DNA of 64,000 nucleotides from assembly GCF_030644225.1 (NCBI RefSeq), contig NZ_CP128650.1, positions 1,436,001-1,500,000 on the forward strand, read 5' to 3'. The stretch is from Selenomonas dianae (GTDB lineage: Bacteria; Bacillota; Negativicutes; Selenomonadales; Selenomonadaceae). Positions 1 through 64,000 of the stretch are shown here, piece after piece. The notes below the pieces were generated by a model. That model ran no database searches, had not been told where the DNA came from, and saw only the letters and a program-made list of their open reading frames with translations. The stretch's first letter is position 1. Each line of letters begins with the position of its first letter. A program made the position numbers and the translations under genes.

Positions 1-6
1 ACGGCT

Positions 7-61
7 CCGCATACAGGAGGAACGGAGTATCCATGTTTCCTCGCAACCGTCCTGTATACGG
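7..61 (-). promoter_or_regulatory. Leader stem-loop of a gene left of the window
   Basis: Two 12-nt arms (7-18 and 50-61) are complementary except for one G-T pair and enclose smaller nested helices (GGAA/TTCC and GGA/TCC). The structure lies just downstream of a good leftward promoter (75-103), so it would sit at the very 5' end of a transcript leaving the window on the left. It matches no riboswitch class that I recognise. A simple 5'-stabilising hairpin is the plain alternative. Confidence 0.4.
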
Positions 62-74
62 ATTTATATGCGCC

Positions 75-103
75 ATTATAGCACAATGTCAATCGTTTGC
101 AAA
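75..103 (-). promoter_or_regulatory. Leftward sigma-A-type promoter
   Basis: On the minus strand TTTGCA is followed after 17 nt by a perfect TATAAT (plus-strand 75-80). It points out of the window, away from the 3' end of the deacetylase gene, and presumably drives the gene beyond position 1. Confidence 0.5.
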
Positions 104-152
104 GTGCAAAATCGAATTGCCGTATTCTAATCGTGACAACATCTCAATGTAT

Positions 153-986
153 TCAGTTTCGCGTCCATCCATACTGTGTGATATTCGAAGTGTAGCGCAG
201 GCGGTCAACAAAGTCCGCATTCGTCGCCGACGTACGGAATACGGGTACGCGTTCGAGCGCGTAGACGTTGCTGCTGCGGTCAACATTGCCATACTTGACC
301 GTAAAGCCACCCCTGTACCCCGCCGCCTTTGCAATACTGACGATATGCAGATCGTGCACGCCCGTCGGATAGGCGATGAAGTCGATCGGATGCCCGAGCT
401 CTGCCTCCGCTGTCCTCTTTGATTCGACAAGTTCCTCACGGATGCGCTCATCGGGCAGCTCCGGCAGCGGCGCATGGGTCACGGTATGGGACTGCGCCAT
501 GATGCCGTGCTGCTCCATCTCACGCAGCTGATCCCATGTGAGATACCCCTTTCGACTGCTGACAAACCCCGTCACAATGAAGATCGTCGCCTTGAGATTG
601 TATTTTTTGAGGATCGGGTAGGCATTTGTATAGTTGTCGACATAGCCGTCGTCAAATGTGATAAGTACCGGACGGTCGGGCAGTGTCCCCTTTCCCTCCA
701 TAAAGTCATAGAGTTCATCCGTACTGATCGTATGATAGCCGTGATCGACGAGATATTTCATCTGCCAGTCAAAATCCGTCGGATCAATCGCCAGAGAGAT
801 GAGCATGGGGTTCACCATATGATAGTTGAGCACGAGTACCTTCACATCATCCTCCGGCGGCGGCATGGGTGCGGGCAATGATTCCTCTTTCGATTCCCCC
901 AGAATCAGCAGTGCTCCAAAAAGGATGAGCAAAACGGCGATCAGATACCAGAACTGCCGCCCGCCGATCATCTGCTTCCAATTCAT
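153..986 (-). CDS. Polysaccharide deacetylase (NodB family), membrane-anchored
   Basis: This is a 277-residue NodB-homology (carbohydrate esterase 4) protein that probably removes acetyl groups from a cell-envelope polysaccharide or peptidoglycan. A single N-terminal hydrophobic segment (FWYLIAVLLILFGALLIL) anchors it with the catalytic domain outside the cytoplasmic membrane. Motif 1 is TFDDGY, with the catalytic base and metal-binding Asp. Motif 2 is SHTVTH, with the two metal-binding His. Motif 3 is the AYPTG stretch. The start is the Met preceding NWKQM because an AGGAGGGA ribosome binding site lies 5 nt upstream; an in-frame ATG at 1010 has no such site. It is probably transcribed alone, since the upstream gene has its own terminator. 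The family is clear but the polymer acted on is not. Confidence 0.88.
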   Translation of the reverse strand: MNWKQMIGGRQFWYLIAVLLILFGALLILGESKEESLPAPMPPPEDDVKVLVLNYHMVNPMLISLAIDPTDFDWQMKYLVDHGYHTISTDELYDFMEGKGTLPDRPVLITFDDGYVDNYTNAYPILKKYNLKATIFIVTGFVSSRKGYLTWDQLREMEQHGIMAQSHTVTHAPLPELPDERIREELVESKRTAEAELGHPIDFIAYPTGVHDLHIVSIAKAAGYRGGFTVKYGNVDRSSNVYALERVPVFRTSATNADFVDRLRYTSNITQYGWTRN

Positions 987-1063
987 GCCATCCCTCCTGT
1001 TCGCTGCCATTCATTGTACTCAGATTCAAAATGAAAAGCAAGCCGTGCAGACGTTCCTTTTCA

Positions 1064-1099
1064 CAAAAAAAGAACTGCCTCCCGTGAGAAGCAGTTCAC
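1064..1099 (-). terminator. Rho-independent terminator after the YbjN-like gene
   Basis: Leftward reading gives the stem GAACTGC/GCAGTTC (1072-1078 with 1091-1097) followed by a run of seven T. It separates the YbjN-like gene from the deacetylase gene. Confidence 0.85.
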
Positions 1100-1115
1100 C
1101 GTTGTTTTTCGACGC

Positions 1116-1682
1116 TCAGTTCTTTCCCCAGACTTCCGCCATGAGATCTTCATAGGTATCATCGAGATGTTTCACAAGGATCATCTCGACCAGCGTATGT
1201 ACCATGCGGGAGTCAAACATTGCAGACACCGCCGGCACACAGATATCGAGGTAGATGCTGCCGTCCTCGCGCAGGTAATACTTAAAGATCTTGTACTCCG
1301 CATTGAGCGCGTTGAGATAGTTCTTGATCCGGTCGACGTTCTTCTCGTTGATGCCCGTCGCGACGTTCGTGCGGATGATCGCGAAGATGCTGTCATCAAC
1401 GAAGATCGCCATCGGCATGACCTGCCCCTTCACCTCGATGCGTGAGTCGAAGCGTGTCGTATGATACTCGTCGTCAAAGGAGCGCGGCTCATCAAAATAG
1501 GCAATCCCCTCCTCCTTGAGGTATGCCTTGAACTTCTCCGCCTTTGCCGCCCCCTCGGAGGATGTCGTATCCTCTGCCGCTTTCTTCGCACCCTTGGCTT
1601 CGCCGATGCGCTCCCGCAGAGCATCCTCCTCAGACAGCTTCACAGCCTCGTCCTTTACATCCTTATCTTCGTTCTTTGTCAT
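1116..1682 (-). CDS. YbjN-domain protein
   Basis: This is a 188-residue soluble protein. The first ~65 residues are charged and low-complexity (rich in Lys, Glu, Ala). Residues ~70-188 look like a YbjN / type-III-secretion-chaperone-like fold, with alternating strands and amphipathic helices (for example MPMAIFVDDSIFAIIRTNVA and the C-terminal VHTLVEMILVKHLDDTYEDL). Proteins of this fold often act as small adaptors, but no specific role can be read from the sequence. The ATG at 1682 is preferred over an in-frame ATG at 1721 because GAGGAAGGA lies upstream and the family similarity begins after it. It is a single-gene unit with a strong downstream terminator. Confidence 0.6.
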   Translation of the reverse strand: MTKNEDKDVKDEAVKLSEEDALRERIGEAKGAKKAAEDTTSSEGAAKAEKFKAYLKEEGIAYFDEPRSFDDEYHTTRFDSRIEVKGQVMPMAIFVDDSIFAIIRTNVATGINEKNVDRIKNYLNALNAEYKIFKYYLREDGSIYLDICVPAVSAMFDSRMVHTLVEMILVKHLDDTYEDLMAEVWGKN

Positions 1683-1816
1683 GTGTATTGTTCCTTCCTC
1701 TCCTGTGCAAACGGGTATCATTCCGTCGCTAATATGGTACTATTCTACCATAAAATAAAATATTTGCAAGAAAAACCGCCGCGCTGCTGCTCGGCGGTCG
1801 ATCAAAGGAATACTCG

Positions 1817-3253
1817 TCAGATGGTTCTCCTGCGCAGGATGAAGGAACGGACAAAGAGCCCGGTGAAGAGCACAGCGAATGCGATGCCCGCCGGATAGGT
1901 GATGTCCGTCGGAAGGCCAAAGCCCTCAGGAGCCTGCAGGAGGTAGGTCGTCGTAACTGCCGACATAAAGATCGCGGGCAGAAGTGCCACAACGTAGGCG
2001 TACGACCCCGGACGATGCAGATACAGATATGCCGTCCCCATCCAGAGGGTAATCATCGCAAGGGTCTGGTTCGCCCACGAGAAGTAACGCCAGATGATTG
2101 AAAAGTCCATCTGTGAGAGGACAAGACCGATGCCGAGCATCGGAACCGCGATGAGAAGACGCTTCGGAGCTTCTTTCTGGGGAATGTCGAGCCAGTCTGC
2201 GAGCGTCAGACGTGCGGAGCGGAACGCCGTATCCCCCGAGGTGATCGGACAGGCAATCACACCGAGCATCGCGAGAATCGCACCGAGGCTCACGCCGCCG
2301 ATGCCGACAACCCCCATGAAACCGTTGCAGATCTCATAAACGACACCGCCGGGACCTGCTTCCTTGAGTGCTGCGCCGAGCCCTGCCGTCCCGTCGTAGA
2401 ATGTCGCACCTGCAGCAGCCCAGCAGAGTGCAATGATGCCCTCGGCGACCATCGCGCCGTAAAACACGGGGCGTCCCATGCGCTCATCCTTGAGGCAGCG
2501 CGACATGATCGGCGACTGGGTTGCATGAAAGCCCGAAACCGCACCACACGCAACCGTGATAAAGAGGAGTGGCCAAATCGGCAGCTGTTTTGGATGCAGA
2601 TTCTGGAGCGTCATCTCCGGCATGACGTGACCGCCGACACCGAAGAGCATACCGCCCATGATGCCGAGTGCCATGACGATCAAGCAGATGCCGAAGAGTG
2701 GATAGAAACGCGCGATGATCTTGTCGATCGGCAGGAGGGTCGCCATCGTGTAGTAGATGAAGATCACACCAAGCCACATGAGCACTTCCTGACCTGTGAG
2801 TTTTGCGAGCAGCATCGCAGGCCCCGTCATAAAGACGACACCGACGAGAACGAGCAGGACGATCGCGAATACACGCATGATCTGGAGCATGATATGCCCG
2901 AGGTTCTTGCCCACGATCTCCGAGAGACTCTTGCCGTCCTCACGGAACGAGATCATGCCGGAGAGGTAGTCGTGCACACCGCCCGCAAAGATCGTACCGA
3001 ATACGATCCAGAGATAAACGCTCGGTCCCCAGAGTGCGCCCGCAAGTGCGCCGAAGATCGGACCAAGCCCTGCGATGTTCAGCAGCTGGATGAGGAACAC
3101 CTTCCACGTCGGCAGCGGGATGTAGTCTACTCCATCCTCAAGCCGTATCGAGGGAGCCGTCTCTCCCGTGCGGCCAAATGCCCGATCCACGATTGCACCA
3201 TAGACGATGTAGCCTATGATGAGTGTGGCGAGCGCACCAAGAAATGTAACCAT
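1817..3253 (-). CDS. cstA: CstA-family permease (carbon starvation protein)
   Basis: This is a 478-residue polytopic membrane protein of the CstA family, whose studied members import peptides or pyruvate during carbon limitation. The diagnostic N-terminal region is present: PLPTWKVFLIQLLNIAGLGPI, followed by GTIFAGGVHDYLSGM. About a dozen hydrophobic segments follow, including ACGAVSGFHATQSP and CPITSGDTAFRSARL. It is the short form common in Firmicutes, rather than the ~700-residue E. coli form. AAGGAAAG precedes the ATG. It is transcribed divergently from the TauE/SafE gene. The substrate is not decided by sequence. Confidence 0.88.
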   Translation of the reverse strand: MVTFLGALATLIIGYIVYGAIVDRAFGRTGETAPSIRLEDGVDYIPLPTWKVFLIQLLNIAGLGPIFGALAGALWGPSVYLWIVFGTIFAGGVHDYLSGMISFREDGKSLSEIVGKNLGHIMLQIMRVFAIVLLVLVGVVFMTGPAMLLAKLTGQEVLMWLGVIFIYYTMATLLPIDKIIARFYPLFGICLIVMALGIMGGMLFGVGGHVMPEMTLQNLHPKQLPIWPLLFITVACGAVSGFHATQSPIMSRCLKDERMGRPVFYGAMVAEGIIALCWAAAGATFYDGTAGLGAALKEAGPGGVVYEICNGFMGVVGIGGVSLGAILAMLGVIACPITSGDTAFRSARLTLADWLDIPQKEAPKRLLIAVPMLGIGLVLSQMDFSIIWRYFSWANQTLAMITLWMGTAYLYLHRPGSYAYVVALLPAIFMSAVTTTYLLQAPEGFGLPTDITYPAGIAFAVLFTGLFVRSFILRRRTI

Positions 3254-3416
3254 ACGTTGTCACTTCTTTCCTTTTTGTATACTGAAAATTATACCGGGAT
3301 TTCCGACATCCGCGTCCTGCCCTCCCTTCCCGTAAAATCAAAGAAGCTCCCCTAAAACAAGTCCCCAAAATAGCAAATCGGCTTCTTTGCGCCCATCATA
3401 TCACAACTGCGTCCCC

Positions 3417-3444
3417 TTGTCTAATAGTTCCTTTGTGTTATAAT
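3417..3444 (+). promoter_or_regulatory. Promoter of the TauE/SafE gene
   Basis: TTGTCT (3417-3422) and a perfect TATAAT (3439-3444) are spaced by 16 nt, about 59 nt upstream of the chosen ATG. Confidence 0.55.
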
Positions 3445-3502
3445 GGGCAATGTATTTTGGAAGGCTAATTTGCAGACTTTCCGTATTTGGGGAGGTTTTC
3501 TT

Positions 3503-4300
3503 ATGGGACTTGATATTCTTCTCTTTCTCATCCTCGGGCTGTTCGTCGGCACGTTCGGGACGCTTGTCGGCATCGGCGGCGGTCTGATCTGCGTGCCGAT
3601 CTTCATCTTCTTCCTGTCGGACGGCGGCGTTTATCCGTACTTCCACACGGCGGCACAGATCACGGGAACATCGCTTGTGATCGTGTTTGCCAATGCTCTC
3701 TCGGGGACGCTCGCTTACGTCCGTCAGCAGCGCGTCTACTTCCCCGCTGCTGTGCCGTTCGCACTCGCGACACTGCCGGGCGCATTCCTCGGCTCGTACA
3801 TCGTCGACGACTTCACGGGATCGATGCTCTACGCATCCTATGGCACGTTCCTTCTGGTGATGGCGTCGCTTATGTATTGGAACGCCACGCACAAGAAGCA
3901 CGCGGATGTCCACACACTCCCCGCGAATTTTACGTTCAACCGCTCGCTCGGCATCGGCACAAGCGCAGGCGTCGGCTTCATCTCCAGCATCTTCGGCATC
4001 GGCGGCGGCGTGATCCATGTGCCGCTCATGGTCTATCTGCTCGGCTTCCCCGTACACATGGCGACGGCAACCTCGCATTTCGTCCTCGCCTGTTCGGCGG
4101 CATTCGGTGTCGTCAGTCACTTCCTGCTCAATCACATCATCTGGACACCCGCGATCTGCATCTCCATCGGTGCCGCTATCGGTGCCCAGATTGGGGCTGC
4201 CATCTCACAGAAGACGAAGTCCAAGGTCATCCTCGTCCTCCTCTCCCTCGCCATGTTCGGTCTCGGCGTACGCCTCATCTGGATGAGCGGGGTACTGTAA
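3503..4300 (+). CDS. TauE/SafE-family anion permease
   Basis: This is a 265-residue inner-membrane permease made of two similar halves. Each half has the family's glycine-rich motif in its first helix: GTLVGIGGGLICVPI near residues 20-34, and SIFGIGGGVIHVPL in the second half. Relatives export or import sulfite, sulfoacetate, taurine-type sulfonates or related organic anions, so the substrate stays open. The start was moved downstream from an in-frame ATG at 3443 to 3503, where GGGGAGG lies 7 nt upstream and the first transmembrane segment begins at once. It is a single gene between its own promoter and a bidirectional terminator. No sulfur-metabolism gene lies next to it. Confidence 0.85.
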   Translation: MGLDILLFLILGLFVGTFGTLVGIGGGLICVPIFIFFLSDGGVYPYFHTAAQITGTSLVIVFANALSGTLAYVRQQRVYFPAAVPFALATLPGAFLGSYIVDDFTGSMLYASYGTFLLVMASLMYWNATHKKHADVHTLPANFTFNRSLGIGTSAGVGFISSIFGIGGGVIHVPLMVYLLGFPVHMATATSHFVLACSAAFGVVSHFLLNHIIWTPAICISIGAAIGAQIGAAISQKTKSKVILVLLSLAMFGLGVRLIWMSGVL

Positions 4301-4316
4301 AATACAAAACGAGACC

Positions 4317-4355
4317 AAAAAAAAGAATCGCCCCAACATGAGGCGATTCTTTTTT
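4317..4355. terminator. Bidirectional terminator between the TauE/SafE gene and nrfA
   Basis: AAAAGAATCGCC (4321-4332) is the perfect reverse complement of the start of GGCGATTCTTTT (4342-4353). T runs follow on both strands, so it serves both convergent genes. Confidence 0.92.
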
Positions 4356-4373
4356 AGTCTCTTTGTGCTCCGA

Positions 4374-5678
4374 TCAGAGCGGCTGGAAGCCGTGGCGTGC
4401 GCCCTCGGCAGACTCGATTGCCTGATGTGCCAGGTCAATCGCAAGCCCAAGGGTACGCATGATCTTGTCGGGGTTGTGGAAGCCCACGCCGTTCTCGGCA
4501 GCAACCCAATCCCAGTACCACTGTGCTTCGCGAATCTTCGCGCGTGCATCGTCGAGAGCTGCATCGGGTACACCGGCATCCATCGCAGCCTTGACCGTGC
4601 GGTGTGCGCGTGCAACGGTCTGTCCAGCGATACGCTGGAGTTTGAACGTGTTGTCATGAATGGTCTTGACGCGTGCAACGAGGGTCTCCTCGCTCTCGTC
4701 ATGACACTTCAGACAGGACTGCTGCGTGGTCTTCAGCGGGCTCGTCATCCAGTGCGAGGTATACTTCTTGCCGCCGTCACGCATATAGGGCATGTGGCAG
4801 TCCACGCAGGTGACACCCGCATCGGCATGAACGCTTGTCGCCCACGTCTCAAATTCCGGATGCTGCGCCTTGAGCATCATCGTCTTGGAGTCGGGGTGCA
4901 TCCAGTCGCCCTTGAATCCGCCTGCCTGTCCGGACTGGTAGTACTGATACTCGGACTCGGCATCCAGACCGTTCGTATAGGGATGCGTTACACGGCCATC
5001 CTCAGCCGAGAAGTAGTACTCCGTATGGCATTGCCCGCAGACGTAGGCGCGCATCTCATTGTGCGTTGCCGCATTCACATCAATGCCGCGCTTTGCCATC
5101 GACTCAATGAAGCCCTGCTGATAAACGCGCAGCTCCATCGTCTCAGGATCGTGGCAGGTCGAGCAGCCAAACCACTCATCCATCGTGATGGGAGCCGCAA
5201 CTTCATCAAACGGCTTCGATGCATACGCCCATCCACCTTCTTTGAAGTACACATCATAAACATACGAACCCTTGCACTGTAGACAACTCCCCTTCTGTCC
5301 CGGAAGCCTCTTCGTATGCAGGAGATCGTAGCCCGCATACGTATGCCCTCGGTCGTCGTCATACTGGATGGCAAACTTATAGCCCTTAAAGTTCTCAAGC
5401 ATCTCGGGCTGGTGCTCCAGATGACTGTTGCCCTCCATGCTGCCGCCGTAGCCTGTGGGCGACGGAGATTCCTCATTGTTTTTCATGAATGAGTTGTACT
5501 GGAGCGGGTAAGCATCCTTGTACGCCTCTTTGCCGATCTTGGCAGCGGTATCGCCCTGGATCTGCACGCGTTTGATGCTGTCATCGTTCGGGTGTGCGCC
5601 GATGCGAACAGCGACAAATCCAAAGAACAGGGCACAGACGCCGGCAACACCTGCGATGATTTTCTTTCTGTTACTCAA
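4374..5678 (-). CDS. nrfA: Cytochrome c nitrite reductase, catalytic subunit
   Basis: NrfA reduces nitrite to ammonium with six electrons on the outer face of the cytoplasmic membrane. This 434-residue protein has an N-terminal signal/anchor helix. It has the diagnostic active-site haem motif CLQCK (Lys as haem ligand) followed by four ordinary motifs, CSTCH, CGQCH, CVDCH and CLKCH, giving a pentahaem protein. The C-terminal helical domain that forms the family dimer interface is present (KTIHDNTFKLQRIAGQTVARAH). The start overlaps the end of nrfH by 8 nt, so the two are translationally coupled. Together with the upstream ccm genes it forms one transcription unit that supplies both the enzyme and its haem-attachment machinery. 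Confidence 0.97.
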   Translation of the reverse strand: MSNRKKIIAGVAGVCALFFGFVAVRIGAHPNDDSIKRVQIQGDTAAKIGKEAYKDAYPLQYNSFMKNNEESPSPTGYGGSMEGNSHLEHQPEMLENFKGYKFAIQYDDDRGHTYAGYDLLHTKRLPGQKGSCLQCKGSYVYDVYFKEGGWAYASKPFDEVAAPITMDEWFGCSTCHDPETMELRVYQQGFIESMAKRGIDVNAATHNEMRAYVCGQCHTEYYFSAEDGRVTHPYTNGLDAESEYQYYQSGQAGGFKGDWMHPDSKTMMLKAQHPEFETWATSVHADAGVTCVDCHMPYMRDGGKKYTSHWMTSPLKTTQQSCLKCHDESEETLVARVKTIHDNTFKLQRIAGQTVARAHRTVKAAMDAGVPDAALDDARAKIREAQWYWDWVAAENGVGFHNPDKIMRTLGLAIDLAHQAIESAEGARHGFQPL

Positions 5679-6153
5679 CTCTTATCCCCCCTTCTAAAGG
5701 ATTGGAACCATGCGGCATACCACTGTGACACTTCGTACAATTTGCATTTCCGTCCTTGCCCCTGTCCAGACATACCGCCCCCATGGTCGATGTATGGCAG
5801 CGCAGACAGTTGGCATTCACGATATCCCGTCCGTGATCGGAGATCTTGATATGTACGGGATAGTCGTTCAGCACCTGATGGAGCGTGTCATGCATGCCTG
5901 TTTTGCCCTTTTCAAAATAGTAAACGGCAATATTGTCGTGCGGCAGATGGCACTCCACGCAGGCGATGTCCGCATGTGTGGACATGGCATGTGTCTTTGC
6001 CTCGTGCTGCATGGCATGGCACATACCGCAGAACTTCGGCGACGCCGAGGCCTTGTCCATGAGCATGCCGCCGCCGACGGCGAACAGTCCCACGAGAAAC
6101 GCACCGATGATACAGCGCAGCGTATGCTCCTTTGCATACTGCTTCAAATTCAT
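5671..6153 (-). CDS. nrfH: Cytochrome c nitrite reductase, membrane quinol dehydrogenase subunit
   Basis: NrfH anchors NrfA and passes electrons to it from menaquinol. This 160-residue protein of the NapC/NirT family has one N-terminal transmembrane helix (CIIGAFLVGLFAVGGGMLM) and four haem motifs: CGMCH, CVECH, CLRCH and CTKCH. The Met immediately after the first motif (CGMCHAM) fits the unusual first-haem ligation known for NrfH. The start is the ATG at 6153, preceded by GGGAGGAAGG; an upstream in-frame start at 6183 would overlap ccmF. It lies 26 nt after ccmF and overlaps nrfA. Confidence 0.96.
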   Translation of the reverse strand: MNLKQYAKEHTLRCIIGAFLVGLFAVGGGMLMDKASASPKFCGMCHAMQHEAKTHAMSTHADIACVECHLPHDNIAVYYFEKGKTGMHDTLHQVLNDYPVHIKISDHGRDIVNANCLRCHTSTMGAVCLDRGKDGNANCTKCHSGMPHGSNPLEGGIRVE

Positions 6154-6179
6154 GTGTCCTTCCTCCCTTCTATGATTTC

Positions 6180-8312
6180 TCACTCAGACCGCTTTTCCGA
6201 TCCACCTCCTTTGACGGGACTTACCACCTGCGTGGCTGCCAGGAGACCACCGACAGTCACAAGAACACAGGCGAGCCAAAGGATGGAGATGCCGGGCTTC
6301 GTACTGACCGAGGCGGGAACGGGAAGTGCCGCCTCCTCTGCCACAGAGGGCAGGATCTCGATCCGTATGTCGCGTTCATCCGCCGAGACACCCGTGAGAC
6401 GAATGCGGAACTTGCCGTTCATCACCTCGATCGGCTGGGATGTCCCGCCCGTCTCCGTCGCAAGGATCGTGGGTGCGGCATCATCGACTTCCTCGCCGTC
6501 CGTCAGCGCAATCTGCGCCGTGACGAGGGTCTTGCCGCCGCCCTGCGGCTCAAACGCGATGGATTCGTAGCGATAGGCATAGTCCCCCTCATCCATGACA
6601 GTCTTGCCTCGATGGAGGATCAGCTCGGCACGCTCCGCCGAGGTCGGCGACGGTGCGATATAGAGATCGCCCACAAGGCTTCTTGCAATTGCAGGCTCAC
6701 GTGCCGCATCCTCACCGTTTGCACGCAGCTTTGTCACTGCCTCGCACAGACTTCCGTCCACCTCATAGCGGTAGGACTTCTCACTGCCACTCTCGGCAAA
6801 GGACTGTCCACGATAGATGATCGTGTGTCCATAGACCTCCTGCGGCTCGTCAGGGATGAGTGTGACCGTCGTTGTCTGACTGCCCGACCCCGAGAGAATA
6901 AAGGCGAGCAGCGCAAGTCCCGTGCCAACGTGGGCAACCATCCCGCCCAGACCAATGCGTTGACGGCGAAATGCCTCAATGGCAGCAAGTGCGGCAAGGA
7001 GGGCAAAGGTGGAGAGCAGAACCGACGGAATATCCGTGACTCCGACCAGCCCCGCGAGAACGCCGCCGCCCACGGAGATCACGAAGATCCACACAGGCCG
7101 TGCGACGCGTCCACCGCCGTAGGGCAGAAGTACGCCGAGTGCCATGAGAAGCGCCAGCGGCACCGCAATCGGCAGCGAGGTACGCACATAGTAGCTCGTA
7201 TCGACCGCCGCACTCTCTCCAAGCAGCCCCGAGATGAGCGGCATGGACATTCCGAAAAATACGATAGCGACGATGAATACGATGAGAAGCATCCCGAGCA
7301 GCACGAGGAAGTCTCGGCTGCGGTGCTGCTCGTAGACCGCCCCCTTCGGCAGACGTTCAATCCGAACGATCAGAACGCCGAGCCCGAAGAGCAGGACAGC
7401 CGCATTGGCAAGGGCGATGTAGAGGCCGATGTCCGAGCCCGCAAAGGAGTGCACGGAGAAATCACCGAGAATACCGCTGCGCGTGAGGAATGTCCCGTAA
7501 AGGACGAATGCGTAGGAGAAGGTCGCCGCAAGATGAACGAGGTAAAACGCCCCGCGCCGCCCACGCGCAACAGAGATCAGATGAAGCAGAACACAGGCGA
7601 GCAGCCACGGGACAAGCGAGGAGTTCTCCACGGGATCCCAGCCCCAGTAGCCGCCCCACCCGAGCACCTTGTACGCCCAGTAGCCGCCGATGAAGATGCC
7701 TGCACCGAGGAATGCCCACGCGATGAGCGTCCAGCGACGCATCGGAGCGAGGAAACTGCCGTCCATCGGTGCCTTTATCATGCTCTCAAGAGAGTAGACG
7801 AACGGAACTGCAAGCAGCGCATAGCCCACAAAGATGATCGGCGGATGCACCGCCATCCACGGATCCTGCAGCAGCGGATTCATCCCGTGCCCATCCATGG
7901 CAACAGTCTCTGCGGGAGCAAAGGGGCTCTTAAAGAGGACGAGGAGGACGAGCATCGCGGTGAGTGCGTGGTAGATCGTGCGCCCCGTCGCTGTCATCCG
8001 ACCCTCGCGTGCAATCAGAACACCGACAACGGCGTGAATCACGAGCCAGAGGAGAAATGAGCCCTGCTGCCCCGCCCAGAATGCGGAGAGCTTGTAGAGC
8101 AGCGGCAGACTGATGGAGGAGTAACTGATAACGTAGGTGTAGCTGAAATCATCGTTCAGAATAATGACGAAGAGGAACGCCGCTGCACCAAGCGATGCGA
8201 GCCCTGCTAGGGCTGCACAGATCCGTCCTTCGGTTGTTTTTCCCTGCGTCTCACAGAACACTGCAGCAAGGGCAAAGAACAGAACCGCACCCAAGAATAA
8301 CGTTCCGATCAT
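6180..8312 (-). CDS. ccmF: Cytochrome c haem lyase subunit CcmF
   Basis: CcmF takes haem from holo-CcmE and attaches it to apocytochrome c outside the cytoplasmic membrane. This 710-residue polytopic protein has the tryptophan-rich WWD haem-handling loop (WGGYWGWDPVENSSLVPWL) at roughly residues 220-240, and flanking conserved His in hydrophobic segments. A long periplasmic part (about residues 480-680) precedes a final transmembrane helix. It overlaps ccmE by 4 nt. The operon has no ccmH, ccmG or ccmI, so this CcmF presumably works without the usual apocytochrome thiol-handling partners, as in the reduced systems described for Desulfovibrio-type bacteria. Confidence 0.95.
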   Translation of the reverse strand: MIGTLFLGAVLFFALAAVFCETQGKTTEGRICAALAGLASLGAAAFLFVIILNDDFSYTYVISYSSISLPLLYKLSAFWAGQQGSFLLWLVIHAVVGVLIAREGRMTATGRTIYHALTAMLVLLVLFKSPFAPAETVAMDGHGMNPLLQDPWMAVHPPIIFVGYALLAVPFVYSLESMIKAPMDGSFLAPMRRWTLIAWAFLGAGIFIGGYWAYKVLGWGGYWGWDPVENSSLVPWLLACVLLHLISVARGRRGAFYLVHLAATFSYAFVLYGTFLTRSGILGDFSVHSFAGSDIGLYIALANAAVLLFGLGVLIVRIERLPKGAVYEQHRSRDFLVLLGMLLIVFIVAIVFFGMSMPLISGLLGESAAVDTSYYVRTSLPIAVPLALLMALGVLLPYGGGRVARPVWIFVISVGGGVLAGLVGVTDIPSVLLSTFALLAALAAIEAFRRQRIGLGGMVAHVGTGLALLAFILSGSGSQTTTVTLIPDEPQEVYGHTIIYRGQSFAESGSEKSYRYEVDGSLCEAVTKLRANGEDAAREPAIARSLVGDLYIAPSPTSAERAELILHRGKTVMDEGDYAYRYESIAFEPQGGGKTLVTAQIALTDGEEVDDAAPTILATETGGTSQPIEVMNGKFRIRLTGVSADERDIRIEILPSVAEEAALPVPASVSTKPGISILWLACVLVTVGGLLAATQVVSPVKGGGSEKRSE

Positions 8313-8683
8313 ACCTGAACCTTTCCTTTTTCCGCCTCATATTTCGACGGGCATTTGATGAGCAGCTTGTCCGCTGCGAACGCATCGCCCGTATATTTCC
8401 CAATCGCGACAACGTGGTACGCTTCATCAAAGTTATCGGGCTTTACACCCTTGTATCGGACGAGCATCGTCTCGCCCGTCTCCTCATCGGAGATGGAGAA
8501 CACGAACATATTGTTCTCCATGTGCGGCTCGACAGTGTCGTCGGGCAGCCCCTTGACCTGCACATTCCGTTCGGAGGTACGGGCCTCTGCAACACTGACG
8601 TAGGGGGTCACGGAGTCCGCAAAGAAGTACCCCGCATATCCGATAAATCCAAGAATCAGTACAACGAAGAAGTATTTACGCAT
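8309..8683 (-). CDS. ccmE: Haem chaperone CcmE, CxxxY variant
   Basis: CcmE is a membrane-anchored periplasmic haem carrier. This 124-residue protein has an N-terminal anchor (YFFVVLILGFIGYAGYFF), then the OB-fold beta-barrel. The residue that covalently binds haem is normally His in HxxxY. Here the equivalent site, after DKLLIK, reads CPSKY, so cysteine replaces histidine. This Cys variant is known from archaea and from sulfate reducers whose Ccm systems lack CcmH, and the present operon shows the same correlated loss. The gene overlaps ccmC by 8 nt and ccmF by 4 nt. The C-terminal tail after the motif is short (EAEKGKVQV). Confidence 0.93.
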   Translation of the reverse strand: MRKYFFVVLILGFIGYAGYFFADSVTPYVSVAEARTSERNVQVKGLPDDTVEPHMENNMFVFSISDEETGETMLVRYKGVKPDNFDEAYHVVAIGKYTGDAFAADKLLIKCPSKYEAEKGKVQV

Positions 8684-9293
8684 GACGATTCCCCCGTTTC
8701 ATCAGCCAAACATACATAAGTGTCACATCGACAAGCGATAATATGAGCGTTCCGAGCATCACCGCATCCATATCGAGCCGCCCCGCCCCGTTGAGCACGG
8801 GCGACGGATGCAGCGAGAAAAACATCCGCGGCAGGATAAAGACGAGGAACGGAACCGCGATAAAGGAAAAGAGTGCGTAGACCGCCGACGAGGAGGCTCG
8901 TGCATGCTCGTCCTGCATCGTCATACGAAGTGTGGCGTATGCCCCGTAGATGAGGAGCAGAACAAAGATTGTCGTCTGCCGCGGATCCCAGTTCCAGTAC
9001 GCGCCCCATGTGAGCTTTGAAAACACCGCTCCGCTTGCCGTGGCAAGCAATGTAAAAAACAATCCGAGCACAGCAGACCGCGCACTTTTTGCATCATAGC
9101 GAAGATTGCGTGTTTTCAAATAGCGTGCGCCCCAGTAGGCTGCGCAGAAGAACGCGATGACCGAAACCCATGCACATGGGATGTGGAAGAATGCAATGCG
9201 GACGTAGTCGCCCAGCCCCTCAGCAGGAGGGACGACAAAAAACACGGCGTAGAGCACAGCCAATGTCAGAGCGGCAATCACCCCGGCAAGCAT
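8676..9293 (-). CDS. ccmC: Haem transport protein CcmC
   Basis: CcmC is the integral membrane protein that loads haem onto CcmE. The 205-residue product has six hydrophobic segments and the WWD motif in WGAYWNWDPRQT. Conserved His are seen in AFFHIPCAW and FFSLHPSP. I place the start at the ATG at 9293, behind a G-rich stretch (GATGGGGGTC); upstream in-frame starts would extend into ccmB with non-homologous sequence. It follows ccmB by 13 nt and overlaps ccmE by 8 nt. Confidence 0.93.
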   Translation of the reverse strand: MLAGVIAALTLAVLYAVFFVVPPAEGLGDYVRIAFFHIPCAWVSVIAFFCAAYWGARYLKTRNLRYDAKSARSAVLGLFFTLLATASGAVFSKLTWGAYWNWDPRQTTIFVLLLIYGAYATLRMTMQDEHARASSSAVYALFSFIAVPFLVFILPRMFFSLHPSPVLNGAGRLDMDAVMLGTLILSLVDVTLMYVWLMKRGNRHA

Positions 9294-9306
9294 GAGACCC
9301 CCATCT

Positions 9307-9963
9307 CTAACTCTCAATCCAGAGAGAATCAAACAGCATCGATGCGCCCACCGTGAGCGCCATATCATAGATCAGCATCCCGCCAAGAAGCGCCGGCTCT
9401 CCCCCGCCTGCCGAGAGCGAAATCGCGGGCAGAAGAATCGGCAGCATGGACGGAAGCAGCAGGACGGGAACAAGCCCCCCGCGCACGCTCGCATTTGCGG
9501 CGACCGCCGCAAGCAGCGTATCTGCTGCCGCCATGCCCCACAATCCTAACACCAATGTGGCAAGAAAAGTGAGATTAAGGACAAGCGGCGCATCCATCAA
9601 AATGACAACAAGAGGAAAAACGAGTGCGGCAAGCACGACAAGCGTAATGAAATGTGCCGCCATCTTGCCGAAGAGAACCGCCTGTGCCGGAACGTAGATC
9701 CACAAAAAGAGCAGCGTGCCCGCCGCAGCCTCCTCCGCAAAGAGCCGCTCTCCCTGCAGCGTCGCCGCAAAGAAAATCACAATCCAGAGGAGTGCCGACG
9801 CAAGGCGGACATCCATCGTCCCCCACGCGAGCGACATACTCAGAAAGGCGATCACCGTCAGCGCGAACATCCCCATCGTCACATAGCCGGCGCGGAGGCG
9901 AATGCCGTCGAGGAGTTCTTTACGGGCGACATTCAGAGCCGCTCGTAAGATCGAAGCACGCAT
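9307..9963 (-). CDS. ccmB: Haem exporter permease CcmB
   Basis: CcmB is the permease partner of the CcmA ATPase; the complex powers release of holo-CcmE from CcmC. The 218-residue product has six hydrophobic segments and the family signature FFAATLQGERLFAEEAAAGT near residues 60-80. The chosen ATG at 9963 has GGAGGAAAGGAAGG upstream and overlaps the 3' end of ccmA by 44 nt. Longer in-frame versions start in the ccmA coding region with Arg-rich, non-family sequence and were discarded. Confidence 0.92.
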   Translation of the reverse strand: MRASILRAALNVARKELLDGIRLRAGYVTMGMFALTVIAFLSMSLAWGTMDVRLASALLWIVIFFAATLQGERLFAEEAAAGTLLFLWIYVPAQAVLFGKMAAHFITLVVLAALVFPLVVILMDAPLVLNLTFLATLVLGLWGMAAADTLLAAVAANASVRGGLVPVLLLPSMLPILLPAISLSAGGGEPALLGGMLIYDMALTVGASMLFDSLWIES

Positions 9964-10561
9964 CCGCCGCCTTCCTTTCCTCCGGTTCATTCGTCGCCCA
10001 CAGGATGAGCCGCCCCCTCTTCGCCGCTGCACGAGCCTCATTGAGGAGCAGAGCACGCCCCTGTTCATCGAGAGCAAGCCCCGGTTCATCGAGCAGCCAT
10101 ACCTCGGCATCCGTACCGAGGACGACGGCGAGCCGTACGCGCTGACGCATCCCTGTCGAGAGCTGCCCTGTCATACGGGGCAGAACCTCTGCGGGCAGTC
10201 CGACACGCACGAGAAGCTCCTGCAAAGCCCCATCCTCACACCCAATACCGCGTGCAGCTAGTAAGAATGTGAGATTCTCACGCACCGTCAGGCGCGTATA
10301 CAGTTCCATCTCCGGCGTCGCCATTGCAAGCAGTCTGCGATAGTCCGCTCCATTGACAGGTGTACCATCCAGAAGCGTATCAATCGTCCCGGATGTTGGA
10401 AGCATGAGCCGTGCCGCAAGACGCAGAAGCGTCGATTTCCCGCTGCCATTCGCCCCGGCAATGGCTGTCACACTGCCGCCATGAAAGGAATGTGTCAGTT
10501 GATGCAGGACTTCACGCCCTTCAAACATTTGACTGACATCGTTCAAACGAATCTCGACCAT
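9920..10561 (-). CDS. ccmA: Haem exporter ATP-binding protein CcmA
   Basis: This 213-residue ABC ATPase is the first gene of the ccm-nrf operon. It has Walker A GANGSGKST at about residue 36, a signature loop reading LSTGMRQR, and Walker B with catalytic Glu in VWLLDEPG. With CcmB it forms the transporter that drives haem release from CcmCE. A leader of nearly 200 nt, with a Crp/Fnr-type operator and a strong hairpin, lies in front of it. The ccm order A-B-C-E-F is preserved but no ccmD is visible between C and E. Confidence 0.93.
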   Translation of the reverse strand: MVEIRLNDVSQMFEGREVLHQLTHSFHGGSVTAIAGANGSGKSTLLRLAARLMLPTSGTIDTLLDGTPVNGADYRRLLAMATPEMELYTRLTVRENLTFLLAARGIGCEDGALQELLVRVGLPAEVLPRMTGQLSTGMRQRVRLAVVLGTDAEVWLLDEPGLALDEQGRALLLNEARAAAKRGRLILWATNEPEERKAADACFDLTSGSECRP

Positions 10562-10710
10562 AGGCTATCCCTTCCATAACTTTGGTTTATTTTAACACGG
10601 ATATGAAAGAAAAATGAAATACATATTTTATATTAGTCTTTTCTATAGCTGTATCCTATTTCAAAAATGAATGTGCTTCATATCTCTTGATATTTCGGGA
10701 ATAAGCGAAA

Positions 10711-10741
10711 CGGCCAGAACTTCATCATGAAATTCCGGCCG
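10711..10741 (-). promoter_or_regulatory. Leader hairpin of the ccm-nrf operon
   Basis: Reading leftward, a 15-bp helix with a one-base loop forms from CGGCC...GGCCG (outer pairs 10711-10715 with 10737-10741). The two imperfect pairs are G-U wobbles only in the minus-strand RNA, which favours function in the operon's own transcript. No T run follows, so it is more likely a 5' stability or attenuation element than a simple terminator. Confidence 0.5.
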
Positions 10742-10784
10742 CTTCTTCATTATTTTTCAGCATATATAAAATTTATCACTACAC

Positions 10785-10800
10785 AGTGATGTTTGTCACA
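10785..10800. promoter_or_regulatory. Crp/Fnr-type operator upstream of ccm-nrf
   Basis: The minus strand reads TGTGACAAACATCACT, that is TGTGA-N6-TCACT, the Crp/Fnr half-site arrangement. Leftward -10-like sequences (TATATA/TATATG, 10761-10768) lie about 25 nt beyond the operator centre, close to the -40 spacing of class II activation. A MITE begins 5 bp away, at 10805. A Crp/Fnr regulator gene is present at 54452-55144, but a link between them is inference. Confidence 0.6.
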
Positions 10801-10804
10801 GTTT

Positions 10805-10968
10805 GGGAATCGCTGATAAAATGAAGTCCGTCAGATTGGCGTAGATTTTTTCGTCCGAACAAGGAGGCAAACCGGACGCATAGCAAGGGCTATGTGGAGG
10901 ATTTGCCGACACAGTGCGGGCAAAAAAGATGCGTCAAGATGGCGGTGCTGAATTTATCAGCGCTTCCC
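10805..10968. mobile_element. MITE family A, copy 1 (164 bp)
   Basis: The terminal inverted repeats are GGGAATCGCTGATAAA and its near-complement TTTATCAGCGCTTCCC. The interior hairpin arms are GGCAAA (10866-10871) and TTTGCC (10902-10907). No transposase is encoded. The right end abuts the TAA stop of the aldo/keto reductase gene. Confidence 0.85.
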
Positions 10969-11958
<990 letters not shown>

Positions 11959-12122
11959 TGTAAATCCTCCCTGTATAGCTTCTGCAAAATCATAAGCAGT
12001 ATTATATCACATTTATGCTCCATCCCATTACTTTCCTTTCTTGGAAAGCGCTCTTATATAGATGGAGTATGTTATACTGTTTACAACAAAACCTTGTGCA
12101 GCTTCACAGCGAAAGGATCGTC

Positions 12123-12407
12123 ATGAACATTGTAGAAATGGCAAATTATATCACAAATATATTTCCAGAAAACAAGCAGTATTACAAAGAGCATATCGGG
12201 GACTACGAAACTGTATTAGCTCATGTTTTTGCAATCGAAACCATAGATATTCCAATGGAAAACGAATTCAAGGCGCACGCAGAGAGTGAACGATTTCGGA
12301 AATATTGCAAGCTGATCCAATGTCTATGGGAAAATGGTGATGATGAAGTCAGAAATGTGATTGATGTAACCATCCTTGAAAGCATCTCAGATCATGAACA
12401 AATGTAG
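12123..12407 (+). CDS. A+T-rich orphan ORF, upstream part of an amber-interrupted gene
   Basis: This is a 94-residue acidic protein without signal peptide or transmembrane segment (MNIVEMANYITNIFPENKQY...). GAAAGGA precedes the ATG. It ends in TAG at 12405-12407, but the same frame stays open for another 25 codons and runs into the next ORF at 12483. The amber codon sits where a family member could have Trp (TGG). Its low GC content contrasts with the neighbours and suggests recent acquisition. Size and composition recall immunity-type proteins of polymorphic toxin systems; that is a guess, and no toxin is adjacent. Confidence 0.55.
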   Translation: MNIVEMANYITNIFPENKQYYKEHIGDYETVLAHVFAIETIDIPMENEFKAHAESERFRKYCKLIQCLWENGDDEVRNVIDVTILESISDHEQM

Positions 12408-12482
12408 AAGTCTTTCGGCAGACATATCTCACAAGAATTCATAGACTATATCAACGATGAAGTACTGACAAAAAACATTCTC

Positions 12483-12962
12483 ATGAGCGGCATCCATCCC
12501 TTTGGGGAAAATGAATTGAACAGGAACATCAACGTTCTCTTTAACAGATACTGGGATGAAGAATTATCTGAAGAGGATCTGTATCAACTGGAAGATTCCG
12601 CTGAAAATCTTATAAAAACACATAGATGGAGTGGTGTATACCGTGCGGCATCCGATTATTTGCATACAAACTGCAAAACACCTGAAGCCGCAATCAACTT
12701 TGCGCATCTCTACTGGATCTATGAATGGCACAAACATCCCATTCCGAACCCGTATGAATTTCTCGGATATTTCTACGCTCGGATTGACATGAACACCAAA
12801 AAATATGACGAAATGGACATTCTGGACAGCCTTGCATTGGAGATTTTACCGAGATCCAGTGATCCGAAAATCAATCTATACGATAATCCACAATATTTGC
12901 CGGAAACAGATCCACTGCTCTTGAACGCCGTGGAAGCGCATAGAAAACAAATGATAAAATAG
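12483..12962 (+). CDS. A+T-rich orphan ORF, downstream part, function unknown
   Basis: This is a 159-residue soluble, acidic and aromatic-rich protein (NVLFNRYWDEELSEEDLYQLE; FAHLYWIYEWHKHPIPNPYEF). I do not recognise the domain. The ATG at 12483 has no visible ribosome binding site (AAAAAACATTCTC upstream) and is in frame with the preceding ORF across the TAG at 12405. The two may therefore be one 279-codon gene broken by a nonsense mutation, or two genes with coupled translation. A strong terminator follows 8 nt after the stop. Base composition is clearly lower in GC than its surroundings. Confidence 0.55.
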   Translation: MSGIHPFGENELNRNINVLFNRYWDEELSEEDLYQLEDSAENLIKTHRWSGVYRAASDYLHTNCKTPEAAINFAHLYWIYEWHKHPIPNPYEFLGYFYARIDMNTKKYDEMDILDSLALEILPRSSDPKINLYDNPQYLPETDPLLLNAVEAHRKQMIK

Positions 12963-12969
12963 TACAAAC

Positions 12970-13016
12970 AAAAAGCCCCCGCAGACTAGAATCTACGGGG
13001 GTTACTTTGTTTTTTC
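12970..13016. terminator. Bidirectional terminator between the A+T-rich ORFs and mtlD
   Basis: The stem pairs CCCCCGCAGA (12976-12985) with TCTACGGGGG (12992-13001). T-rich tracts lie on both sides, so it can end the rightward ORFs and the leftward mtl operon. Confidence 0.85.
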
Positions 13017-13024
13017 TGTCGATA

Positions 13025-14176
13025 CTACTTCTTCATCTCTGCATTCTTCTCAAGAATGAGGTTGAAGAGTTCGGAGCCTGCCGGAATCTCCGTAAAGTGC
13101 GTGATCGCCTTCTCAATGCCGTTCTCCTTGATGTAGTTCTGCACCTCGACTGCCTCGGGATCATCCGCAAAGTCGAAATGGAGGGCGGCGGCGATGACGG
13201 TTGCCAGAGCCTCGGGCTTTCTGCCGCGCTCCATAAGCTGCGACGCGGGAGAAACGAGGCGATCCTTTGCGCCGAGCTTGCGCTTCGGCCCACGCGCGAC
13301 ACGCGTCACAGCGTCGGAGAGATGCGGATTCTTAAACCGCTCCTCCGCTGTGTGAATGTATGCCGCGTGCTTCTCACGGTCAAAGCCGTATTTCTCGATG
13401 AGCAGTTCGCTCGTTTCCGACCAGACGCGGCGAACGAACGCGACGATCTCCTCGTTCTTCATCGCCGATGCGATGTCCTCAATCCCGTTAAGGTATGCCA
13501 TGTAGGCAATGGAGGCGTGTCCCGTGTTGACGGAGAAAAGCTTGCGCTCGATATACGCTTCGAGGTTGTCCACCCACGTCAGCCCCTCGATCTGCGGCTC
13601 TGCACCGACCACGCCCTTGCGGTCGACATCCCATTCGCAGAACGGCTCGACCTTCACGAGCAGCGGATCATCGTTATGCTGAATCGGTACGATACGGTCA
13701 ACGGCGGCGTCGGGGAAGCCGATGCAGCGCGTGACTTTCTCCTTCACATCGTCTGCAAGGTGCTCGTATACGAAGTTCTTGAGGACGGTCGATCCGCCCA
13801 CCATATTCTCGCACGCGATGATGTTCAGCGGCGCCTCGTTCGTCGCAACACGACGCGCAAGCCCCTTTGCGATGTTCGGCGCAATGAATTTGAGGATGTT
13901 CGGTCCGATGGCGGTGGTCACGATGTCCGCCGTGACAAATGCGTCCAACAGCCCCTCAAGATTCACATTGCTGTTGATCGCCCTCACGTGCTCGACGTGG
14001 ATGGTCTTCGGAACGCTCCCGACCACCTCAATATCGTATGCGCGGCGTGCATTGATCTCGTCAACGAGTGCCTCCGCGACATCGACAAATGTAACCTCGT
14101 AGCCCGAGCGCACGAGCAGTTCCCCGATAAAGCCGCGTCCGATGTTGCCGCCGCCGAAATGGATTGCCTGTTTCAT
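13025..14176 (-). CDS. mtlD: Mannitol-1-phosphate 5-dehydrogenase
   Basis: MtlD oxidises mannitol 1-phosphate to fructose 6-phosphate with NAD, linking the mannitol PTS to glycolysis. The 383-residue protein begins with the family's Rossmann motif, HFGGGNIGRGFIGELL. It carries the polyol-dehydrogenase core (KVEPFCEWDVDRKG; KLFSVNTGHASIAYMAYLNG), including the conserved catalytic Lys/Asn/His region. The length is normal. It is the last gene of the leftward mtlR-mtlA-mtlD unit. It is separated from mtlA by 235 nt occupied by a family B structured repeat, which could uncouple its expression from mtlA. Confidence 0.96.
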   Translation of the reverse strand: MKQAIHFGGGNIGRGFIGELLVRSGYEVTFVDVAEALVDEINARRAYDIEVVGSVPKTIHVEHVRAINSNVNLEGLLDAFVTADIVTTAIGPNILKFIAPNIAKGLARRVATNEAPLNIIACENMVGGSTVLKNFVYEHLADDVKEKVTRCIGFPDAAVDRIVPIQHNDDPLLVKVEPFCEWDVDRKGVVGAEPQIEGLTWVDNLEAYIERKLFSVNTGHASIAYMAYLNGIEDIASAMKNEEIVAFVRRVWSETSELLIEKYGFDREKHAAYIHTAEERFKNPHLSDAVTRVARGPKRKLGAKDRLVSPASQLMERGRKPEALATVIAAALHFDFADDPEAVEVQNYIKENGIEKAITHFTEIPAGSELFNLILEKNAEMKK

Positions 14177-14228
14177 TGGAATGTCCTTTCAGCTTTCCAG
14201 ATTTATGATAAATGTCACGGGAAAATGG

Positions 14229-14401
14229 AGACTGCGATGCTCCTAAGCAAACCCTAGTGGAGTAAGCGGGAAAAGTGCGCGGTACGCCCCGTCGGATTTC
14301 TTTCGTTCAAGCGCAGCGCGTTTAAGAAGTCCGACGGTATTTGAGCGTACAAGCGCACGAACGCTTACGCAACTAAGTGTTTGCGTGGAGCATGCACGTC
14401 T
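14229..14401. repeat. Family B structured repeat, copy 1
   Basis: This copy fills the mtlA-mtlD gap, ending 10 nt from the mtlA stop. The helices are: P1 GCTCC and GCAAAC (14239-14252) with GTTTGC and GGAGC (14379-14391); P2 GTACGC (14282-14287) with GCGTAC (14345-14350); P3 14289-14302 with 14324-14337. The outer stem specific to this locus is AGACTGC (14229-14235) with GCA-c-GTCT (14394-14401). Confidence 0.8.
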
Positions 14402-14411
14402 GTATATTTCC

Positions 14412-16313
14412 TCAATCCGCCTTTGTAAAGACCTCGTAAAGTTCATCGGCACTCTTGGTCTTGAAGAGCTCCGCGATCTGCTCATCCGTGTAGTCGCCGA
14501 CCATGGTCGCAATATTGGCGAGAATCGCAAGGTGGTCGTTGCCGACGCCTGCAATGCCGATGACGAGATGTGCCGTCTCATCGCCGAACTTGACACCCTC
14601 GGGATACTGGCAGACGACGATGCCCGTCTTCTTGATCGTGTCCTTGACCGCATTCTCGCCGTGCGGGATCGCGATGCCCTTGCCGATGTAGGTCGAGAGA
14701 TCCTGTTCGCGGTTGAGCATCCCCTGCACATAGCCCTCGTCGACGTAGCCGCTCGCCACGAGCATCCTGCCCGCTGCCGTGACTGCTTCCTCGCGGCTAA
14801 CGCTCGGGAGACCGACCTTGACATTCTCCTTGAGCAGAACACCCGCACTGATCGTATCGGTCGCCTCAGCCTCGGCATCAGTTGCCGGAGCACCCGCCTC
14901 GACCGCCGCCTCTTTCAGGCGTGTGGTAACAATTTCATAGACATTGTTCTGCGTAAAGTCACGCACCCAGATGTGCTCTGCCTGCGGCGAATCCGCAAGC
15001 GCACGCTCGGCGAGTTTTTCATGTGAGATGACAAGCTGTGCCTCGCCCGGAATTGCGCCGATGGCGCAGTTCGTGACGGAGATGTCCGTATAGCCGTCCT
15101 TCTTAAGTTTCTTGCGGAGTGCCGCCGCACCGAGCGCGGACGAGCCCATGCCCGCGTCGCAGGCGTAGACGATAACCTTCAGATCCTTGCCCGCAACCTT
15201 CTTGTCGGCAGGGAGATCCTTGCCGCGATTCTTCATGTCCGCCATGCTCTCGCGTGCCGACTCAAGAGAATCCTCCTCAACATCCTTCGACATCTTGATA
15301 AAGACAGAGGCAACCGCGCAGGATACCGCTGTCGCAACGGCGAACGCCGAGAGGTTTGCAAAGAGTGCCGAGCCGTTCGGCGTCATGGCGATGATCGCGA
15401 AAATCGAGCCTGGGGAGGACGGTGCAATCAGACCGCCGCCGAGAATACCGAGCGTAAAGACACCGGACATACCGCCCGCAATCGCTGCAACAATGAGCGT
15501 CGGCTTCATGAGGATGTACGGGAAGTAGATTTCGTGGATACCGCCGAGAACGTGAATAATCATCGCACCCGGCGAGGACGACTTTGCCATGCCCTTACCG
15601 AAGAGCCAGTACGCAAGCAGGATGCCGAAACCGGGACCCGGGTTCGCTTCAAGCAGAAAGAACATGGACTTTCCGTATTCTTGCGCCTGCTGAATGCCGA
15701 GCGGACTGAGTACGCCGTGGTTGAGCGCGTTGTTGAGGAAGAGCACCTTTGCCGGCTCGATGATGATGGACGCGAGCGGCAGAAGCCCCATCGCGACGAT
15801 TCCCTCCACGCCGCTGCGCAGGATGTCGTTCGCACCGCCGACCACGGGGCCGACGACGGCGTAGGCGATCATCGCGAGGATGCCGCCGAGAATGCCGAGC
15901 GAGAAGTTGTTGACCAGCATCTCGAAACCGCCCGGGATGCTGTCGCGGATGGCATCGTCAAATTTCTTGATGATGCAGCCGCCAAGAGGACCCATAATCA
16001 TCGCACCGAGGAACATCGGAATATCCGAGCCCGCGATGATGCCCGACGTGGCAATCGCCGCCATGACGCCGCCGCGATGTCCATAGATCGCTGCACCGCC
16101 GCTGTAGCCGATCAGCAGAGGAATCAGCCACTTGCTCATCGGACCGCCGACCTGTGCGAGGTATTCGTTCGGCATCCACCCCGTCGGGATGAACAGCGCC
16201 GTCAGAAACCCCCATGCGATAAATGCGCCGATGTTCGGCATCACCATTCCGGACAGGAAGCGGCCAAATTTCTGCATGGCCTCCTGTGCTCCTCCACCTT
16301 GTGTACTCATCAT
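14412..16313 (-). CDS. mtlA: Mannitol-specific PTS enzyme IICBA
   Basis: This 633-residue membrane transporter imports and phosphorylates mannitol. Residues ~1-340 form the IIC membrane domain (MQKFGRFLSGMVMPNIGAFI; the GGIHEIYFPYILMKP substrate region). Residues ~375-470 form IIB, with phosphocysteine in VIVYACDAGMGSSALG. Residues ~490-633 form IIA, with phosphohistidine in IAIPHGENAVKD. All three domains are fused, as in E. coli. A GAAGGGGG site precedes the tandem ATG codons. It lies 32 nt after mtlR, so the two genes are co-transcribed. Confidence 0.97.
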   Translation of the reverse strand: MMSTQGGGAQEAMQKFGRFLSGMVMPNIGAFIAWGFLTALFIPTGWMPNEYLAQVGGPMSKWLIPLLIGYSGGAAIYGHRGGVMAAIATSGIIAGSDIPMFLGAMIMGPLGGCIIKKFDDAIRDSIPGGFEMLVNNFSLGILGGILAMIAYAVVGPVVGGANDILRSGVEGIVAMGLLPLASIIIEPAKVLFLNNALNHGVLSPLGIQQAQEYGKSMFFLLEANPGPGFGILLAYWLFGKGMAKSSSPGAMIIHVLGGIHEIYFPYILMKPTLIVAAIAGGMSGVFTLGILGGGLIAPSSPGSIFAIIAMTPNGSALFANLSAFAVATAVSCAVASVFIKMSKDVEEDSLESARESMADMKNRGKDLPADKKVAGKDLKVIVYACDAGMGSSALGAAALRKKLKKDGYTDISVTNCAIGAIPGEAQLVISHEKLAERALADSPQAEHIWVRDFTQNNVYEIVTTRLKEAAVEAGAPATDAEAEATDTISAGVLLKENVKVGLPSVSREEAVTAAGRMLVASGYVDEGYVQGMLNREQDLSTYIGKGIAIPHGENAVKDTIKKTGIVVCQYPEGVKFGDETAHLVIGIAGVGNDHLAILANIATMVGDYTDEQIAELFKTKSADELYEVFTKAD

Positions 16314-16345
16314 AATCCCCCTTCTAAAAATAAATTATAACTTGC

Positions 16346-18409
16346 TTACAAGAGCCGTTCGAGACATTCCCGAAAATGCTCTTCCAAAACGTATTCCAAT
16401 TCACTGCGGATCTCCTCTGCGCCACCCTGTACGAGAAGATCTGTGAAGCCGGGACGCTCCGCCATCTGCGCCGCAATATGACCGAAGACGTCTGCCCCCG
16501 CATCATCCTCCTCCGGCGCACACATGACAAGTGCTGCACGGATTGTCCCATCTCCGTAGGGAAACGGCTCTGCAAGGCGCAGAACGCCGAAATGCGGCAC
16601 TCCGGCACACGCAATACGCGCATGGAGGAGAATCGTATGCGGCGCAATAAATGTCGGTGCAATCTGTTCCCGCCGCAGGAGTGCGTCGGCAAAATCCTCC
16701 GCAGCAGCGTCCTCCGACAGGAGAAGATGGGCAGCGGAATGTACCAAAGCCTCCACCGACTGCGCTCCATCGTTCTCCCGCAGGACAAACGTCGAAAGTA
16801 CAGTGGAAACAGCACCACTCAGACGATGAATCTCATCCATTGCCGCCGCAAAGCCCGGCTTCTCCGGCTGCTGCGCCACATGGAGCGGCACACAGTCGGC
16901 AAGCACGGCACTGATGTGCGCGCGGTCGGAAGCCGTCAGAAAAACACTGGCAACGACGACGGGCACGGGGAGCTGCGGCAGCGGAACGGTGGATATGACA
17001 AAATCTGCACCGCGTCTCCTGACCTCCTGTGCCGTAAGCGCAAGAGATGAAATTTCCCCAACGACACGAATTTGTTCATAGACACGTCGGACGCGGCTCG
17101 CGAGCAAGCGGCTCGTCCCCAGCCCCGTGGGACACGTGACAAGCACACGCACGGCGGGACGATCTCCGCCCGCCTCAGTGAGTGCCGCCCCAAGGTGCAT
17201 CGCGATATAGGCAATCTCATCATCGGGAAGGGCTGTCCCTGCCTCCGCCTCCATCATCGAGGCGGCGTGCCGCGCGAGTGCCATCAATTCCGGATGTTCT
17301 TCCTCCATCTGCGCGAGGAGCGGATTGCGGATGTCCATGTGGAGTTTCAGTCGATGCAGTGCGGGGGCAAGATGGTTCACGAGCCCCGAAAGCAAGGTGC
17401 GGCTGCGCTGGAGCGGCGCACCGCTCTGCTCCGCTGCACGCCGCATGATCGACTGTGCGATCTGCACGAGGCGGAAATTATCGACGCGCCCGGTTTCTGC
17501 GGGAAGCGACGTTCCGCGTACACCGAGAAGATGCATCGTGATATAGCCGACCTCCGCCTCCGGCACGGAGAGTGAAAACACCTCCCCCAAACGCACCGCA
17601 ATCATCTGTGCCGCACGGAACTCCTCCGTCCGGCGCAGCTTCGCGAACATCCCCGCATCCATCCGAATCGCATCGCTTTGCTGCATCCGCCGCACGGCAA
17701 GTGCGAGATGAACGACAAGCCCGACACGCGCGGTATCGGGGATATGCCGCCCCCGCGTCTGCGCAGCAACGATCTCGTCAATCGTCCGTACCTGCGTCCC
17801 ATCGACAAACCCCAGCAGAGCTCTGTCCGCCGCTGATGCAGCCCCTTCCCCATCCTCATCGTCGCCGATGAGCGCGAGGAGTTCCTTTTCATCCATGCGG
17901 TCATGGATGCTGCGGACAAGCGCACTGCGGATGTCCCGCTCCGCGCCCTCGACATAGACCCCGAGACCGGGGCGGCGCACAAGCGTAATCCCCTGCTCCG
18001 CAAAAAGCGGCTGAATCCGGTCGAGATCGTGACTGATGGTGCTGTCCGTCACATTCAGAAGCCGCGCAAGCGTAAAGAGTTTCATCGGCTCGTCCGCCAT
18101 GAGGAGACGGCTCGCAAGAACAGAGCGACGCTGATCCGGTGTCAGTTCCTCCTGCGCGTCTTCGTCTGCGGCAAGGCGTTTGCGAAATGCCGCAAGATTT
18201 TCCACGTCACCCGCAAGCATAAAGCCTGCCCCTGTACGTCTGAGGAGGGTAATCCCATGCGGCATAAGAGCCGCCTCCAACCCGTGCATCTCACGCGTAA
18301 CGGTACGCGCACTGACCCCAAGCATGGAGGCTATGCGCTCGGCGGGCGCATAGCCGTCTGCGGTAAGGAGCACGGACAGAATCGCCCGCATACGTGCCGT
18401 CAGTTCCAT
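16346..18409 (-). CDS. mtlR: MtlR-type transcriptional activator (PRD/BglG family)
   Basis: This 687-residue PTS-controlled regulator is expected to activate the mannitol genes. In order it has an N-terminal DNA-binding domain of HTH_11/Mga type (RMRAILSVLLTADGYAPAERIASMLGVSARTVTREM), a second helix-turn-helix (LARLLNVTDSTISHDLDRIQ), two PTS regulation domains with conserved His (RVGLVVHLALAVRRM; EVGYITMHLLG; EIAYIAMHLG), a IIB-like domain (VLVTCPTGLGTSRLL) and a C-terminal IIA-like domain (IAPTFIAPHTILLHA). The ATG at 18409 is chosen because GGGGGCGG lies just upstream; an in-frame ATG at 18535 lies before the -10 element. It is the first gene of the operon. Confidence 0.92.
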   Translation of the reverse strand: MELTARMRAILSVLLTADGYAPAERIASMLGVSARTVTREMHGLEAALMPHGITLLRRTGAGFMLAGDVENLAAFRKRLAADEDAQEELTPDQRRSVLASRLLMADEPMKLFTLARLLNVTDSTISHDLDRIQPLFAEQGITLVRRPGLGVYVEGAERDIRSALVRSIHDRMDEKELLALIGDDEDGEGAASAADRALLGFVDGTQVRTIDEIVAAQTRGRHIPDTARVGLVVHLALAVRRMQQSDAIRMDAGMFAKLRRTEEFRAAQMIAVRLGEVFSLSVPEAEVGYITMHLLGVRGTSLPAETGRVDNFRLVQIAQSIMRRAAEQSGAPLQRSRTLLSGLVNHLAPALHRLKLHMDIRNPLLAQMEEEHPELMALARHAASMMEAEAGTALPDDEIAYIAMHLGAALTEAGGDRPAVRVLVTCPTGLGTSRLLASRVRRVYEQIRVVGEISSLALTAQEVRRRGADFVISTVPLPQLPVPVVVASVFLTASDRAHISAVLADCVPLHVAQQPEKPGFAAAMDEIHRLSGAVSTVLSTFVLRENDGAQSVEALVHSAAHLLLSEDAAAEDFADALLRREQIAPTFIAPHTILLHARIACAGVPHFGVLRLAEPFPYGDGTIRAALVMCAPEEDDAGADVFGHIAAQMAERPGFTDLLVQGGAEEIRSELEYVLEEHFRECLERLL

Positions 18410-18442
18410 CTGTCCGCCCCCTTTCGACCGTTGACATTTTTT

Positions 18443-18471
18443 ATTATAACGAATGGCATTCATATCTGCAA
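18443..18471 (-). promoter_or_regulatory. Promoter of the mtlRAD operon
   Basis: On the minus strand TTGCAG is followed after 17 nt by TATAAT. An 11-bp palindrome, GAATG-g-CATTC (18451-18461), lies within the spacer and may be an operator. Confidence 0.5.
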
Positions 18472-18511
18472 TGAAAAGACCTTGCTCTTTGTCATGAGGA
18501 CTTACGGACAA

Positions 18512-18543
18512 ATAAAAAGAGCCGATGCACCACACATCAGCCC
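18512..18543 (-). terminator. Terminator after tsaD
   Basis: A nine-pair stem (18519-18527 with 18535-18543, including two G-U pairs) is followed leftward by TTTTTATT. Confidence 0.75.
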
Positions 18544-18552
18544 AACATTATT

Positions 18553-19581
18553 TCACTGAAAATCCAGTCCCGGCACGGCATTCAGATAGAGATCGCTGTA
18601 CTTCCCTGCCGCCGCCTGATACGCGCCACGGCAGGCGATCATGGCGGCGTTGTCCGTACACAGGCGCGGCGGCGGATAGAGATAACGCACGCCCTCCGCC
18701 GCTGCCGTCGTACGCAGACGCTTCTCAAGAGCCGCATTCGCCGCGACACCGCCCGCAAGGACGAGCGTATCGCGCCCCGCCGCACGGATCGCCTCGAATG
18801 CCTTGTGGACAAGCACCTCGACGACGGCGGACTGGAACGAGGCGGCAATGTCCGCCTTGTTCAGTTCGTGCCCCTTCATCTTCTCGCTGTTGATGTAGTT
18901 CAGCACGGCCGATTTCAGCCCGCTGAAGCTGAACTCATAGTTCCCCTCCTGTGCGAGTGCACGCGGGAAGTCGATTGCAGAGGGGTCACCCGCACGTGCC
19001 AGTCTGTCGATCTCGGGGCCACCCGGGTACGGCAGCCCCATCACGCGCGCCACCTTGTCAAACGCCTCACCCGCCGCATCGTCGCGCGTCCTGCCCATCT
19101 GACGGAACGTCTCGTAGTCCGCCACATCGACGAGTGCCGTATGTCCTCCCGATACGACGAGAGCCATAAAGGGCGGCGTGAGATCCTCCGTCGCAAGGAA
19201 GTTCGCAAAGATATGCCCCTCCAGATGGTTCACGCCGATGAGCGGAACACCGAGGGAGAACGCAAGGGCTTTCGCCGCCGACACGCCGACGAGAAGTGCC
19301 CCGACAAGCCCCGGCCCATACGTGACGGCGATCTGATCGATGTCCGCAAGCCCGACGTCCGCTTCCTCAAGTGCCTGCTCGACGACGGGCAGGATGCTCA
19401 GGATGTGGTTGCGCGATGCGATCTCGGGCACAACGCCGCCGTATTTCTGATGAATCGGGATCTGCGTCGCGATCACGCACGAGCGCAGGTCGCGTGTCCC
19501 GCGCAGCACCGCCGCCGAGGTTTCGTCACAGCTCGTCTCTATCCCGAGGGTCAGTTTTTCCCGCACATCGTTCATCTGCAA
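18553..19581 (-). CDS. tsaD: tRNA N6-threonylcarbamoyladenosine synthase subunit TsaD
   Basis: TsaD transfers the threonylcarbamoyl group from TC-AMP to A37 of ANN-decoding tRNAs, in a complex with TsaB and TsaE. The 342-residue ASKHA-fold protein starts with LGIETSCDETSAAVLRG. It has the metal-binding HLEGH motif (GVNHLEGHIFANF), GPGLVGALLVG, and the C-terminal nucleotide loops (LVLAGGVAANAALEKRL; CTDNAAMIA). It overlaps rimI by about 55 nt and is the last gene of tsaE-tsaB-rimI-tsaD. All three Tsa complex components are therefore encoded together; TsaC/Sua5 is not in this window. Confidence 0.97.
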   Translation of the reverse strand: MQMNDVREKLTLGIETSCDETSAAVLRGTRDLRSCVIATQIPIHQKYGGVVPEIASRNHILSILPVVEQALEEADVGLADIDQIAVTYGPGLVGALLVGVSAAKALAFSLGVPLIGVNHLEGHIFANFLATEDLTPPFMALVVSGGHTALVDVADYETFRQMGRTRDDAAGEAFDKVARVMGLPYPGGPEIDRLARAGDPSAIDFPRALAQEGNYEFSFSGLKSAVLNYINSEKMKGHELNKADIAASFQSAVVEVLVHKAFEAIRAAGRDTLVLAGGVAANAALEKRLRTTAAAEGVRYLYPPPRLCTDNAAMIACRGAYQAAAGKYSDLYLNAVPGLDFQ

Positions 19582-20026
19582 ATTCCTTTAACTTCGTATG
19601 CCACATCAGGATCGCGTCCTCATCGTTGTCCTGATAGTATTTCTTGCGCACGCCGACTGCCGCAAAGCCCAATCCTTCATAGAGGCGCAGCGCGGGCGTA
19701 TTCGATGGCCGCACTTCGAGCGTCATGCGCTCCACGCCGCGCTCCGCAGCCGCGCACATCAGCTTTTCCATGAGGACTTTACCCAGTCCCCTGCCCCGCT
19801 GCGAAGCGGTCAGTGCGATATTCGTCACCTGCGCTTCCTCGAACGAGATCCAGCAGCCGCCAAAGCCGATGATGTCCGCATCGTCGAGCGCGACGATATA
19901 GTACGCAAACGCATTGGATGCCTCGCGCCAAAAATCCTCACGCGACCACGGTGTCGGAAAACTCTCACGCTCGACAGCAGCCACGCCCTCCGCGTCCTCC
20001 GGCAGCAGTGTACGAAAGTGAATCAC
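19526..20026 (-). CDS. rimI: Ribosomal-protein-S18-alanine N-acetyltransferase
   Basis: This is a 166-residue GNAT acetyltransferase. The acetyl-CoA loop reads QRGRGLGKVLMEKL, preceded by strand QVTNIALTAS and followed by TLEVRPSNTPALRLYEGLGF, the RimI signature. The start is GTG at 20026, not an upstream ATG. GTGA overlaps the tsaB stop, GGAGGGGGC lies just upstream, and homology begins at this point (VIHFRTLLPEDAEGV, with initiator Met). The position between tsaB and tsaD is the standard bacterial arrangement. The C-terminal ~20 residues overlap the start of tsaD. Confidence 0.9.
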   Translation of the reverse strand: MIHFRTLLPEDAEGVAAVERESFPTPWSREDFWREASNAFAYYIVALDDADIIGFGGCWISFEEAQVTNIALTASQRGRGLGKVLMEKLMCAAAERGVERMTLEVRPSNTPALRLYEGLGFAAVGVRKKYYQDNDEDAILMWHTKLKEFADERCAGKTDPRDRDEL

Positions 20027-20742
20027 TGCGCCCCCTCCGCGCCGTGACGTTTCTCCCACAGCACCTCCGCCTCGCTGCGGCGCAGATAGAGCGGCGCGAC
20101 CGTCATGGGATCGTCGTTTTCCCCGCGTGCAAGCCGCGTGAGTGCCGAGAGCCCCACACACGCCGCACGCGGCATACGCGCATGAATCGGCGCAAGTCGT
20201 ACATTTGTGGGCAAAGAAAGCGATATTTTCTTCTGCATGGCATCGCCGAGCAGAAGCACGGGCTGCTCCGTTCCCGCGAGTGAGGCAATAACCTCTGTGA
20301 GTGGCAGAATCGCAAGGGGACTCTCCTCATGAAGGTTCAGCACATCGCCATCTGCACGCCATGTGAACTCCTGCACGTAGACGTTCCCCTTCTGCGCGTC
20401 CATCATAGGCACGAGGCGCATTCCCTCACAGATACAGTGATGGGCAAGCGTCTCAAGTGTCGGTACAGCGATGAGCGGGATGTGCAGGGCATACGCCATC
20501 ATCTTTGCCGCCGCAAGTCCGATGCGCAGCCCCGTGAACGAGCCGGGGCCGATGCTGACGGCAATTCCCCCGAGTTCAGATTTTTCCACACGTGCCATGC
20601 GGAGCACCGTCTCGATGTGCGGCATCAACGTTTCCGAGTGGGTCAACGCGCCTTGCATAGAGATCTCTGCCGCGACGCGCTCCGCTGAGAGGACGGCGAC
20701 GCTTGAAACCTGTGAGGAGGTATCAATGCTCAGGATCGACAA
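20023..20742 (-). CDS. tsaB: tRNA threonylcarbamoyladenosine complex subunit TsaB
   Basis: TsaB is the inactive ASKHA-fold partner that dimerises with TsaD. The 239-residue protein begins MSILSIDTSSQVSSVAVL and contains the family core AVSIGPGSFTGLRIGLAAAKMMAYAL. The metal-binding His of TsaD is absent, as expected. The C-terminal part (APLYLRRSEAEVLWEKRH) is the usual TsaB tail. It overlaps tsaE by 20 nt and rimI by 4 nt, which implies coupled translation. Confidence 0.95.
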   Translation of the reverse strand: MSILSIDTSSQVSSVAVLSAERVAAEISMQGALTHSETLMPHIETVLRMARVEKSELGGIAVSIGPGSFTGLRIGLAAAKMMAYALHIPLIAVPTLETLAHHCICEGMRLVPMMDAQKGNVYVQEFTWRADGDVLNLHEESPLAILPLTEVIASLAGTEQPVLLLGDAMQKKISLSLPTNVRLAPIHARMPRAACVGLSALTRLARGENDDPMTVAPLYLRRSEAEVLWEKRHGAEGAQ

Positions 20743-21199
20743 TCTCGCTCAACTCCTCCAACAATGCCGTGCTCAACTCGCCCTCGGCGGCAAAGGTAAA
20801 CTGCCGCTGCTCCTCGCCGAGTGCCGCAATGTTTACCTGCAGACGGTCATCCGGCATCGCATCGGGGAATTTCTCCGCCCACTCGATCAGCACAATGCCC
20901 TCCGTCGCTTCCGCATATTCATAGAAGCCGATTTCCTCCAGTTCCTCCTCGGATGCGATCCGATAGAGGTCAAAATGCACAATGGGACATGCCGCCTCGT
21001 AGATATTCATGAGGTTAAATGTCGGGCTCGTCACATCGCTCTCCACGCCGAGCGTCCGCGCGAGAGCACGTACAAAGAGGGTCTTGCCCACACCAAGTTC
21101 TCCATCGAGGCAGATCACCGTCCCCTCGTGGATGATTTTACCGATCGTTCCCGCTAAATGCGCAGTCTCCTCAGGCGATTGCGTGATACAGGTGAGCAT
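20723..21199 (-). CDS. tsaE: tRNA threonylcarbamoyladenosine complex ATPase TsaE
   Basis: This 158-residue P-loop ATPase promotes turnover of the TsaBD complex. Walker A reads GELGVGKTLFVRALAR, followed by the switch-like SPTFNLMNIY. HFDLYRI and the VLIEWAEKFPD strand complete the family pattern. It is the first gene of the t6A operon, with its own promoter at 21244-21272. Confidence 0.95.
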   Translation of the reverse strand: MLTCITQSPEETAHLAGTIGKIIHEGTVICLDGELGVGKTLFVRALARTLGVESDVTSPTFNLMNIYEAACPIVHFDLYRIASEEELEEIGFYEYAEATEGIVLIEWAEKFPDAMPDDRLQVNIAALGEEQRQFTFAAEGELSTALLEELSEIVDPEH

Positions 21200-21243
21200 A
21201 TTCCGTCCCCTTTTATTATGAAGAAAATAGAACCTTTGGATAC

Positions 21244-21272
21244 ATTATAGCACGAACGTCCTTGTTTCGCAA
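21244..21272 (-). promoter_or_regulatory. Promoter of tsaE-tsaB-rimI-tsaD
   Basis: On the minus strand TTGCGA is followed after 17 nt by a perfect TATAAT (plus-strand 21244-21249), about 45 nt upstream of tsaE. Confidence 0.6.
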
Positions 21273-21315
21273 AAAAAGAAAAAGCGGCGCGGAGAGAGGT
21301 TCTCCCCGTCCGCCT
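21271..21315 (-). terminator. Terminator after rimM
   Basis: A GC-rich stem-loop (around 21284-21315) is followed leftward by TTTTTCTTTTTTT. Its T tract overlaps the -35 region of the tsaE promoter. Confidence 0.7.
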
Positions 21316-21321
21316 GTCCAC

Positions 21322-21831
21322 CTATTCCGGCAGCCGCACCGTCATGCGTCCGCCTGCCACATCAATCGCTCGTACGACCTTTCGCAGGGCGGGGATGAGG
21401 ATTTCACGCCCGTCCTCACTGCGCACAGCGTACACATCGTTGCTGCCCGTCCGAAGAACATCCTCGACCGTGCCGAGCTCGTTATCCTCCTCATCGCAGA
21501 CCGTCAGTCCCACGATGTCAAAGACATAATACTCGCCCTCGTCGAGCGGTGCCGCCTCCGCGCGTGCGACCGTGAGCAGCCGTCCCGTAAGTTTCTGCGC
21601 GTCCTCGCGGACAGCGTACTCACGAAAGCGCATGAGAAAGTTCTTCCCCTGCGGACGTGCGCTCTCGACGTGCAGGAGTTCATCGCCCACCATGACCTCG
21701 CGCAGCGCAGCGAACCGCTCGGGAAAATCCGTCAGCGGAATCACGCGCAGATCGCCATGAATCCCGTGTGCCGCGCCGACGCGCCCGATAATAATGCGCC
21801 CCTTAGGAGCGGATTGCGACAATCTTGTCAT
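21322..21831 (-). CDS. rimM: 16S rRNA processing / 30S maturation factor RimM
   Basis: RimM assists maturation of the 30S head around S19. The 169-residue protein has the N-terminal barrel (IIIGRVGAAHGIHGDLRVIPLTDFPERF) and the C-terminal PRC barrel (EYYVFDIVGLTVCDEEDNELGTVEDVLRTGSNDVYAV; ILIPALRKVVRAID). It overlaps ylqD by 29 nt. In most Firmicutes trmD and rplS follow immediately; here a terminator and the tsa operon follow instead, so the cluster is broken after rimM. Confidence 0.96.
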   Translation of the reverse strand: MTRLSQSAPKGRIIIGRVGAAHGIHGDLRVIPLTDFPERFAALREVMVGDELLHVESARPQGKNFLMRFREYAVREDAQKLTGRLLTVARAEAAPLDEGEYYVFDIVGLTVCDEEDNELGTVEDVLRTGSNDVYAVRSEDGREILIPALRKVVRAIDVAGGRMTVRLPE

Positions 21832-22213
21832 CCTCCACCAGAATCTCGACGTTCATCAGCTCGCGCATATCGTCGCCGACCTTCGCCTCGACCTGACGCT
21901 CAAGCGTTCCCTGCACGATCTCTGCACCCTCGACGAACTTTTGCAGTTCCTCGCGATGTGCCGTCGTCTCCTCGATATAGTCGAGGCGGCGCTGACGCTC
22001 CTGCCGAATCGCATTGATGTGCTGAATCGCCTGCGGTGTCAGCTCCCCCTGTTCCGCCTCCTGCATGACGCGCTTCTCTTGGATGCCGAGCTGCTGTACC
22101 TCAAGCTCCGCACGGCTGAGACCTTCCTCCATCTCCTTGAGCATCTTCGCACGCAGCTTTTCCGTCAGCTTTGCCTTGACGGTGACAGGCACTTTAATCG
22201 AAATAGAATCCAC
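21803..22213 (-). CDS. ylqD: YlqD-family protein
   Basis: This 136-residue protein is encoded between khpA and rimM, as in Bacillus. The N-terminal stretch SISIKVPVTVKAKLTEKL and the C-terminal NVEILVEDDKIVAIRS form beta-rich ends around a long helical, Glu/Gln/Arg-rich middle (about residues 25-95) likely to form a coiled coil. Its molecular role is unknown; constant linkage with ribosome-assembly genes suggests a part in translation or rRNA handling. A terminator and a MITE remnant separate it from khpA, so it and rimM probably form a separate transcript. Confidence 0.8.
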   Translation of the reverse strand: MDSISIKVPVTVKAKLTEKLRAKMLKEMEEGLSRAELEVQQLGIQEKRVMQEAEQGELTPQAIQHINAIRQERQRRLDYIEETTAHREELQKFVEGAEIVQGTLERQVEAKVGDDMRELMNVEILVEDDKIVAIRS

Positions 22214-22243
22214 TCTGTATCTCTCCTATTGCAATCCATATGC

Positions 22244-22277
22244 AAAAACGGCGACCGTCCGAGACGCACGCCGTTTT
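22244..22277 (-). terminator. Terminator between khpA and ylqD
   Basis: AAAAACGGCG (22244-22253) pairs with CGCCGTTTT (22269-22277), with Ts following leftward. Confidence 0.75.
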
Positions 22278-22281
22278 CATA

Positions 22282-22308
22282 GGAATCGCTGAATTTATCA
22301 GTGCTTCC
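22282..22308. mobile_element. MITE family A, collapsed derivative (27 bp)
   Basis: Only the two family A ends remain (GGAATCGCTGA joined to ATTTATCAGTGCTTCC), flanked on both sides by TA (22280-22281 and 22309-22310). The interior is deleted. It lies 8 nt beyond the khpA stop codon. Confidence 0.75.
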
Positions 22309-22315
22309 TATAGGC

Positions 22316-22543
22316 TCAGCCGATCTCGACCGTTGCCCTCTTATTCTCCTTCGTCGCGGCAGCTTTGACAACACTGCGGAGCGCCTTTGCAATGCGCCCC
22401 TGCTTGCCGATGACCTTGCCCATGTCATCCTCTGCCACACGAAGCCTCAAAATGACCTCCTGGTCATCCTGCGTTTCGTCAACGACGACAGCTTCCGGAT
22501 GATCCACCAAGGATTTTGCGATAACCTCGACTATCTCTTTCAC
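22316..22543 (-). CDS. khpA: KH-domain RNA-binding protein KhpA
   Basis: This 75-residue single KH-domain protein (formerly YlqC) forms a dimer with KhpB in other Firmicutes and binds many RNAs. The KH GxxG loop reads VIGKQGRIAKALRSVVKAA, near residues 44-62. It follows rpsP in the usual order. The ORF covers the full family length. Confidence 0.93.
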   Translation of the reverse strand: MKEIVEVIAKSLVDHPEAVVVDETQDDQEVILRLRVAEDDMGKVIGKQGRIAKALRSVVKAAATKENKRATVEIG

Positions 22544-22631
22544 GCCGGTCGTCTCTCCTCATCGCAATACGTACGCCGCGAGAGACTCCTCCACCACAGT
22601 GGAAGAATCTTTCGTATGCGTACAGTATGTG

Positions 22632-22907
22632 TCAGTCCTTCTGACGCTTTGCCTCGGCGAATTTCGCCATCGTACCGTTCTTGCTCAGGATGTTCCTGAC
22701 CGTGTCGGTCGGCTGTGCGCCCTTCTTCATCCAGTCGATTGCCTTGTCCTCGTCAATGCTGACGAGGGCGGGCTGCTTCGACGGATCGTAGTTTCCAAGG
22801 ATCTCGATGAATCGACCATCACGCGGTGCACGCGAGTCGGCGACCACAATGCGATAAAAGGGATTCTTCTTCGCGCCCATGCGGTTCAAACGAATCTTGA
22901 CTGCCAT
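22632..22907 (-). CDS. rpsP: 30S ribosomal protein S16
   Basis: This 91-residue protein binds 16S rRNA in the 5' domain. The sequence [20 protein letters not shown], then [22 protein letters not shown], is the S16 signature. GAAAGGTGGTG precedes the ATG. It lies 30 nt after ffh in the ylxM-ffh-rpsP-khpA unit. Confidence 0.98.
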
Positions 22908-22937
22908 AATTTCACCACCTTTCGTTGTGCTGCATTA

Positions 22938-24314
22938 CTATTTGAAGAACGGCATCTTCGGAAGCCCCATGCCGCCGAGCGACGGCATCGAGGGCATTCC
23001 GCCCCTGCCCTTCATCTTCTTCATTTTCTTCATCATCTTGCGCATCTCGCCGAACTGCTTGAGCAGCTTGTTCACGTCCTGCACGCGCGTTCCGCTGCCC
23101 GCTGCGATGCGCTTGCGGCGGCTGCCGTTGATGATGGTGATGTCCGCGCGCTCCTTCGGTGTCATCGCGCGGATGATCGCCTCAAGTTGGCGCATCTCCC
23201 TGCCGTCGAGGTCAAACTCCTGATCGCCGAGCTTCTTTTTGAGATTGCCCATCCCCGGGATCATGCCGAGGATGCTGTTCAATGAACCAAGTTTCTTGAC
23301 CTGCTGCAGCTGATCGAGGAAGTCGTCGAGCGTGAAATCATTCTTGCGGAGCTTCGCCTCCATCTTTTTCGCGTTTTCGAGGTCGAAGTTCTCCTGTGCC
23401 TTCTCCACGAGCGAGAGCACATCGCCCATGCCAAGGATGCGCGATGCCATGCGGTCAGGGTGGAACACTTCAAGCGGTTCGAGCTTTTCGCCCATACCAA
23501 CGAATTTCACAGGGCGCCCCGTGACCGCTCTGATTGAGAGTGCAGCACCGCCACGTGCGTCGCCATCGAGTTTCGTCATGATAACGCCGTCGAGCCCGAG
23601 CGATTTGTCGAAAGCCTCGGCGACATTCACGGCCTCCTGCCCCGTCATGGCATCCACAACGAGCAGAATCTCATGCGGTTTTACCGCCGCCTTGATGTCG
23701 CGCAGCTCCTGCATGAGCGTTTCGTCGATCTGCAAGCGTCCCGCCGTGTCGATGATGACAACATCGTTCGCGTGCGAGGAGGAGTGTGCGATTGCCGCGC
23801 GTGCGATGGCGACGGCATCCTCCTGTCCCTGCGAAAAGACAGGCACTTCGACCTTTTCACCGATGACTTCAAGCTGCTTGATCGCGGCGGGGCGATAGAT
23901 GTCGTCCGCCACGAGCAGCGGACGCTTGCCCTGTTTCTTCAGCATGAGCGCGAGCTTGCCCGCCGAGGTAGTCTTACCCGAGCCCTGGAGCCCCACAAGC
24001 ATGATGACGGTCGGCGGGTTCGGGCTGATGTTCAGGCGGCTCTCCGTCCCGCCCATCAGCGCGGTCAGTTCCTCGTCAACGATCTTGATAACCGCCTGTG
24101 CCGCCGTGAGTGTGTCGAGCACCTCCTGTCCGACGGCACGCTCTTTGACGCGCTTTACAAAGTCCTTGACGACCTTAAAGTTCACATCCGCTTCGAGGAG
24201 TGCCATCCGCACCTCGCGCATGGCATCGCTCACATCGTCCTCGGTCAGCTTGCCATGTCCGCGCAGCTTCTTGAAGATCCCCTGCAAACGATCGGACAGA
24301 TTCTCAAAGATCAT
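22938..24314 (-). CDS. ffh: Signal recognition particle protein Ffh
   Basis: Ffh binds signal sequences of nascent membrane proteins and, with 4.5S RNA and FtsY, targets them to the membrane. The 458-residue protein has an N domain (residues ~1-90), a GTPase G domain (G1 GLQGSGKTTSAGKL; DTAGRLQID; TKLDGDARGGAAL) and a C-terminal methionine-rich M domain (GMIPGMGNLKKKLG; the MRKMMKKMKKMKGRGG tail). Its start overlaps the stop of ylxM (ATGA). Confidence 0.98.
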   Translation of the reverse strand: MIFENLSDRLQGIFKKLRGHGKLTEDDVSDAMREVRMALLEADVNFKVVKDFVKRVKERAVGQEVLDTLTAAQAVIKIVDEELTALMGGTESRLNISPNPPTVIMLVGLQGSGKTTSAGKLALMLKKQGKRPLLVADDIYRPAAIKQLEVIGEKVEVPVFSQGQEDAVAIARAAIAHSSSHANDVVIIDTAGRLQIDETLMQELRDIKAAVKPHEILLVVDAMTGQEAVNVAEAFDKSLGLDGVIMTKLDGDARGGAALSIRAVTGRPVKFVGMGEKLEPLEVFHPDRMASRILGMGDVLSLVEKAQENFDLENAKKMEAKLRKNDFTLDDFLDQLQQVKKLGSLNSILGMIPGMGNLKKKLGDQEFDLDGREMRQLEAIIRAMTPKERADITIINGSRRKRIAAGSGTRVQDVNKLLKQFGEMRKMMKKMKKMKGRGGMPSMPSLGGMGLPKMPFFK

Positions 24315-24676
24315 TCTCCCACCTCCTTCGTATCCTCCTGTGATGTGTATTGTTCCAGTTCGTCCGCGATGCGGCGCACGTCAGCGCACGTAATTGGTTC
24401 TCTGAGTGCACGCAACTTTGCACAGACGGCAGTAAGTGCCTGCTCCTGTGCCTGTTGACGCGCAAGGAGCCCAAGCGTCTCCTCCATCTCCGTAAGCGCA
24501 CGCTCGGCACGGCGGATATTGTCATGCGCCGCCTGTCGCGTGATACCGAGCTCCTCGCCGATCTCCGCGAGGGAGAAGTCCTCCGCGATGTGCAGACGCA
24601 GACTCTCCCGCTGCTTTCCCGTGAGAAGCCCGCCGTAGAGATCATACAGTCTTGCGAGGTAATAGAGCCGCTCCAT
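24311..24676 (-). CDS. ylxM: YlxM family SRP-associated helix-turn-helix protein
   Basis: This is a 121-residue protein of the UPF0122/YlxM family, encoded directly before ffh as in most Firmicutes. It is mostly helical and carries a sigma-70 region-4-like helix-turn-helix (LTGKQRESLRLHIAEDFSLAEIGEELGITRQAAHDNIRRAE, ~residues 18-58). It may modulate SRP function; direct DNA binding is unproven. I chose the ATG at 24676 because AGGTG sits 6 nt upstream and the family begins with MERLYYLARLYDLYG; ATG (24682) and GTG (24685) codons upstream are alternatives. Confidence 0.9.
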   Translation of the reverse strand: MERLYYLARLYDLYGGLLTGKQRESLRLHIAEDFSLAEIGEELGITRQAAHDNIRRAERALTEMEETLGLLARQQAQEQALTAVCAKLRALREPITCADVRRIADELEQYTSQEDTKEVGE

Positions 24677-24772
24677 GCACATCACCTGTTTCTAAACACT
24701 GTTGCGATTATAACGGCAAACGAAAAGCCTGTCAAGTATTTTTCTTGACAGACTGAGTTGTGTGGTTGAAAT

Positions 24773-24942
24773 GTGGCATGTCCCCCAAAGCGAACCCTAG
24801 TGGAGCAAGGGAGTAAAGTGCGCGGTATGCCCCGGCGGATTTCTTTCGTTCAAGCGAAGCGCGTTTAAGAAGTCCGCCGGTATTTAAGCATACAAGCGCA
24901 CGAACGTTTGCGCAACGAGGTGTTCGCGTGGGGGATTGCCAC
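24773..24942. repeat. Family B structured repeat, copy 2
   Basis: This copy lies 11 nt beyond the stop of the DUF438 gene. P1: TCCCCC and GCGAAC (24781-24795) with GTTCGC and GGGGGA (24922-24935). P2: GTATGC (24825-24830) with GCATAC (24888-24893). P3: 24832-24845 with 24867-24880. Outer stem: GTGGCA (24773-24778) with TGCCAC (24937-24942). Every arm differs from copy 1 at several bases, yet pairing is kept. Confidence 0.8.
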
Positions 24943-24953
24943 AATTCCAATAT

Positions 24954-26399
24954 TTAGCGACGAAACTTTTCCAGTGGTTCTGCGTGGTCGGTCACGAACT
25001 CGACCGTGCCGATGTACTCGCCCGCCGCATCGTACATCGCCTGATAGTGCACGCGGATCGGACGCTCGCGGATGTAGCGGTGCACAATCATCTGCGTGCG
25101 CTTCTTCGCCTTGAAGTCGGCGATCAGATTCCGCACCACGGGGATGATCTCGGGCGGATGGCAGTTGAGTACGTCGCGGCCGAGTGCAGACAGCGGGCGC
25201 GTAAAGACCTGCCCCTCGTTCGTGAAGAAACGGACGACATCATCCTTGTCGATGAACGTGATGTCCACGGGCAGGAGCTGAAGGATCGTCGTCAGCTGCT
25301 CCATCGAGAGCTCGCCCGTCGGGAACTGGAGCTTCCCATCCACCTGCGGGCGTGCAAGGCGCTCCGCCTCTTGATCGAGCCACGGCTGCGCCTCCGCCCA
25401 TGCGGGAATCGGAACGCCGAACGAGATCCCCATATCCGGCAGGTCATGATAGCAGCGATACCATTCCATCGGCGTGAAATAACGCAGGCTGAGCGGGAAG
25501 AGAATCTTCTCCTCCTTGAAGATCATCTCGCGAATGCGCTGCACGAGTGCACGGATCCGTGCCTCGTACAGCGGCAGCGTCTCTGCATCCGCCTTGAGTG
25601 CCTTGATCATCATGGCGAGCTCGCGCTTCATCTCATCGTCGATGCCCCACATGACCTGCGAGGGTCCCGTGACACCGTAGTCGTAGAGAATCGGCATCAG
25701 CAGCTCTTCCTTCTTGATGTAGTGGGAGCGCACATCACCGAGCGCGAGAATGTGCCGGAGCATGACATCCGTACGCTTTGCGCCGTCCAACTCGTCCGCA
25801 ATCGTATCGAGCAGCGCGTCGAGTGCCGTATTCTCCGCACGCAGAATTGTGAGCGGATGCCCCTCGGGCAGCTCGTCGATGTCGTCGGGACTTACCGAAG
25901 CCGCCTGTGCGTGAATCTCGTCATGCGAGAGCGCACCCGCCGGCGGCTCGCTCGCCACACCGTGAAAGAGTGCCGAATGCACGTCGCAGAGACGCTGTAC
26001 CTCTGTGATCGGCATCCCCTCCTTGATGAGCGTCTGCTCCGCATCCATAATCTCCTGTGCCTCAACGTGACTGAACTCCTGCACGAAATCCGCACGGACG
26101 GCATCGAGATCCTCGCCGCCCGACAGGCGTTCGATGAAGTTCCGAATGCGTCCCTGCCGCGACTGTACATCATCGCTGATAACTCGGTAGCCACGCTCCT
26201 CGAACGCCGCGATGACCTTCGAGAGCTCGATCCCCTTCACTGCCGCGCCGCGCGGAATCGTCATGATGCGTCCCATCACGTTCAGCGCAACGGGATTCGT
26301 AATCTCCTGAAAGCCGATCCCCGCCATGATCTCGCTGACTTCGGGATTCTCCTCCACCAGCTCGGCGACCGTCTTTTTCAGATCGAGTACCTTTTCCAT
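24954..26399 (-). CDS. DUF1858/DUF438-hemerythrin-PAS sensor protein
   Basis: This is a 481-residue soluble protein of the DUF438 family. Residues ~1-70 form a DUF1858-like domain (LDLKKTVAELVEENPEVSEIMAGIGF; a second helix pair near PRGAAVKGIELSKVIAAFEERGY). DUF438 follows (~85-150). A hemerythrin-like four-helix region (~170-320) is His/Glu-rich (HILALGDVRSHYIKKEELLMPIL; MWGIDDEMKRELAMMIKA; EKILFPLSLRY), suited to a di-iron O2 or NO site. The C-terminal PAS domain (~365-480) reads LPVDITFIDKDDVVRFFTNE ... NCHPPEIIPVVRNLIADF. No DNA-binding or kinase domain is present, so output is unknown. Relatives are thought to help anaerobes deal with O2 or NO. It is a single gene. Confidence 0.88.
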   Translation of the reverse strand: MEKVLDLKKTVAELVEENPEVSEIMAGIGFQEITNPVALNVMGRIMTIPRGAAVKGIELSKVIAAFEERGYRVISDDVQSRQGRIRNFIERLSGGEDLDAVRADFVQEFSHVEAQEIMDAEQTLIKEGMPITEVQRLCDVHSALFHGVASEPPAGALSHDEIHAQAASVSPDDIDELPEGHPLTILRAENTALDALLDTIADELDGAKRTDVMLRHILALGDVRSHYIKKEELLMPILYDYGVTGPSQVMWGIDDEMKRELAMMIKALKADAETLPLYEARIRALVQRIREMIFKEEKILFPLSLRYFTPMEWYRCYHDLPDMGISFGVPIPAWAEAQPWLDQEAERLARPQVDGKLQFPTGELSMEQLTTILQLLPVDITFIDKDDVVRFFTNEGQVFTRPLSALGRDVLNCHPPEIIPVVRNLIADFKAKKRTQMIVHRYIRERPIRVHYQAMYDAAGEYIGTVEFVTDHAEPLEKFRR

Positions 26400-26502
26400 G
26401 GGTTCTCTCCTTTATCTATATTATCGTACATCATCATCTCTGTGTGACGATTATAACGCAGAACGGTGAAGAAAGGCTGTAACCTTTGGTACGGAAACAC
26501 AG

Positions 26503-26536
26503 AAAAAGGACTGTCCCCGAAGAAACAGTCCTTTTT
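26503..26536 (-). terminator. Terminator after clpB
   Basis: AAAAAGGACTGT (26503-26514) and ACAGTCCTTTTT (26525-26536) form a perfect 12-bp stem with flanking T tract, 9 nt beyond the clpB stop. Confidence 0.93.
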
Positions 26537-26544
26537 CGTCTATG

Positions 26545-29121
<2,577 letters not shown>

Positions 29122-29156
29122 GTGTCCCTCCATCGAATATTTGTCTTTATGAACCC

Positions 29157-29184
29157 ATTATAGCAGTTAAAGTCAAAAAGTCAA
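29157..29184 (-). promoter_or_regulatory. clpB promoter
   Basis: On the minus strand TTGACT is followed after 16 nt by a perfect TATAAT (plus-strand 29157-29162), about 36 nt upstream of the ATG. Confidence 0.7.
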
Positions 29185-29209
29185 ATACTTTCTTTGATTT
29201 TTTGACTTT
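29169..29209. promoter_or_regulatory. clpB operator, CtsR-like palindrome
   Basis: AAAGTCAAAAAGTCAAA (29169-29185) faces TTTGATTTTTTGACTTT (29193-29209). This is a 17-bp inverted repeat with one mismatch and a 7-bp spacer, overlapping the -35 box. Each arm holds two GTCAAA-like direct heptads. The heptad resembles the CtsR half-site, but the internal spacing (1 bp) differs from the usual 3 bp. Confidence 0.6.
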
Positions 29210-29291
29210 TATTTTTCAGAAAAGGCTTCGACGAAAATTCGACGAAGCCACAACTGCCTAATTCTGTGATAACTATTATGAAAGAATACGA

Positions 29292-29576
29292 GCTACGATG
29301 CTCCTAAGCAAACCCTAGTGGAGCAAGCGAGAAAATACTGACCTGTCCAAGAAGCAAGTCCGCAGGACAAAGCTGATTGGGTAACAGGTCGCATGGGAAA
29401 ACGTCCCAAGAACACGAGCGTTAGCGACGTGTGATTGGATGACGTTGACCGCTTGCGCGGTACGCCCCGTCGGATTTCTTTCGTTCAAGCGAAGCGCGTT
29501 TAAGAAGTCCGACGGTATTTGAGCGTACAAGCGCACGAACGCTTGCGCAACTAAGTGTTTGCGTGGAGCACGTAGC
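29292..29576. repeat. Family B structured repeat, copy 3 (long form with extra domain)
   Basis: This copy lies 27 nt beyond the glnA stop. P1: 29299-29313 with 29557-29570. P2: 29460-29465 with 29523-29528. P3: 29467-29480 with 29502-29515. Outer stem: GCTACG (29292-29297) with CGTAGC (29571-29576). Compared with copies 1 and 2 it has ~117 extra bases (about 29336-29452) with their own helices, for example GACCTGT/ACAGGTC, GGGA/TCCC and ACACG/CGTGT. Confidence 0.8.
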
Positions 29577-29603
29577 CCGTAAGCTTTGACACAGATTCAA
29601 CAT

Positions 29604-31493
29604 TTAGATCATATTCTTTTTATAGGTATCGTAAAGCTCCTTGAGCTCCTCCATCTTCGCGTACATCTCGATCTGCAGGGCGGATGCCGTCGGATAGTCG
29701 CCGTCACCCAGTGCCTTGATGAGCAGCGTAAAGAGCGCCTTGTCGTCGATTGTGTCCTTCGCGAGATAGATGCGCAGGTCATGGATCTTGTTCCACATAT
29801 AGGCATCCTGATCCGTCACGAAATTGCTCTTGATCTCCACCATGCGGCGGACGATGTTGCGGTTCTCGGGGATGATGCGGCTGATGAGCTCGATCTTCCA
29901 GCGCAGGAGCGCTCCCGTGCGGAACGAGTCGATGATCTGCGGGCGGATTGTATGCGCCGCCGTGAGCACCGCCACTTTCTCGGGATAGAGGTCAAAGCCG
30001 AGCATATTCTCCCACACCGTCGCGGGCGGTTTCCCGAAGCGTGCGTCGCGCTCGTCCGCCGTGTAGTGCTCGAATACGTCCTCCTCGCTCCGATAGGCAC
30101 GGTCGGTTTCGAGATAAAAGCCCTTCTCCCCCGGCTGCTTCGACAGCTCGCCGAGAAGTTCTGCCGTACTGCGTCCCGCCGAATGCTTGATGCCGTCGAG
30201 AATCGCAAGATAAGATGCGGCAATGACAAGGTAGGTATTGGAATACGGATTTGTTGCACGCAGCTCGAACCGCGTCGCGAGCGGATTTTTGAGATCGCGG
30301 ATGAGACTCACAAGCACCGTGCGGTTGCGCGACGGGATCGCGGGCGATGCGCCAAACGAGGTGACGACACAGACCGGAGCCTCAAAGCCGGGCTTCAGAC
30401 GATTGAACGCGTCGTTCGTCGCCGAAACAAACGGGTTGATCGCCTCGTAGTTCTTGAGCAGCCCCATGAGCGCACCGTAGCCGACCGCATTCATATAGTC
30501 CGCGTTCTGATCGTCTGCGGCAAAGAGGCTGTGCCGCTTGCCGTCCTTCGTGATCGCGGCAAGGCTCAGATGCGTGTGCTCGCCGTTGCCCGCAAGCCCG
30601 ATCAGCGGCTTTGCCTTGAAGTTGACCTCAAGCCCGTAAAGACGGAAGATCTCACGGACAAACGTGCGCACAAACAGCTCATTGTCCGCCGCCTGCACAG
30701 CACTGTCATACTGCCAGTCAATCTCGATCTGCTCGCAGACGTGCGTCATGCGGCCGCTCTCGTCGATCTGCGCCTTGAGCCCGCCGACCTCCTTGTGTCC
30801 CATCTCCATGTGGAAGCCATATTTGTCAAGTTGGATGATGCAGTCCTCAAGCGCCGTGCGCACCGCACCGTGCGTGCGCTCCCAATACTGTTCGTTCATC
30901 ACCTGTGAGGCGGACATCTCCTCGATGGAAGCATTGTCGTCGAGCGGGGTCTTGACCCAGAACTCAAGCTCTGTCGCCGATGTAAACGCAATGTCCACAA
31001 TGTCCGCACCGTTCAGAGAGGGCGCCCCCGAGATCTTCGGATTGGCATGGAAGAAGTCGAGAAGTTCCGCTTTCACATAGGCGAGCGTATCCACGAGCAC
31101 CGCACGCGAGTCGACGCGCTTCTCCTCGTGGATGATGAACGAGGGAATCCGCAGCGTCCCGATGGGCAGCCCCGTCTCCTCATCCGCGCCCTCGGGATCG
31201 TAGTCCACAAACCAGTTAACCGCAGGATCAATCGGCAGATCCACCTTCGCATTGTTGATCGTCGCGATCTTCGGCAGAACCACGGAGGAGCCGTCTGTCT
31301 GCACGGCAGTTCCGTTGTAGAATTTCTCAATGTCCTCAATGAAGATCCGCACGGGAATCTTCTCGTCCGTATCGTTGCCCGCCATGTCGATACCGACGAG
31401 CGAAACAAAACGTACCTCCGGATGTGCCTTGAGCTGGCGAATCACCTCTTCGCGCGGGGTATTGGCAGGAATTTTATAGAGAAGCTCGTTCAT
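29604..31493 (-). CDS. glnA: Glutamine synthetase, long form
   Basis: This enzyme makes glutamine from glutamate, ammonium and ATP, and would assimilate the ammonium produced by the Nrf system. The 629-residue protein carries the GS catalytic core: TSATELEFWVKTP, MEMGHKEVGG, the nucleotide/glutamate loop GLAGNGEHTHLSLA, and FGASPAIPSRNRTVLVSL with RFELRATNPYSNTYLVIAASYLA. It is longer than GSI (~445-470) and shorter than classic GSIII (~700+), and matches the long Firmicute/Clostridia-type variants with a C-terminal helical extension. The ATG at 31493 (MNELLYKIPANT) is preferred over an upstream ATG at 31559. No glnR or P-II gene lies nearby. Confidence 0.9.
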   Translation of the reverse strand: MNELLYKIPANTPREEVIRQLKAHPEVRFVSLVGIDMAGNDTDEKIPVRIFIEDIEKFYNGTAVQTDGSSVVLPKIATINNAKVDLPIDPAVNWFVDYDPEGADEETGLPIGTLRIPSFIIHEEKRVDSRAVLVDTLAYVKAELLDFFHANPKISGAPSLNGADIVDIAFTSATELEFWVKTPLDDNASIEEMSASQVMNEQYWERTHGAVRTALEDCIIQLDKYGFHMEMGHKEVGGLKAQIDESGRMTHVCEQIEIDWQYDSAVQAADNELFVRTFVREIFRLYGLEVNFKAKPLIGLAGNGEHTHLSLAAITKDGKRHSLFAADDQNADYMNAVGYGALMGLLKNYEAINPFVSATNDAFNRLKPGFEAPVCVVTSFGASPAIPSRNRTVLVSLIRDLKNPLATRFELRATNPYSNTYLVIAASYLAILDGIKHSAGRSTAELLGELSKQPGEKGFYLETDRAYRSEEDVFEHYTADERDARFGKPPATVWENMLGFDLYPEKVAVLTAAHTIRPQIIDSFRTGALLRWKIELISRIIPENRNIVRRMVEIKSNFVTDQDAYMWNKIHDLRIYLAKDTIDDKALFTLLIKALGDGDYPTASALQIEMYAKMEELKELYDTYKKNMI

Positions 31494-31633
31494 CTTTGCG
31501 TACCACCCTTTTTCTAAAAAGAATGCCGAACAGATCCCCTGTCCGCACGGCAAAAGCATACGCGCTCATCTTACCATTTTTCGGAGGTCGTTGTAAAGAT
31601 ATTGAGAAGAAGTAATCATTAATCCCCCATTTA

Positions 31634-31662
31634 TTGACGAAGATTCACCATACAAATACAAT
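31634..31662 (+). promoter_or_regulatory. Promoter of the unknown gene at 31700
   Basis: TTGACG (31634-31639) and TACAAT (31657-31662) are spaced by 17 nt, 37 nt upstream of the ATG. Confidence 0.55.
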
Positions 31663-31699
31663 AGATCATAAAGACACAGAGAAAAAGAGGCCGATCCCC

Positions 31700-32287
31700 A
31701 TGAAAACTAAAATGGACGTAGATTGGGCGTGGATCCGCGCACACCTGCCGAGAGAACTTGCAGATCGGGACATCAGCATTTTTGACGGCTATTACCTAGA
31801 TGGTCTGAACGTCATGTCGGAGGGCGAGCGCAGCGATCCGGACACACTGGAATATGCACCGCGCGACGCAAAGGATCTTCGCCTATGGCAGTTCGATCGT
31901 GTTTGTGCGTCGCTCGGCTATGCACTGGAACGAGAGCACCGCACGGAAAATGCAAAAAAATGGCGCTATGTCAGACTGCGTGCCGAGCGCGGCAAATGGC
32001 TCTACGCAGAGCGGCGATCGTATGTCTATAACGCCATCGAGGATACGCGGCTCGCAGCCTTTGAGCTCCATCTGCACCTCATCCGCCCCATCTTTCCACC
32101 GGAGCGATTTGAAGAACGCGTACAGGAGTACGTCCGTCTGATGAACCGCTGGTACCGCACACCGCATTGGGACTTTGACCGAAATGCAGGCTGCTTCATC
32201 GAGATCAGCGACGCAAAGGAATACGCCGACGACACAGACGGCACGGAGGAACCACGGGCAGGATCCGTGATACAAATACGGAGTTGA
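31700..32287 (+). CDS. Hypothetical protein, unknown function
   Basis: This is a 195-residue soluble protein rich in Arg, Asp and Tyr, with no signal peptide, membrane helix or motif that I recognise. Notable stretches are YYLDGLNVMSEGERSDP, RSYVYNAIEDTRLAAFELHL and RFEERVQEYVRLMNRWYRTPHWDFD. It is preceded by a good promoter and AAAGAGG. An upstream in-frame ATG at 31634 is rejected because it overlaps the -35 box. The gene that follows 37 nt later encodes a membrane protein, so the two may form a pair. The last ~15 residues are acidic and low-complexity. Confidence 0.6.
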   Translation: MKTKMDVDWAWIRAHLPRELADRDISIFDGYYLDGLNVMSEGERSDPDTLEYAPRDAKDLRLWQFDRVCASLGYALEREHRTENAKKWRYVRLRAERGKWLYAERRSYVYNAIEDTRLAAFELHLHLIRPIFPPERFEERVQEYVRLMNRWYRTPHWDFDRNAGCFIEISDAKEYADDTDGTEEPRAGSVIQIRS

Positions 32288-32324
32288 CGCGCGTGGAGAC
32301 CAACGCACAGAGAGGATGACTGCC

Positions 32325-33248
32325 ATGAACATTTCCATACGCATCGTACAGCTAAAAGGCAGGACATACGAGCTTGCCCGTCGTTTTCCCGCTGCCGTTT
32401 TCTGGCAGACGGTTCTGTTCCTCGTCGGCGCAGCGGCGATCCTCCTGCGCCCCGATGACAGCGCATGGTATGCTGAGAACAACGTCCTTTTCGAGCATCT
32501 CATGCGCCTCATGCCCGCCATCTTCGCCGCATGGCTGACGGCGGCGGCGTGCCGCCTCCTCACCGAACTTTGCCCCGTGAAAAGCCCCTTGCTGCTGAGT
32601 GGCGCGTGCTCCGGCGTTCTGTTTGCCCTGCTCGCATACATATGGTACGGCGTAGCGATGCCGAGCAGACACCTCGTCATCGGGACAGAGGGCGTGTGCC
32701 TTGCACTCGCATTCCTCGCCCTCTTTCTCCTCGAACGCATCAACAGAGCGCCGGGACTCCCCGCCCTCCTCTTTGCCGTAGGCTTTTCCCTCGGAACGAG
32801 CATCCTGTTCTTCCTCGGACTGGTACTCTGCACCGCCGCCTTTTGGTCGCTGATCGTCACCGATGCCGCCCCATGGATAACAGAGACCTCCTATTGGTTC
32901 GCCGGACTGATCGCCTATGGTGCTTGGGGACTCGGCGCATTCCTCGGCACACTGCCAAAGGCGGACGCTCCCCACCTGCTTTCAGCCACCGAACAAAAGA
33001 TACTCCTCTACCTCTTTTTCCCCGTCTATCTTCTGCTGCTTCTCGTCCTCTACCTCTACGTCGGCAAGATCATCGGCGCAGGCGAGATGCCCGTCGGCAC
33101 AATGAATTGGTACGCCTCGTTCGCCCTTCTCGGCTTTACCTTATTGCCGTCAGTCGAGCCGAGGACGGCTCTATCGTCTGGGACAGTGCAAGCGGATTTG
33201 TACTCATACGTTAGGGAAGCACTGATAAATTCAGCGCCGCCATCTTGA
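32325..33248 (+). pseudogene. DUF4153-like membrane protein, 3' end lost at a MITE
   Basis: About 295 residues remain of a polytopic membrane protein resembling the N-terminal half of DUF4153 proteins (usually ~550-600 residues). At least seven hydrophobic segments are visible, up to EMPVGTMNWYASFALLGFT. After that the reading frame gives non-membrane sequence (SVEPRTALSSGTVQADLYSYV), then runs into MITE copy 2, whose DNA supplies the last ~11 codons and the stop. The C-terminal half is not found downstream. The gene is therefore truncated, probably by a deletion or frameshift plus the MITE. The ATG at 32325 has AGAGG 9 nt upstream. Confidence 0.7.
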
Positions 33249-33377
33249 CGCATCTTTTTTGCCCGCACTGTGTCGGCAAATCCTCCACATAGCTTTGGCT
33301 ATGCGTCCGGTTTGCCTCCTTGTTCGGACGAAAAAATCTACGCCAATCTGACGGACTTCATTTTATCAGCAATTCCC
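33214..33377. mobile_element. MITE family A, copy 2 (164 bp, inverted)
   Basis: This copy begins GGGAAGCACTGATAAATTC and ends GAAG...CATTTTATCAGCAATTCCC in the opposite orientation to copy 1. TA lies directly outside both ends (33212-33213 and 33378-33379), a textbook TA target-site duplication. It ends the DUF4153-like reading frame. Confidence 0.88.
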
Positions 33378-33433
33378 TAGAAAGCACTCCCCTGTTCAAT
33401 CCGTGCGATCGTGCCGTGTTATCAGCGATACCC

Positions 33434-33482
33434 AAAAAGGCTGCTGCACGAGGACAAAACCGTCTTCGTGCAGCAGCCTTTT
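33434..33482 (-). terminator. Terminator after the H-NOX chemoreceptor gene
   Basis: A ~20-bp stem, AAAAGGCTGCTGCACGA with its complement, has T runs on both sides. A solo family A end (TTATCAGCGATACCC, 33419-33433) touches it. Confidence 0.9.
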
Positions 33483-33505
33483 GCATAGGAGTTATCTGTG
33501 CTTCC

Positions 33506-35299
33506 TCAGGTCTTATAGTGATTGATGTCTGCCGAGAACGCCGTCGTGACCTCCTTGAACTGCTTGATTTTTTCCATCATATCCTGCAGCTTCAGATTAT
33601 GCGTGTGCATAGCGGCGTTCACCTCCTCGGTGGAGGCGGAGTTTTGCTCTGCCATAGAAGCGATATGTTCGACCTTGCTGAGAACATCTTCCATATTCGT
33701 CATCTCGGTTTTGAGCTGCTCGATGATGCCCGATATACTTCCCGACACACCGCGAATGTTGTCGATGTACTGATTGTTCCCCTCGACGACGCGGACGAGC
33801 TGATTGCTCTCACGCTCCAAGACCTCATATTCCTCGTTGACCGAAGCGACGACCTCATTGATGATCCGCGTTACCGCCATGACATCGGTCGTGATGACCT
33901 CGGCGTGTCCCTGCGACTGCTCGGCAAGTTTTCGGACTTCCTCGGCGACGACGCTGAACCCGCGCCCCTGCTCACCTGCCCGTGCCGCTTCGATCGCTGC
34001 ATTGAGGGCGAGCAGGTTCGTTTGCCCTGCGATATCCGTCACCAGCCCCGTGATCGCCATGATCTTCTCCGTCGCCTCTCTGAGCGACTCGACCTCCTGC
34101 CTCACGACCGTGAATTTTTCCATACTGTGATTGAGGTTCGTACTGGACGCCCGTACCTTGCTGAAACCCTCGTGGATATTGTTGACGGCGTAATTCAGCT
34201 CATCGTTATTCTTGACCTGCTCATTGACGACCGATTGCAGCGCTTTCATATTATCGTTGAGGAAATCTGCCACGGATATGGTATTCTCCGCCCCTACCGT
34301 AGCACCGTCGGCGACCTCGTTGATAACACCAGCGATGTCCCCCGAGGCACTCCCCATATTCTCTGCCAACCCGTCAAAGTCAATGCCATACCGCCGCAGT
34401 TCGTCCCCTGTCCCCTTGAACCCCGTAAAGTTCGCCTGCATCTGCCTACGGTACTTAATCAGCTTATCATTGATCCGCTCGAACACGTCGCCTGAGCGAA
34501 GCGTCAGCGCGTCGAAATATTTGTGTTCGACCAGCTGATCAATTTCTTTTTCAATCGCTCCGAGAGGACGCAGGAGGACACTGGCGCCGAGCGCGGCAAA
34601 CAGCCCTCCGCACGCAGGAAGGACGAACGTCTTCCACGAAACATCACCGAGGCTTATCAGCACGGATAAAATCAGCGTCCCTGCAAACGTCAGCAGACCA
34701 ATGCCACCCGACAGCGAGCCGGTAAAGGCGACGAGCTTATTGATGCCAAAATTTTTCTCTCGGAAGATCGGCTTTTCAAAGGTGAGCTTCAGCTTCATAT
34801 GCGTGGCGGTCTGTTCCTGAACTTCGACCCCGAGTTTTTCCTTGAAATACTCTGCCGAACCGTTGAGCAGCCCGCGAAAATAGTCCAGAAGCCCCCGATT
34901 CGAGTCATAGGTAAATACCGCCTCGTATTCCGAAATCGGCGTCATAATGAGCTGAGGCGGTTTTGCGCCCGCAATCTTTTTCACGATCTCTACATGAATA
35001 TCATACGTCGATGCCAAGAATGTATATAGATTTTTATTCGCGAAAAACGACGGATACACACGCGCAAAGGACTTGATATTATCGCGTCCCATTTCATACC
35101 AAATATCTCGAACAGACAGACCATTCGCCTTGCTGAGCGTTTCCATCAGGCGTTTGATCGTGCCGTCATCGACATCCTCAAGTGGCAAAAAGAGCCGATC
35201 CGGCTCCCAGCCCATCTCCTGCATAACCCCGTCAACCAACGTGCTGCCCCAAAGCTCACGCGACGTACTAATCCAAGTGGCGACTACAGTACCTTTCAT
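33506..35299 (-). CDS. Methyl-accepting chemotaxis protein with N-terminal H-NOX domain
   Basis: This 597-residue chemoreceptor has a haem-NO/O2-binding (H-NOX) sensor. Residues 1-180 form H-NOX with the proximal haem ligand H102, P115 and the haem-propionate motif Y131-x-S133-x-R135. Numbering coincides with the structurally known Thermoanaerobacter (Caldanaerobacter) domain, as do the distal-pocket residues W9, N74 and Y140 that hold bound O2 there. Two transmembrane segments (~190-255), a HAMP-like region and the methyl-accepting signalling domain with a hairpin tip ([16 protein letters not shown] is on its ascending side) follow. The start at 35299 has GGGAGGG upstream and begins MKGTVVATW as in the family. 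No che genes are nearby. Confidence 0.93.
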
Positions 35300-35422
35300 A
35301 CAACAGAGCCCTCCCAAACTCATTTACATAATCTATCCCAATCTGCATTATAGGACATTTGTAGGAAGAAGAAAAGTAATTTCACATTTTTTTCGAGAAA
35401 ATAAGATGGATAAATGGAATCC

Positions 35423-36166
35423 TTATGTTCGATTCCACGCGCACAGCCGCCGCTCCATCCAATCAAGCAGGATAAACAGGAGCAGTCCCATCGCGCTGAG
35501 AACGACGATGCCCGCATACATATCGAGGTAGTTCACGCGCAGCCATGCGTCCATGATGTAGTAGCCGATACCGTACTGCGTCCCGAACGTCTCCGTGAAG
35601 AACAGGACGGAGATCGCTGTCGCCATCGCCACGCGCACCGCTGTGATGAACTTCGGCAGGGAGGCGGGCACGATGATGTGGCGCACGATCTGAAAGAATG
35701 ATGCACCGAGGACACGCAGCGGCGCATACGTCTCTGAGGGAATCGCAGCAACGGCATCGCGTACGGCGACGACGACCTGAAAGACGATGATAAGAAAGAC
35801 GAGGATCAGCTTGCTCGTCTCCCCCACGCCAAAAAGAAGCATCACCACGGGCAGCAGTGCAATCTTCGGTACGGGATAGGTCAGATAGAGGACGGGGGCA
35901 AAGAAACAGTTCACGCGCGGGAAATGCCCCATGAGCACCCCTGTCGGATAACCCACGGCGACAGCAGCACAAAGACCAAGTACAATGCGCATGAGACTAT
36001 AGCCCGCATGAACGGCAATCGTTTCGGGGAATTTCGCCGCAAGGCGCAGCGCTACCTGCGCGGGCGACGGGATCACAGGCATTTGGAGAAGATACGACAG
36101 CCCCGCCCAGAGCGCGATACAGAAACATACGCCAAGCGCGAACATCCGCAGTGAAATCCTGTTCAT
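35423..36166 (-). CDS. ABC transporter permease, NitT/TauT (SsuC/TauC) type
   Basis: This 247-residue inner-membrane permease has six hydrophobic segments and the cytoplasmic coupling loop EAA-like stretch (PLRVLGASFFQIVRHIIVPASLPKFITAVRVAMATA). The family imports nitrate, taurine, alkanesulfonates, bicarbonate or thiamine precursors, so the substrate stays open. It overlaps the ATPase gene by 4 nt. No substrate-binding protein gene is adjacent: on one side lies the H-NOX receptor, on the other the divergent trkA. Confidence 0.87.
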   Translation of the reverse strand: MNRISLRMFALGVCFCIALWAGLSYLLQMPVIPSPAQVALRLAAKFPETIAVHAGYSLMRIVLGLCAAVAVGYPTGVLMGHFPRVNCFFAPVLYLTYPVPKIALLPVVMLLFGVGETSKLILVFLIIVFQVVVAVRDAVAAIPSETYAPLRVLGASFFQIVRHIIVPASLPKFITAVRVAMATAISVLFFTETFGTQYGIGYYIMDAWLRVNYLDMYAGIVVLSAMGLLLFILLDWMERRLCAWNRT

Positions 36167-36957
36167 GGCACAGTGTCCCCCGCAATCCTTGCACGCAGCT
36201 CCTGCCCCATGGCAAAGAAGTTCTGTGAGGAGCGGCGGGCGAGATCACCCGCAAACGGGTTGTCGATGATCGCGGTGATCCGTCCCGGTGTGCCTGTCAT
36301 GACGGCAATCCGACGCGCAAGCGTCAGCGCCTCCTCGACATAATGCGTCACAAGTATGGTAGTGACTGCGTGCTTCTTCCAGAGCGATAGAAAGACCTCC
36401 TGCATGGACTCTCGTGTAATCGTATCAAGCGCGGAGAACGGCTCGTCCATGAGGAGGAGGTCGGGTGCAAGCAAAAAGACACGCGCCAGACCCACGCGCT
36501 GCTGCTGTCCGCCCGAGAGCTCGCGCGGATAGCGGTCGAGCAGTTCGCTCAGACCGAGATCCGCAACAAGCACATCGTATGCCGCCATCCGCTCTGCGCT
36601 CCACTCGCCCTTGATCTCTGCTCCGAGCAGAATGTTTTCGCGCACGGTCTTCCACGCGAGCAGTCCGTAGTTCTGCGGCAGGAAGCCGATGCGCAGCGTG
36701 CGCGGATCAATGGGGGTGCCCGCACTCGTCACCGTACCCGCCGTCGGACGGATCAGACCTGCCGCCACGCGCAGCAGCGTTGACTTGCCGCAACCCGATG
36801 CACCGATGAGTGCGAGCACCGTTCCCCGCTCCACACAGAGCGAGGTATCCGCCAGCGCGTGTACGGCATCCGCCCCCGCTCCATAGTCCACAGACACCCC
36901 CGAAAAGCACAACACGCCACCACTCCTCTCTCCTATCGGCGATCCCTTACGTTCCAT
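36163..36957 (-). CDS. ABC transporter ATP-binding protein, NitT/TauT type
   Basis: This is a 264-residue ABC ATPase of the SsuB/TauB family. Walker A reads ALIGASGCGKSTLLR, the signature LSGGQQQRVGLARVF, Walker B LLLMDEPFSALD, and the switch His is in ILVTHYVEEAL. The start is uncertain. The ATG at 36957 lies directly behind a solo MITE family A end (36957-36975) and has no clear ribosome binding site. A GTG at 36915 behind GAGAGGAG also fits, because family similarity begins near LCFSGVSVDYG. With the overlapping permease it forms a two-gene unit lacking a binding protein. Confidence 0.87.
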   Translation of the reverse strand: MERKGSPIGERSGGVLCFSGVSVDYGAGADAVHALADTSLCVERGTVLALIGASGCGKSTLLRVAAGLIRPTAGTVTSAGTPIDPRTLRIGFLPQNYGLLAWKTVRENILLGAEIKGEWSAERMAAYDVLVADLGLSELLDRYPRELSGGQQQRVGLARVFLLAPDLLLMDEPFSALDTITRESMQEVFLSLWKKHAVTTILVTHYVEEALTLARRIAVMTGTPGRITAIIDNPFAGDLARRSSQNFFAMGQELRARIAGDTVP

Positions 36958-36975
36958 ATTTTATCAGTGATTCCC
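36957..36975. mobile_element. MITE family A, solo end
   Basis: Reading leftward, GGGAATCACTGATAAAAT matches the family A terminus (consensus GGGAATCGCTGATAAAAT) at all but one position. No second end or interior is present. The tip lies at the proposed ATG of the ABC ATPase gene. Confidence 0.55.
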
Positions 36976-37015
36976 AAGAATTTCAATCCATCTTCAGCGT
37001 CCTCCGAGATAGCGG

Positions 37016-37044
37016 TTTCACTTGCTGCAAATCTATGGTATACT
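37016..37044 (+). promoter_or_regulatory. Promoter of trkA-trkH-trkH
   Basis: TTTCAC and TATACT (37039-37044) are spaced by 17 nt, with an extended -10 TG at 37036-37037, upstream of the GTG start at 37081. Confidence 0.5.
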
Positions 37045-37080
37045 TCTTTATGTTTCACAGGAATACAGGAGGAAATCATT

Positions 37081-38430
37081 GTGCGGATCGTAATTGCAGG
37101 TGCGGGCAGACTTGGCTACAGCATCGCGGCACTGCTCTCGGAGGAGGGCATGGATGTCGTCGTCGTGGACGGCGAGGACAGTCAGCTCGAAGCGGCAAAG
37201 ACGACGCTCGATGTGCTGACGATCGAGGCGAATATCGCAAGCCCGCTCACGATGAACGATCCCGACATCAATAGTGCAGACATTCTCATCGCCGTGACGG
37301 ACAGCGACGAGGTGAACATCGTCGCCTGCGTGCTCGCAAAAAAACACGGCATCGCGCATACAATCGCACGCATCCGCGATATGAGTTTCACGGTGGAGGC
37401 GGGGCGCTATCTCAAGGAAAATTTCGACATCGACCTCGTGCTCAACCCCGAGCTCATCACGGCAAACGAAATCAACCGCATCCTCATGACCCCCGCCGCA
37501 CTCAATGTGGAGGACTTCGCGCAGGGCAAGGTGCGCCTCTTTGAAACGCGCATCCGACGCCGCTCCGCCATTGCACGCAAGGCGCTCAAAGAACTGACGC
37601 TGCCGCACGGGATACTCGCGGGTCTGATCTTCCGCGATCACCGCATGATTATCCCGCACGGCGACGACGTATTTCTCCCGGGGGACAATGCCTACTTCAT
37701 CGGTCTGCCCGACCGCATCGAGGAGTTCAGTCAGAGCCTCGTGCCGAGCGATACGCACAAACTGACGCGTGCCGCCATCATCGGTGCAGGACGGACGGGA
37801 CGCGCACTCGCACTCATGCTTGAGCGGCAGGGCGTACAGGTAAAGGTGATCGACCGAAACCGTGAGCGCTGTGAACTGCTCGCGGAAAAACTGACGGCGG
37901 GGCTTGCGATTTGCGGGGACGGGACGGACATCGACCTCCTGACGGAGGAGGGTGTCGCCGAGGCGGATGTCATCGTCTGCCTGACGGAGGATGACAAGCT
38001 GAATCTGATGCTTGCGCTTCTTGCCCGCCATCTCTCGGACAATAAGATCAAGACGGTGGTGCGCGTGGATCGCAACGAATACATCGACCTCATGGAGAAG
38101 GTCGGTGTCAACATCGCACTCTCGGCGCGTCTGCTCTCGGCGAGCGAGGTGCTTGCCTATGCACGCGGCGGCGACGTGACGCGCGTGACCCTCCTTGAGG
38201 GCGCACGTGCGGAGGCTCTTGAGGTGATCGTCGGCGCAGGTGCGCCTGTCGTTGGGAAAAAACTGATGAATGCGCGGCTTCCGCGCGAATGTCTGGTATG
38301 CGCCTATGTGCGCGGCGAGGAGGCCGCGATCCCGAACGGCATGACCGAGCTTCTGCCAGGTGACCGCGTCATTCTCTTTGTTCTAAAGAGTTTCGCAAAG
38401 AAGGCGCTTGCCTATTTTGGAGACGACTGA
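37081..38430 (+). CDS. trkA: Trk potassium transport regulatory subunit TrkA
   Basis: TrkA is the cytoplasmic nucleotide-binding gating ring of the TrkH potassium channel. The 449-residue protein has two tandem RCK units. The first Rossmann motif is IVIAGAGRLGYSIAALL (residues ~2-20), with acidic strand end VVVDGEDSQ. The second is AAIIGAGRTGRALALML (near residue 235), with VIDRNRERCELL. Each is followed by a TrkA_C domain. The start is GTG at 37081, with AGGAGG 8 nt upstream; in-frame ATG codons farther left lie in the divergent promoter region. Its TGA overlaps the ATG of the first trkH (TGATG). Confidence 0.95.
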   Translation: MRIVIAGAGRLGYSIAALLSEEGMDVVVVDGEDSQLEAAKTTLDVLTIEANIASPLTMNDPDINSADILIAVTDSDEVNIVACVLAKKHGIAHTIARIRDMSFTVEAGRYLKENFDIDLVLNPELITANEINRILMTPAALNVEDFAQGKVRLFETRIRRRSAIARKALKELTLPHGILAGLIFRDHRMIIPHGDDVFLPGDNAYFIGLPDRIEEFSQSLVPSDTHKLTRAAIIGAGRTGRALALMLERQGVQVKVIDRNRERCELLAEKLTAGLAICGDGTDIDLLTEEGVAEADVIVCLTEDDKLNLMLALLARHLSDNKIKTVVRVDRNEYIDLMEKVGVNIALSARLLSASEVLAYARGGDVTRVTLLEGARAEALEVIVGAGAPVVGKKLMNARLPRECLVCAYVRGEEAAIPNGMTELLPGDRVILFVLKSFAKKALAYFGDD

Positions 38431-39869
38431 TGCGTTTTGATCTGTTTTGGGTGCTGATGGGGCGCACGGCTTATGTCTTTGCACCGCTTTACCTCATCCC
38501 GTTTGCCTATGGATTCGCATACGGGGATCCGCTTGCCGGCTCATTTCTCGCGCTCGGCGTTCTGACTGCCATTCTCGGCATGGTGTTCGGAAATATGGGA
38601 CGCAGTCATATGCGTCAGCTTTCAGTAGAGGAGGGGACACTGTTCCTTCTTTTTGTCTGGCTTCTGCTCGCTGTGCTCGGGATGCTGCCGTTTCATCTGG
38701 CAGGACTGCACCTTTCGCCCGTCGATACGTTCTTCGAGTGCATCTCTGCCCTGACAACCACGGGCATGACAGCTCTATACGGGACACTGCCCCCCACCCT
38801 CATCCTCTGGCGGGCTCTCATGAGCTGGTTCGGCGGGCTGCTCTTCATTGTGATTCTCGTATCGGTGCTGCCCGTTGTGGGCGGGTGTTTCGGCATGGAT
38901 TTCAATGTGCGTCAGGAACGCCTCTTCAGTCCGCTCTGGAATCGCATGACGCGTCCCATGCGCGAAATGACGATACTCTACATCTCAATTACAGGCATTT
39001 CCGTCTTGATCTATCTCGCGGCGGGTGATGCGGTTTTCCCCGCCCTCATCCTCGCACTCTTTACGATCTCCTCGGGCGCAGGTCCCATGACGGGCGGTCT
39101 TGCGCCGCTCCCTTCCCTGATGCTGGGAGCAGGCATTGTATCCCTGCTCTCGGCGCTGCCGCTGCTCACGCTCCGGCAGTTCTTTCGCCGCCGATCCGGA
39201 GTCAGACTGACACGCCATATGGAGCTGCGCTCCTTCTTTGCACTCCTGCTCGCTGCAGGAGTGCTGCTCTCTGTGCTTCCCATGCTGCACGGCACACAGT
39301 CCGCTGCAGACGCAGTTGCCTACGGTTTTTTTTATGCCATTTCCTTTCTTTCGACGAACGGTCTGATGCTGCAGGACGAGATTTCCTTTCACGGCGGCTC
39401 TGAACTTCTGCTCATCCTGCTTGCTGTCATCGGTGGCTGTATGGGTTCGGCGGCAGGAGGATTCCGCATCTCGCGTGTGCTCGTCCTCTTCTCGCTTGCA
39501 TGGACGGAGCTGCTGCGGACGCTGCATCCACGCATGGTGTTTGCCGTGCGGCAGGGCGGAGAGATCATTCCCCTGCACTCTGCGGGACGCATTCTCGTGC
39601 TCGCGTTTATCTTCGCCGCCGTCTTTTCGATCAGCAGTCTCCTCATCGCCCTTGCGGGGCTCAGTCCTATCGAAACAATTGCATTGACGGTCTCGTGTCT
39701 TACGACGACGGGAGGGGTTTCCTCTCTCGTGGGATCCGACACCGCTGCGGCTCTGCCTGTCTGGACAAAACTGATCTGCGCGTTCCTCATGATTCTCGGA
39801 CGCATCGAGCTCTTTGCATTTTTTCTCTTTGTCGGTTCTCTCCTTGAGGACACAGGACATAATTGGTAA
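38430..39869 (+). CDS. TrkH-family potassium channel subunit, divergent filter
   Basis: This is a 479-residue polytopic protein of the TrkH/KtrB family, built from four M1-P-M2 repeats. The P-loop glycines can be followed as ISALTTTGMTAL, ISSGAGPMTGG, ISFLSTNGLML and SCLTTTGGVSS. The second and third filters depart from the canonical TxGxS/TTGF pattern (Ser-Gly-Ala-Gly and Thr-Asn-Gly). It is translationally coupled to trkA and followed 6 nt later by a second, more canonical trkH. It may form a heteromeric channel with that neighbour or have altered ion selectivity; both are inference. Confidence 0.85.
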   Translation: MRFDLFWVLMGRTAYVFAPLYLIPFAYGFAYGDPLAGSFLALGVLTAILGMVFGNMGRSHMRQLSVEEGTLFLLFVWLLLAVLGMLPFHLAGLHLSPVDTFFECISALTTTGMTALYGTLPPTLILWRALMSWFGGLLFIVILVSVLPVVGGCFGMDFNVRQERLFSPLWNRMTRPMREMTILYISITGISVLIYLAAGDAVFPALILALFTISSGAGPMTGGLAPLPSLMLGAGIVSLLSALPLLTLRQFFRRRSGVRLTRHMELRSFFALLLAAGVLLSVLPMLHGTQSAADAVAYGFFYAISFLSTNGLMLQDEISFHGGSELLLILLAVIGGCMGSAAGGFRISRVLVLFSLAWTELLRTLHPRMVFAVRQGGEIIPLHSAGRILVLAFIFAAVFSISSLLIALAGLSPIETIALTVSCLTTTGGVSSLVGSDTAAALPVWTKLICAFLMILGRIELFAFFLFVGSLLEDTGHNW

Positions 39870-39875
39870 CAATAT

Positions 39876-41324
39876 ATGAACATCTACACGGTCAACTATA
39901 TTCTCTCGCGCCTCTCATTCGCAATGACAGCGGCTCTCACAATCCCCCTTGCCCTTGCAGTCTACGGAAATGAGCCAAGCCGCGGGGCGTTCATGCTGTC
40001 CGTCCTGTTGAGTGCATTCCTCGGTGTCGGCTTTCGCCGCTACGGAAAGCCTGCCGAGGAGCTGACGGCACGCGAGGGCATTGCGATCACGGCGTTTGGA
40101 TGGTTCACGGGGACATTTCTCGGGATGCTTCCCTATCTCCTCGGCAACTACCTCGGCTTTCTCGACGCACTCTTTGAAAGTATCTCGGGGTTTACGGGAA
40201 CGGGGGCGACGGTATTCTCCTCGCTCGGACATCTCCCCTACAGCATCCTCTTCTGGCGCATGATGACGGCATGGATCGGGGGGCTTGGCATCATCGTCAT
40301 ATTCATCGCGCTCCTGCCGCAGTCCGGCGCAAGTATGGTCTATATGTATAACGCCGAGGGCGCAGGTCCGACGATGGATCGCGTCATGCCGCGCCTACGT
40401 GATATGACAATAGCACTCTTTAAGATCTACTTTGTATTTACGGCAGTCACAACCCTCATCTTTATGCTCTGCGGTGTGGAGTTCAGGATCGCCATCACAC
40501 ACGCAATGTCAACGATTGGGACGTGCGGTTTTTCGACATACGACGACAGCACAATGCACTTTCACAGTCTCGCATTCGAGCTGTGGACTGCCCTCTTCAT
40601 GTTCCTCGCGGGCGGCAGCTTCTCCCTCTACTACCGCGCATGGATCAAGGGACCGCTTGTCATTTTCCGCAATACGGAGTTTCGCACCTATCTTTATATC
40701 ATCCTCACTGCGATGTTCCTCGTCGCACTCAATCTCATCATCGAGATGGGAATGGATGGGACGGCGGCGGCACGCGCTGCAATCTTTCAAGTGACATCAC
40801 TCTCGACGACAGGCTTTGTCTCGGCAGACTTTGAAACATGGCCGACGTTTTCAAAGCTGCTGCTGCTCCTCCTTATGACCATCGGCGGCTGCGCAGGCTC
40901 GACCGCGAGCGGGATCAAGGTCGCACGCATCATCCTGCTCGTTCGCAATGCACGCGCCGTGATCCTCCAAAAGCTGAACCCGAACCGTGTCGTCGACATT
41001 TCTCTCGGCGGGGCTCATGTGGACAGCGCGATGCTCCTGCGTGTGGGGACGTTCTTCTTCCTCTATCTTGCGATCATCTTTGTAACGGCGTTTCTCCTCA
41101 CGATGGATGGTCTCCTGCCGTTCGATGCCGTCGCCGTCGCCGTCACAACGCTCGGAAACATCGGTCCTGCGTTCGGCATTGTGAGTGCAACCTCCACCTA
41201 CGCGCCGCTCTCGGACTTCGTAAAGGCGGTCCTCTGTCTCTCCATGCTGCTCGGACGGCTGGAAATATTTACACTCCTGATCCTCCTGCGCCCCTCGTTC
41301 TGGCGCAAGACGAAACGATGGTAA
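39876..41324 (+). CDS. trkH: TrkH-family potassium channel subunit
   Basis: This 482-residue channel subunit has canonical P-loops: ISGFTGTGATVF, MSTIGTCGFSTYD, TSLSTTGFVSAD and TTLGNIGPAFG. It is predicted to conduct K+ in the cytoplasmic membrane, gated by TrkA. The conserved Arg/Lys-rich linker before the last repeat (GIKVARIILLVRNARAVILQKLNPNRV) is present. It is the last gene of the trk operon. A degenerate family A MITE begins 16 nt after the stop, and an A/T-rich stretch follows. Confidence 0.92.
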   Translation: MNIYTVNYILSRLSFAMTAALTIPLALAVYGNEPSRGAFMLSVLLSAFLGVGFRRYGKPAEELTAREGIAITAFGWFTGTFLGMLPYLLGNYLGFLDALFESISGFTGTGATVFSSLGHLPYSILFWRMMTAWIGGLGIIVIFIALLPQSGASMVYMYNAEGAGPTMDRVMPRLRDMTIALFKIYFVFTAVTTLIFMLCGVEFRIAITHAMSTIGTCGFSTYDDSTMHFHSLAFELWTALFMFLAGGSFSLYYRAWIKGPLVIFRNTEFRTYLYIILTAMFLVALNLIIEMGMDGTAAARAAIFQVTSLSTTGFVSADFETWPTFSKLLLLLLMTIGGCAGSTASGIKVARIILLVRNARAVILQKLNPNRVVDISLGGAHVDSAMLLRVGTFFFLYLAIIFVTAFLLTMDGLLPFDAVAVAVTTLGNIGPAFGIVSATSTYAPLSDFVKAVLCLSMLLGRLEIFTLLILLRPSFWRKTKRW

Positions 41325-41340
41325 CAGCGGCACGACTGAA

Positions 41341-41395
41341 GAAAGCGCTGATAAACGCAGTGCAAATCTGACGAACCTCATTTTATCAGCAATTT
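41341..41395. mobile_element. MITE family A, internal-deletion derivative
   Basis: GAAAGCGCTGATAAA at the left and CATTTTATCAGCAATTTC at the right match the inverted family A ends. The intervening AATCTGACG also matches copy 2. About 110 bp of the interior are missing. It follows the second trkH directly. Confidence 0.65.
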
Positions 41396-41475
41396 CAAAA
41401 AAAATTAAAAAAATTTTTTGTCGAAAAAACCCGTTCTCCCTAGGAAATACGCGGGTTTGCAAAAAACTAGGACTT

Positions 41476-41504
41476 TTGACACCTGTCATTTATGACAGTT
41501 ACAT
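41476..41504 (+). promoter_or_regulatory. Autotransporter promoter with palindromic operator in the spacer
   Basis: TTGACA (41476-41481) and TTACAT (41499-41504) are separated by 17 nt. Sixteen of these form the palindrome CTGTCAT-TT-ATGACAG (41483-41498). The cognate regulator is unknown. Confidence 0.55.
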
Positions 41505-41602
41505 CCATTCAAAAATATGCTACAGTGAGATTGGAGACAGATTGACCGTATCTGAGTTCTCCTCCGCCGAAAGAGGATCCATGTCGAAAGGAGTCGATCC
41601 GT

Positions 41603-44600
41603 ATGAAACATCGTTTTTCTCGCAAAGAAGTGTCCCCCCCCCCGCGGACACTCGTCCCGCGCATCCTTGCCGCACTCACGGCAGGTGCGGTAACCCTCGG
41701 CGCACTCCCCTATGCCTACGCGGAGTCCGTAACTCACATTACAGAGAACACGAACGGCAGTGTGGCGGGCAGCGAGGACGGCACGAGTGCGACCATCATC
41801 GTCGGTACGGAGGGTGGCGGCGAGGTGCCCCACATTGGCAAGGATACCGGCGACGACGATACCAGTTGGGGTAAAGTCTATGGAGCATCCTACAGTTCAC
41901 ACGAAGACGACACACCCATTACACTCACAAACAGCAAGGCGATCGTCTACAGCGGCAAGATGAGAGGTATCATCGGCGCTTATTCCAAACTCTATGGCGG
42001 CGGTACTGCCCGCATTATCAATGCGGGCGCTGAAGTCAAGGACGTCACAATGGTGACTTTCTCCATGCGCGACTATATTGCGGGCGGTGCGGCAGAAGTT
42101 GATGTCCACACTCCCAGTACACAGGCCGTCGCAGAGGTCAAGCAATGCTACGTCAACATCACAGGCGGCAATTTCGAATCAGGCCCTAACTCGATATATG
42201 GAGGATATGCAGCAAGTGATGTAGGGGAGAATGGCTGTACTGCCTCCGGTGAAGCGACGGCGGAGGAAAATACTGCCACAATTACAGGCGGCAGGTTCGC
42301 GAAACGGGCTAAGATCTACGGCGGTAAGGCTTATTCAGGCGCGCTTACTACCTCAGGTACGGCAAAAGCGCTGAAAAATCACCTGATTATCAACAGCGAT
42401 CGGCAGGTATATGAGCTGTACGGAGGTGAGGCATATGCCCTTACATTCGGCGGCCCCCCCCTCGCACAGGCAAATGAGAACACACTGAATGCAAAGATAA
42501 AGGCATCGAGCTTCTACGGCGGATATGCAGGGGGAGGTCAAGGGCAAAGATCTACCCCATCGGCTACGGCAGAGGCGAATCGGAACAAGGTCTGGATCGC
42601 CGCAGGCAGCAGGTTTACGGACTATAGTGCGGGCGGCGTCAGCGATCTCTTCGCATACAGGATCCAGACGTTAAACAGCACGGCAAACGAGAACGAGGTC
42701 AGCATTGCGGGCGGCACATTCGAAGGCGAAGTGAACGGCGGCAGAGCCGTTATTAGGTCCAATGATCCGCCAGCAGACAGCGAGGCGAATGCCGCGGCGA
42801 ACCGCAACAAGCTCTGGGCAAACGCGGGCACCTTCAAGGATCTGCTGGTCTCCGGCTCTGCATCTGTCAGCTCAGAGGGAGCCCTCGATGCCAAGGCAAA
42901 CGAGAATATGCTGCGCATCAACGCGGACGCATATAGATTCTACGGCGGTCTGGCACGGGGGAAGAAAGAGACCAATGGCGCACATGTCCGAACCAGCGCG
43001 GCAGAGGCGAACAAGAACAAGGTCTGGGTCAGGGAAGATGCCGGCACCTTCTTGGAGAGTGCCGCGGGCCGCAGCAGCATCGAGGGAGACAAGGCTATAA
43101 CACTGAGTGCACTGGCAGCAGAGAACGAGCTCTACATCCGAGGCGGCACATTCCTAGGGGAACTATCCGGTGGCAGCAGCTCTGCAACGAACACGGATGT
43201 CGCAGGCGACCGCATGGCAGAGGCACGAGCTGCAGAGAACAAGGTCTTGGTGAATGCGGGTGTCATCAAAGGTGGGCTGTACGGCGGTCTTACAGCGGCT
43301 GAGGCAAAGGGCGATCGGGCGACCGCATCGGCAACGAAGAACATCCTCCACCTGAACGGGGGCACATACTACGGAGAGATCCACGGCGGCAAAGCCTTTG
43401 CCAAAACGACTGCAGCATTCGCAGAAGCCATCGCCGAGGAGAATGAGGTGCACATCCACGGCGGTGTCTATCAGGGCGACATCTATGCGGGCTCTGCACA
43501 GGCCGAGGGTGTATCCGCATCCGGCAGTCACCCCGGATCTTATGCGACCGTCCGAAACAATATGATCGAGATCACGGGCGCGAACGATCTCTCCCGTGCC
43601 AGACTCCACGGTGCTCTGGTGAACGCCGCCGGCACCACTGTCACGGGCAACGCGCTCGTTGTGCGCGAGACGAAGAGCATCACCGTCGATCATGTGACAG
43701 ACTTCCAGAAGTACGCGTTCTGGATTCCCGCCGGCATGACCAAGGATGATACCATGCTCACGGTCACCAGCGGGCAGGGTGTCAGTCTGATGGATGCGGC
43801 TGTCGAGGCACATCTGCCGGGGAGCGGTAGTACGGCGAACCGTCTGCGTCTCCTCCACACACCGGAGGGTACCATCAACAAGAACGCCGCAACCACGATG
43901 ACGGTCTGGGAAGGTGTCTCGGGGGCATCGACAGCATCCATGGGCATCACGGGGAACGGGAAGGAACTCATCGTCAACCGCGATGGCTCTGCCATCGACG
44001 GGGGCGGCAATGTTACACAGTCCCCGCCCCCGCAGCCCAATCCGCATCCGCCGCAGGAGGAGCCTGCACCGCCGGATGAGACCCCGCAGCCGACACTGCC
44101 GGATGAGACCCCGCAGTCCAATCCGCAGCCCAATCCGCCCCCGCAGCCCAATCCGCCCCCGCAGCCCAATCCGCCCCCGCAGCCGACACCCGACAGTTTC
44201 CGACTGGAGGAGGACAATGCCAAGTCCCTCGCAGAGACGATGGCAGGATCGGCGGCATTCCTCGGCACCGGGGCGAATCTGCTCACCGGCATGGGGATGA
44301 CGAACGCCGCCATCGAGGCTGCGGCAGCCGAAGGATTCTCCCCGTTTGCCGCCATGAGCGGAACCTCCATGCGCGTCAAGACCGGCTCGCACGTCGATGT
44401 CAAGGGCATGAACCTCGCCGTCGGCTTCTCGCGCGAACTGAGGCACGGGAATGACCGCCTCATCTTCGGCCCCATCATCGAGTACGGGCGCGGCAACTAC
44501 GACAGCTATGTGAACGCCGCGCACGGCAACGGCTCCATCCGCTATATCGGTGCCGGAGTATTCATGCGGCAGGAGAAGGAAAACGGTATGTTCTACGAGG

Positions 44601-45139
44601 GCAGTCTGCGTGCCGGACGTTCCCGTATGGACTACGCCGCCGATCTCACCACCGGAATGGTCACGACGCACACGTCCTACGATGCCGATGCCAACTACAT
44701 CGGCGTACACGTCGGTGCGGGACACAAGACCACCACACCGAACGGCACCGGTCAGGAGCTCTATGTCCGCTACTTCTACACGCGGCAGAACGGCGCGGAT
44801 GTGACGCTCTCCACGGGCGACCGCTATACCTTCTCCGATGTGGACAGCAACATTCTGCGCGCGGGTGCGCGGTGGATGTTCCCACAGAAGGGCGGCTCGT
44901 TCATCCTCGGTGCCTCCATGCAGTATGAGTTCAGCGGCGATGCGGATGCGACCTACCACCGTGCGGGAGGGCTCTCCTACACCTCGGCATCCCCCACGCT
45001 GAAGGGCTTCTCGACCAGTCTCGAACTCGGATGGAAAGCCCAAATGAGCGCGAACTCCACCGCCGACCTCAGTGTCGAGGGGTGGATGGGCAAACAGCGC
45101 GGGGCGAGTTTCCGTGCGGGATTTGCTTGGCAATTCTAA
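41603..45139 (+). CDS. Type V autotransporter surface protein
   Basis: This is a 1178-residue secreted outer-membrane protein. Residues 1-40 are a long signal peptide (cleavage after AYA). About 45-800 form a passenger of repeated ~45-65-residue units with the pattern ANxNxVxIxGGTFxGxxxGGxA, which suggests a beta-helix. Residues ~806-865 are a Pro/Gln/Asn-rich linker with tandem repeats. The C-terminal ~270 residues form the autotransporter beta-barrel, ending in aromatic-rich strands and a terminal Phe (FRAGFAWQF). Codons 11-14 are read through a C10 tract (41634-41643), a likely slipped-strand switch; the sequenced allele is in frame. AAAGGAG precedes the ATG. The passenger's ligand is unknown. 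Confidence 0.93.
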   Translation: MKHRFSRKEVSPPPRTLVPRILAALTAGAVTLGALPYAYAESVTHITENTNGSVAGSEDGTSATIIVGTEGGGEVPHIGKDTGDDDTSWGKVYGASYSSHEDDTPITLTNSKAIVYSGKMRGIIGAYSKLYGGGTARIINAGAEVKDVTMVTFSMRDYIAGGAAEVDVHTPSTQAVAEVKQCYVNITGGNFESGPNSIYGGYAASDVGENGCTASGEATAEENTATITGGRFAKRAKIYGGKAYSGALTTSGTAKALKNHLIINSDRQVYELYGGEAYALTFGGPPLAQANENTLNAKIKASSFYGGYAGGGQGQRSTPSATAEANRNKVWIAAGSRFTDYSAGGVSDLFAYRIQTLNSTANENEVSIAGGTFEGEVNGGRAVIRSNDPPADSEANAAANRNKLWANAGTFKDLLVSGSASVSSEGALDAKANENMLRINADAYRFYGGLARGKKETNGAHVRTSAAEANKNKVWVREDAGTFLESAAGRSSIEGDKAITLSALAAENELYIRGGTFLGELSGGSSSATNTDVAGDRMAEARAAENKVLVNAGVIKGGLYGGLTAAEAKGDRATASATKNILHLNGGTYYGEIHGGKAFAKTTAAFAEAIAEENEVHIHGGVYQGDIYAGSAQAEGVSASGSHPGSYATVRNNMIEITGANDLSRARLHGALVNAAGTTVTGNALVVRETKSITVDHVTDFQKYAFWIPAGMTKDDTMLTVTSGQGVSLMDAAVEAHLPGSGSTANRLRLLHTPEGTINKNAATTMTVWEGVSGASTASMGITGNGKELIVNRDGSAIDGGGNVTQSPPPQPNPHPPQEEPAPPDETPQPTLPDETPQSNPQPNPPPQPNPPPQPNPPPQPTPDSFRLEEDNAKSLAETMAGSAAFLGTGANLLTGMGMTNAAIEAAAAEGFSPFAAMSGTSMRVKTGSHVDVKGMNLAVGFSRELRHGNDRLIFGPIIEYGRGNYDSYVNAAHGNGSIRYIGAGVFMRQEKENGMFYEGSLRAGRSRMDYAADLTTGMVTTHTSYDADANYIGVHVGAGHKTTTPNGTGQELYVRYFYTRQNGADVTLSTGDRYTFSDVDSNILRAGARWMFPQKGGSFILGASMQYEFSGDADATYHRAGGLSYTSASPTLKGFSTSLELGWKAQMSANSTADLSVEGWMGKQRGASFRAGFAWQF
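41634..41643 (+). repeat. C10 homopolymer in the autotransporter signal-peptide codons
   Basis: Ten C in a row encode part of Ser11-Pro12-Pro13-Pro14. A gain or loss of one base shifts the frame; for example one alternative frame from this region stops at 41874. Confidence 0.85.
44126..44179 (+). repeat. In-frame 18-bp tandem repeats in the autotransporter linker
   Basis: Three exact copies of CAGCCCAATCCGCCCCCG encode PQPNPP units. A partly matching copy precedes them, and a 27-bp repeat (PDETPQ) lies just upstream, near 44072-44117. Confidence 0.85.
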
Positions 45140-45162
45140 GGAGCACGGGGCGCTCCTTTCTT
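45140..45162 (+). terminator. Short terminator after the autotransporter gene
   Basis: GGAGC (45140-45144) and GCTCC (45152-45156) form a stem followed by TTTCTTCT, directly after the stop. Confidence 0.55.
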
Positions 45163-45287
45163 CTCTCTGCTGTGGAGGGAGCACCTTGCCCCCTAGAATG
45201 ACTCCTTTCTAATTTATATGGAAAAGAACCCGTCGGCTCTCTGCCAACGGGTTCTTTTCGTATGTATCAGCGACATTTCTTTTCTTA

Positions 45288-45450
45288 TGGAATCGCTGAT
45301 AAAATGAAGTCCGTCAGATTGGCGTAGATTTTTCGTCCGAACAAGGAGACAAACCGGACGCATAGCCAAAGCTATGTGGAGGATTTGTCGACAAAGACAG
45401 GGCGAAAAAGATGGGCTAAGACGACGGTGCTGAATTTATCAGTGCTTCCC
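45288..45450. mobile_element. MITE family A, copy 3
   Basis: This copy has both family A ends (left tip TGGAA instead of GGGAA), with TA following the right end (45451-45452). The interior stem arms are GACAAA and TTTGTC, as in copies 4 and 5. Confidence 0.8.
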
Positions 45451-45527
45451 TAATTTATATGAAAAGAACCCGTCGGCTCTCTGCCAACGGGTTCTTTTCG
45501 TATGTATGAGAGACATTTCTTTTCTTA

Positions 45528-45690
45528 TGGAATCGCTGATAAAATGAAGTCCGTCAGATTGGCGTAGATTTTTCGTCCGAACAAGGAGACAAACCGGACG
45601 CATAGCAAGGGCTATGTGGAGGATTTGTCGACACAGTGCGGGCAAAAAAGATACGTCAAGATGGCGCGGCTGAATTTATCAGTGCTTCCT
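45528..45690. mobile_element. MITE family A, copy 4
   Basis: The right end TTCCT runs into TTA, which is the complement of the yacP stop codon TAA (45690-45692). It belongs to the second unit of the tandem duplication. Confidence 0.8.
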
Positions 45691-46223
45691 TATTTCTTTC
45701 GGCGCAGTTCCTCAAGACGTGCGCGTGTATCGCCGTCGAGCCGCTCGTGTACTTCGATGCGCCCGAGCGGTCGAATGTGTGGGTTCATGTATTCTGCCTT
45801 CATCAGTTTCTTTGCCTTTTTCACGGAGCGGCGCAGTTCAGGCGAGGTGATGCGGTAGGCACCCGCGCCGAGGATGAGGCTCTGCTCCGCGCCGTCGGAA
45901 GTGACGACGTGTACCTCGCGTCCCGCGCGAACCGCCGTATATGCAAGGCGTTCGATACAGCTGTCCGCCGTTTCGCCCGCCCCTGTGTAGATGACCCGCA
46001 TACGGTCGGTAATCTGCTGCGCGTGCTCCTCGTCCTCGGTAAAGAATGCGTCGAATACGACGGTCATCTCGTAGTTCTCAAATGCGCCGTACTCCGTGAG
46101 GATATGCACGAGGACATCGCGCGCCTCGTCGAGATTTCCGCGCAGACGCATGAGCTCCGGCCACGCATTGATAACGTTGTAGCCGTCAATCAGATAGTAT
46201 TCGGAATCGCGCTGCCTAGCCAT
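45690..46223 (-). CDS. yacP: YacP/Rae1-type NYN-domain endoribonuclease
   Basis: This 177-residue PIN/NYN-fold protein is related to B. subtilis Rae1 (YacP), which cleaves mRNA on the ribosome. The acidic metal site is visible in LIDGYNVINAWPEL (Asp near residue 13), VVFDAF and TSDGAEQSLI, and the family's TGAGETADSCIERLAY is present. It overlaps rlmB by 8 nt, the standard neighbour. The TAA stop overlaps the TA next to MITE copy 4. In many Firmicutes sigH follows; here the MITE region follows instead. Confidence 0.92.
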   Translation of the reverse strand: MARQRDSEYYLIDGYNVINAWPELMRLRGNLDEARDVLVHILTEYGAFENYEMTVVFDAFFTEDEEHAQQITDRMRVIYTGAGETADSCIERLAYTAVRAGREVHVVTSDGAEQSLILGAGAYRITSPELRRSVKKAKKLMKAEYMNPHIRPLGRIEVHERLDGDTRARLEELRRKK

Positions 46224-47049
46224 GCCGCACCTTCGCCATACGCTGACGCAGCGCCTCGTACATCAGGATCGCCCCCGCAACGGAGGCGTTGAGGGAGTTG
46301 ATCTTGCCGCACATCGGCAGACGTACGGTAAAGTCGCAGAGGTCGCGCGTGAGGCGGCTCATGCCGCGCCCCTCGCTGCCGATGACGAGCACGAGTGCGC
46401 CTGTGAGGTTCGCGCGGTCATAGGTCTCCTCCCCCGCCATATCCGCGCCCGCGATCCAAAAGCCCTGTTCCTTGAGCGCACGCATGGTCTGCGCGATGTT
46501 GCCGATACGGGCGACGGGAACGTACGCAAGCGCACCTGCCGAGACACGTGCGACGGTCTCGGTCAGCGGGACGCTGTGACGGCGCGGGAGAAGGATCCCG
46601 TGCACGCCCGCCGCGTCCGCCGTGCGGAGCAGTGCGCCAAGGTTCTGCGGATCCTCGATGCCGTCGAGGAGAAGCAGCAGCGGATCCTCGCCGCGCTCCC
46701 GCGCCGCCGCGATGATCTCCTCGACAGCGACGTAGGCGACGGGCGCGACGTAGGCAAGTGCGCCCTGATGCCGCACGCCATCGGGAACGGCGGCATCCAG
46801 CTTTGCCCGTCCCACCGTATCCACGGTAATCCCGTGCTCCCGTGCGAGATCGCGCAGCTCATGCACAGCACCGCCATGCAGTCCGTCCGCGAGCAAAATG
46901 CGGTTGATGCCGCGCCCCGCCTTGATCGCCTCAACGATGGCGTGGCGACCCGCGAGGATGTCGGAGCGCTGTTCCTCGCTGCTGTGCTCTGCACGTTTCT
47001 CGGTGCGTTTGTCTGCACGTTTCTCCGCGCGTTGTTCCTTCGCTTTCAT
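46216..47049 (-). CDS. rlmB: 23S rRNA (guanosine-2'-O)-methyltransferase RlmB / TrmH family
   Basis: This SPOUT-fold methyltransferase probably modifies G2251 of 23S rRNA. The 277-residue protein has a ~30-residue Lys/Arg/Glu-rich N-terminal extension, the substrate-binding domain (LAGRHAIVEAIKAGRGINRILLADG), and the knotted catalytic domain with LLLLDGIEDPQNLGALLRTADAAGVHGI, VIGSEGRGMSRL and MCGKINSLNASVAGAILMYEALRQR. It lies between thyX and yacP, as in related genomes. Confidence 0.93.
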   Translation of the reverse strand: MKAKEQRAEKRADKRTEKRAEHSSEEQRSDILAGRHAIVEAIKAGRGINRILLADGLHGGAVHELRDLAREHGITVDTVGRAKLDAAVPDGVRHQGALAYVAPVAYVAVEEIIAAARERGEDPLLLLLDGIEDPQNLGALLRTADAAGVHGILLPRRHSVPLTETVARVSAGALAYVPVARIGNIAQTMRALKEQGFWIAGADMAGEETYDRANLTGALVLVIGSEGRGMSRLTRDLCDFTVRLPMCGKINSLNASVAGAILMYEALRQRMAKVRHG

Positions 47050-47064
47050 TTCGCTCCCCCTGCC

Positions 47065-47703
47065 TTATCCGCGCGGGATGTATTTCGCGAGCCACGGCTC
47101 CGCCGCAACAATGAGGTCGCGCATACGGAGCATCATCTCCCTGATCTCCCACTGTGCGCCGGGTGTCCGAACGCGCTTCTCATATACGTCCATAAAGGAG
47201 CGCAGGTTGAGCGTCGTGACGAAGTTCGTACACGCGCCGCCCGGCAGGACGAAACGTGCATCCTGCTTGGCAACCCCCATGGCAAGCAGATCGTCATACG
47301 TCTGCTGAATCTCACGCATACACGCCATATAACGTGTGAGTGCCGCCTCATTATCGACAACCGTCTGTGGTACGACGTGCCCGAACAGACCATCGGTCTG
47401 TTTCGCAGACTGCTCGGAGACGTAGCGCTGACTCTGCACGCTCAGCGATACCCCAATGCGGTGACGGCTGTACTGGGCGAGCAAGGTACGTGAGACATCC
47501 TTGACGGCAAACGTCATGGAGCAGTGCTCCACCACCGAGAGGTGTTTGCTCGTCATAATGCGCTCCAAGAGACGGAGCATCTCCGCCTCCGTTTTCTCCT
47601 GCGCGAGAAGCTCGATCGGCGAATCCGCACTGTAGCACGTCCGCGCTGCCGTCCAGCAGGTCTTTAGGTAGTTCGGTGTCTTTGCGATCAGTTTAATTTC
47701 CAT
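47065..47703 (-). CDS. thyX: Flavin-dependent thymidylate synthase
   Basis: ThyX makes dTMP from dUMP using methylenetetrahydrofolate and FAD/NADPH. The 212-residue protein carries the ThyX motif RHRIGVSLSVQSQRY (near residues 80-94), with one residue more than the common RHRx7S spacing, and FVLPGGACTNFVTTLNLRSF downstream, where active-site residues lie. It overlaps mrnC by 11 nt. No thyA is visible in the window. Confidence 0.95.
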   Translation of the reverse strand: MEIKLIAKTPNYLKTCWTAARTCYSADSPIELLAQEKTEAEMLRLLERIMTSKHLSVVEHCSMTFAVKDVSRTLLAQYSRHRIGVSLSVQSQRYVSEQSAKQTDGLFGHVVPQTVVDNEAALTRYMACMREIQQTYDDLLAMGVAKQDARFVLPGGACTNFVTTLNLRSFMDVYEKRVRTPGAQWEIREMMLRMRDLIVAAEPWLAKYIPRG

Positions 47704-48190
47704 GTGCTTGCTCCTGCTGAATACTCATCATCTCTTTGGCGATGATCTGAAACGCCCCCTCCGTAATCTCCGCGAGCCGTTCATGTTCCGCGCGAATGTA
47801 GAGGCTCCCGAGCAGTGCCTCAAAGCCCGTACTCGCGTGGTAGTCTGCTACGGACGCGCTGCGCGGTGCGTGGCTCTTCGTGTTGCGTGCACGCCGATAG
47901 ATCGTCTGCTCCTCCTCTGTGAGCATATGCGAAATGCCGCGATAGGCACGCGCCTGCCAGAGCGCGGAGACGATCTGTGCGCTGAATGCGTGGAGCGCCT
48001 GCACCTGTGTCTGCTCGTAAGAAAGGAGCCGCATCCGCACGTAGAGGTGAAAGTAGGCATCCCCTATGTATGCGAGAACGAGCGGGTGTATGTTCGCTGC
48101 ATCCACGTTCTCGTAACGCGTGCGGATATTGCCCGCCTCATCGGGCAGGAACATCATGCGTACAAGCTGTCGGAACCGTTCAAATTTCAT
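47693..48190 (-). CDS. mrnC: Mini-ribonuclease III
   Basis: Mini-III processes 23S rRNA ends. This 165-residue protein is an RNase III catalytic domain without a dsRNA-binding domain. The signature HPLVLAYIGDAYFHLYVR contains the conserved Asp, and ASTGFEALLGSLYI the downstream acidic residue. The N-terminal ~25 residues are longer than usual. It is encoded 6 nt after cysS, the common Firmicute arrangement. Confidence 0.95.
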   Translation of the reverse strand: MKFERFRQLVRMMFLPDEAGNIRTRYENVDAANIHPLVLAYIGDAYFHLYVRMRLLSYEQTQVQALHAFSAQIVSALWQARAYRGISHMLTEEEQTIYRRARNTKSHAPRSASVADYHASTGFEALLGSLYIRAEHERLAEITEGAFQIIAKEMMSIQQEQAHGN

Positions 48191-48196
48191 GCGCGG

Positions 48197-49624
48197 TCAA
48201 ACCCTTTTCCAGCGCACGCCCGTCGGCGTATCCTCAAGTGCAACGCCCGCCGCCTTGAGCCCGTCGCGAATCTTGTCCGCAACCGCCCAGTTCTTCGCCG
48301 CTCGCGCCTCCTGCCGAATGCCGATGATGAGATCCATCAGCGCATCCGCAAGTCCATCGTCCGCAGCCGTTTCCTCCTGCTCGAAAATGCCGATGATCGC
48401 CGCCATCGCGCGATAGGCGTCCGCTGCCTTCTTGAAGTTCGCCGCATCAAATGCCGCGCCGCGCTCGACCTCCTGATGATAGCGGTTGATCTCCTTTGCA
48501 AGCCCGAACATCTGACTGATGGCGAGTGCCGTGTTGAAGTCGTCGTCCATCGCCGCATCGAAGTCCCGCAGGAACGTCTCTGCCTGTGCCGCCAGCTCTG
48601 CCGCCGTATCCGCCGTGCCTTCGCGCTCCGACAGCTCTGCAATGACCGCGTTCGCGTTGCGCAGACGGTCGAGTGCGGTCTGCGCCTCATGCAGCCGTTC
48701 GTCGCTGAAATCCAGAGGGCTGCGGTAATGTGTCTGGAGGATGAAGAAGCGGATGACCTCGCCCGCAAATTCCTTTAGGATGTCCTTCACCGTGAAGAAG
48801 TTGTTCTTCGACTTTGACATCTTTTCGTTGTCGATGGTGATGAATCCGTTGTGCAGCCAATAACGTGCGAACTTCTCGTCACCGTCAATGCACGGCTCTG
48901 CCTGTGCGATCTCGTTCTCGTGGTGCGGGAAGATGAGATCACTGCCGCCGCCGTGAAAATCGAAAGCATCGCCGAGGTACTTCACAGACATCGCCGAGCA
49001 CTCGATGTGCCAGCCCGGCCGCCCCTTGCCCCACGGGCTTTCCCATGACGGCTCACCGGGCTTCGCCGCCTTCCAGAGTGCGAAGTCCATCGGGTGCTCC
49101 TTCGCCGCGTTGACCTCGACGCGCGCCCCCGCCTCCATATCGTCAAGACTGCGCCCGCTGAGACATCCATAGTGATCGAACGCCTCCACGCGATAGTACA
49201 CATCACCCGTCTCGGTCACATACGCATAGCCGCGCTCAATCAGTGTCCCGATCATGCGCTGAATCTCCTCCATGGTCTCGGAGACGCGTGGGAACACGTC
49301 GGCACGGCGCACGTTCAGCGCGTCCATCGCCTTGAAATACGCAGCAATGTAGCGGTCAGAGATCTCCTTCCACGTCACACCCTCGCGATTCGCCGCACCT
49401 ATGATCTTATCGTCCACATCCGTAAAGTTCTGGATGTAGCGAACCTTGTACCCTTTGCGTGCAAGATAGCGGCGAATGACATCCCACGTGACAAAGGGGC
49501 GTGCGTTTCCGATGTGCGGATCGTTGTACGGTGTCACCCCGCAGCAGTAGATGCTGACCTCGCCCGCACGCAGCGGACGAAACTCTTCTTTTTTTCGCGT
49601 CATTGTATTGTATACGGTAAGCAT
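48197..49624 (-). CDS. cysS: Cysteinyl-tRNA synthetase
   Basis: This 475-residue class I synthetase charges tRNA-Cys. It has the HIGH-type motif in CCGVTPYNDPHIGNARPFV, zinc ligands including CSAM and HHENEIAQ, and the KMSKS loop NEKMSKSKNNFFTV. The DALR anticodon-binding region follows. It lies 10 nt after cysE, so cysteine synthesis and tRNA charging are linked in one operon. No T-box leader is visible. Confidence 0.97.
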   Translation of the reverse strand: MLTVYNTMTRKKEEFRPLRAGEVSIYCCGVTPYNDPHIGNARPFVTWDVIRRYLARKGYKVRYIQNFTDVDDKIIGAANREGVTWKEISDRYIAAYFKAMDALNVRRADVFPRVSETMEEIQRMIGTLIERGYAYVTETGDVYYRVEAFDHYGCLSGRSLDDMEAGARVEVNAAKEHPMDFALWKAAKPGEPSWESPWGKGRPGWHIECSAMSVKYLGDAFDFHGGGSDLIFPHHENEIAQAEPCIDGDEKFARYWLHNGFITIDNEKMSKSKNNFFTVKDILKEFAGEVIRFFILQTHYRSPLDFSDERLHEAQTALDRLRNANAVIAELSEREGTADTAAELAAQAETFLRDFDAAMDDDFNTALAISQMFGLAKEINRYHQEVERGAAFDAANFKKAADAYRAMAAIIGIFEQEETAADDGLADALMDLIIGIRQEARAAKNWAVADKIRDGLKAAGVALEDTPTGVRWKRV

Positions 49625-49634
49625 ATATCCTCCA

Positions 49635-50357
49635 CTACTTTCGCTCTTCCAGTTCGGTAAGACGCTGTTTCAGCATCTCAATCTCCTGCCGCATTGCCTC
49701 GATCATCTCTGCCTCCGGATCCGGCAGCATATCGTGATCGAGATCAACATCCAACTCGCACGCAAGCTCCTCCGCGCTCTCCTCACATTCGAGCGAGAGC
49801 TCCCGCGCCCGCAGAAAATCCTCCTCCGTACGGACGCGCTGACCGTTCATCATGACAATGCGTCCCGGGATACCGACCACCGTCGCATGAGCAGGCACGG
49901 GGCGCAGCACGACAGAGCCCGCACCGATCTTCGCATGATCGCCCACGGTGAACGAACCGAGCACCTTCGCCCCCGAGGCGACGACGACATTGCTTCCGAT
50001 CGTCGGATGGCGTTTCCCCTTCTCCTTGCCTGTACCGCCCAGCGTCACCCCCTGATAGAGCGTGACATTTTTTCCGAGCTCTGCCGTCTCTCCAATGACA
50101 ATGCCCGTACCGTGGTCGATGAAAAGTCCCTCGCCAATCTTTGCGCCGGGATGGATCTCAATGCCCGTCAGAAACCGTCCAAAGTTTGAGATCAGGCGCG
50201 GGAGGAGCACCCAGCCGCGCACATAGAGCGCGTGCGCGATGCGATGCAGCCAGATTGCGTGCAGACCGCCGTAACAGAGCAAGACCTCAATGGTGCTTCG
50301 TGCCGCAGGGTCACGCTCAAAGACAACGCGAATATCACGCCTCAGCCTCCCGAACAT
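49635..50357 (-). CDS. cysE: Serine O-acetyltransferase
   Basis: CysE acetylates L-serine, the first step of cysteine synthesis. The 240-residue protein has an N-terminal helical part and a left-handed beta-helix of hexapeptide repeats ([38 protein letters not shown]), with the catalytic Asp/His in IDHG. The last ~60 residues form a Glu-rich tail that is less conserved. The start at 50357 has GAGGAAG upstream; an in-frame ATG at 50390 lacks one. Its promoter lies inside the terminator of the preceding gene. Confidence 0.94.
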
Positions 50358-50450
50358 AACAGCTTCCTCTCCACAGTACACAGACAACAAAAGAAATGCG
50401 CCCGCGCCTCTCCCGACGCGGACACGCAGATCATTTTTGATTTCTCCTTT

Positions 50451-50479
50451 ATTCTAGCAAAAAAACACCCGCTTGACAA
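50451..50479 (-). promoter_or_regulatory. cysE promoter
   Basis: On the minus strand TTGTCA is followed after 17 nt by TAGAAT. The -35 and spacer overlap the terminator hairpin of the ComFB-like gene. Confidence 0.65.
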
Positions 50480-50500
50480 ATCCTATCTGCGGGTGTTTTT
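50461..50500 (-). terminator. Terminator after the ComFB-like gene
   Basis: AAAAACACCCGC (50461-50472) pairs perfectly with GCGGGTGTTTTT (50489-50500), with Ts on the leftward side. Confidence 0.88.
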
Positions 50501-50510
50501 CTGCGAAAAA

Positions 50511-50807
50511 TCAGATCCCCTCTTCGTCGCGTCCGTGATGGGGCTGTCCGCCGACAATCTGCATGGCACGCATCGTTTCGGTCAGCACCTCCACCTCATA
50601 TTGGATCTCCATGCCCTCGGCACGCTTCAAGACATCCCCCTTATGGGTGGAAACATAGCGCGGCGGAAGATTGTTCAATGCAATCATCATCATATCCGTA
50701 CGGCAGCGCTCACACATACAGATGTCCGGATACTGCGGCGCAAGACGCTGCATCATATGGGCGACGGCATCCTCCATATAGTTTTTGAACGGCAAGTGTT
50801 CCATCAT
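50511..50807 (-). CDS. ComFB-family (late competence) protein
   Basis: This is a 98-residue soluble protein of the ComFB family, with the typical start FKNYMEDAVAHMMQRL and the CMCERCRTDMMMIALNNLPPRYV region. That region contains two CxxC-like cysteine pairs suited to metal binding. The family is encoded in competence operons of Bacillus but is also widespread as a stand-alone gene, sometimes tied to second-messenger signalling in other phyla. It lies 23 nt after the large Hsp70-like gene and is followed by a terminator, so the two are probably co-transcribed. The role is unknown. Confidence 0.8.
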   Translation of the reverse strand: MMEHLPFKNYMEDAVAHMMQRLAPQYPDICMCERCRTDMMMIALNNLPPRYVSTHKGDVLKRAEGMEIQYEVEVLTETMRAMQIVGGQPHHGRDEEGI

Positions 50808-50830
50808 GGCGCTCCTTTCCGATCTGTTCC

Positions 50831-53500
50831 TCAGCTCAAGCGAACGGTATAGATCGTCCCCTTGTAGGTCTTTGCCCCAAGGCTCTTCTCCGAGGCGACC
50901 GTGTATTCGATCGTATTCGGGGACTTCTTGCGAATGTAAACGCCGATCGTATCATCGTCGCTCACATCATGCGGATCAATCATGCAGCGCACCATACGCA
51001 CCTCTGCCGCCTTCATATGCCCCTTCAGCGCACGCGGTTCCTGCGTATAGTAAAGCTCAAACTCATCCTCGTCCGCATAGGTAAAGTACGTCCACACGCC
51101 GTAATCGACACGCGCGTCGATGTCCACCGTGAAACAGCCGCGCTCGTTCAGGCTGCCGAGGAAATACGGGAAGAGAAGTTCGTCGTGCTCATCCACGTTC
51201 TTGTTGATGATCTTGACATCCTTGCCCCCTTTGCGGCAGCGCAGAAGTCCGAACGCCACGCCCGTCTTGCCCGTGCGCAGACGGTCAAAGCCATCGTGGA
51301 GGACTTTGGTGTCCTTGTCCCCATCCTCCATGCCGAGCGGGAGATACAGGATGAAGGGCGCATCCTTGCTCTGCGCAGGCGACTTTGCGGCAGCGGCATC
51401 CGCTTTCTTGCCGCCCCCCTTCTCCGCCTTTTCCACGGGGACGGATTGTACCGTATGCAGCGCATTGATCTGGCGGGCGATGTACTCATCAAAGAGCTTG
51501 CGCACCATCGGCGCTTTGCACGAGTTCCCTGCGAGGAAAATGTGAATCTGACGCACATCGCGGCCTTTGAATGCCGTCGCCATCGCCTGAAAGAAGTTTT
51601 CAACACCGCGCCGAATGCGCTCCTCCAACGTGCGCTCCAGTTTGCGTACGTCGATGTGCAGACGGATCTCCGCACGATTGCCCGCATTCCCCGTCTTTTC
51701 CGACGAAAACAACGTAATCTTCGTATCGAATCCATCGCCCGCCGCGAACTCCTCATACCCCGCACGCCTCTCCCAGAAGGGACGCAGACGCTCGGCGAGA
51801 ATCTTGTTGTTCAGGTGGGATGCAGCGTCGCGCGTCTCACGCACGAGCGCCTCTGCCCCCGCAAAGGTCTCGCTCTCGGGCGGCAATGCGAACGTAATCT
51901 TGTGCTGGCGCATCTCCGCGAGATTGTCCTTGAACACCTCGTAGGCGAGCAGTTCGAGGATGTTCTCGCCGCCGAGATACATATCGCTGCCGAAGCCGAA
52001 CTGCTCAATGACAAATTTTCGCCGCCCATTTTCAGGCACATACTCCACGCCAAAGTCAAAGTCCGTCGTACCGCCGCCGAAGTCAAAGACCCCGTAGGCG
52101 ACCTCCTCGCCGACGCGCTTGGGTTCGAGTCCGTATGCCTCAAGTGCGCTGATCGCGTATGCCGCCGGCTCGTTCGCGCCATCGTACACGCGGAAGCGGC
52201 GCATCATCTCGGGATCATCGAGCAGAGCCTTGGGCAGCGTTTTGCGCAGCCCGCGCTCAAAGCTCATGCGGATGTGCTCACGCACGCTCTTCTCGTACCC
52301 CACGGGGAAGGAGAGGATGTAGTCGAGATAGATGTTGCGGTGCATATTGTTGATGTAAAGCCCGAGATAGTAGGCATAGATCTCGATCGGGTCGAACCCG
52401 CCCGCATCGAGCGGCTGCGTCTCCGTATACGGCTTGACCTCCTGGATGTAGCCGCGCCGATCCTTCAGGATCGGCGAGTTCGCCGTATCGCGCGTCCACC
52501 GCTTGAGCTCGCTGAACACGGAGTAGTACACCGAAATCCCCTCGGTGGACTGGCGCTCAAAAATCGCATCCGCCGCTTGATGGGATGCCGTTACCTGCGC
52601 CCACTCCGTGTAGGGACGCCCTTCACGCGCACGATAGCACTGCTTGAACTTCTCGATGTCGATCAGCTCAATCGCCGTCGGATTCTCATAGTCTTGGATC
52701 GTCGGCTCGTTGCCGTAGTCGCCCTTGCCGATGCGCAGTAGGCGTGCCTCGCGGTCACGACAGACGACAACGGTGCTGCGCGTACCGAAGTCGATCGCAC
52801 AGGTACCGTTCATGATAACATCCATCTGCGGCGGCCGTGCCACGAGGAAGTCCGTCGGCGGCAGACGCAGACAAACACTGTCGTCGCGCCCCTCCTCCGT
52901 CAGCTCCTCATAGAGATCCCAGTGTCCGAGACTCATATCTGTCAACAGACGGTCGGCGTACGGCTGGATGTTCGCACGCACATGATCGGCATAGAGAAGC
53001 TGTTTCTTAAACGGCTCAATGGAGAAATCAAGTGCCACCGAGCCCGTATTGATCGCCGTCTCGGTCACGCTCTGGATGTCAAAGGTCAAACCAAAGATCG
53101 TTTCCTTGAACCGCCCCGCCACAACATCCTCAGCGAAACGCTCATGGTCAAAGATGAGCTGATCCTGCTCAATGCGGATGTAGGAGCGGATCTTTGGATA
53201 TTCCGCGACAAGGCGGCGCAGACGTTCCTCCTGTTCATGCGAAACATCCTCCGCATTGAACTCGTCCGCGATCCATTTCAGAAAGCTCTGTGCTCCGCTC
53301 TTTTCCGTCGCGAGCGAGAACATATACTTCTTATTGACAATGGATGCCGTCTCGTCCTTGAGCTCCGCAATATCCTTGCCGATCTGTCGCCCAAACTGAA
53401 GGGAACTCTCGTAAAAAAAATCCCGAAACGCATTCTTTTTCAAATGTAAGCTGCGCATGAGCACCGGGCGCACCGATGCCTGCACCTCTTTTCGCGCCAT
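50831..53500 (-). CDS. Divergent Hsp70/actin-fold ATPase, function unknown
   Basis: This is an 889-residue cytoplasmic protein. Residues 1-230 have no recognised domain. Residues ~233-700 carry an Hsp70-type nucleotide-binding fold: phosphate-1 CAIDFGTRSTVVV (234-246), an Hsp70-like segment YDGANEPAAYAIS (439-451), phosphate-2 YGVFDFGGGTTDFDFG (469-484), MYLGGENI, and an adenosine motif IHIFLAGNSCKAPMV. No DnaK peptide-binding domain is seen. Instead a Lys/Ala-rich low-complexity stretch and a beta-rich C-terminal ~150 residues follow. AGGAG precedes the ATG. It is probably co-transcribed with the ComFB-like gene. Confidence 0.75.
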   Translation of the reverse strand: MARKEVQASVRPVLMRSLHLKKNAFRDFFYESSLQFGRQIGKDIAELKDETASIVNKKYMFSLATEKSGAQSFLKWIADEFNAEDVSHEQEERLRRLVAEYPKIRSYIRIEQDQLIFDHERFAEDVVAGRFKETIFGLTFDIQSVTETAINTGSVALDFSIEPFKKQLLYADHVRANIQPYADRLLTDMSLGHWDLYEELTEEGRDDSVCLRLPPTDFLVARPPQMDVIMNGTCAIDFGTRSTVVVCRDREARLLRIGKGDYGNEPTIQDYENPTAIELIDIEKFKQCYRAREGRPYTEWAQVTASHQAADAIFERQSTEGISVYYSVFSELKRWTRDTANSPILKDRRGYIQEVKPYTETQPLDAGGFDPIEIYAYYLGLYINNMHRNIYLDYILSFPVGYEKSVREHIRMSFERGLRKTLPKALLDDPEMMRRFRVYDGANEPAAYAISALEAYGLEPKRVGEEVAYGVFDFGGGTTDFDFGVEYVPENGRRKFVIEQFGFGSDMYLGGENILELLAYEVFKDNLAEMRQHKITFALPPESETFAGAEALVRETRDAASHLNNKILAERLRPFWERRAGYEEFAAGDGFDTKITLFSSEKTGNAGNRAEIRLHIDVRKLERTLEERIRRGVENFFQAMATAFKGRDVRQIHIFLAGNSCKAPMVRKLFDEYIARQINALHTVQSVPVEKAEKGGGKKADAAAAKSPAQSKDAPFILYLPLGMEDGDKDTKVLHDGFDRLRTGKTGVAFGLLRCRKGGKDVKIINKNVDEHDELLFPYFLGSLNERGCFTVDIDARVDYGVWTYFTYADEDEFELYYTQEPRALKGHMKAAEVRMVRCMIDPHDVSDDDTIGVYIRKKSPNTIEYTVASEKSLGAKTYKGTIYTVRLS

Positions 53501-53588
53501 TCATTCATCTCCTAACGAAAAAGCAATCATTCCTTTAATAAGTATTCTTCACCATCCATCAAAATCCTTTTTCAAGAAAAACATAATC

Positions 53589-53616
53589 AAAAAGCCCTGC
53601 GGAAAATCCGCAGGGC
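53589..53616 (-). terminator. Terminator after tRNA-Arg
   Basis: GCCCTGCGGA (53594-53603) pairs with TCCGCAGGGC (53607-53616), and TTTTT follows on the minus strand. Confidence 0.88.
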
Positions 53617-53628
53617 AATTATACAAAA

Positions 53629-53703
53629 TGGTGCGCTCGGCGGGAGTCGAACCCACGCTTTCAGCTCCGGAGGCTAACGTCCTATCCACTGGACTACGAG
53701 CGC
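53629..53703 (-). tRNA. tRNA-Arg (anticodon CCG)
   Basis: The minus strand folds as a complete cloverleaf. The acceptor stem is GCGCTCG/CGAGCGC, the D arm GTCC/GGAC, the anticodon stem TTAGC/GCTGA with loop CTCCGGA (anticodon CCG, reading CGG), and the T arm GTGGG-TTCGACT-CCCGC. The discriminator is A and the CCA end is encoded. A terminator follows. Confidence 0.96.
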
Positions 53704-53738
53704 GCAACCAAAACACATATATTATACTCCAAAGAGAT

Positions 53739-54434
53739 TTATTTGTCGAGAGATTTTTCCTCACGCGCCTCCGCAGGGTTCGTATGCGTCTGCGCAGCCG
53801 AGATGGGGGCGAAATAGTGACGAACCATACCGATTTCATCGCCGACAAAGAGCGCGACAGGACTTTCGCGGAGCATGACGAGTTCCAGAAGCCGCGCCTG
53901 CTCGGCAGGATTCTTCTCCTTCATCGTCTGCGGATCGGCTGCGGCACGCGTCAGGGTAATTGCTTTTTGCTCGGCTGCGGCATATTCGTCCGTTTTTGCC
54001 ATAATGACGGCAAGCGGGTCATAGACACGATCCGACAGCTCGGTCGGCGGGGGGGTCTGTGCGATACGCGCACGCAGTTCCCGCATATCCTGTTCCAGAT
54101 CGACAAGACGTGCGTGGGTAATCGCAATCGTATGCTCTCCCGCCTTTGCATCCGCGAGAATCTGATGATAGCGCGTCCACGTGCGGTCGAGTTCGGCAAT
54201 CTGTTTTTGATAATCCCCCCACCACGGTATAAAAAGTTCCTGGTCATGCGTGATTGCCGCACGTTCCGCCATTGTCAGCGGCTCCTGCGTGCGCTCTGCG
54301 GTCTGTACATAGAAGATCACCCCAACGAGCACAAGCAGCAGCGTGACAAAGATCAGAAAAACACGGTGCGGCAGATAGCGGAACAAAATGACAAGCAAAA
54401 GTATGACAAGCGTTCCCAAAACATAGCTCAGCAT
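53739..54434 (-). CDS. Hypothetical membrane-anchored protein
   Basis: This is a 231-residue protein. Two closely spaced hydrophobic segments at the N-terminus (LSYVLGTLVILLLVILFRYL; FLIFVTLLLVLVGVIFYV) anchor it, and residues ~50-231 form a mainly helical extracytoplasmic or cytoplasmic domain with coiled-coil character (DYQKQIAELDRTWTRYHQILADAKAG; RLVDLEQDMRELRARI). I recognise no family. The start at 54434 was preferred over an in-frame ATG at 54449. It follows the Crp/Fnr gene by 17 nt, so it is probably co-transcribed with it. A G7 run (54049-54055) lies within the coding sequence. Confidence 0.65.
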   Translation of the reverse strand: MLSYVLGTLVILLLVILFRYLPHRVFLIFVTLLLVLVGVIFYVQTAERTQEPLTMAERAAITHDQELFIPWWGDYQKQIAELDRTWTRYHQILADAKAGEHTIAITHARLVDLEQDMRELRARIAQTPPPTELSDRVYDPLAVIMAKTDEYAAAEQKAITLTRAAADPQTMKEKNPAEQARLLELVMLRESPVALFVGDEIGMVRHYFAPISAAQTHTNPAEAREEKSLDK

Positions 54435-54451
54435 AACCCCTCCGATCAAAC

Positions 54452-55144
54452 TCAGGCACCTGCACGTTCCTGAAGTGCCGTCCGATTGAGTATATGTATG
54501 CGCCCTCTGGAGGTGCGTACCAATCCCTCATGACTGAACTCCCGCATGAGACGGCTGACAACCTCCCGCGCCGTCCCGAGGTACTGCGCCGTTTCCTCAT
54601 GCGTCAGACAGATCTCATCCCCCGCCGTTCGCGCCGACTCCGTGAGCAGAAATTTTGCAAGGCGGCGGTCTGCGGGCGTAAAGATCATCTGTTGGAACTT
54701 CCACAGCATTTCCGAGAGACGCACAACGGTATATTCATATGCGCGTGCGCGGAGTTCGACGTTGGCATCAAGAATGTCGCGCAGCTTTTCCGTATCTGAA
54801 ACAAAAAGATTCGTGTCCTTCGCTGCCTCAATCGAAATGTCACAGGAAGCTGTGCCGGGAAAGGTCGTCGCCGCGAGGATACCAATGTCGCCGGAGCGCA
54901 CAAAAAAGAGTGTAAACTCACGCCCCTCCTCTGAAAGGACAAACGCGCGCAATGCGCCGGATATGACGTGCAGCGTACCCGCGGAGCTCAACGGGCCTCG
55001 ATAGACCGATGTCCCTTTTTTATAGTGTTCAAAACGTGTATGAGAGACCAGATCGTCCCGCTGTGCATTGGTGAGCAGATGCCACAGCTCAAACTGATCC
55101 ATATAATCCCGAAAATGATAGCTGTCCGCATCATGTGTTGTCAT
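54452..55144 (-). CDS. Crp/Fnr-family transcriptional regulator
   Basis: This 230-residue regulator has an N-terminal cyclic-nucleotide-binding-like beta-roll (~20-140; YRGPLSSAGTLHVISGALRAFVLSEEGREFTLFFVRSGDIGIL), a dimerisation helix and a C-terminal winged helix (CLTHEETAQYLGTAREVVSRLMREFSHEGLV). Only two cysteines occur, in ASCDIS and EICLTH. None lies at the N-terminus, so an Fnr-type [4Fe-4S] cluster is unlikely and the signal may be another small ligand. The start at 55144 has GAGGAGGG upstream; longer in-frame versions run into the flavoprotein gene. It follows that gene by 31 nt and may regulate nitrogen or redox functions, including ccm-nrf (inference). Confidence 0.9.
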   Translation of the reverse strand: MTTHDADSYHFRDYMDQFELWHLLTNAQRDDLVSHTRFEHYKKGTSVYRGPLSSAGTLHVISGALRAFVLSEEGREFTLFFVRSGDIGILAATTFPGTASCDISIEAAKDTNLFVSDTEKLRDILDANVELRARAYEYTVVRLSEMLWKFQQMIFTPADRRLAKFLLTESARTAGDEICLTHEETAQYLGTAREVVSRLMREFSHEGLVRTSRGRIHILNRTALQERAGA

Positions 55145-55175
55145 ATCCGTCCCTCCTCTTTTGACCAAACGCCCC

Positions 55176-56054
55176 CTACCGTGCCTTTTTTGACCGTTGC
55201 CGCAGATACCGCACAATGGAAAGCCCTGCCTCCGCGCCCTCATAGACCGCTTTTGCAACTTGCAGAAGTCCGCCTGCACAGTCCCCTGCGGCATACACGC
55301 CCGGCACATTTGTCTCCATATGATCACCGACAGCGATCCTGCCATCGTGCAGCAGAATGCCCAACTTACGTGCGAGTTCCATGCTCCCCGCCGTCCCGAT
55401 TGCCACGAATATCCCGTCAACATCCATGCGCGTATCATCCGAAAAGACAATCTGACGCAGCCGACGATCGCCCTCCAGACTGCCAATCCTGCGCGTATTC
55501 ACCGCTATGCAGTCCGGCACCATCACCGCCGGCTCCTGCCCGTTGGTCAGAAGGGAGAGCGATGCCACATGCGGCTGAAGGGTCTGTGCCTCATGCAGAG
55601 CATATTCACCGGCTCCAACAACCGCAACTTTTTTTCCACGATAAAAGAACGCATCGCAGATGGCACAGTAACTGACACCGCGCCCCTCGAATTCCTGTAC
55701 GCCCGGCAAGGAGATCTTTTTTCTTTGCGCCCCCGCTGCCAGAACGACACCATCCGCCACATAGCTGCCGTGCACTGTCTGAACCTGAAAGTGTGCACCA
55801 TCCTCCGAAGGGCGGATCTCAAGCGCCTCATCCCATACAAAACGGACGCCGAGGCGTTTTGCGCCGTCAATGCCGCGCTGCTCAAGTTCCGCACCCGTGA
55901 TCGGCTCCGGAAATCCATAGTAGTTCTCGATCCATTCCGCCGCAGCGAGTGTCCCCACCCCCTTCGTAACGATCGTCACATCCGCACCTCCGCGCCGCGC
56001 ATAGAGCGCGGCTGAGATGCCGGCAGGACCGGAACCGATGATGATAACGTGCAT
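55176..56054 (-). CDS. Thioredoxin-reductase-like flavoprotein
   Basis: This is a 292-residue FAD/NAD(P)-dependent pyridine nucleotide-disulfide oxidoreductase of the TrxB type. The FAD motif is VIIIGSGPAGISAALYARRGG at the N-terminus. The redox pair CAIC lies in GVSYCAICDAFFYRGKKVAVVGAGEYA, followed by the second Rossmann motif. The C-terminal FAD site is GVYAAGDCAGG. The second nucleotide motif reads GAGEYA rather than GGGNSA. No thioredoxin gene is adjacent, and its partner could be another small redox protein. It is the first gene of the unit with the Crp/Fnr regulator and the hypothetical protein. Confidence 0.88.
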   Translation of the reverse strand: MHVIIIGSGPAGISAALYARRGGADVTIVTKGVGTLAAAEWIENYYGFPEPITGAELEQRGIDGAKRLGVRFVWDEALEIRPSEDGAHFQVQTVHGSYVADGVVLAAGAQRKKISLPGVQEFEGRGVSYCAICDAFFYRGKKVAVVGAGEYALHEAQTLQPHVASLSLLTNGQEPAVMVPDCIAVNTRRIGSLEGDRRLRQIVFSDDTRMDVDGIFVAIGTAGSMELARKLGILLHDGRIAVGDHMETNVPGVYAAGDCAGGLLQVAKAVYEGAEAGLSIVRYLRQRSKKAR

Positions 56055-56093
56055 AGACCTCTCCTACAAAGAAACTTCTCCTATAAATGTACG

Positions 56094-56122
56094 AAAAAAG
56101 AGACGCCCCCTTCGACGTCTCT
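56094..56122 (-). terminator. Terminator after prs
   Basis: AGAGACG and CGTCTCT form a stem around 56100-56122, followed leftward by TTTTTT. Confidence 0.75.
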
Positions 56123-56144
56123 TCTCTGTCTGCGGGGAACTTGC

Positions 56145-57098
56145 TTAGTGGTGGTTAAAGAGCAGGCTCACCGAACGATGGCTTTGGATGCGCACAATAA
56201 CGTCCGCAAGGGACTGTGCGAGAGAGAGTGTGACGATCTTATCGGACTGCTTCTCGGGTGGAAGCGGAATGGAGTCCGTAATGACGAGCTGGTCAATGAC
56301 GGATGCATTGATGCGCTCGGTCGCGGGATCACTGAGAATCGCGTGCGAACACGCCGCAAGCACACGCTTCGCTCCGCGTTCCTTGAGCGCCTTCGCCCCC
56401 TCGCAGAGAGAGCCTGCCGTATCGACAATATCGTCAATGAGCAGTGCCGTCTTTCCCTCGACCTCGCCGATGAGGTTCATGACCTCGGCGCAGCCGGGAC
56501 GCGGACGGCGTTTCTCAATGATCGCAATCGGCGCACGGAGGAAGTCCGCCATGATACGTGCGCGTGTCACGCCACCGAGATCCGGCGAAACAACCACGAG
56601 ATCCTCAATTGCCTGTTCACGGAAATAGCTCGCGAGCACAGGTGCAGCCGCCAGATGATCCACAGGGATGTCGAAGAACCCCTGGATCTGTCCCGCGTGA
56701 AGATCGACCGTGACGACACGGGTCACCCCCGCCGTCGTCATGAGGTTGGCAACGAGTTTCGCCGAGATCGGCTCACGTCCGCGTGTCTTGCGATCCTGCC
56801 GCGCATAGGCATAGTATGGAACAACTGCCGTGATGCTGTGCGCGGAGGCACGCTTGCAGGCATCTGTGAGAATCAGAAGTTCCATGATGTTGTCATTCAC
56901 AGGGAAACTGGTCGGCTGGATGATGAAGATGTCCTTCCCGCGAATGCTCTCCTCGATCATCACTTGAACTTCACCGTTGTTGAACTGCCCTACGAAAGCC
57001 TCGCAGAGCGGTATACCGATACGTTCCGCAATGTCTTTCGCCAACTGGGGATTGGCGTTCCCCGTCAGGATACATACGTTGTCGGTCGGAAAACTCAT
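56145..57098 (-). CDS. prs: Ribose-phosphate pyrophosphokinase
   Basis: Prs makes PRPP from ribose 5-phosphate and ATP for nucleotide, His and Trp synthesis. The 317-residue protein has [19 protein letters not shown] at the start, the metal site [15 protein letters not shown], the flexible catalytic loop region [14 protein letters not shown] and the ribose-5-phosphate loop [14 protein letters not shown]. The length is normal. It follows glmU in the common glmU-prs order, but with 152 nt between them and its own promoter-like sequences. Confidence 0.97.
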
Positions 57099-57250
57099 CT
57101 CTCTGTTCCTCCTAAAAACCAGACGCGTCAGTTATAATATAGAATACACAATTCTATTTATAGTATAACACGCACGCTTTGTTTTGGGAAGGGAGTTTAC
57201 CGCGCTTTTTCACAGTGTTCAGAACCATATACAGGAATCCGATACGATAC

Positions 57251-58615
57251 TCATTTCCGTTTGTCGTGCCAGCCCTCGATCTCCTTTTGACGCGCACGCG
57301 CCACGGAGAGTGTTCCGGCGGGAACGTCGCGCGTGATGGTCGAGCCGGCGGCGACATAGGCTCCCGTGCCGACGGTGACAGGCGCAACAAGGTTCGAGTT
57401 GCAGCCGACAAAGGCATCGTCCCCGATGACGGTGCGGAACTTCTTCTTCCCATCATAGTTGACCGTGATCGTACCGCAGCCCATGTTGACACGCGCACCG
57501 AGGTCGCAGTCTCCGATGTAGGAGAGATGCGGCAGTTTCGCACCCGTACCGATATTGGAGTTCTTCACCTCGACAAAATTGCCGATCTTCACCCCTGCGC
57601 CGATGTGACTGTCCGGACGGATGTGGTTGAACTGGCCGAGATTCGCACCGTTTTCAACCTCAGCATCATGTGCATAGACGTACTGTGCCGTGACTGCATC
57701 GCCGATCGCCATGTCCTGAAAGCGCACATGCGGTCCGATCTCACAGTCCGCACCAATGACCGTACTCCCCTCCAGGAAGGTAAAGGGATAGATCACCGTA
57801 TCCATACCGACACGCACCTCTGCATCGATAAAGGTGGTAGGCGGGTCGATGATCGTCACGCCGTCCGCCATGAGTTCCTCGACCTTGCGGCGGCGCAGGA
57901 TGCGCTCCGCCACGGCGAGCTGGCTGCGAGAGTTGATGCCGAGCGTACTCTCGTAATTGTCCGCAGTGACCGCCCAGATCTTCTCCCCCGCATCGCGCAG
58001 AATACTGAGCACGTCGGGCAGGTAGTATTCGCCCTGCGCGTTATCGTTCGTCACCTGCGCGAGCGCGGCAAAGAGTGCCTGTGCGTCAAAGCAGTAAATG
58101 CCTGCATTGACCTCGTTAATCTTGCGCTCCTCTTCTGTCGCGTCCTTGTGCTCGACAATCTTCAAGACCTCGCCGCTCTCGCGGCGCACAATGCGCCCGT
58201 AACCCTTCGCATTCGGCATAATCGCCGTAAGTACGGTCGCCTTCGCGCCCGCATGCACATGCTCCTCGTGAAAGCGTGCCAACAGTTCCGCCGTCAGCAG
58301 AGGGGTATCGCCGCAGAGCACCATGATTGTCCCGCGCTCCTCCGCGAGCAGTTCCTTTGTCTGCAGGACGGCGTGCCCCGTGCCCAACTGCTCACGCTGC
58401 TCCACATACTCCACACTGTCGCCGATGCTTTCGCGCACCACATCGCCGCCAAAGCCGGTGACGACAATATTCCGCCGAGCCCCGGCTGCATCCGCCGCAT
58501 CAATGACGTGCTGCAGCATGGATTTCCCTGCCGCACGATGCAGGACTTTCGGCAGCTTCGACTTCATGCGTGTACCCTTGCCTGCTGCCAAGATGACCGT
58601 TACAAAATCCAACAT
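57251..58615 (-). CDS. glmU: Bifunctional GlcN-1-P acetyltransferase / UDP-GlcNAc pyrophosphorylase
   Basis: GlmU makes UDP-GlcNAc for peptidoglycan and lipopolysaccharide. The 454-residue protein has the N-terminal pyrophosphorylase domain (VILAAGKGTRMKSKLPKVLHRAAGK; VLCGDTPLLTAELL) and the C-terminal left-handed beta-helix acetyltransferase (IGPHVRFQDMAIGDAV; HLSYIGDCDLGARVNMGCGTITVNYDG). It lies 27 nt after the GntR regulator gene in the ispE-gntR-glmU unit. Confidence 0.97.
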   Translation of the reverse strand: MLDFVTVILAAGKGTRMKSKLPKVLHRAAGKSMLQHVIDAADAAGARRNIVVTGFGGDVVRESIGDSVEYVEQREQLGTGHAVLQTKELLAEERGTIMVLCGDTPLLTAELLARFHEEHVHAGAKATVLTAIMPNAKGYGRIVRRESGEVLKIVEHKDATEEERKINEVNAGIYCFDAQALFAALAQVTNDNAQGEYYLPDVLSILRDAGEKIWAVTADNYESTLGINSRSQLAVAERILRRRKVEELMADGVTIIDPPTTFIDAEVRVGMDTVIYPFTFLEGSTVIGADCEIGPHVRFQDMAIGDAVTAQYVYAHDAEVENGANLGQFNHIRPDSHIGAGVKIGNFVEVKNSNIGTGAKLPHLSYIGDCDLGARVNMGCGTITVNYDGKKKFRTVIGDDAFVGCNSNLVAPVTVGTGAYVAAGSTITRDVPAGTLSVARARQKEIEGWHDKRK

Positions 58616-58642
58616 TATGCTCCTCCCGTTCTCCGGAAACGC

Positions 58643-59380
58643 CTACTCGGCATCTTCCTGACTCTTTTTTCCCTTGCGTTTCACCAAGGTGGTACCTGTC
58701 TTTTTTTCCTGCTCCTCAATGGCGTAAAGCAGGGTCTGTTCCGAATTTTCCATATGCTTTGCCCCGACCTTGCGCGCATGACGTGCGTCGCCCGAGCCGA
58801 TCGCATCGACGATGGCACGGTGCTCCTCAAGCGTCGCCTTGAGCCGCCCGGGATATGACATGGAGATGGTACGGAATCGCGTAAGCTGTTCGCGCAGATT
58901 GCCGATGATCGTGAGCAGACGCTCATTGCGCGCCGCCTGATACAGGAGTTCGTGGAACTCGATGTCCGTCCGCACGATGCGCTCCATATCATGTTCCTCA
59001 ATCGCACGTCCGATGGCAACAAGCAGGCGTTCCAACCGCTCCTGCTCCTCGTCGGTGATCCGCTCCGCTGCAAGCTCACAGGCAAGTGCCTCAAGCGCAG
59101 CACGAATCTCAAAGATCTCGTTGATGTCGCGGATGGACACGCTCGCGACATACGCACCGCGCCGCGGAACGGTGACGACATAGCCCTCCTGTTCCAGCTT
59201 TCGGATCGCCTCGCGCACAGGTGTACGGCTGACGAGCAGTTCGTCCGCGAGATCGTTCTCCTTGAGCCACTCACCGGGCTTTAAGATCCCGCCGCGAATG
59301 GCATCGCGCAGAACCTCACAGACGATTTCACGAAGCGGCTGGTAGCTGTTGACAACGACCGGTGATAACTTTCCCTGCAT
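58643..59380 (-). CDS. GntR-family regulator, FCD (FadR/KdgR-like) subgroup
   Basis: This 245-residue regulator has an N-terminal winged helix (LREIVCEVLRDAIRGGILKPGEWLKENDLADELLVSRTPVREAIRKLEQEGYV) and an all-helical FCD ligand domain with the expected metal-binding Asp/His pattern (RTDIEFHELLYQAARNERLL; EEHRAIVDAIGSGDARHARKVGAKHM). It starts at the ATG at 59380 behind GGAGGAATTGAT, 1 nt after the ispE stop. The effector is unknown. Its position between ispE and glmU is conserved in some Negativicutes (recollection, not checked). Confidence 0.92.
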   Translation of the reverse strand: MQGKLSPVVVNSYQPLREIVCEVLRDAIRGGILKPGEWLKENDLADELLVSRTPVREAIRKLEQEGYVVTVPRRGAYVASVSIRDINEIFEIRAALEALACELAAERITDEEQERLERLLVAIGRAIEEHDMERIVRTDIEFHELLYQAARNERLLTIIGNLREQLTRFRTISMSYPGRLKATLEEHRAIVDAIGSGDARHARKVGAKHMENSEQTLLYAIEEQEKKTGTTLVKRKGKKSQEDAE

Positions 59381-59381
59381 A

Positions 59382-60266
59382 TCAATTCCTCCGAGACTTC
59401 TGCTGCTCCCCATCACTGCCAATGGTGTGCGTCAGGTGTACCGCTGCATCCGTTTCCTTGCGGAAGATCTCTGCGGCCTCCGCAGCCGCCTGTTCCTCCG
59501 CAAAGAGTCCGAACACGGTCGGACCGCTGCCCGACATCATCGCACAGAGCGCACCATGCGCACGCATTCGTGCGCGGTAGTCGGCGATCACGGGATGTGC
59601 CGCCTCCGTCACCGGCTCAAGCACATTCGCCATGAGCTGCACGCAGCGATCCCGGTCACCATGCTCCAACGCATCCATAAACGACGCGTTGTCCGGGTGA
59701 AATACAGGGACATGTTCATCATAGCTGCGATACGCCCACGGTGTCGATACAGAAACGGGAGGTTTTGCAAGCAGAACAACGGTCACCGGAAAATCCGCAA
59801 GGCGGTGCAGACGCTCCCCGCGTCCCGTCGCAAGCACAGTACCGCCCATGAGGGAAAATGGTATGTCCGATCCGAGCTGTGCGCCGAGTGCGCAGAGTTC
59901 ATCATCCGAGAGCCCGAGCGTGTAGAGTTCGTTCATGCCGCGCAGCGTCGCTGCTGCGTCGGCACTCCCCCCCGCAAGCCCTGCGGCAACGGGGATGCGT
60001 TTGGTGATGTCGATGTGGACACCGCCGCGCAGACCGCATTCCTTTTGAATGAGTGCAGCAGCGCGATGCGCCAAGTTGCGTTCATCCGCCTCCAGTCCCG
60101 CCAGATCCACACGCAGCGTAATCTCCTCCTCCTGCCGCGTGAGTATGAGCGTATCCGCGAGTGCGAGGGACTGCATCACCGTCGCGATCTCATGGTAGCC
60201 GTCATCCCGAAGCCCCAGAACATCGAGCGTCAGATTGATTTTCGCCCGTCCGAGAATCGTCACCAT
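59382..60266 (-). CDS. ispE: 4-diphosphocytidyl-2-C-methyl-D-erythritol kinase
   Basis: IspE is the GHMP kinase of the MEP isoprenoid pathway. The 294-residue protein has ILGRAKINLTLDVLGLRDDGYHEI at the start, the ATP loop RIPVAAGLAGGSADAAATLRGMN, and the third motif ALCAMMSGSGPTVFGLF. The length is normal. It is the first gene of the ispE-gntR-glmU unit, whose promoter probably lies in the ~120 nt after priA. Confidence 0.97.
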   Translation of the reverse strand: MVTILGRAKINLTLDVLGLRDDGYHEIATVMQSLALADTLILTRQEEEITLRVDLAGLEADERNLAHRAAALIQKECGLRGGVHIDITKRIPVAAGLAGGSADAAATLRGMNELYTLGLSDDELCALGAQLGSDIPFSLMGGTVLATGRGERLHRLADFPVTVVLLAKPPVSVSTPWAYRSYDEHVPVFHPDNASFMDALEHGDRDRCVQLMANVLEPVTEAAHPVIADYRARMRAHGALCAMMSGSGPTVFGLFAEEQAAAEAAEIFRKETDAAVHLTHTIGSDGEQQKSRRN

Positions 60267-60389
60267 AGGAAGCCTCCATTGCTCCGAGGAAATTTTTGAT
60301 GTGTGCCGCTTCGCATATCATCCGTATTTCCTTCTATTTCCAGATTAACAGGATTTACAATTATATTCAATAGTTTTTTCTATTATTTC

Positions 60390-62804
60390 TCAAAAAATCG
60401 TGACCGGGTCGATGTCGATTGCGATCTCATCGCGCAAATGTACCCCCTGTTCCCGCAAAAACGTCTGTACCTCCGCAAGAGCATCGGTCTTGATAAGCAC
60501 GATAAAGCGATAGATGCCGCGTTCCCGCTCGATGAGTGCCGGCGATGGGCCGATCACCGCGCAGCCCTGCCGCCCTGCAAATGCCGTTTGTGCTGCAGCG
60601 ACAAAATTCCGTGCCGCCGCCCATGCGTGCGCACGCTGCGGATCGCGAAACAGCAGCTTCACGAGGCGGCTGAACGGCGGATAGAAAAGCTCGCGGCGCA
60701 ATTCGATCTCGTGCGCATAGAACGCCTCGTAGTCCTGCCGCATCGCTGTGCGTACGGCGTAGTGCTCGGGATTGTACGTCTGCACAATGACCGCGCCACG
60801 TGCACCGTGCCGCCCCGCACGTCCCGCCGTCTGCGTGATGAGCATGAAACAGCGCTCCGCCGCGCGAAAATCCGGCAGATTGAGACTTGCATCCGCACTG
60901 ATGATGCCCACAGCGTGCACGCCGGGCAGGTCATGCCCCTTTGCCACCATCTGCGTGCCGAGCAGGATGTCAAAATCGCGTTTGCGGAATTGCGTCAAAA
61001 TCTCCGTATGTGCGAGTTTTCGCCCCGTCGTATCGCGATCCATGCGCACAAGCCGCGCCGTCGGGAGCATCTGCCCCAGTTCCTCTTCGAGCTTTTCCGT
61101 ACCCGAGCCGAAGTATTTGATGCAGCGGCTGCCGCATTTCGGACAAGTATCGGGTACGGGTACGCGTTGGTCGCAATGATGGCAGACGAGGACACCGTTT
61201 GCATGATAGACGAGCGGCATTCCGCAGTCCTTGCACATCATCACTGCACCACAGGAGCGGCACAGGACGAACGTGGAGTACCCGCGCCGGTTCAGCATGA
61301 TAATCGCCTGCTCATGATGTGCCAGCGTATCCGTGAGGAGATTGCGCAGCGCGGGTGAGATGATCGTGCGCCGCCCGCGCCGCAGTTCCTCACGCATATC
61401 AACGACACGCACCTCGGGCAGCGGCTGACTTCCGATGCGCTCGGGCATCGTGAGGAGTGTCAGTTCCCCCGCCCGCGCACGCGCGTACGACTCAAGCGAG
61501 GGGGTCGCACTGCCGAGCACGAGGATCGCACCGTGCCGCCGCGCGAGGATCTCCGCGACTACCCGCGCATGGTAGCGCGGTGATTCGTCCTGTTTGTAGG
61601 ACATATCCTGCTCCTCGTCGAGGATGATCGCACCGACATCGGCGGCGGGCGTAAAGAGTGCCGAACGCGCACCGAGGATGATGCCCGCATCCCCGCGCCG
61701 CACACGAAAGATCGCGTCGTTGCGCTCGGCGAGCGAGAGCTTACTGTGCAGAACGACAATATCGCCCGCAAACACCTTCTGAAAAGCAGTGATAAGCTGC
61801 CCCGTCAGGGCAATCTCCGGCACGAGCACAATCACCTGCCGCCCTGCCGCACGCACGGCGCGTGCCGCCTCGATGTAGACGCGGGTCTTGCCGCTGCCCG
61901 TCACACCGTGCAGCAGATAGCCGTGAAACGAGCCCTCCGCAATGCCTGCGTTCAGCTGCGTGACCGCCGCCCGCTGCGCCTCCGTCAGCGGCGCCGCAGA
62001 TGCAGTGACCGCCCCCGCAGCGTAACCGGAGCGCAGTCTGCGCCGCAGATGTTCCGTCAGGTATCCGGCTGCAACAAGTTTTTTGATTGTCGCCAAGGAA
62101 ACGCCCTTGTCATCAAGCGCGGCGCGCGTATACGTGTCCTGCTCCCGAAAGAGGGCAAGTGTCCGCATCTGCGCCGGTCTGCGCGTAAGTTCCGCAAGCC
62201 GTTCATCCGTGACCTCCGACGCCGTGTAGAACTTCTCGTACTGCGCCTTGTCGCGCTTGTCCGCACGGTACTCCTTGCACACAAGGCGGTAACGCAGGAG
62301 TTTCTCTACGCTCTCCTCCACCGCGACAGTGGGGAGTGCCCGTCGCAGTTCCACGATGCGATGTCCGCCATGTTCGCGCAGATATGTGTAGACGGCGTGC
62401 ACACGCGCGTCCGCAAGCAGGGGGTGCGCTTCATCCGCATCATCCGCCGCCACATAGACGGGAAAGATGCGCAGCCCGCTCTTGCCCGGCATAAAAAGAC
62501 GCATGATCTCCGCCGACGAGCAAAGGTAGAAGTCCGCAAGTTCCTGTGCGGCAGCAAGGAGTTCGGGGGAAAACCAAGCCTCCTCATCCACCGCTGCGAC
62601 AATGTCCTTCAGCGTGTGTTTCCCATCCCGCGCCGCATCGTAGGGACGTACGCGGGTGACGAAGCCCTCCTTGCGCACATTGCCGAACGGAACGAATACA
62701 CGCCACCCTGCCGTGACCTGTGCCAAATCTTCCGGCAGGCGATAGGTGAACTCCTGCCGGATGCTTTTGATCGGAATGTTGATATAGACATCCGCAACGG
62801 TCAT
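60390..62804 (-). CDS. priA: Primosomal replication protein N' (helicase PriA)
   Basis: PriA restarts stalled replication forks. The 804-residue protein has the 3'-end-binding N-terminal domain (VYINIPIKSIRQEFTYRLPED), Walker A in LLHGVTGSGKTRVYIEAA, the DEEQ box (AIILDEEQDMSYKQDESPRYHAR), and a two-zinc cysteine cluster (CRSCGAVMMCKDCGMPL ... CHHCD ... CPKCG) inside the helicase core, with helicase motif VI in ITQTAGRAGR. It is slightly longer than E. coli PriA (732). It is a single gene, transcribed after the small Cys-motif gene but separated from it by a terminator. Confidence 0.96.
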   Translation of the reverse strand: MTVADVYINIPIKSIRQEFTYRLPEDLAQVTAGWRVFVPFGNVRKEGFVTRVRPYDAARDGKHTLKDIVAAVDEEAWFSPELLAAAQELADFYLCSSAEIMRLFMPGKSGLRIFPVYVAADDADEAHPLLADARVHAVYTYLREHGGHRIVELRRALPTVAVEESVEKLLRYRLVCKEYRADKRDKAQYEKFYTASEVTDERLAELTRRPAQMRTLALFREQDTYTRAALDDKGVSLATIKKLVAAGYLTEHLRRRLRSGYAAGAVTASAAPLTEAQRAAVTQLNAGIAEGSFHGYLLHGVTGSGKTRVYIEAARAVRAAGRQVIVLVPEIALTGQLITAFQKVFAGDIVVLHSKLSLAERNDAIFRVRRGDAGIILGARSALFTPAADVGAIILDEEQDMSYKQDESPRYHARVVAEILARRHGAILVLGSATPSLESYARARAGELTLLTMPERIGSQPLPEVRVVDMREELRRGRRTIISPALRNLLTDTLAHHEQAIIMLNRRGYSTFVLCRSCGAVMMCKDCGMPLVYHANGVLVCHHCDQRVPVPDTCPKCGSRCIKYFGSGTEKLEEELGQMLPTARLVRMDRDTTGRKLAHTEILTQFRKRDFDILLGTQMVAKGHDLPGVHAVGIISADASLNLPDFRAAERCFMLITQTAGRAGRHGARGAVIVQTYNPEHYAVRTAMRQDYEAFYAHEIELRRELFYPPFSRLVKLLFRDPQRAHAWAAARNFVAAAQTAFAGRQGCAVIGPSPALIERERGIYRFIVLIKTDALAEVQTFLREQGVHLRDEIAIDIDPVTIF

Positions 62805-62821
62805 ATGTTCACTTTCTCACC

Positions 62822-62857
62822 AAAAAAGCCGTTACACGAATGCGTTCGTGCAACAGC
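62822..62857 (-). terminator. Terminator after the 118-residue Cys-motif gene
   Basis: GCCGTTACACGAA (62828-62840) pairs with TTCGTGCAACAGC (62845-62857), and TTTTTT follows leftward. Confidence 0.85.
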
Positions 62858-62873
62858 TCCTTTCCATACATTC

Positions 62874-63230
62874 CTACGATGCAATTATCGCCTGATGCGC
62901 AAGGATTTTCTTGCCCGCCTGACAAGCGGGGCAGATGCAGGTATCCTCTCCCTGCTCCTTCGCCTGCTTCGCCGCAGCAGCAAGTTCCCCTGCTTTCTGT
63001 GCGCCGAACACAGCCGTACCGTCCGGCGACTCCGTAAAACCGATGAGCTGGTCGATTGTCAGCACATCGCTCTTTATTTCATCAATGAGTGTCCGAAACG
63101 CAGATTTTTCCTGCGGCGTGTCCACTGCCCCCAGAAATGCCTCTGCTTTTGCCTTCAGTCCTTCGTAGACCGACGGCGCATCGGCCAACTTCTGCACCTC
63201 ATCGATCACGGCACTGCGATCCAACGCCAT
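62874..63230 (-). CDS. Small protein with C-terminal CxCxxC motif, unknown function
   Basis: This is a 118-residue soluble, mostly helical and acidic protein (VQKLADAPSVYEGLKAKAEAFLG; LAAAAKQAKEQGED). It ends in TCICPACQAGKKILAHQAIIAS, a cysteine cluster (CxCxxC) suited to binding zinc or an iron-sulfur unit. I do not recognise the family. AGGATGAAGGATG precedes the ATG. MITE copy 5 begins 27 nt upstream and would displace or carry its promoter. Confidence 0.7.
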   Translation of the reverse strand: MALDRSAVIDEVQKLADAPSVYEGLKAKAEAFLGAVDTPQEKSAFRTLIDEIKSDVLTIDQLIGFTESPDGTAVFGAQKAGELAAAAKQAKEQGEDTCICPACQAGKKILAHQAIIAS

Positions 63231-63257
63231 CCTTCATCCTCCTCAATTCTCTGACTA

Positions 63258-63420
63258 GGGAATCGCTGATAAAATGAAGTCCGTCAGATTGGCGTAGATT
63301 TTTCGTCCGAACAAGGAGACAAACCGGACGCATAGCCAAAGCTATGTGGAGGATTTGTCGACACAGTGCGGGCAAAAAAGATGCGCTAAGATGGCGCGGC
63401 TGAATTTATCAGTGCTTCCC
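63258..63420. mobile_element. MITE family A, copy 5 (163 bp)
   Basis: The ends are perfect (GGGAATCGCTGATAAA and TTTATCAGTGCTTCCC), with TA directly outside both (63256-63257 and 63421-63422). The interior arms are GACAAA (63318-63323) and TTTGTC (63354-63359). This is the cleanest copy for defining the element. Confidence 0.92.
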
Positions 63421-63489
63421 TAAAACAATCTATTCGTTATTATAGGATAAAGGTTCACGTTTGACAACTGAAAAAAATTTGATTTTTCA

Positions 63490-63514
63490 AATTCCGAATA
63501 TTTTTCTCGGAATT
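63490..63514. promoter_or_regulatory. Palindromic operator upstream of the cupin gene
   Basis: AATTCCGA and TCGGAATT form perfect 8-bp arms around a 9-bp A/T-rich spacer. It lies ~36 nt upstream of a perfect -10 box, TATAAT (63551-63556). The regulator is not known. Confidence 0.5.
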
Positions 63515-63595
63515 GTGGTTTTGGTCACATTCTTTCGGGGATATTCCGTGTATAATGAACACAGAAATACGCAAGACACACAAGGAGGAAACATC

Positions 63596-63940
63596 ATGAC
63601 AATCCTGAACAATATCCAACATCAACAGCCACTCCTGCTCAAGGAGCAGGTCGCATACGCCGAGGGACAGGTCGTCAGCAAGACGCTCGTTCAGAACAAG
63701 GGGCTTGGCATCACGCTCTTTGCCTTCGCGAAGGGCGAGGGCATCAGCACACACGCCTCCACGGGCGACGCGCTTGTCACGGCACTTGAGGGCGAAGGGG
63801 TTATCACGATCGACGACGTGACTTACACACTCAAGGCGGGCGAAAGCATCGTCATGCCCGCAGCTCATCCGCACTCTGTCTACGCAGCGAAGGAAACGCC
63901 GTTCAAGATGATGCTTGTCGTCGCGTTCCCCGCAGCGTAA
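63596..63940 (+). CDS. Small cupin-domain protein
   Basis: This 114-residue single-domain cupin has the two motifs GISTHASTGDALVTALEGEGVITIDD (His-rich motif 1, with HxS in place of HxH) and KAGESIVMPAAHPHSVYA (motif 2, with His ligands). Proteins of this size bind a metal and act as small enzymes or sensors; the role here is unknown. The start is the ATG at 63596 behind AAGGAGGAAACATC; upstream in-frame codons lie in the promoter. An inverted repeat in the promoter region suggests specific repression or activation. Confidence 0.85.
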   Translation: MTILNNIQHQQPLLLKEQVAYAEGQVVSKTLVQNKGLGITLFAFAKGEGISTHASTGDALVTALEGEGVITIDDVTYTLKAGESIVMPAAHPHSVYAAKETPFKMMLVVAFPAA

Positions 63941-63981
63941 ATATATCGTTATATCTCAATACAGTTCTCCCTGAACGTCCC

Positions 63982-64000
63982 CCGCAGCACTTTGCTGCGG
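63982..64000 (+). terminator. Likely terminator after the cupin gene, cut by the window end
   Basis: CCGCAGCA (63982-63989) and TGCTGCGG (63993-64000) form a perfect 8-bp stem with a 3-nt loop. Any T run lies beyond the window. Confidence 0.6.

What the first reader, a model, noticed from the sequence alone, without database searches (positions are those of the whole stretch)
14229..29576. Family B: a structured intergenic element with compensatory changes in every helix
Three copies (14229-14401, 24773-24942, 29292-29576) share one fold. Between copies 1/3 and copy 2 paired positions change together. P3: CCGTCGG with CCGACGG becomes CCGGCGG with CCGCCGG. P2: GTACGC with GCGTAC becomes GTATGC with GCATAC. 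P1: GCAAAC with GTTTGC becomes GCGAAC with GTTCGC, and GCTCC with GGAGC becomes TCCCCC with GGGGGA. The internal loop between the two P1 parts stays 3x2 in all copies. Such covariation is the usual sign of a selected RNA structure, or of a hairpin DNA element corrected arm against arm. I know no named class with this form.
Basis: seen in the sequence. Interest (0 to 1): 0.82.

Follow-up and report, generated by a model that had tools for sequence, protein, structure and literature searches.

The report
Mobile hairpin repeats of selenomonad bacteria
The three odd stretches are copies of a small non-coding DNA element, repeated dozens of times in this genome and in relatives, whose long hairpin shape is kept while many of its letters change; the shape-keeping is real, but what the hairpin does is unknown.

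Summary
In detail: the three copies share one rod-like hairpin and the quoted paired changes are there. The family is far larger: 56 apical motifs in this genome and matches in 17 of 60 genomes searched (own included), all in one bacterial family. On 58 non-redundant copies 97.2% of pair cells are standard pairs and 26 of 45 pairs change on both sides. Other genera keep tip and loops but have other stems. Outer arms are private to each copy yet complementary.

It is a dispersed, non-coding intergenic hairpin with empty sites in relatives. Some copies lie inside ISL3-type MITEs with 8-bp duplications; copy 1 keeps a relic of such an end. The extra part of copy 3 is a separate repeat nested in it.

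No Rfam family matches. Covariation does not by itself prove an RNA: copies point equally both ways relative to genes, one is flipped in place, and DNA template switching can do both. New variant of a known kind; the private arms are unexplained.

The parts
14229..14401 (+). rod hairpin copy 1 with its arms (covariance-model match 14235-14391)
   Evidence: 182.4 bits
14304..14323 (+). conserved apical tip of copy 1
   Evidence: 0 mismatches
14202..14221 (+). relic of an ISL3-type MITE end outside copy 1
   Evidence: G000:C1:1450202-1450221, 3 mismatches to the end motif
24773..24942 (+). rod hairpin copy 2 (model match 24778-24934)
   Evidence: 177.3 bits
24847..24866 (+). conserved apical tip of copy 2
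   Evidence: 0 mismatches
24766..24778 (+). left private arm of copy 2 (TTGAAATGTGGCA); absent from the empty site in relatives
24937..24950 (+). right private arm of copy 2 (TGCCACAATTCCAA)
29292..29576 (+). rod hairpin copy 3 with private arms GCTACG/CGTAGC and the nested insert (model match 29412-29569 for the part 3' of the insert)
   Evidence: 101.7 bits
29336..29452 (+). nested insert of copy 3, about 117 nt (GACC...GACC at 29340-29450), two hairpins each CCAAGA...GATTGG; ends approximate
29482..29501 (+). conserved apical tip of copy 3
   Evidence: 0 mismatches

Best explanation
Family B is a non-coding, non-autonomous mobile hairpin element, found here only in one bacterial family (Selenomonadaceae, by inference): a single rod of about 160 nt with a conserved tip (CGTTCAAGCGNAGCGCGTTT) and an ordered set of conserved internal loops, closed by outer arms private to each copy. 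SHOWN: many dispersed copies; empty sites in relatives; patchy distribution; compensatory change within a genus and different stems between genera; private complementary arms; a subset carried in ISL3-type MITEs with 8-bp duplications. INFERRED: what counts for spread or persistence is the folded single strand (ssDNA or RNA), recognised through tip and loops by an unknown host or transposon factor, so that stem letters are free and pairing matters. INFERRED: template switching at replication supplies many of the paired changes and flips rods in place; copies that still fold are the ones that persist and spread. Function in the host is open: copies sit mostly between co-directional genes and their cores mostly diverge less than their flanks, so a secondary effect on mRNA, as proposed for ERIC and NEMIS, is possible.
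For: 56 tips in G000. Model R1 matches 17 of 60 genomes (own included), 6 of 45 genera, all in family f1; exact tip in 32 of 380 genomes of the class, 8 of 102 genera, 9 of 22 genomes in genus g16. 97.2% of cells paired, 326 double-change cells against 98 +/- 11 shuffled and 11-40 with slid partners. R1, built on this genus, gives 45 matches at E<=1 in 33 loci of other genera, best 5.6e-28, 39 of 45 over positions 1-158 (the loci were fetched by the tip). Arms: own duplex sum -701.7 against a lowest of -537.0 in 10,000 permutations, 57 copies; other genera: median longest perfect arm run 15 bp against 5 for swapped partners, 32 rods. Empty sites. ISL3 vehicle: exact 8-bp duplications read by eye in 6 of 15 rows; a similar end beside ISL3 transposase genes (one end found only). 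Flip: L008 against L114, 2 of 158 core differences. 46 of 56 copies between co-directional genes. Core less diverged than flanks in 11 of 12 same-locus pairs.
Against: No factor that recognises or moves the rod was found. Copies outside ISL3 MITEs show no shared ends, and I could define no target duplication for them, so their way of moving is unknown. PF01610 is absent from 8 element-bearing genomes of the 41 searched. Fetching by tip or BLAST favours intact copies, so the low core divergence may be partly selection of what I looked at. In the 8 least diverged same-locus pairs none of 15 stem changes is double, and 11 involve a non-standard pair in one copy, which does not look like selection for pairing in resident copies; the 8 kept double changes come from two more diverged pairs. 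G.U exceeds A.C overall (61 against 20 cells) but not among states seen once (11 against 10), so strand-specific selection is weakly supported.
Confidence: 0.6

Rival explanations
1. A structured RNA with a host function: the rod is transcribed with its operon or from its own promoter and acts on mRNA processing or stability (RNase III or RNase E sites) or as a small RNA; compensatory change is ordinary selection on the RNA.
For: Strong covariation; 46 of 56 copies between co-directional genes, copy 1 between a PTS gene and a mannitol dehydrogenase gene; core less diverged than flanks in 11 of 12 same-locus pairs; G.U over A.C on one strand in both orientations (13:2 and 15:2). ERIC and NEMIS are reported to affect mRNA (PMC2229807).
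Against: Orientation to genes is 23 to 23, although tip and loops are strand-specific. Resident copies take pair-breaking changes. Many sister species lack the copy at a given locus. No expression data.
Confidence: 0.25
2. No selection for the fold: a palindromic repeat kept self-complementary only by template switching between its arms.
For: Private matching arms; 173 double changes against 87 new non-Watson-Crick states between nearest copies; in-place flip. Template switching homogenises arms and inverts spacers (PMC8604942, abstract and passages).
Against: Unpaired loops and tip stay at fixed places and keep their letters across genera; arm correction alone would erase them. At close range changes are single, not paired.
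Confidence: 0.12
3. An ordinary ISL3-type MITE family: the rod is just its inside, and copies without ISL3 ends are decayed ones.
For: ISL3-type ends and 8-bp duplications around rods in G005 and G006; end motif at 11 places in G000; ISL3 transposase gene in G000, G005, G006, G011; rodless MITEs of the same ends.
Against: Many copies have intact private arms but no such ends; private arms are not expected of decay; element-bearing genomes without PF01610; arms are longest in G034, where I saw no such ends.
Confidence: 0.15

Closest known systems
NEMIS / Correia elements (Neisseria)
   Same: small, intergenic, hairpin-forming, MITE-like; a shorter form and a longer form with an internal extra sequence (PMC2229807, abstract and first part of section 5 read)
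   Different: here stems differ between genera while loops and tip stay, the outermost arms are private to each copy, and the inner extra sequence is a repeat of its own found in other hosts
ERIC (RU-1) and YPAL (RU-2)
   Same: 127-bp and 168-bp intergenic repeats of enterobacteria (sizes from the abstract of PMC2759123 in a listing); ERIC lies in transcripts and affects mRNA (PMC2229807; the YPAL section was not read)
   Different: no cross-genus replacement of stems or private arms is described in what I read
ISL3-type MITEs
   Same: a subset of copies has ISL3-like inverted ends and 8-bp duplications
   Different: many copies lack these ends; the rod itself is not known to me as part of an ISL3 element
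RUP (pneumococcus)
   Same: about 107 bp, about 108 intergenic copies, moved in trans by an insertion-sequence transposase on indirect evidence (PMC2229807)
   Different: RUP uses shared terminal repeats of IS630-Spn1; rods have private arms
integron attC sites
   Same: recalled, from no call: structure-recognised imperfect hairpins with variable stems
   Different: no cassettes or integron integrase were looked for or seen; conserved part here is the tip and loops

Membership tests
MITE-like small mobile palindromic repeat | short, non-coding, many dispersed intergenic copies | tested here: met
   56 tips in G000; mostly intergenic by a simple gene caller, 3 of 56 overlapping a called frame
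MITE-like small mobile palindromic repeat | filled and empty orthologous sites | tested here: met
   window copy 2: empty in 5 of 6 genomes whose two flanks came in one fetched locus; further loci
MITE-like small mobile palindromic repeat | terminal inverted repeats shared by all copies | tested here: not met
   outer arms are private to each copy; shared ends only in the ISL3-type subset
ISL3-type MITE | ends like an ISL3 element and 8-bp target duplication (family features recalled) | tested here: inconclusive
   met for a subset (6 of 15 rows with exact 8-bp duplications); not seen for many other copies
REP/REPIN with RAYT (Y1_Tnp) | Y1_Tnp gene in element-bearing genomes | tested here: not met
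   PF01797 absent from G000, G005, G011, G012; 8 matches in G013, which has no element
Rfam RNA family | match at the gathering score | tested here: not met
   window: only a tRNA; copy 3 alone: best E 1.7
structured functional RNA | statistically significant covariation with relatedness modelled | not testable with these tools
   column shuffles 0 of 500 on five measures do not model relatedness; R-scape not available
structured functional RNA | transcribed product | not testable with these tools
   no expression data

The most novel reading that the evidence does not exclude
A distinct kind of mobile element: a hairpin whose tip and internal loops are its only inherited identity and which gets new, perfectly matched arms (runs of up to 28 bp) at new sites by snap-back copying, so that each copy carries a private barcode stem; it would spread as a folded single strand, not through shared terminal repeats.
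Probability: 0.22. Interest if true: 0.85.

Novelty: new variant of a known kind. Interest (0 to 1): 0.62.

Why it matters
It is a natural case in which strong covariation, usually taken as proof of a functional RNA, may come largely from mobile-element biology and DNA-level arm correction. Dozens of copies per genome, with same-locus pairs in sister species, make it possible to measure how paired changes arise: through intermediates, through double events, or through flips. The private arms have no place in the usual MITE scheme, where all copies share their terminal repeats.

Tried and rejected
REP/RAYT or IS200-type movement: Y1_Tnp (PF01797) is absent from G000, G005, G011 and G012, which are rich in the element, and has 8 matches in G013, which has none. 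Known RNA family: only a tRNA in the window at gathering scores; for copy 3 alone MIR1222 (E 1.7) and bxd_4 (E 7.4). Phage or plasmid cargo: no exact tip in viral contigs; no BLAST match of copy 1 in 72,556 plasmid and 50,697 phage records. Simple terminator: 5 of 56 copies lie between convergent genes and orientation is 23 to 23. Insertion into existing palindromes as source of the arms: the empty sites at the loci of window copy 2, L013, L022 and L028 do not hold the arms. Arms copied from the target: L286 (G004) against L291 (G008) looks like X-rod-X' beside X alone, but G006 (L358) has a rod with nearly the same left arm, so a deletion in G008 is as likely. A first alignment of 126 copies was distorted by truncated copies and not used.

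Rows dropped. Of 113 type-I copies, 64 remained after filters and a 93% identity cut; six truncated or doubled ones were left out by hand before A1 (58 rows); one more truncated row was dropped (57 rows). A2 holds 40 of the 58, chosen by hand. One search used 7 of the 12 same-locus pairs; the five others, more diverged or flipped, were added. One search used 33 of the 45 matches (the rest duplicates or partial), one of them too near a contig end.

Full report
What is there. The window lies at 1436001-1500000 of a 2,391,311-bp single-contig genome, G000. BLAST with copy 1 gives 43 matches in the same genome, a lower bound since 40 of 70 candidates were scored. The 20-nt apical motif CGTTCAAGCGNAGCGCGTTT has 36 forward and 20 reverse matches with up to one mismatch, 0 for the reversed control. 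In 17 of the first 30 copies both of my anchors were found: 14 are 120 nt apart and 3, window copy 3 among them, 237 nt.

Covariation. On 58 non-redundant copies (A1) RNAalifold gives 45 pairs, 26 with a kept double change. With that structure named, 97.2% of cells are standard pairs, against 86.2% for shuffles within columns and 26-46% with partners slid by 1-3 columns; double-change cells are 326 against 98 (sd 11) and 11-40. Some pairs switch with no intermediate seen, e.g. GC 33 / AU 25 and UA 30 / CG 27. Helix 3 and the apical helix have no double change. Shuffling does not model relatedness. Between nearest copies, 173 pairs differ by a double change and 87 by a new non-Watson-Crick state (48 G.U, 17 A.C, 22 other).

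Private arms. Outside the consensus structure the two flanks of a copy pair with each other. The summed duplex energy of own arms is -701.7 kcal/mol; the lowest of 10,000 permutations of partners is -537.0 (57 copies). In other genera this is stronger: in 32 rods the longest perfect arm run has median 15 bp (range 5-28) against 5 for swapped partners, of which 23 of 992 reach 9.

Other genera. There the stems are different but the tip is the same and the internal loops are recognisably alike, e.g. GCGTBAAGAA opposite TTTAGC and an ATTA-like stretch on the 3' side (read by eye). A covariance model from this genus (R1) gives 45 matches at E<=1 over 33 loci of other genera, best 5.6e-28, 39 of 45 over positions 1-158. 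The loci were fetched by the tip, so part of each score is built in; but several matches lie beside the fetched one and lack the exact tip, notably in G034 and G161, where rods stand as inverted pairs. R1 matches 17 of 60 genomes (own included), all in the window's family, 6 of 45 genera. The exact tip is in 32 of 380 genomes of the class, 8 of 102 genera, and in 9 of 22 genomes of genus g16. G002 and G013, of the same genus as the window, have none.

Movement. At the site of window copy 2 the two flanks came in one locus for six genomes: empty in five (G001, G002, G009, G012, G013) and an internally deleted rod in G007; in G004 unrelated genes lie there. Empty orthologous sites were also read for L007, L010, L013, L022, L024 and L028. 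In the copy-2, L013, L022 and L028 cases the arms are absent from the empty site. A subset of copies lies between inverted ends like GG[C/T]TCT[A/T]TG..ATGTTACGGA; exact 8-bp duplications outside them were read by eye in 6 of 15 rows (L140 GAAATTCA, L312 TCTCTTTC, L325 GAAATCGT, L326 AAAAGTTT, L339 TAAAATTG, L341 CTGTTTTT). Beside an ISL3 transposase gene (PF01610) in G005 stands GGCTCTTTGTCAAATGTTGTGGA, and in G000 GGCTCTTTGTCAATAGTTGTGGA; only one end was found in each. Window copy 1 keeps a relic of this end at 14202-14221 (three mismatches). So ISL3-type MITEs are one vehicle; PF01610 is not found in 8 element-bearing genomes of the 41 searched (G003, G004, G007, G009, G010, G012, G016, G022), and many copies show no such ends.

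Flips and shared loci. Among 171 elements, 45 pairs share both flanks (pairs at one locus are counted repeatedly), 20 of them in opposite orientation. In many of those shown the sequence next to the rod is unrelated, so they look like separate insertions into the same intergenic region. L008 (G000) and L114 (G005) are a clear flip: same flanks, opposite rod, 2 of 158 core positions different. Template switching between inverted repeats is reported to homogenise arms and invert spacers (PMC8604942, abstract and passages) and to leave compensatory changes in RNA genes (PMC8794818, abstract, opening text and outline).

Resident copies. In seven same-locus pairs the core differs at 21 of 1106 positions (1.9%), near sequence at 94 of 963 and flanks at 611 of 5708. 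With five more diverged or flipped pairs added, core is 89 of 1894 and flanks 909 of 7548, core lower in 11 of 12. Fetching by tip or BLAST favours intact copies, so this is suggestive only. In the first eight pairs, 15 stem changes are single, 11 of them with a non-standard pair in one copy, none double; the eight kept double changes occur in L025/L120 (6) and L196/L310 (2). L022/L280 shows one further double change in place, GTACGC/GCGTAC to GTGCGC/GCGCAC.

Orientation and neighbours. With a simple codon-usage gene caller, 23 copies lie sense and 23 antisense between co-directional genes, 5 between convergent and 4 between divergent genes, 1 undetermined. Sense (17) and antisense (14) copies of A1 are equally paired, with G.U over A.C 13:2 and 15:2; over all 57 rows the ratio is 61:20, but 11:10 for states seen once. 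Copy 1 lies between a PTS gene (EIIC, IIB, EIIA domains) and a mannitol dehydrogenase gene, copy 2 between a DUF438/hemerythrin/PAS gene and a YlxM-like gene, copy 3 between a glutamine synthetase and a ClpB-like gene; all six run on the minus strand.

The insert of copy 3. L022 in G000 and its orthologue L280 in G012 share flanks and arms, but L280 carries the insert; L112 (G011) and L154 (G004) are a second such pair by flanks. The insert motif GACCTGTCCAAGAAGCAAGTCCG is found with up to 3 mismatches in 13 of 60 genomes, 23 times in G005 and 4 times in G042, of another family. Of 31 matches read in 30 loci, 11 are in a rod and 20 are not; many of the latter sit inside a different palindrome (CTTCCACCGC...GCGGTCCCCCTCCCCCG). 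It has two hairpins, each CCAAGA...GATTGG. It is thus a nested repeat of its own; the longer NEMIS also differs from the shorter by an internal 50 bp (PMC2229807).

Comparison. NEMIS, ERIC and RUP are small intergenic repeats regarded as MITEs, some with reported mRNA effects (PMC2229807, abstract and first part of section 5). Family B is like these in size, place and mobility. It differs in that fold, loops and tip, not stems, are shared between genera, and in the private matching arms. A survey of stem-loop families in 40 genomes (PMC2267715, abstract and outline) does not contain the words Selenomonas, Negativicutes, Veillonella, compensatory or covari-. Literature searches listed nothing I could recognise as this element; mostly listings were seen, and subscription journals are mostly not held.

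Verdict. Real and well beyond chance; a new variant of a known kind; way of spread and function open.

Noticed in passing
window 10805-10974, 33214-33383, 45221-45695 (tandem), 63191-63426: A second repeat family with ends like GGGAAGCACTGATAAATTCAG...CTGAATTTATCAGTGCTTCCC; in several loci (L005, L179, L191, L235, L240) a sequence with these ends abuts or cuts a rod, so it may insert into rods.
   Followed up: partly
window 29336-29452; L367-L396: The nested insert is an independent two-hairpin repeat (CCAAGA...GATTGG twice, perhaps tandem G.A pairs) found in rods, in another palindrome family and in a genome of another family.
   Followed up: partly
L277, L278, L296, L369, L375, L384: A third intergenic palindrome family in the genus (GCGCCCCTTCCACCGC...CCCCCTCCCCCG...), often host to the nested insert.
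   Followed up: no
L138, L186, L202, L206, L212, L218, L224 (G034), L329 (G161), L185 (G022): In other genera rods stand as divergent inverted pairs some 75-300 bp apart; no gene was looked for between them.
   Followed up: partly
L345, L347, L350, L352, L355: Short ISL3-ended MITEs without a full rod; at least L345 and L347 keep rod ends and look like internal deletions.
   Followed up: partly
L021, L115, L195, L290, L320: The same intergenic region holds rods in five species, with different neighbouring sequence and orientation, which hints at repeated use of the site.
   Followed up: partly
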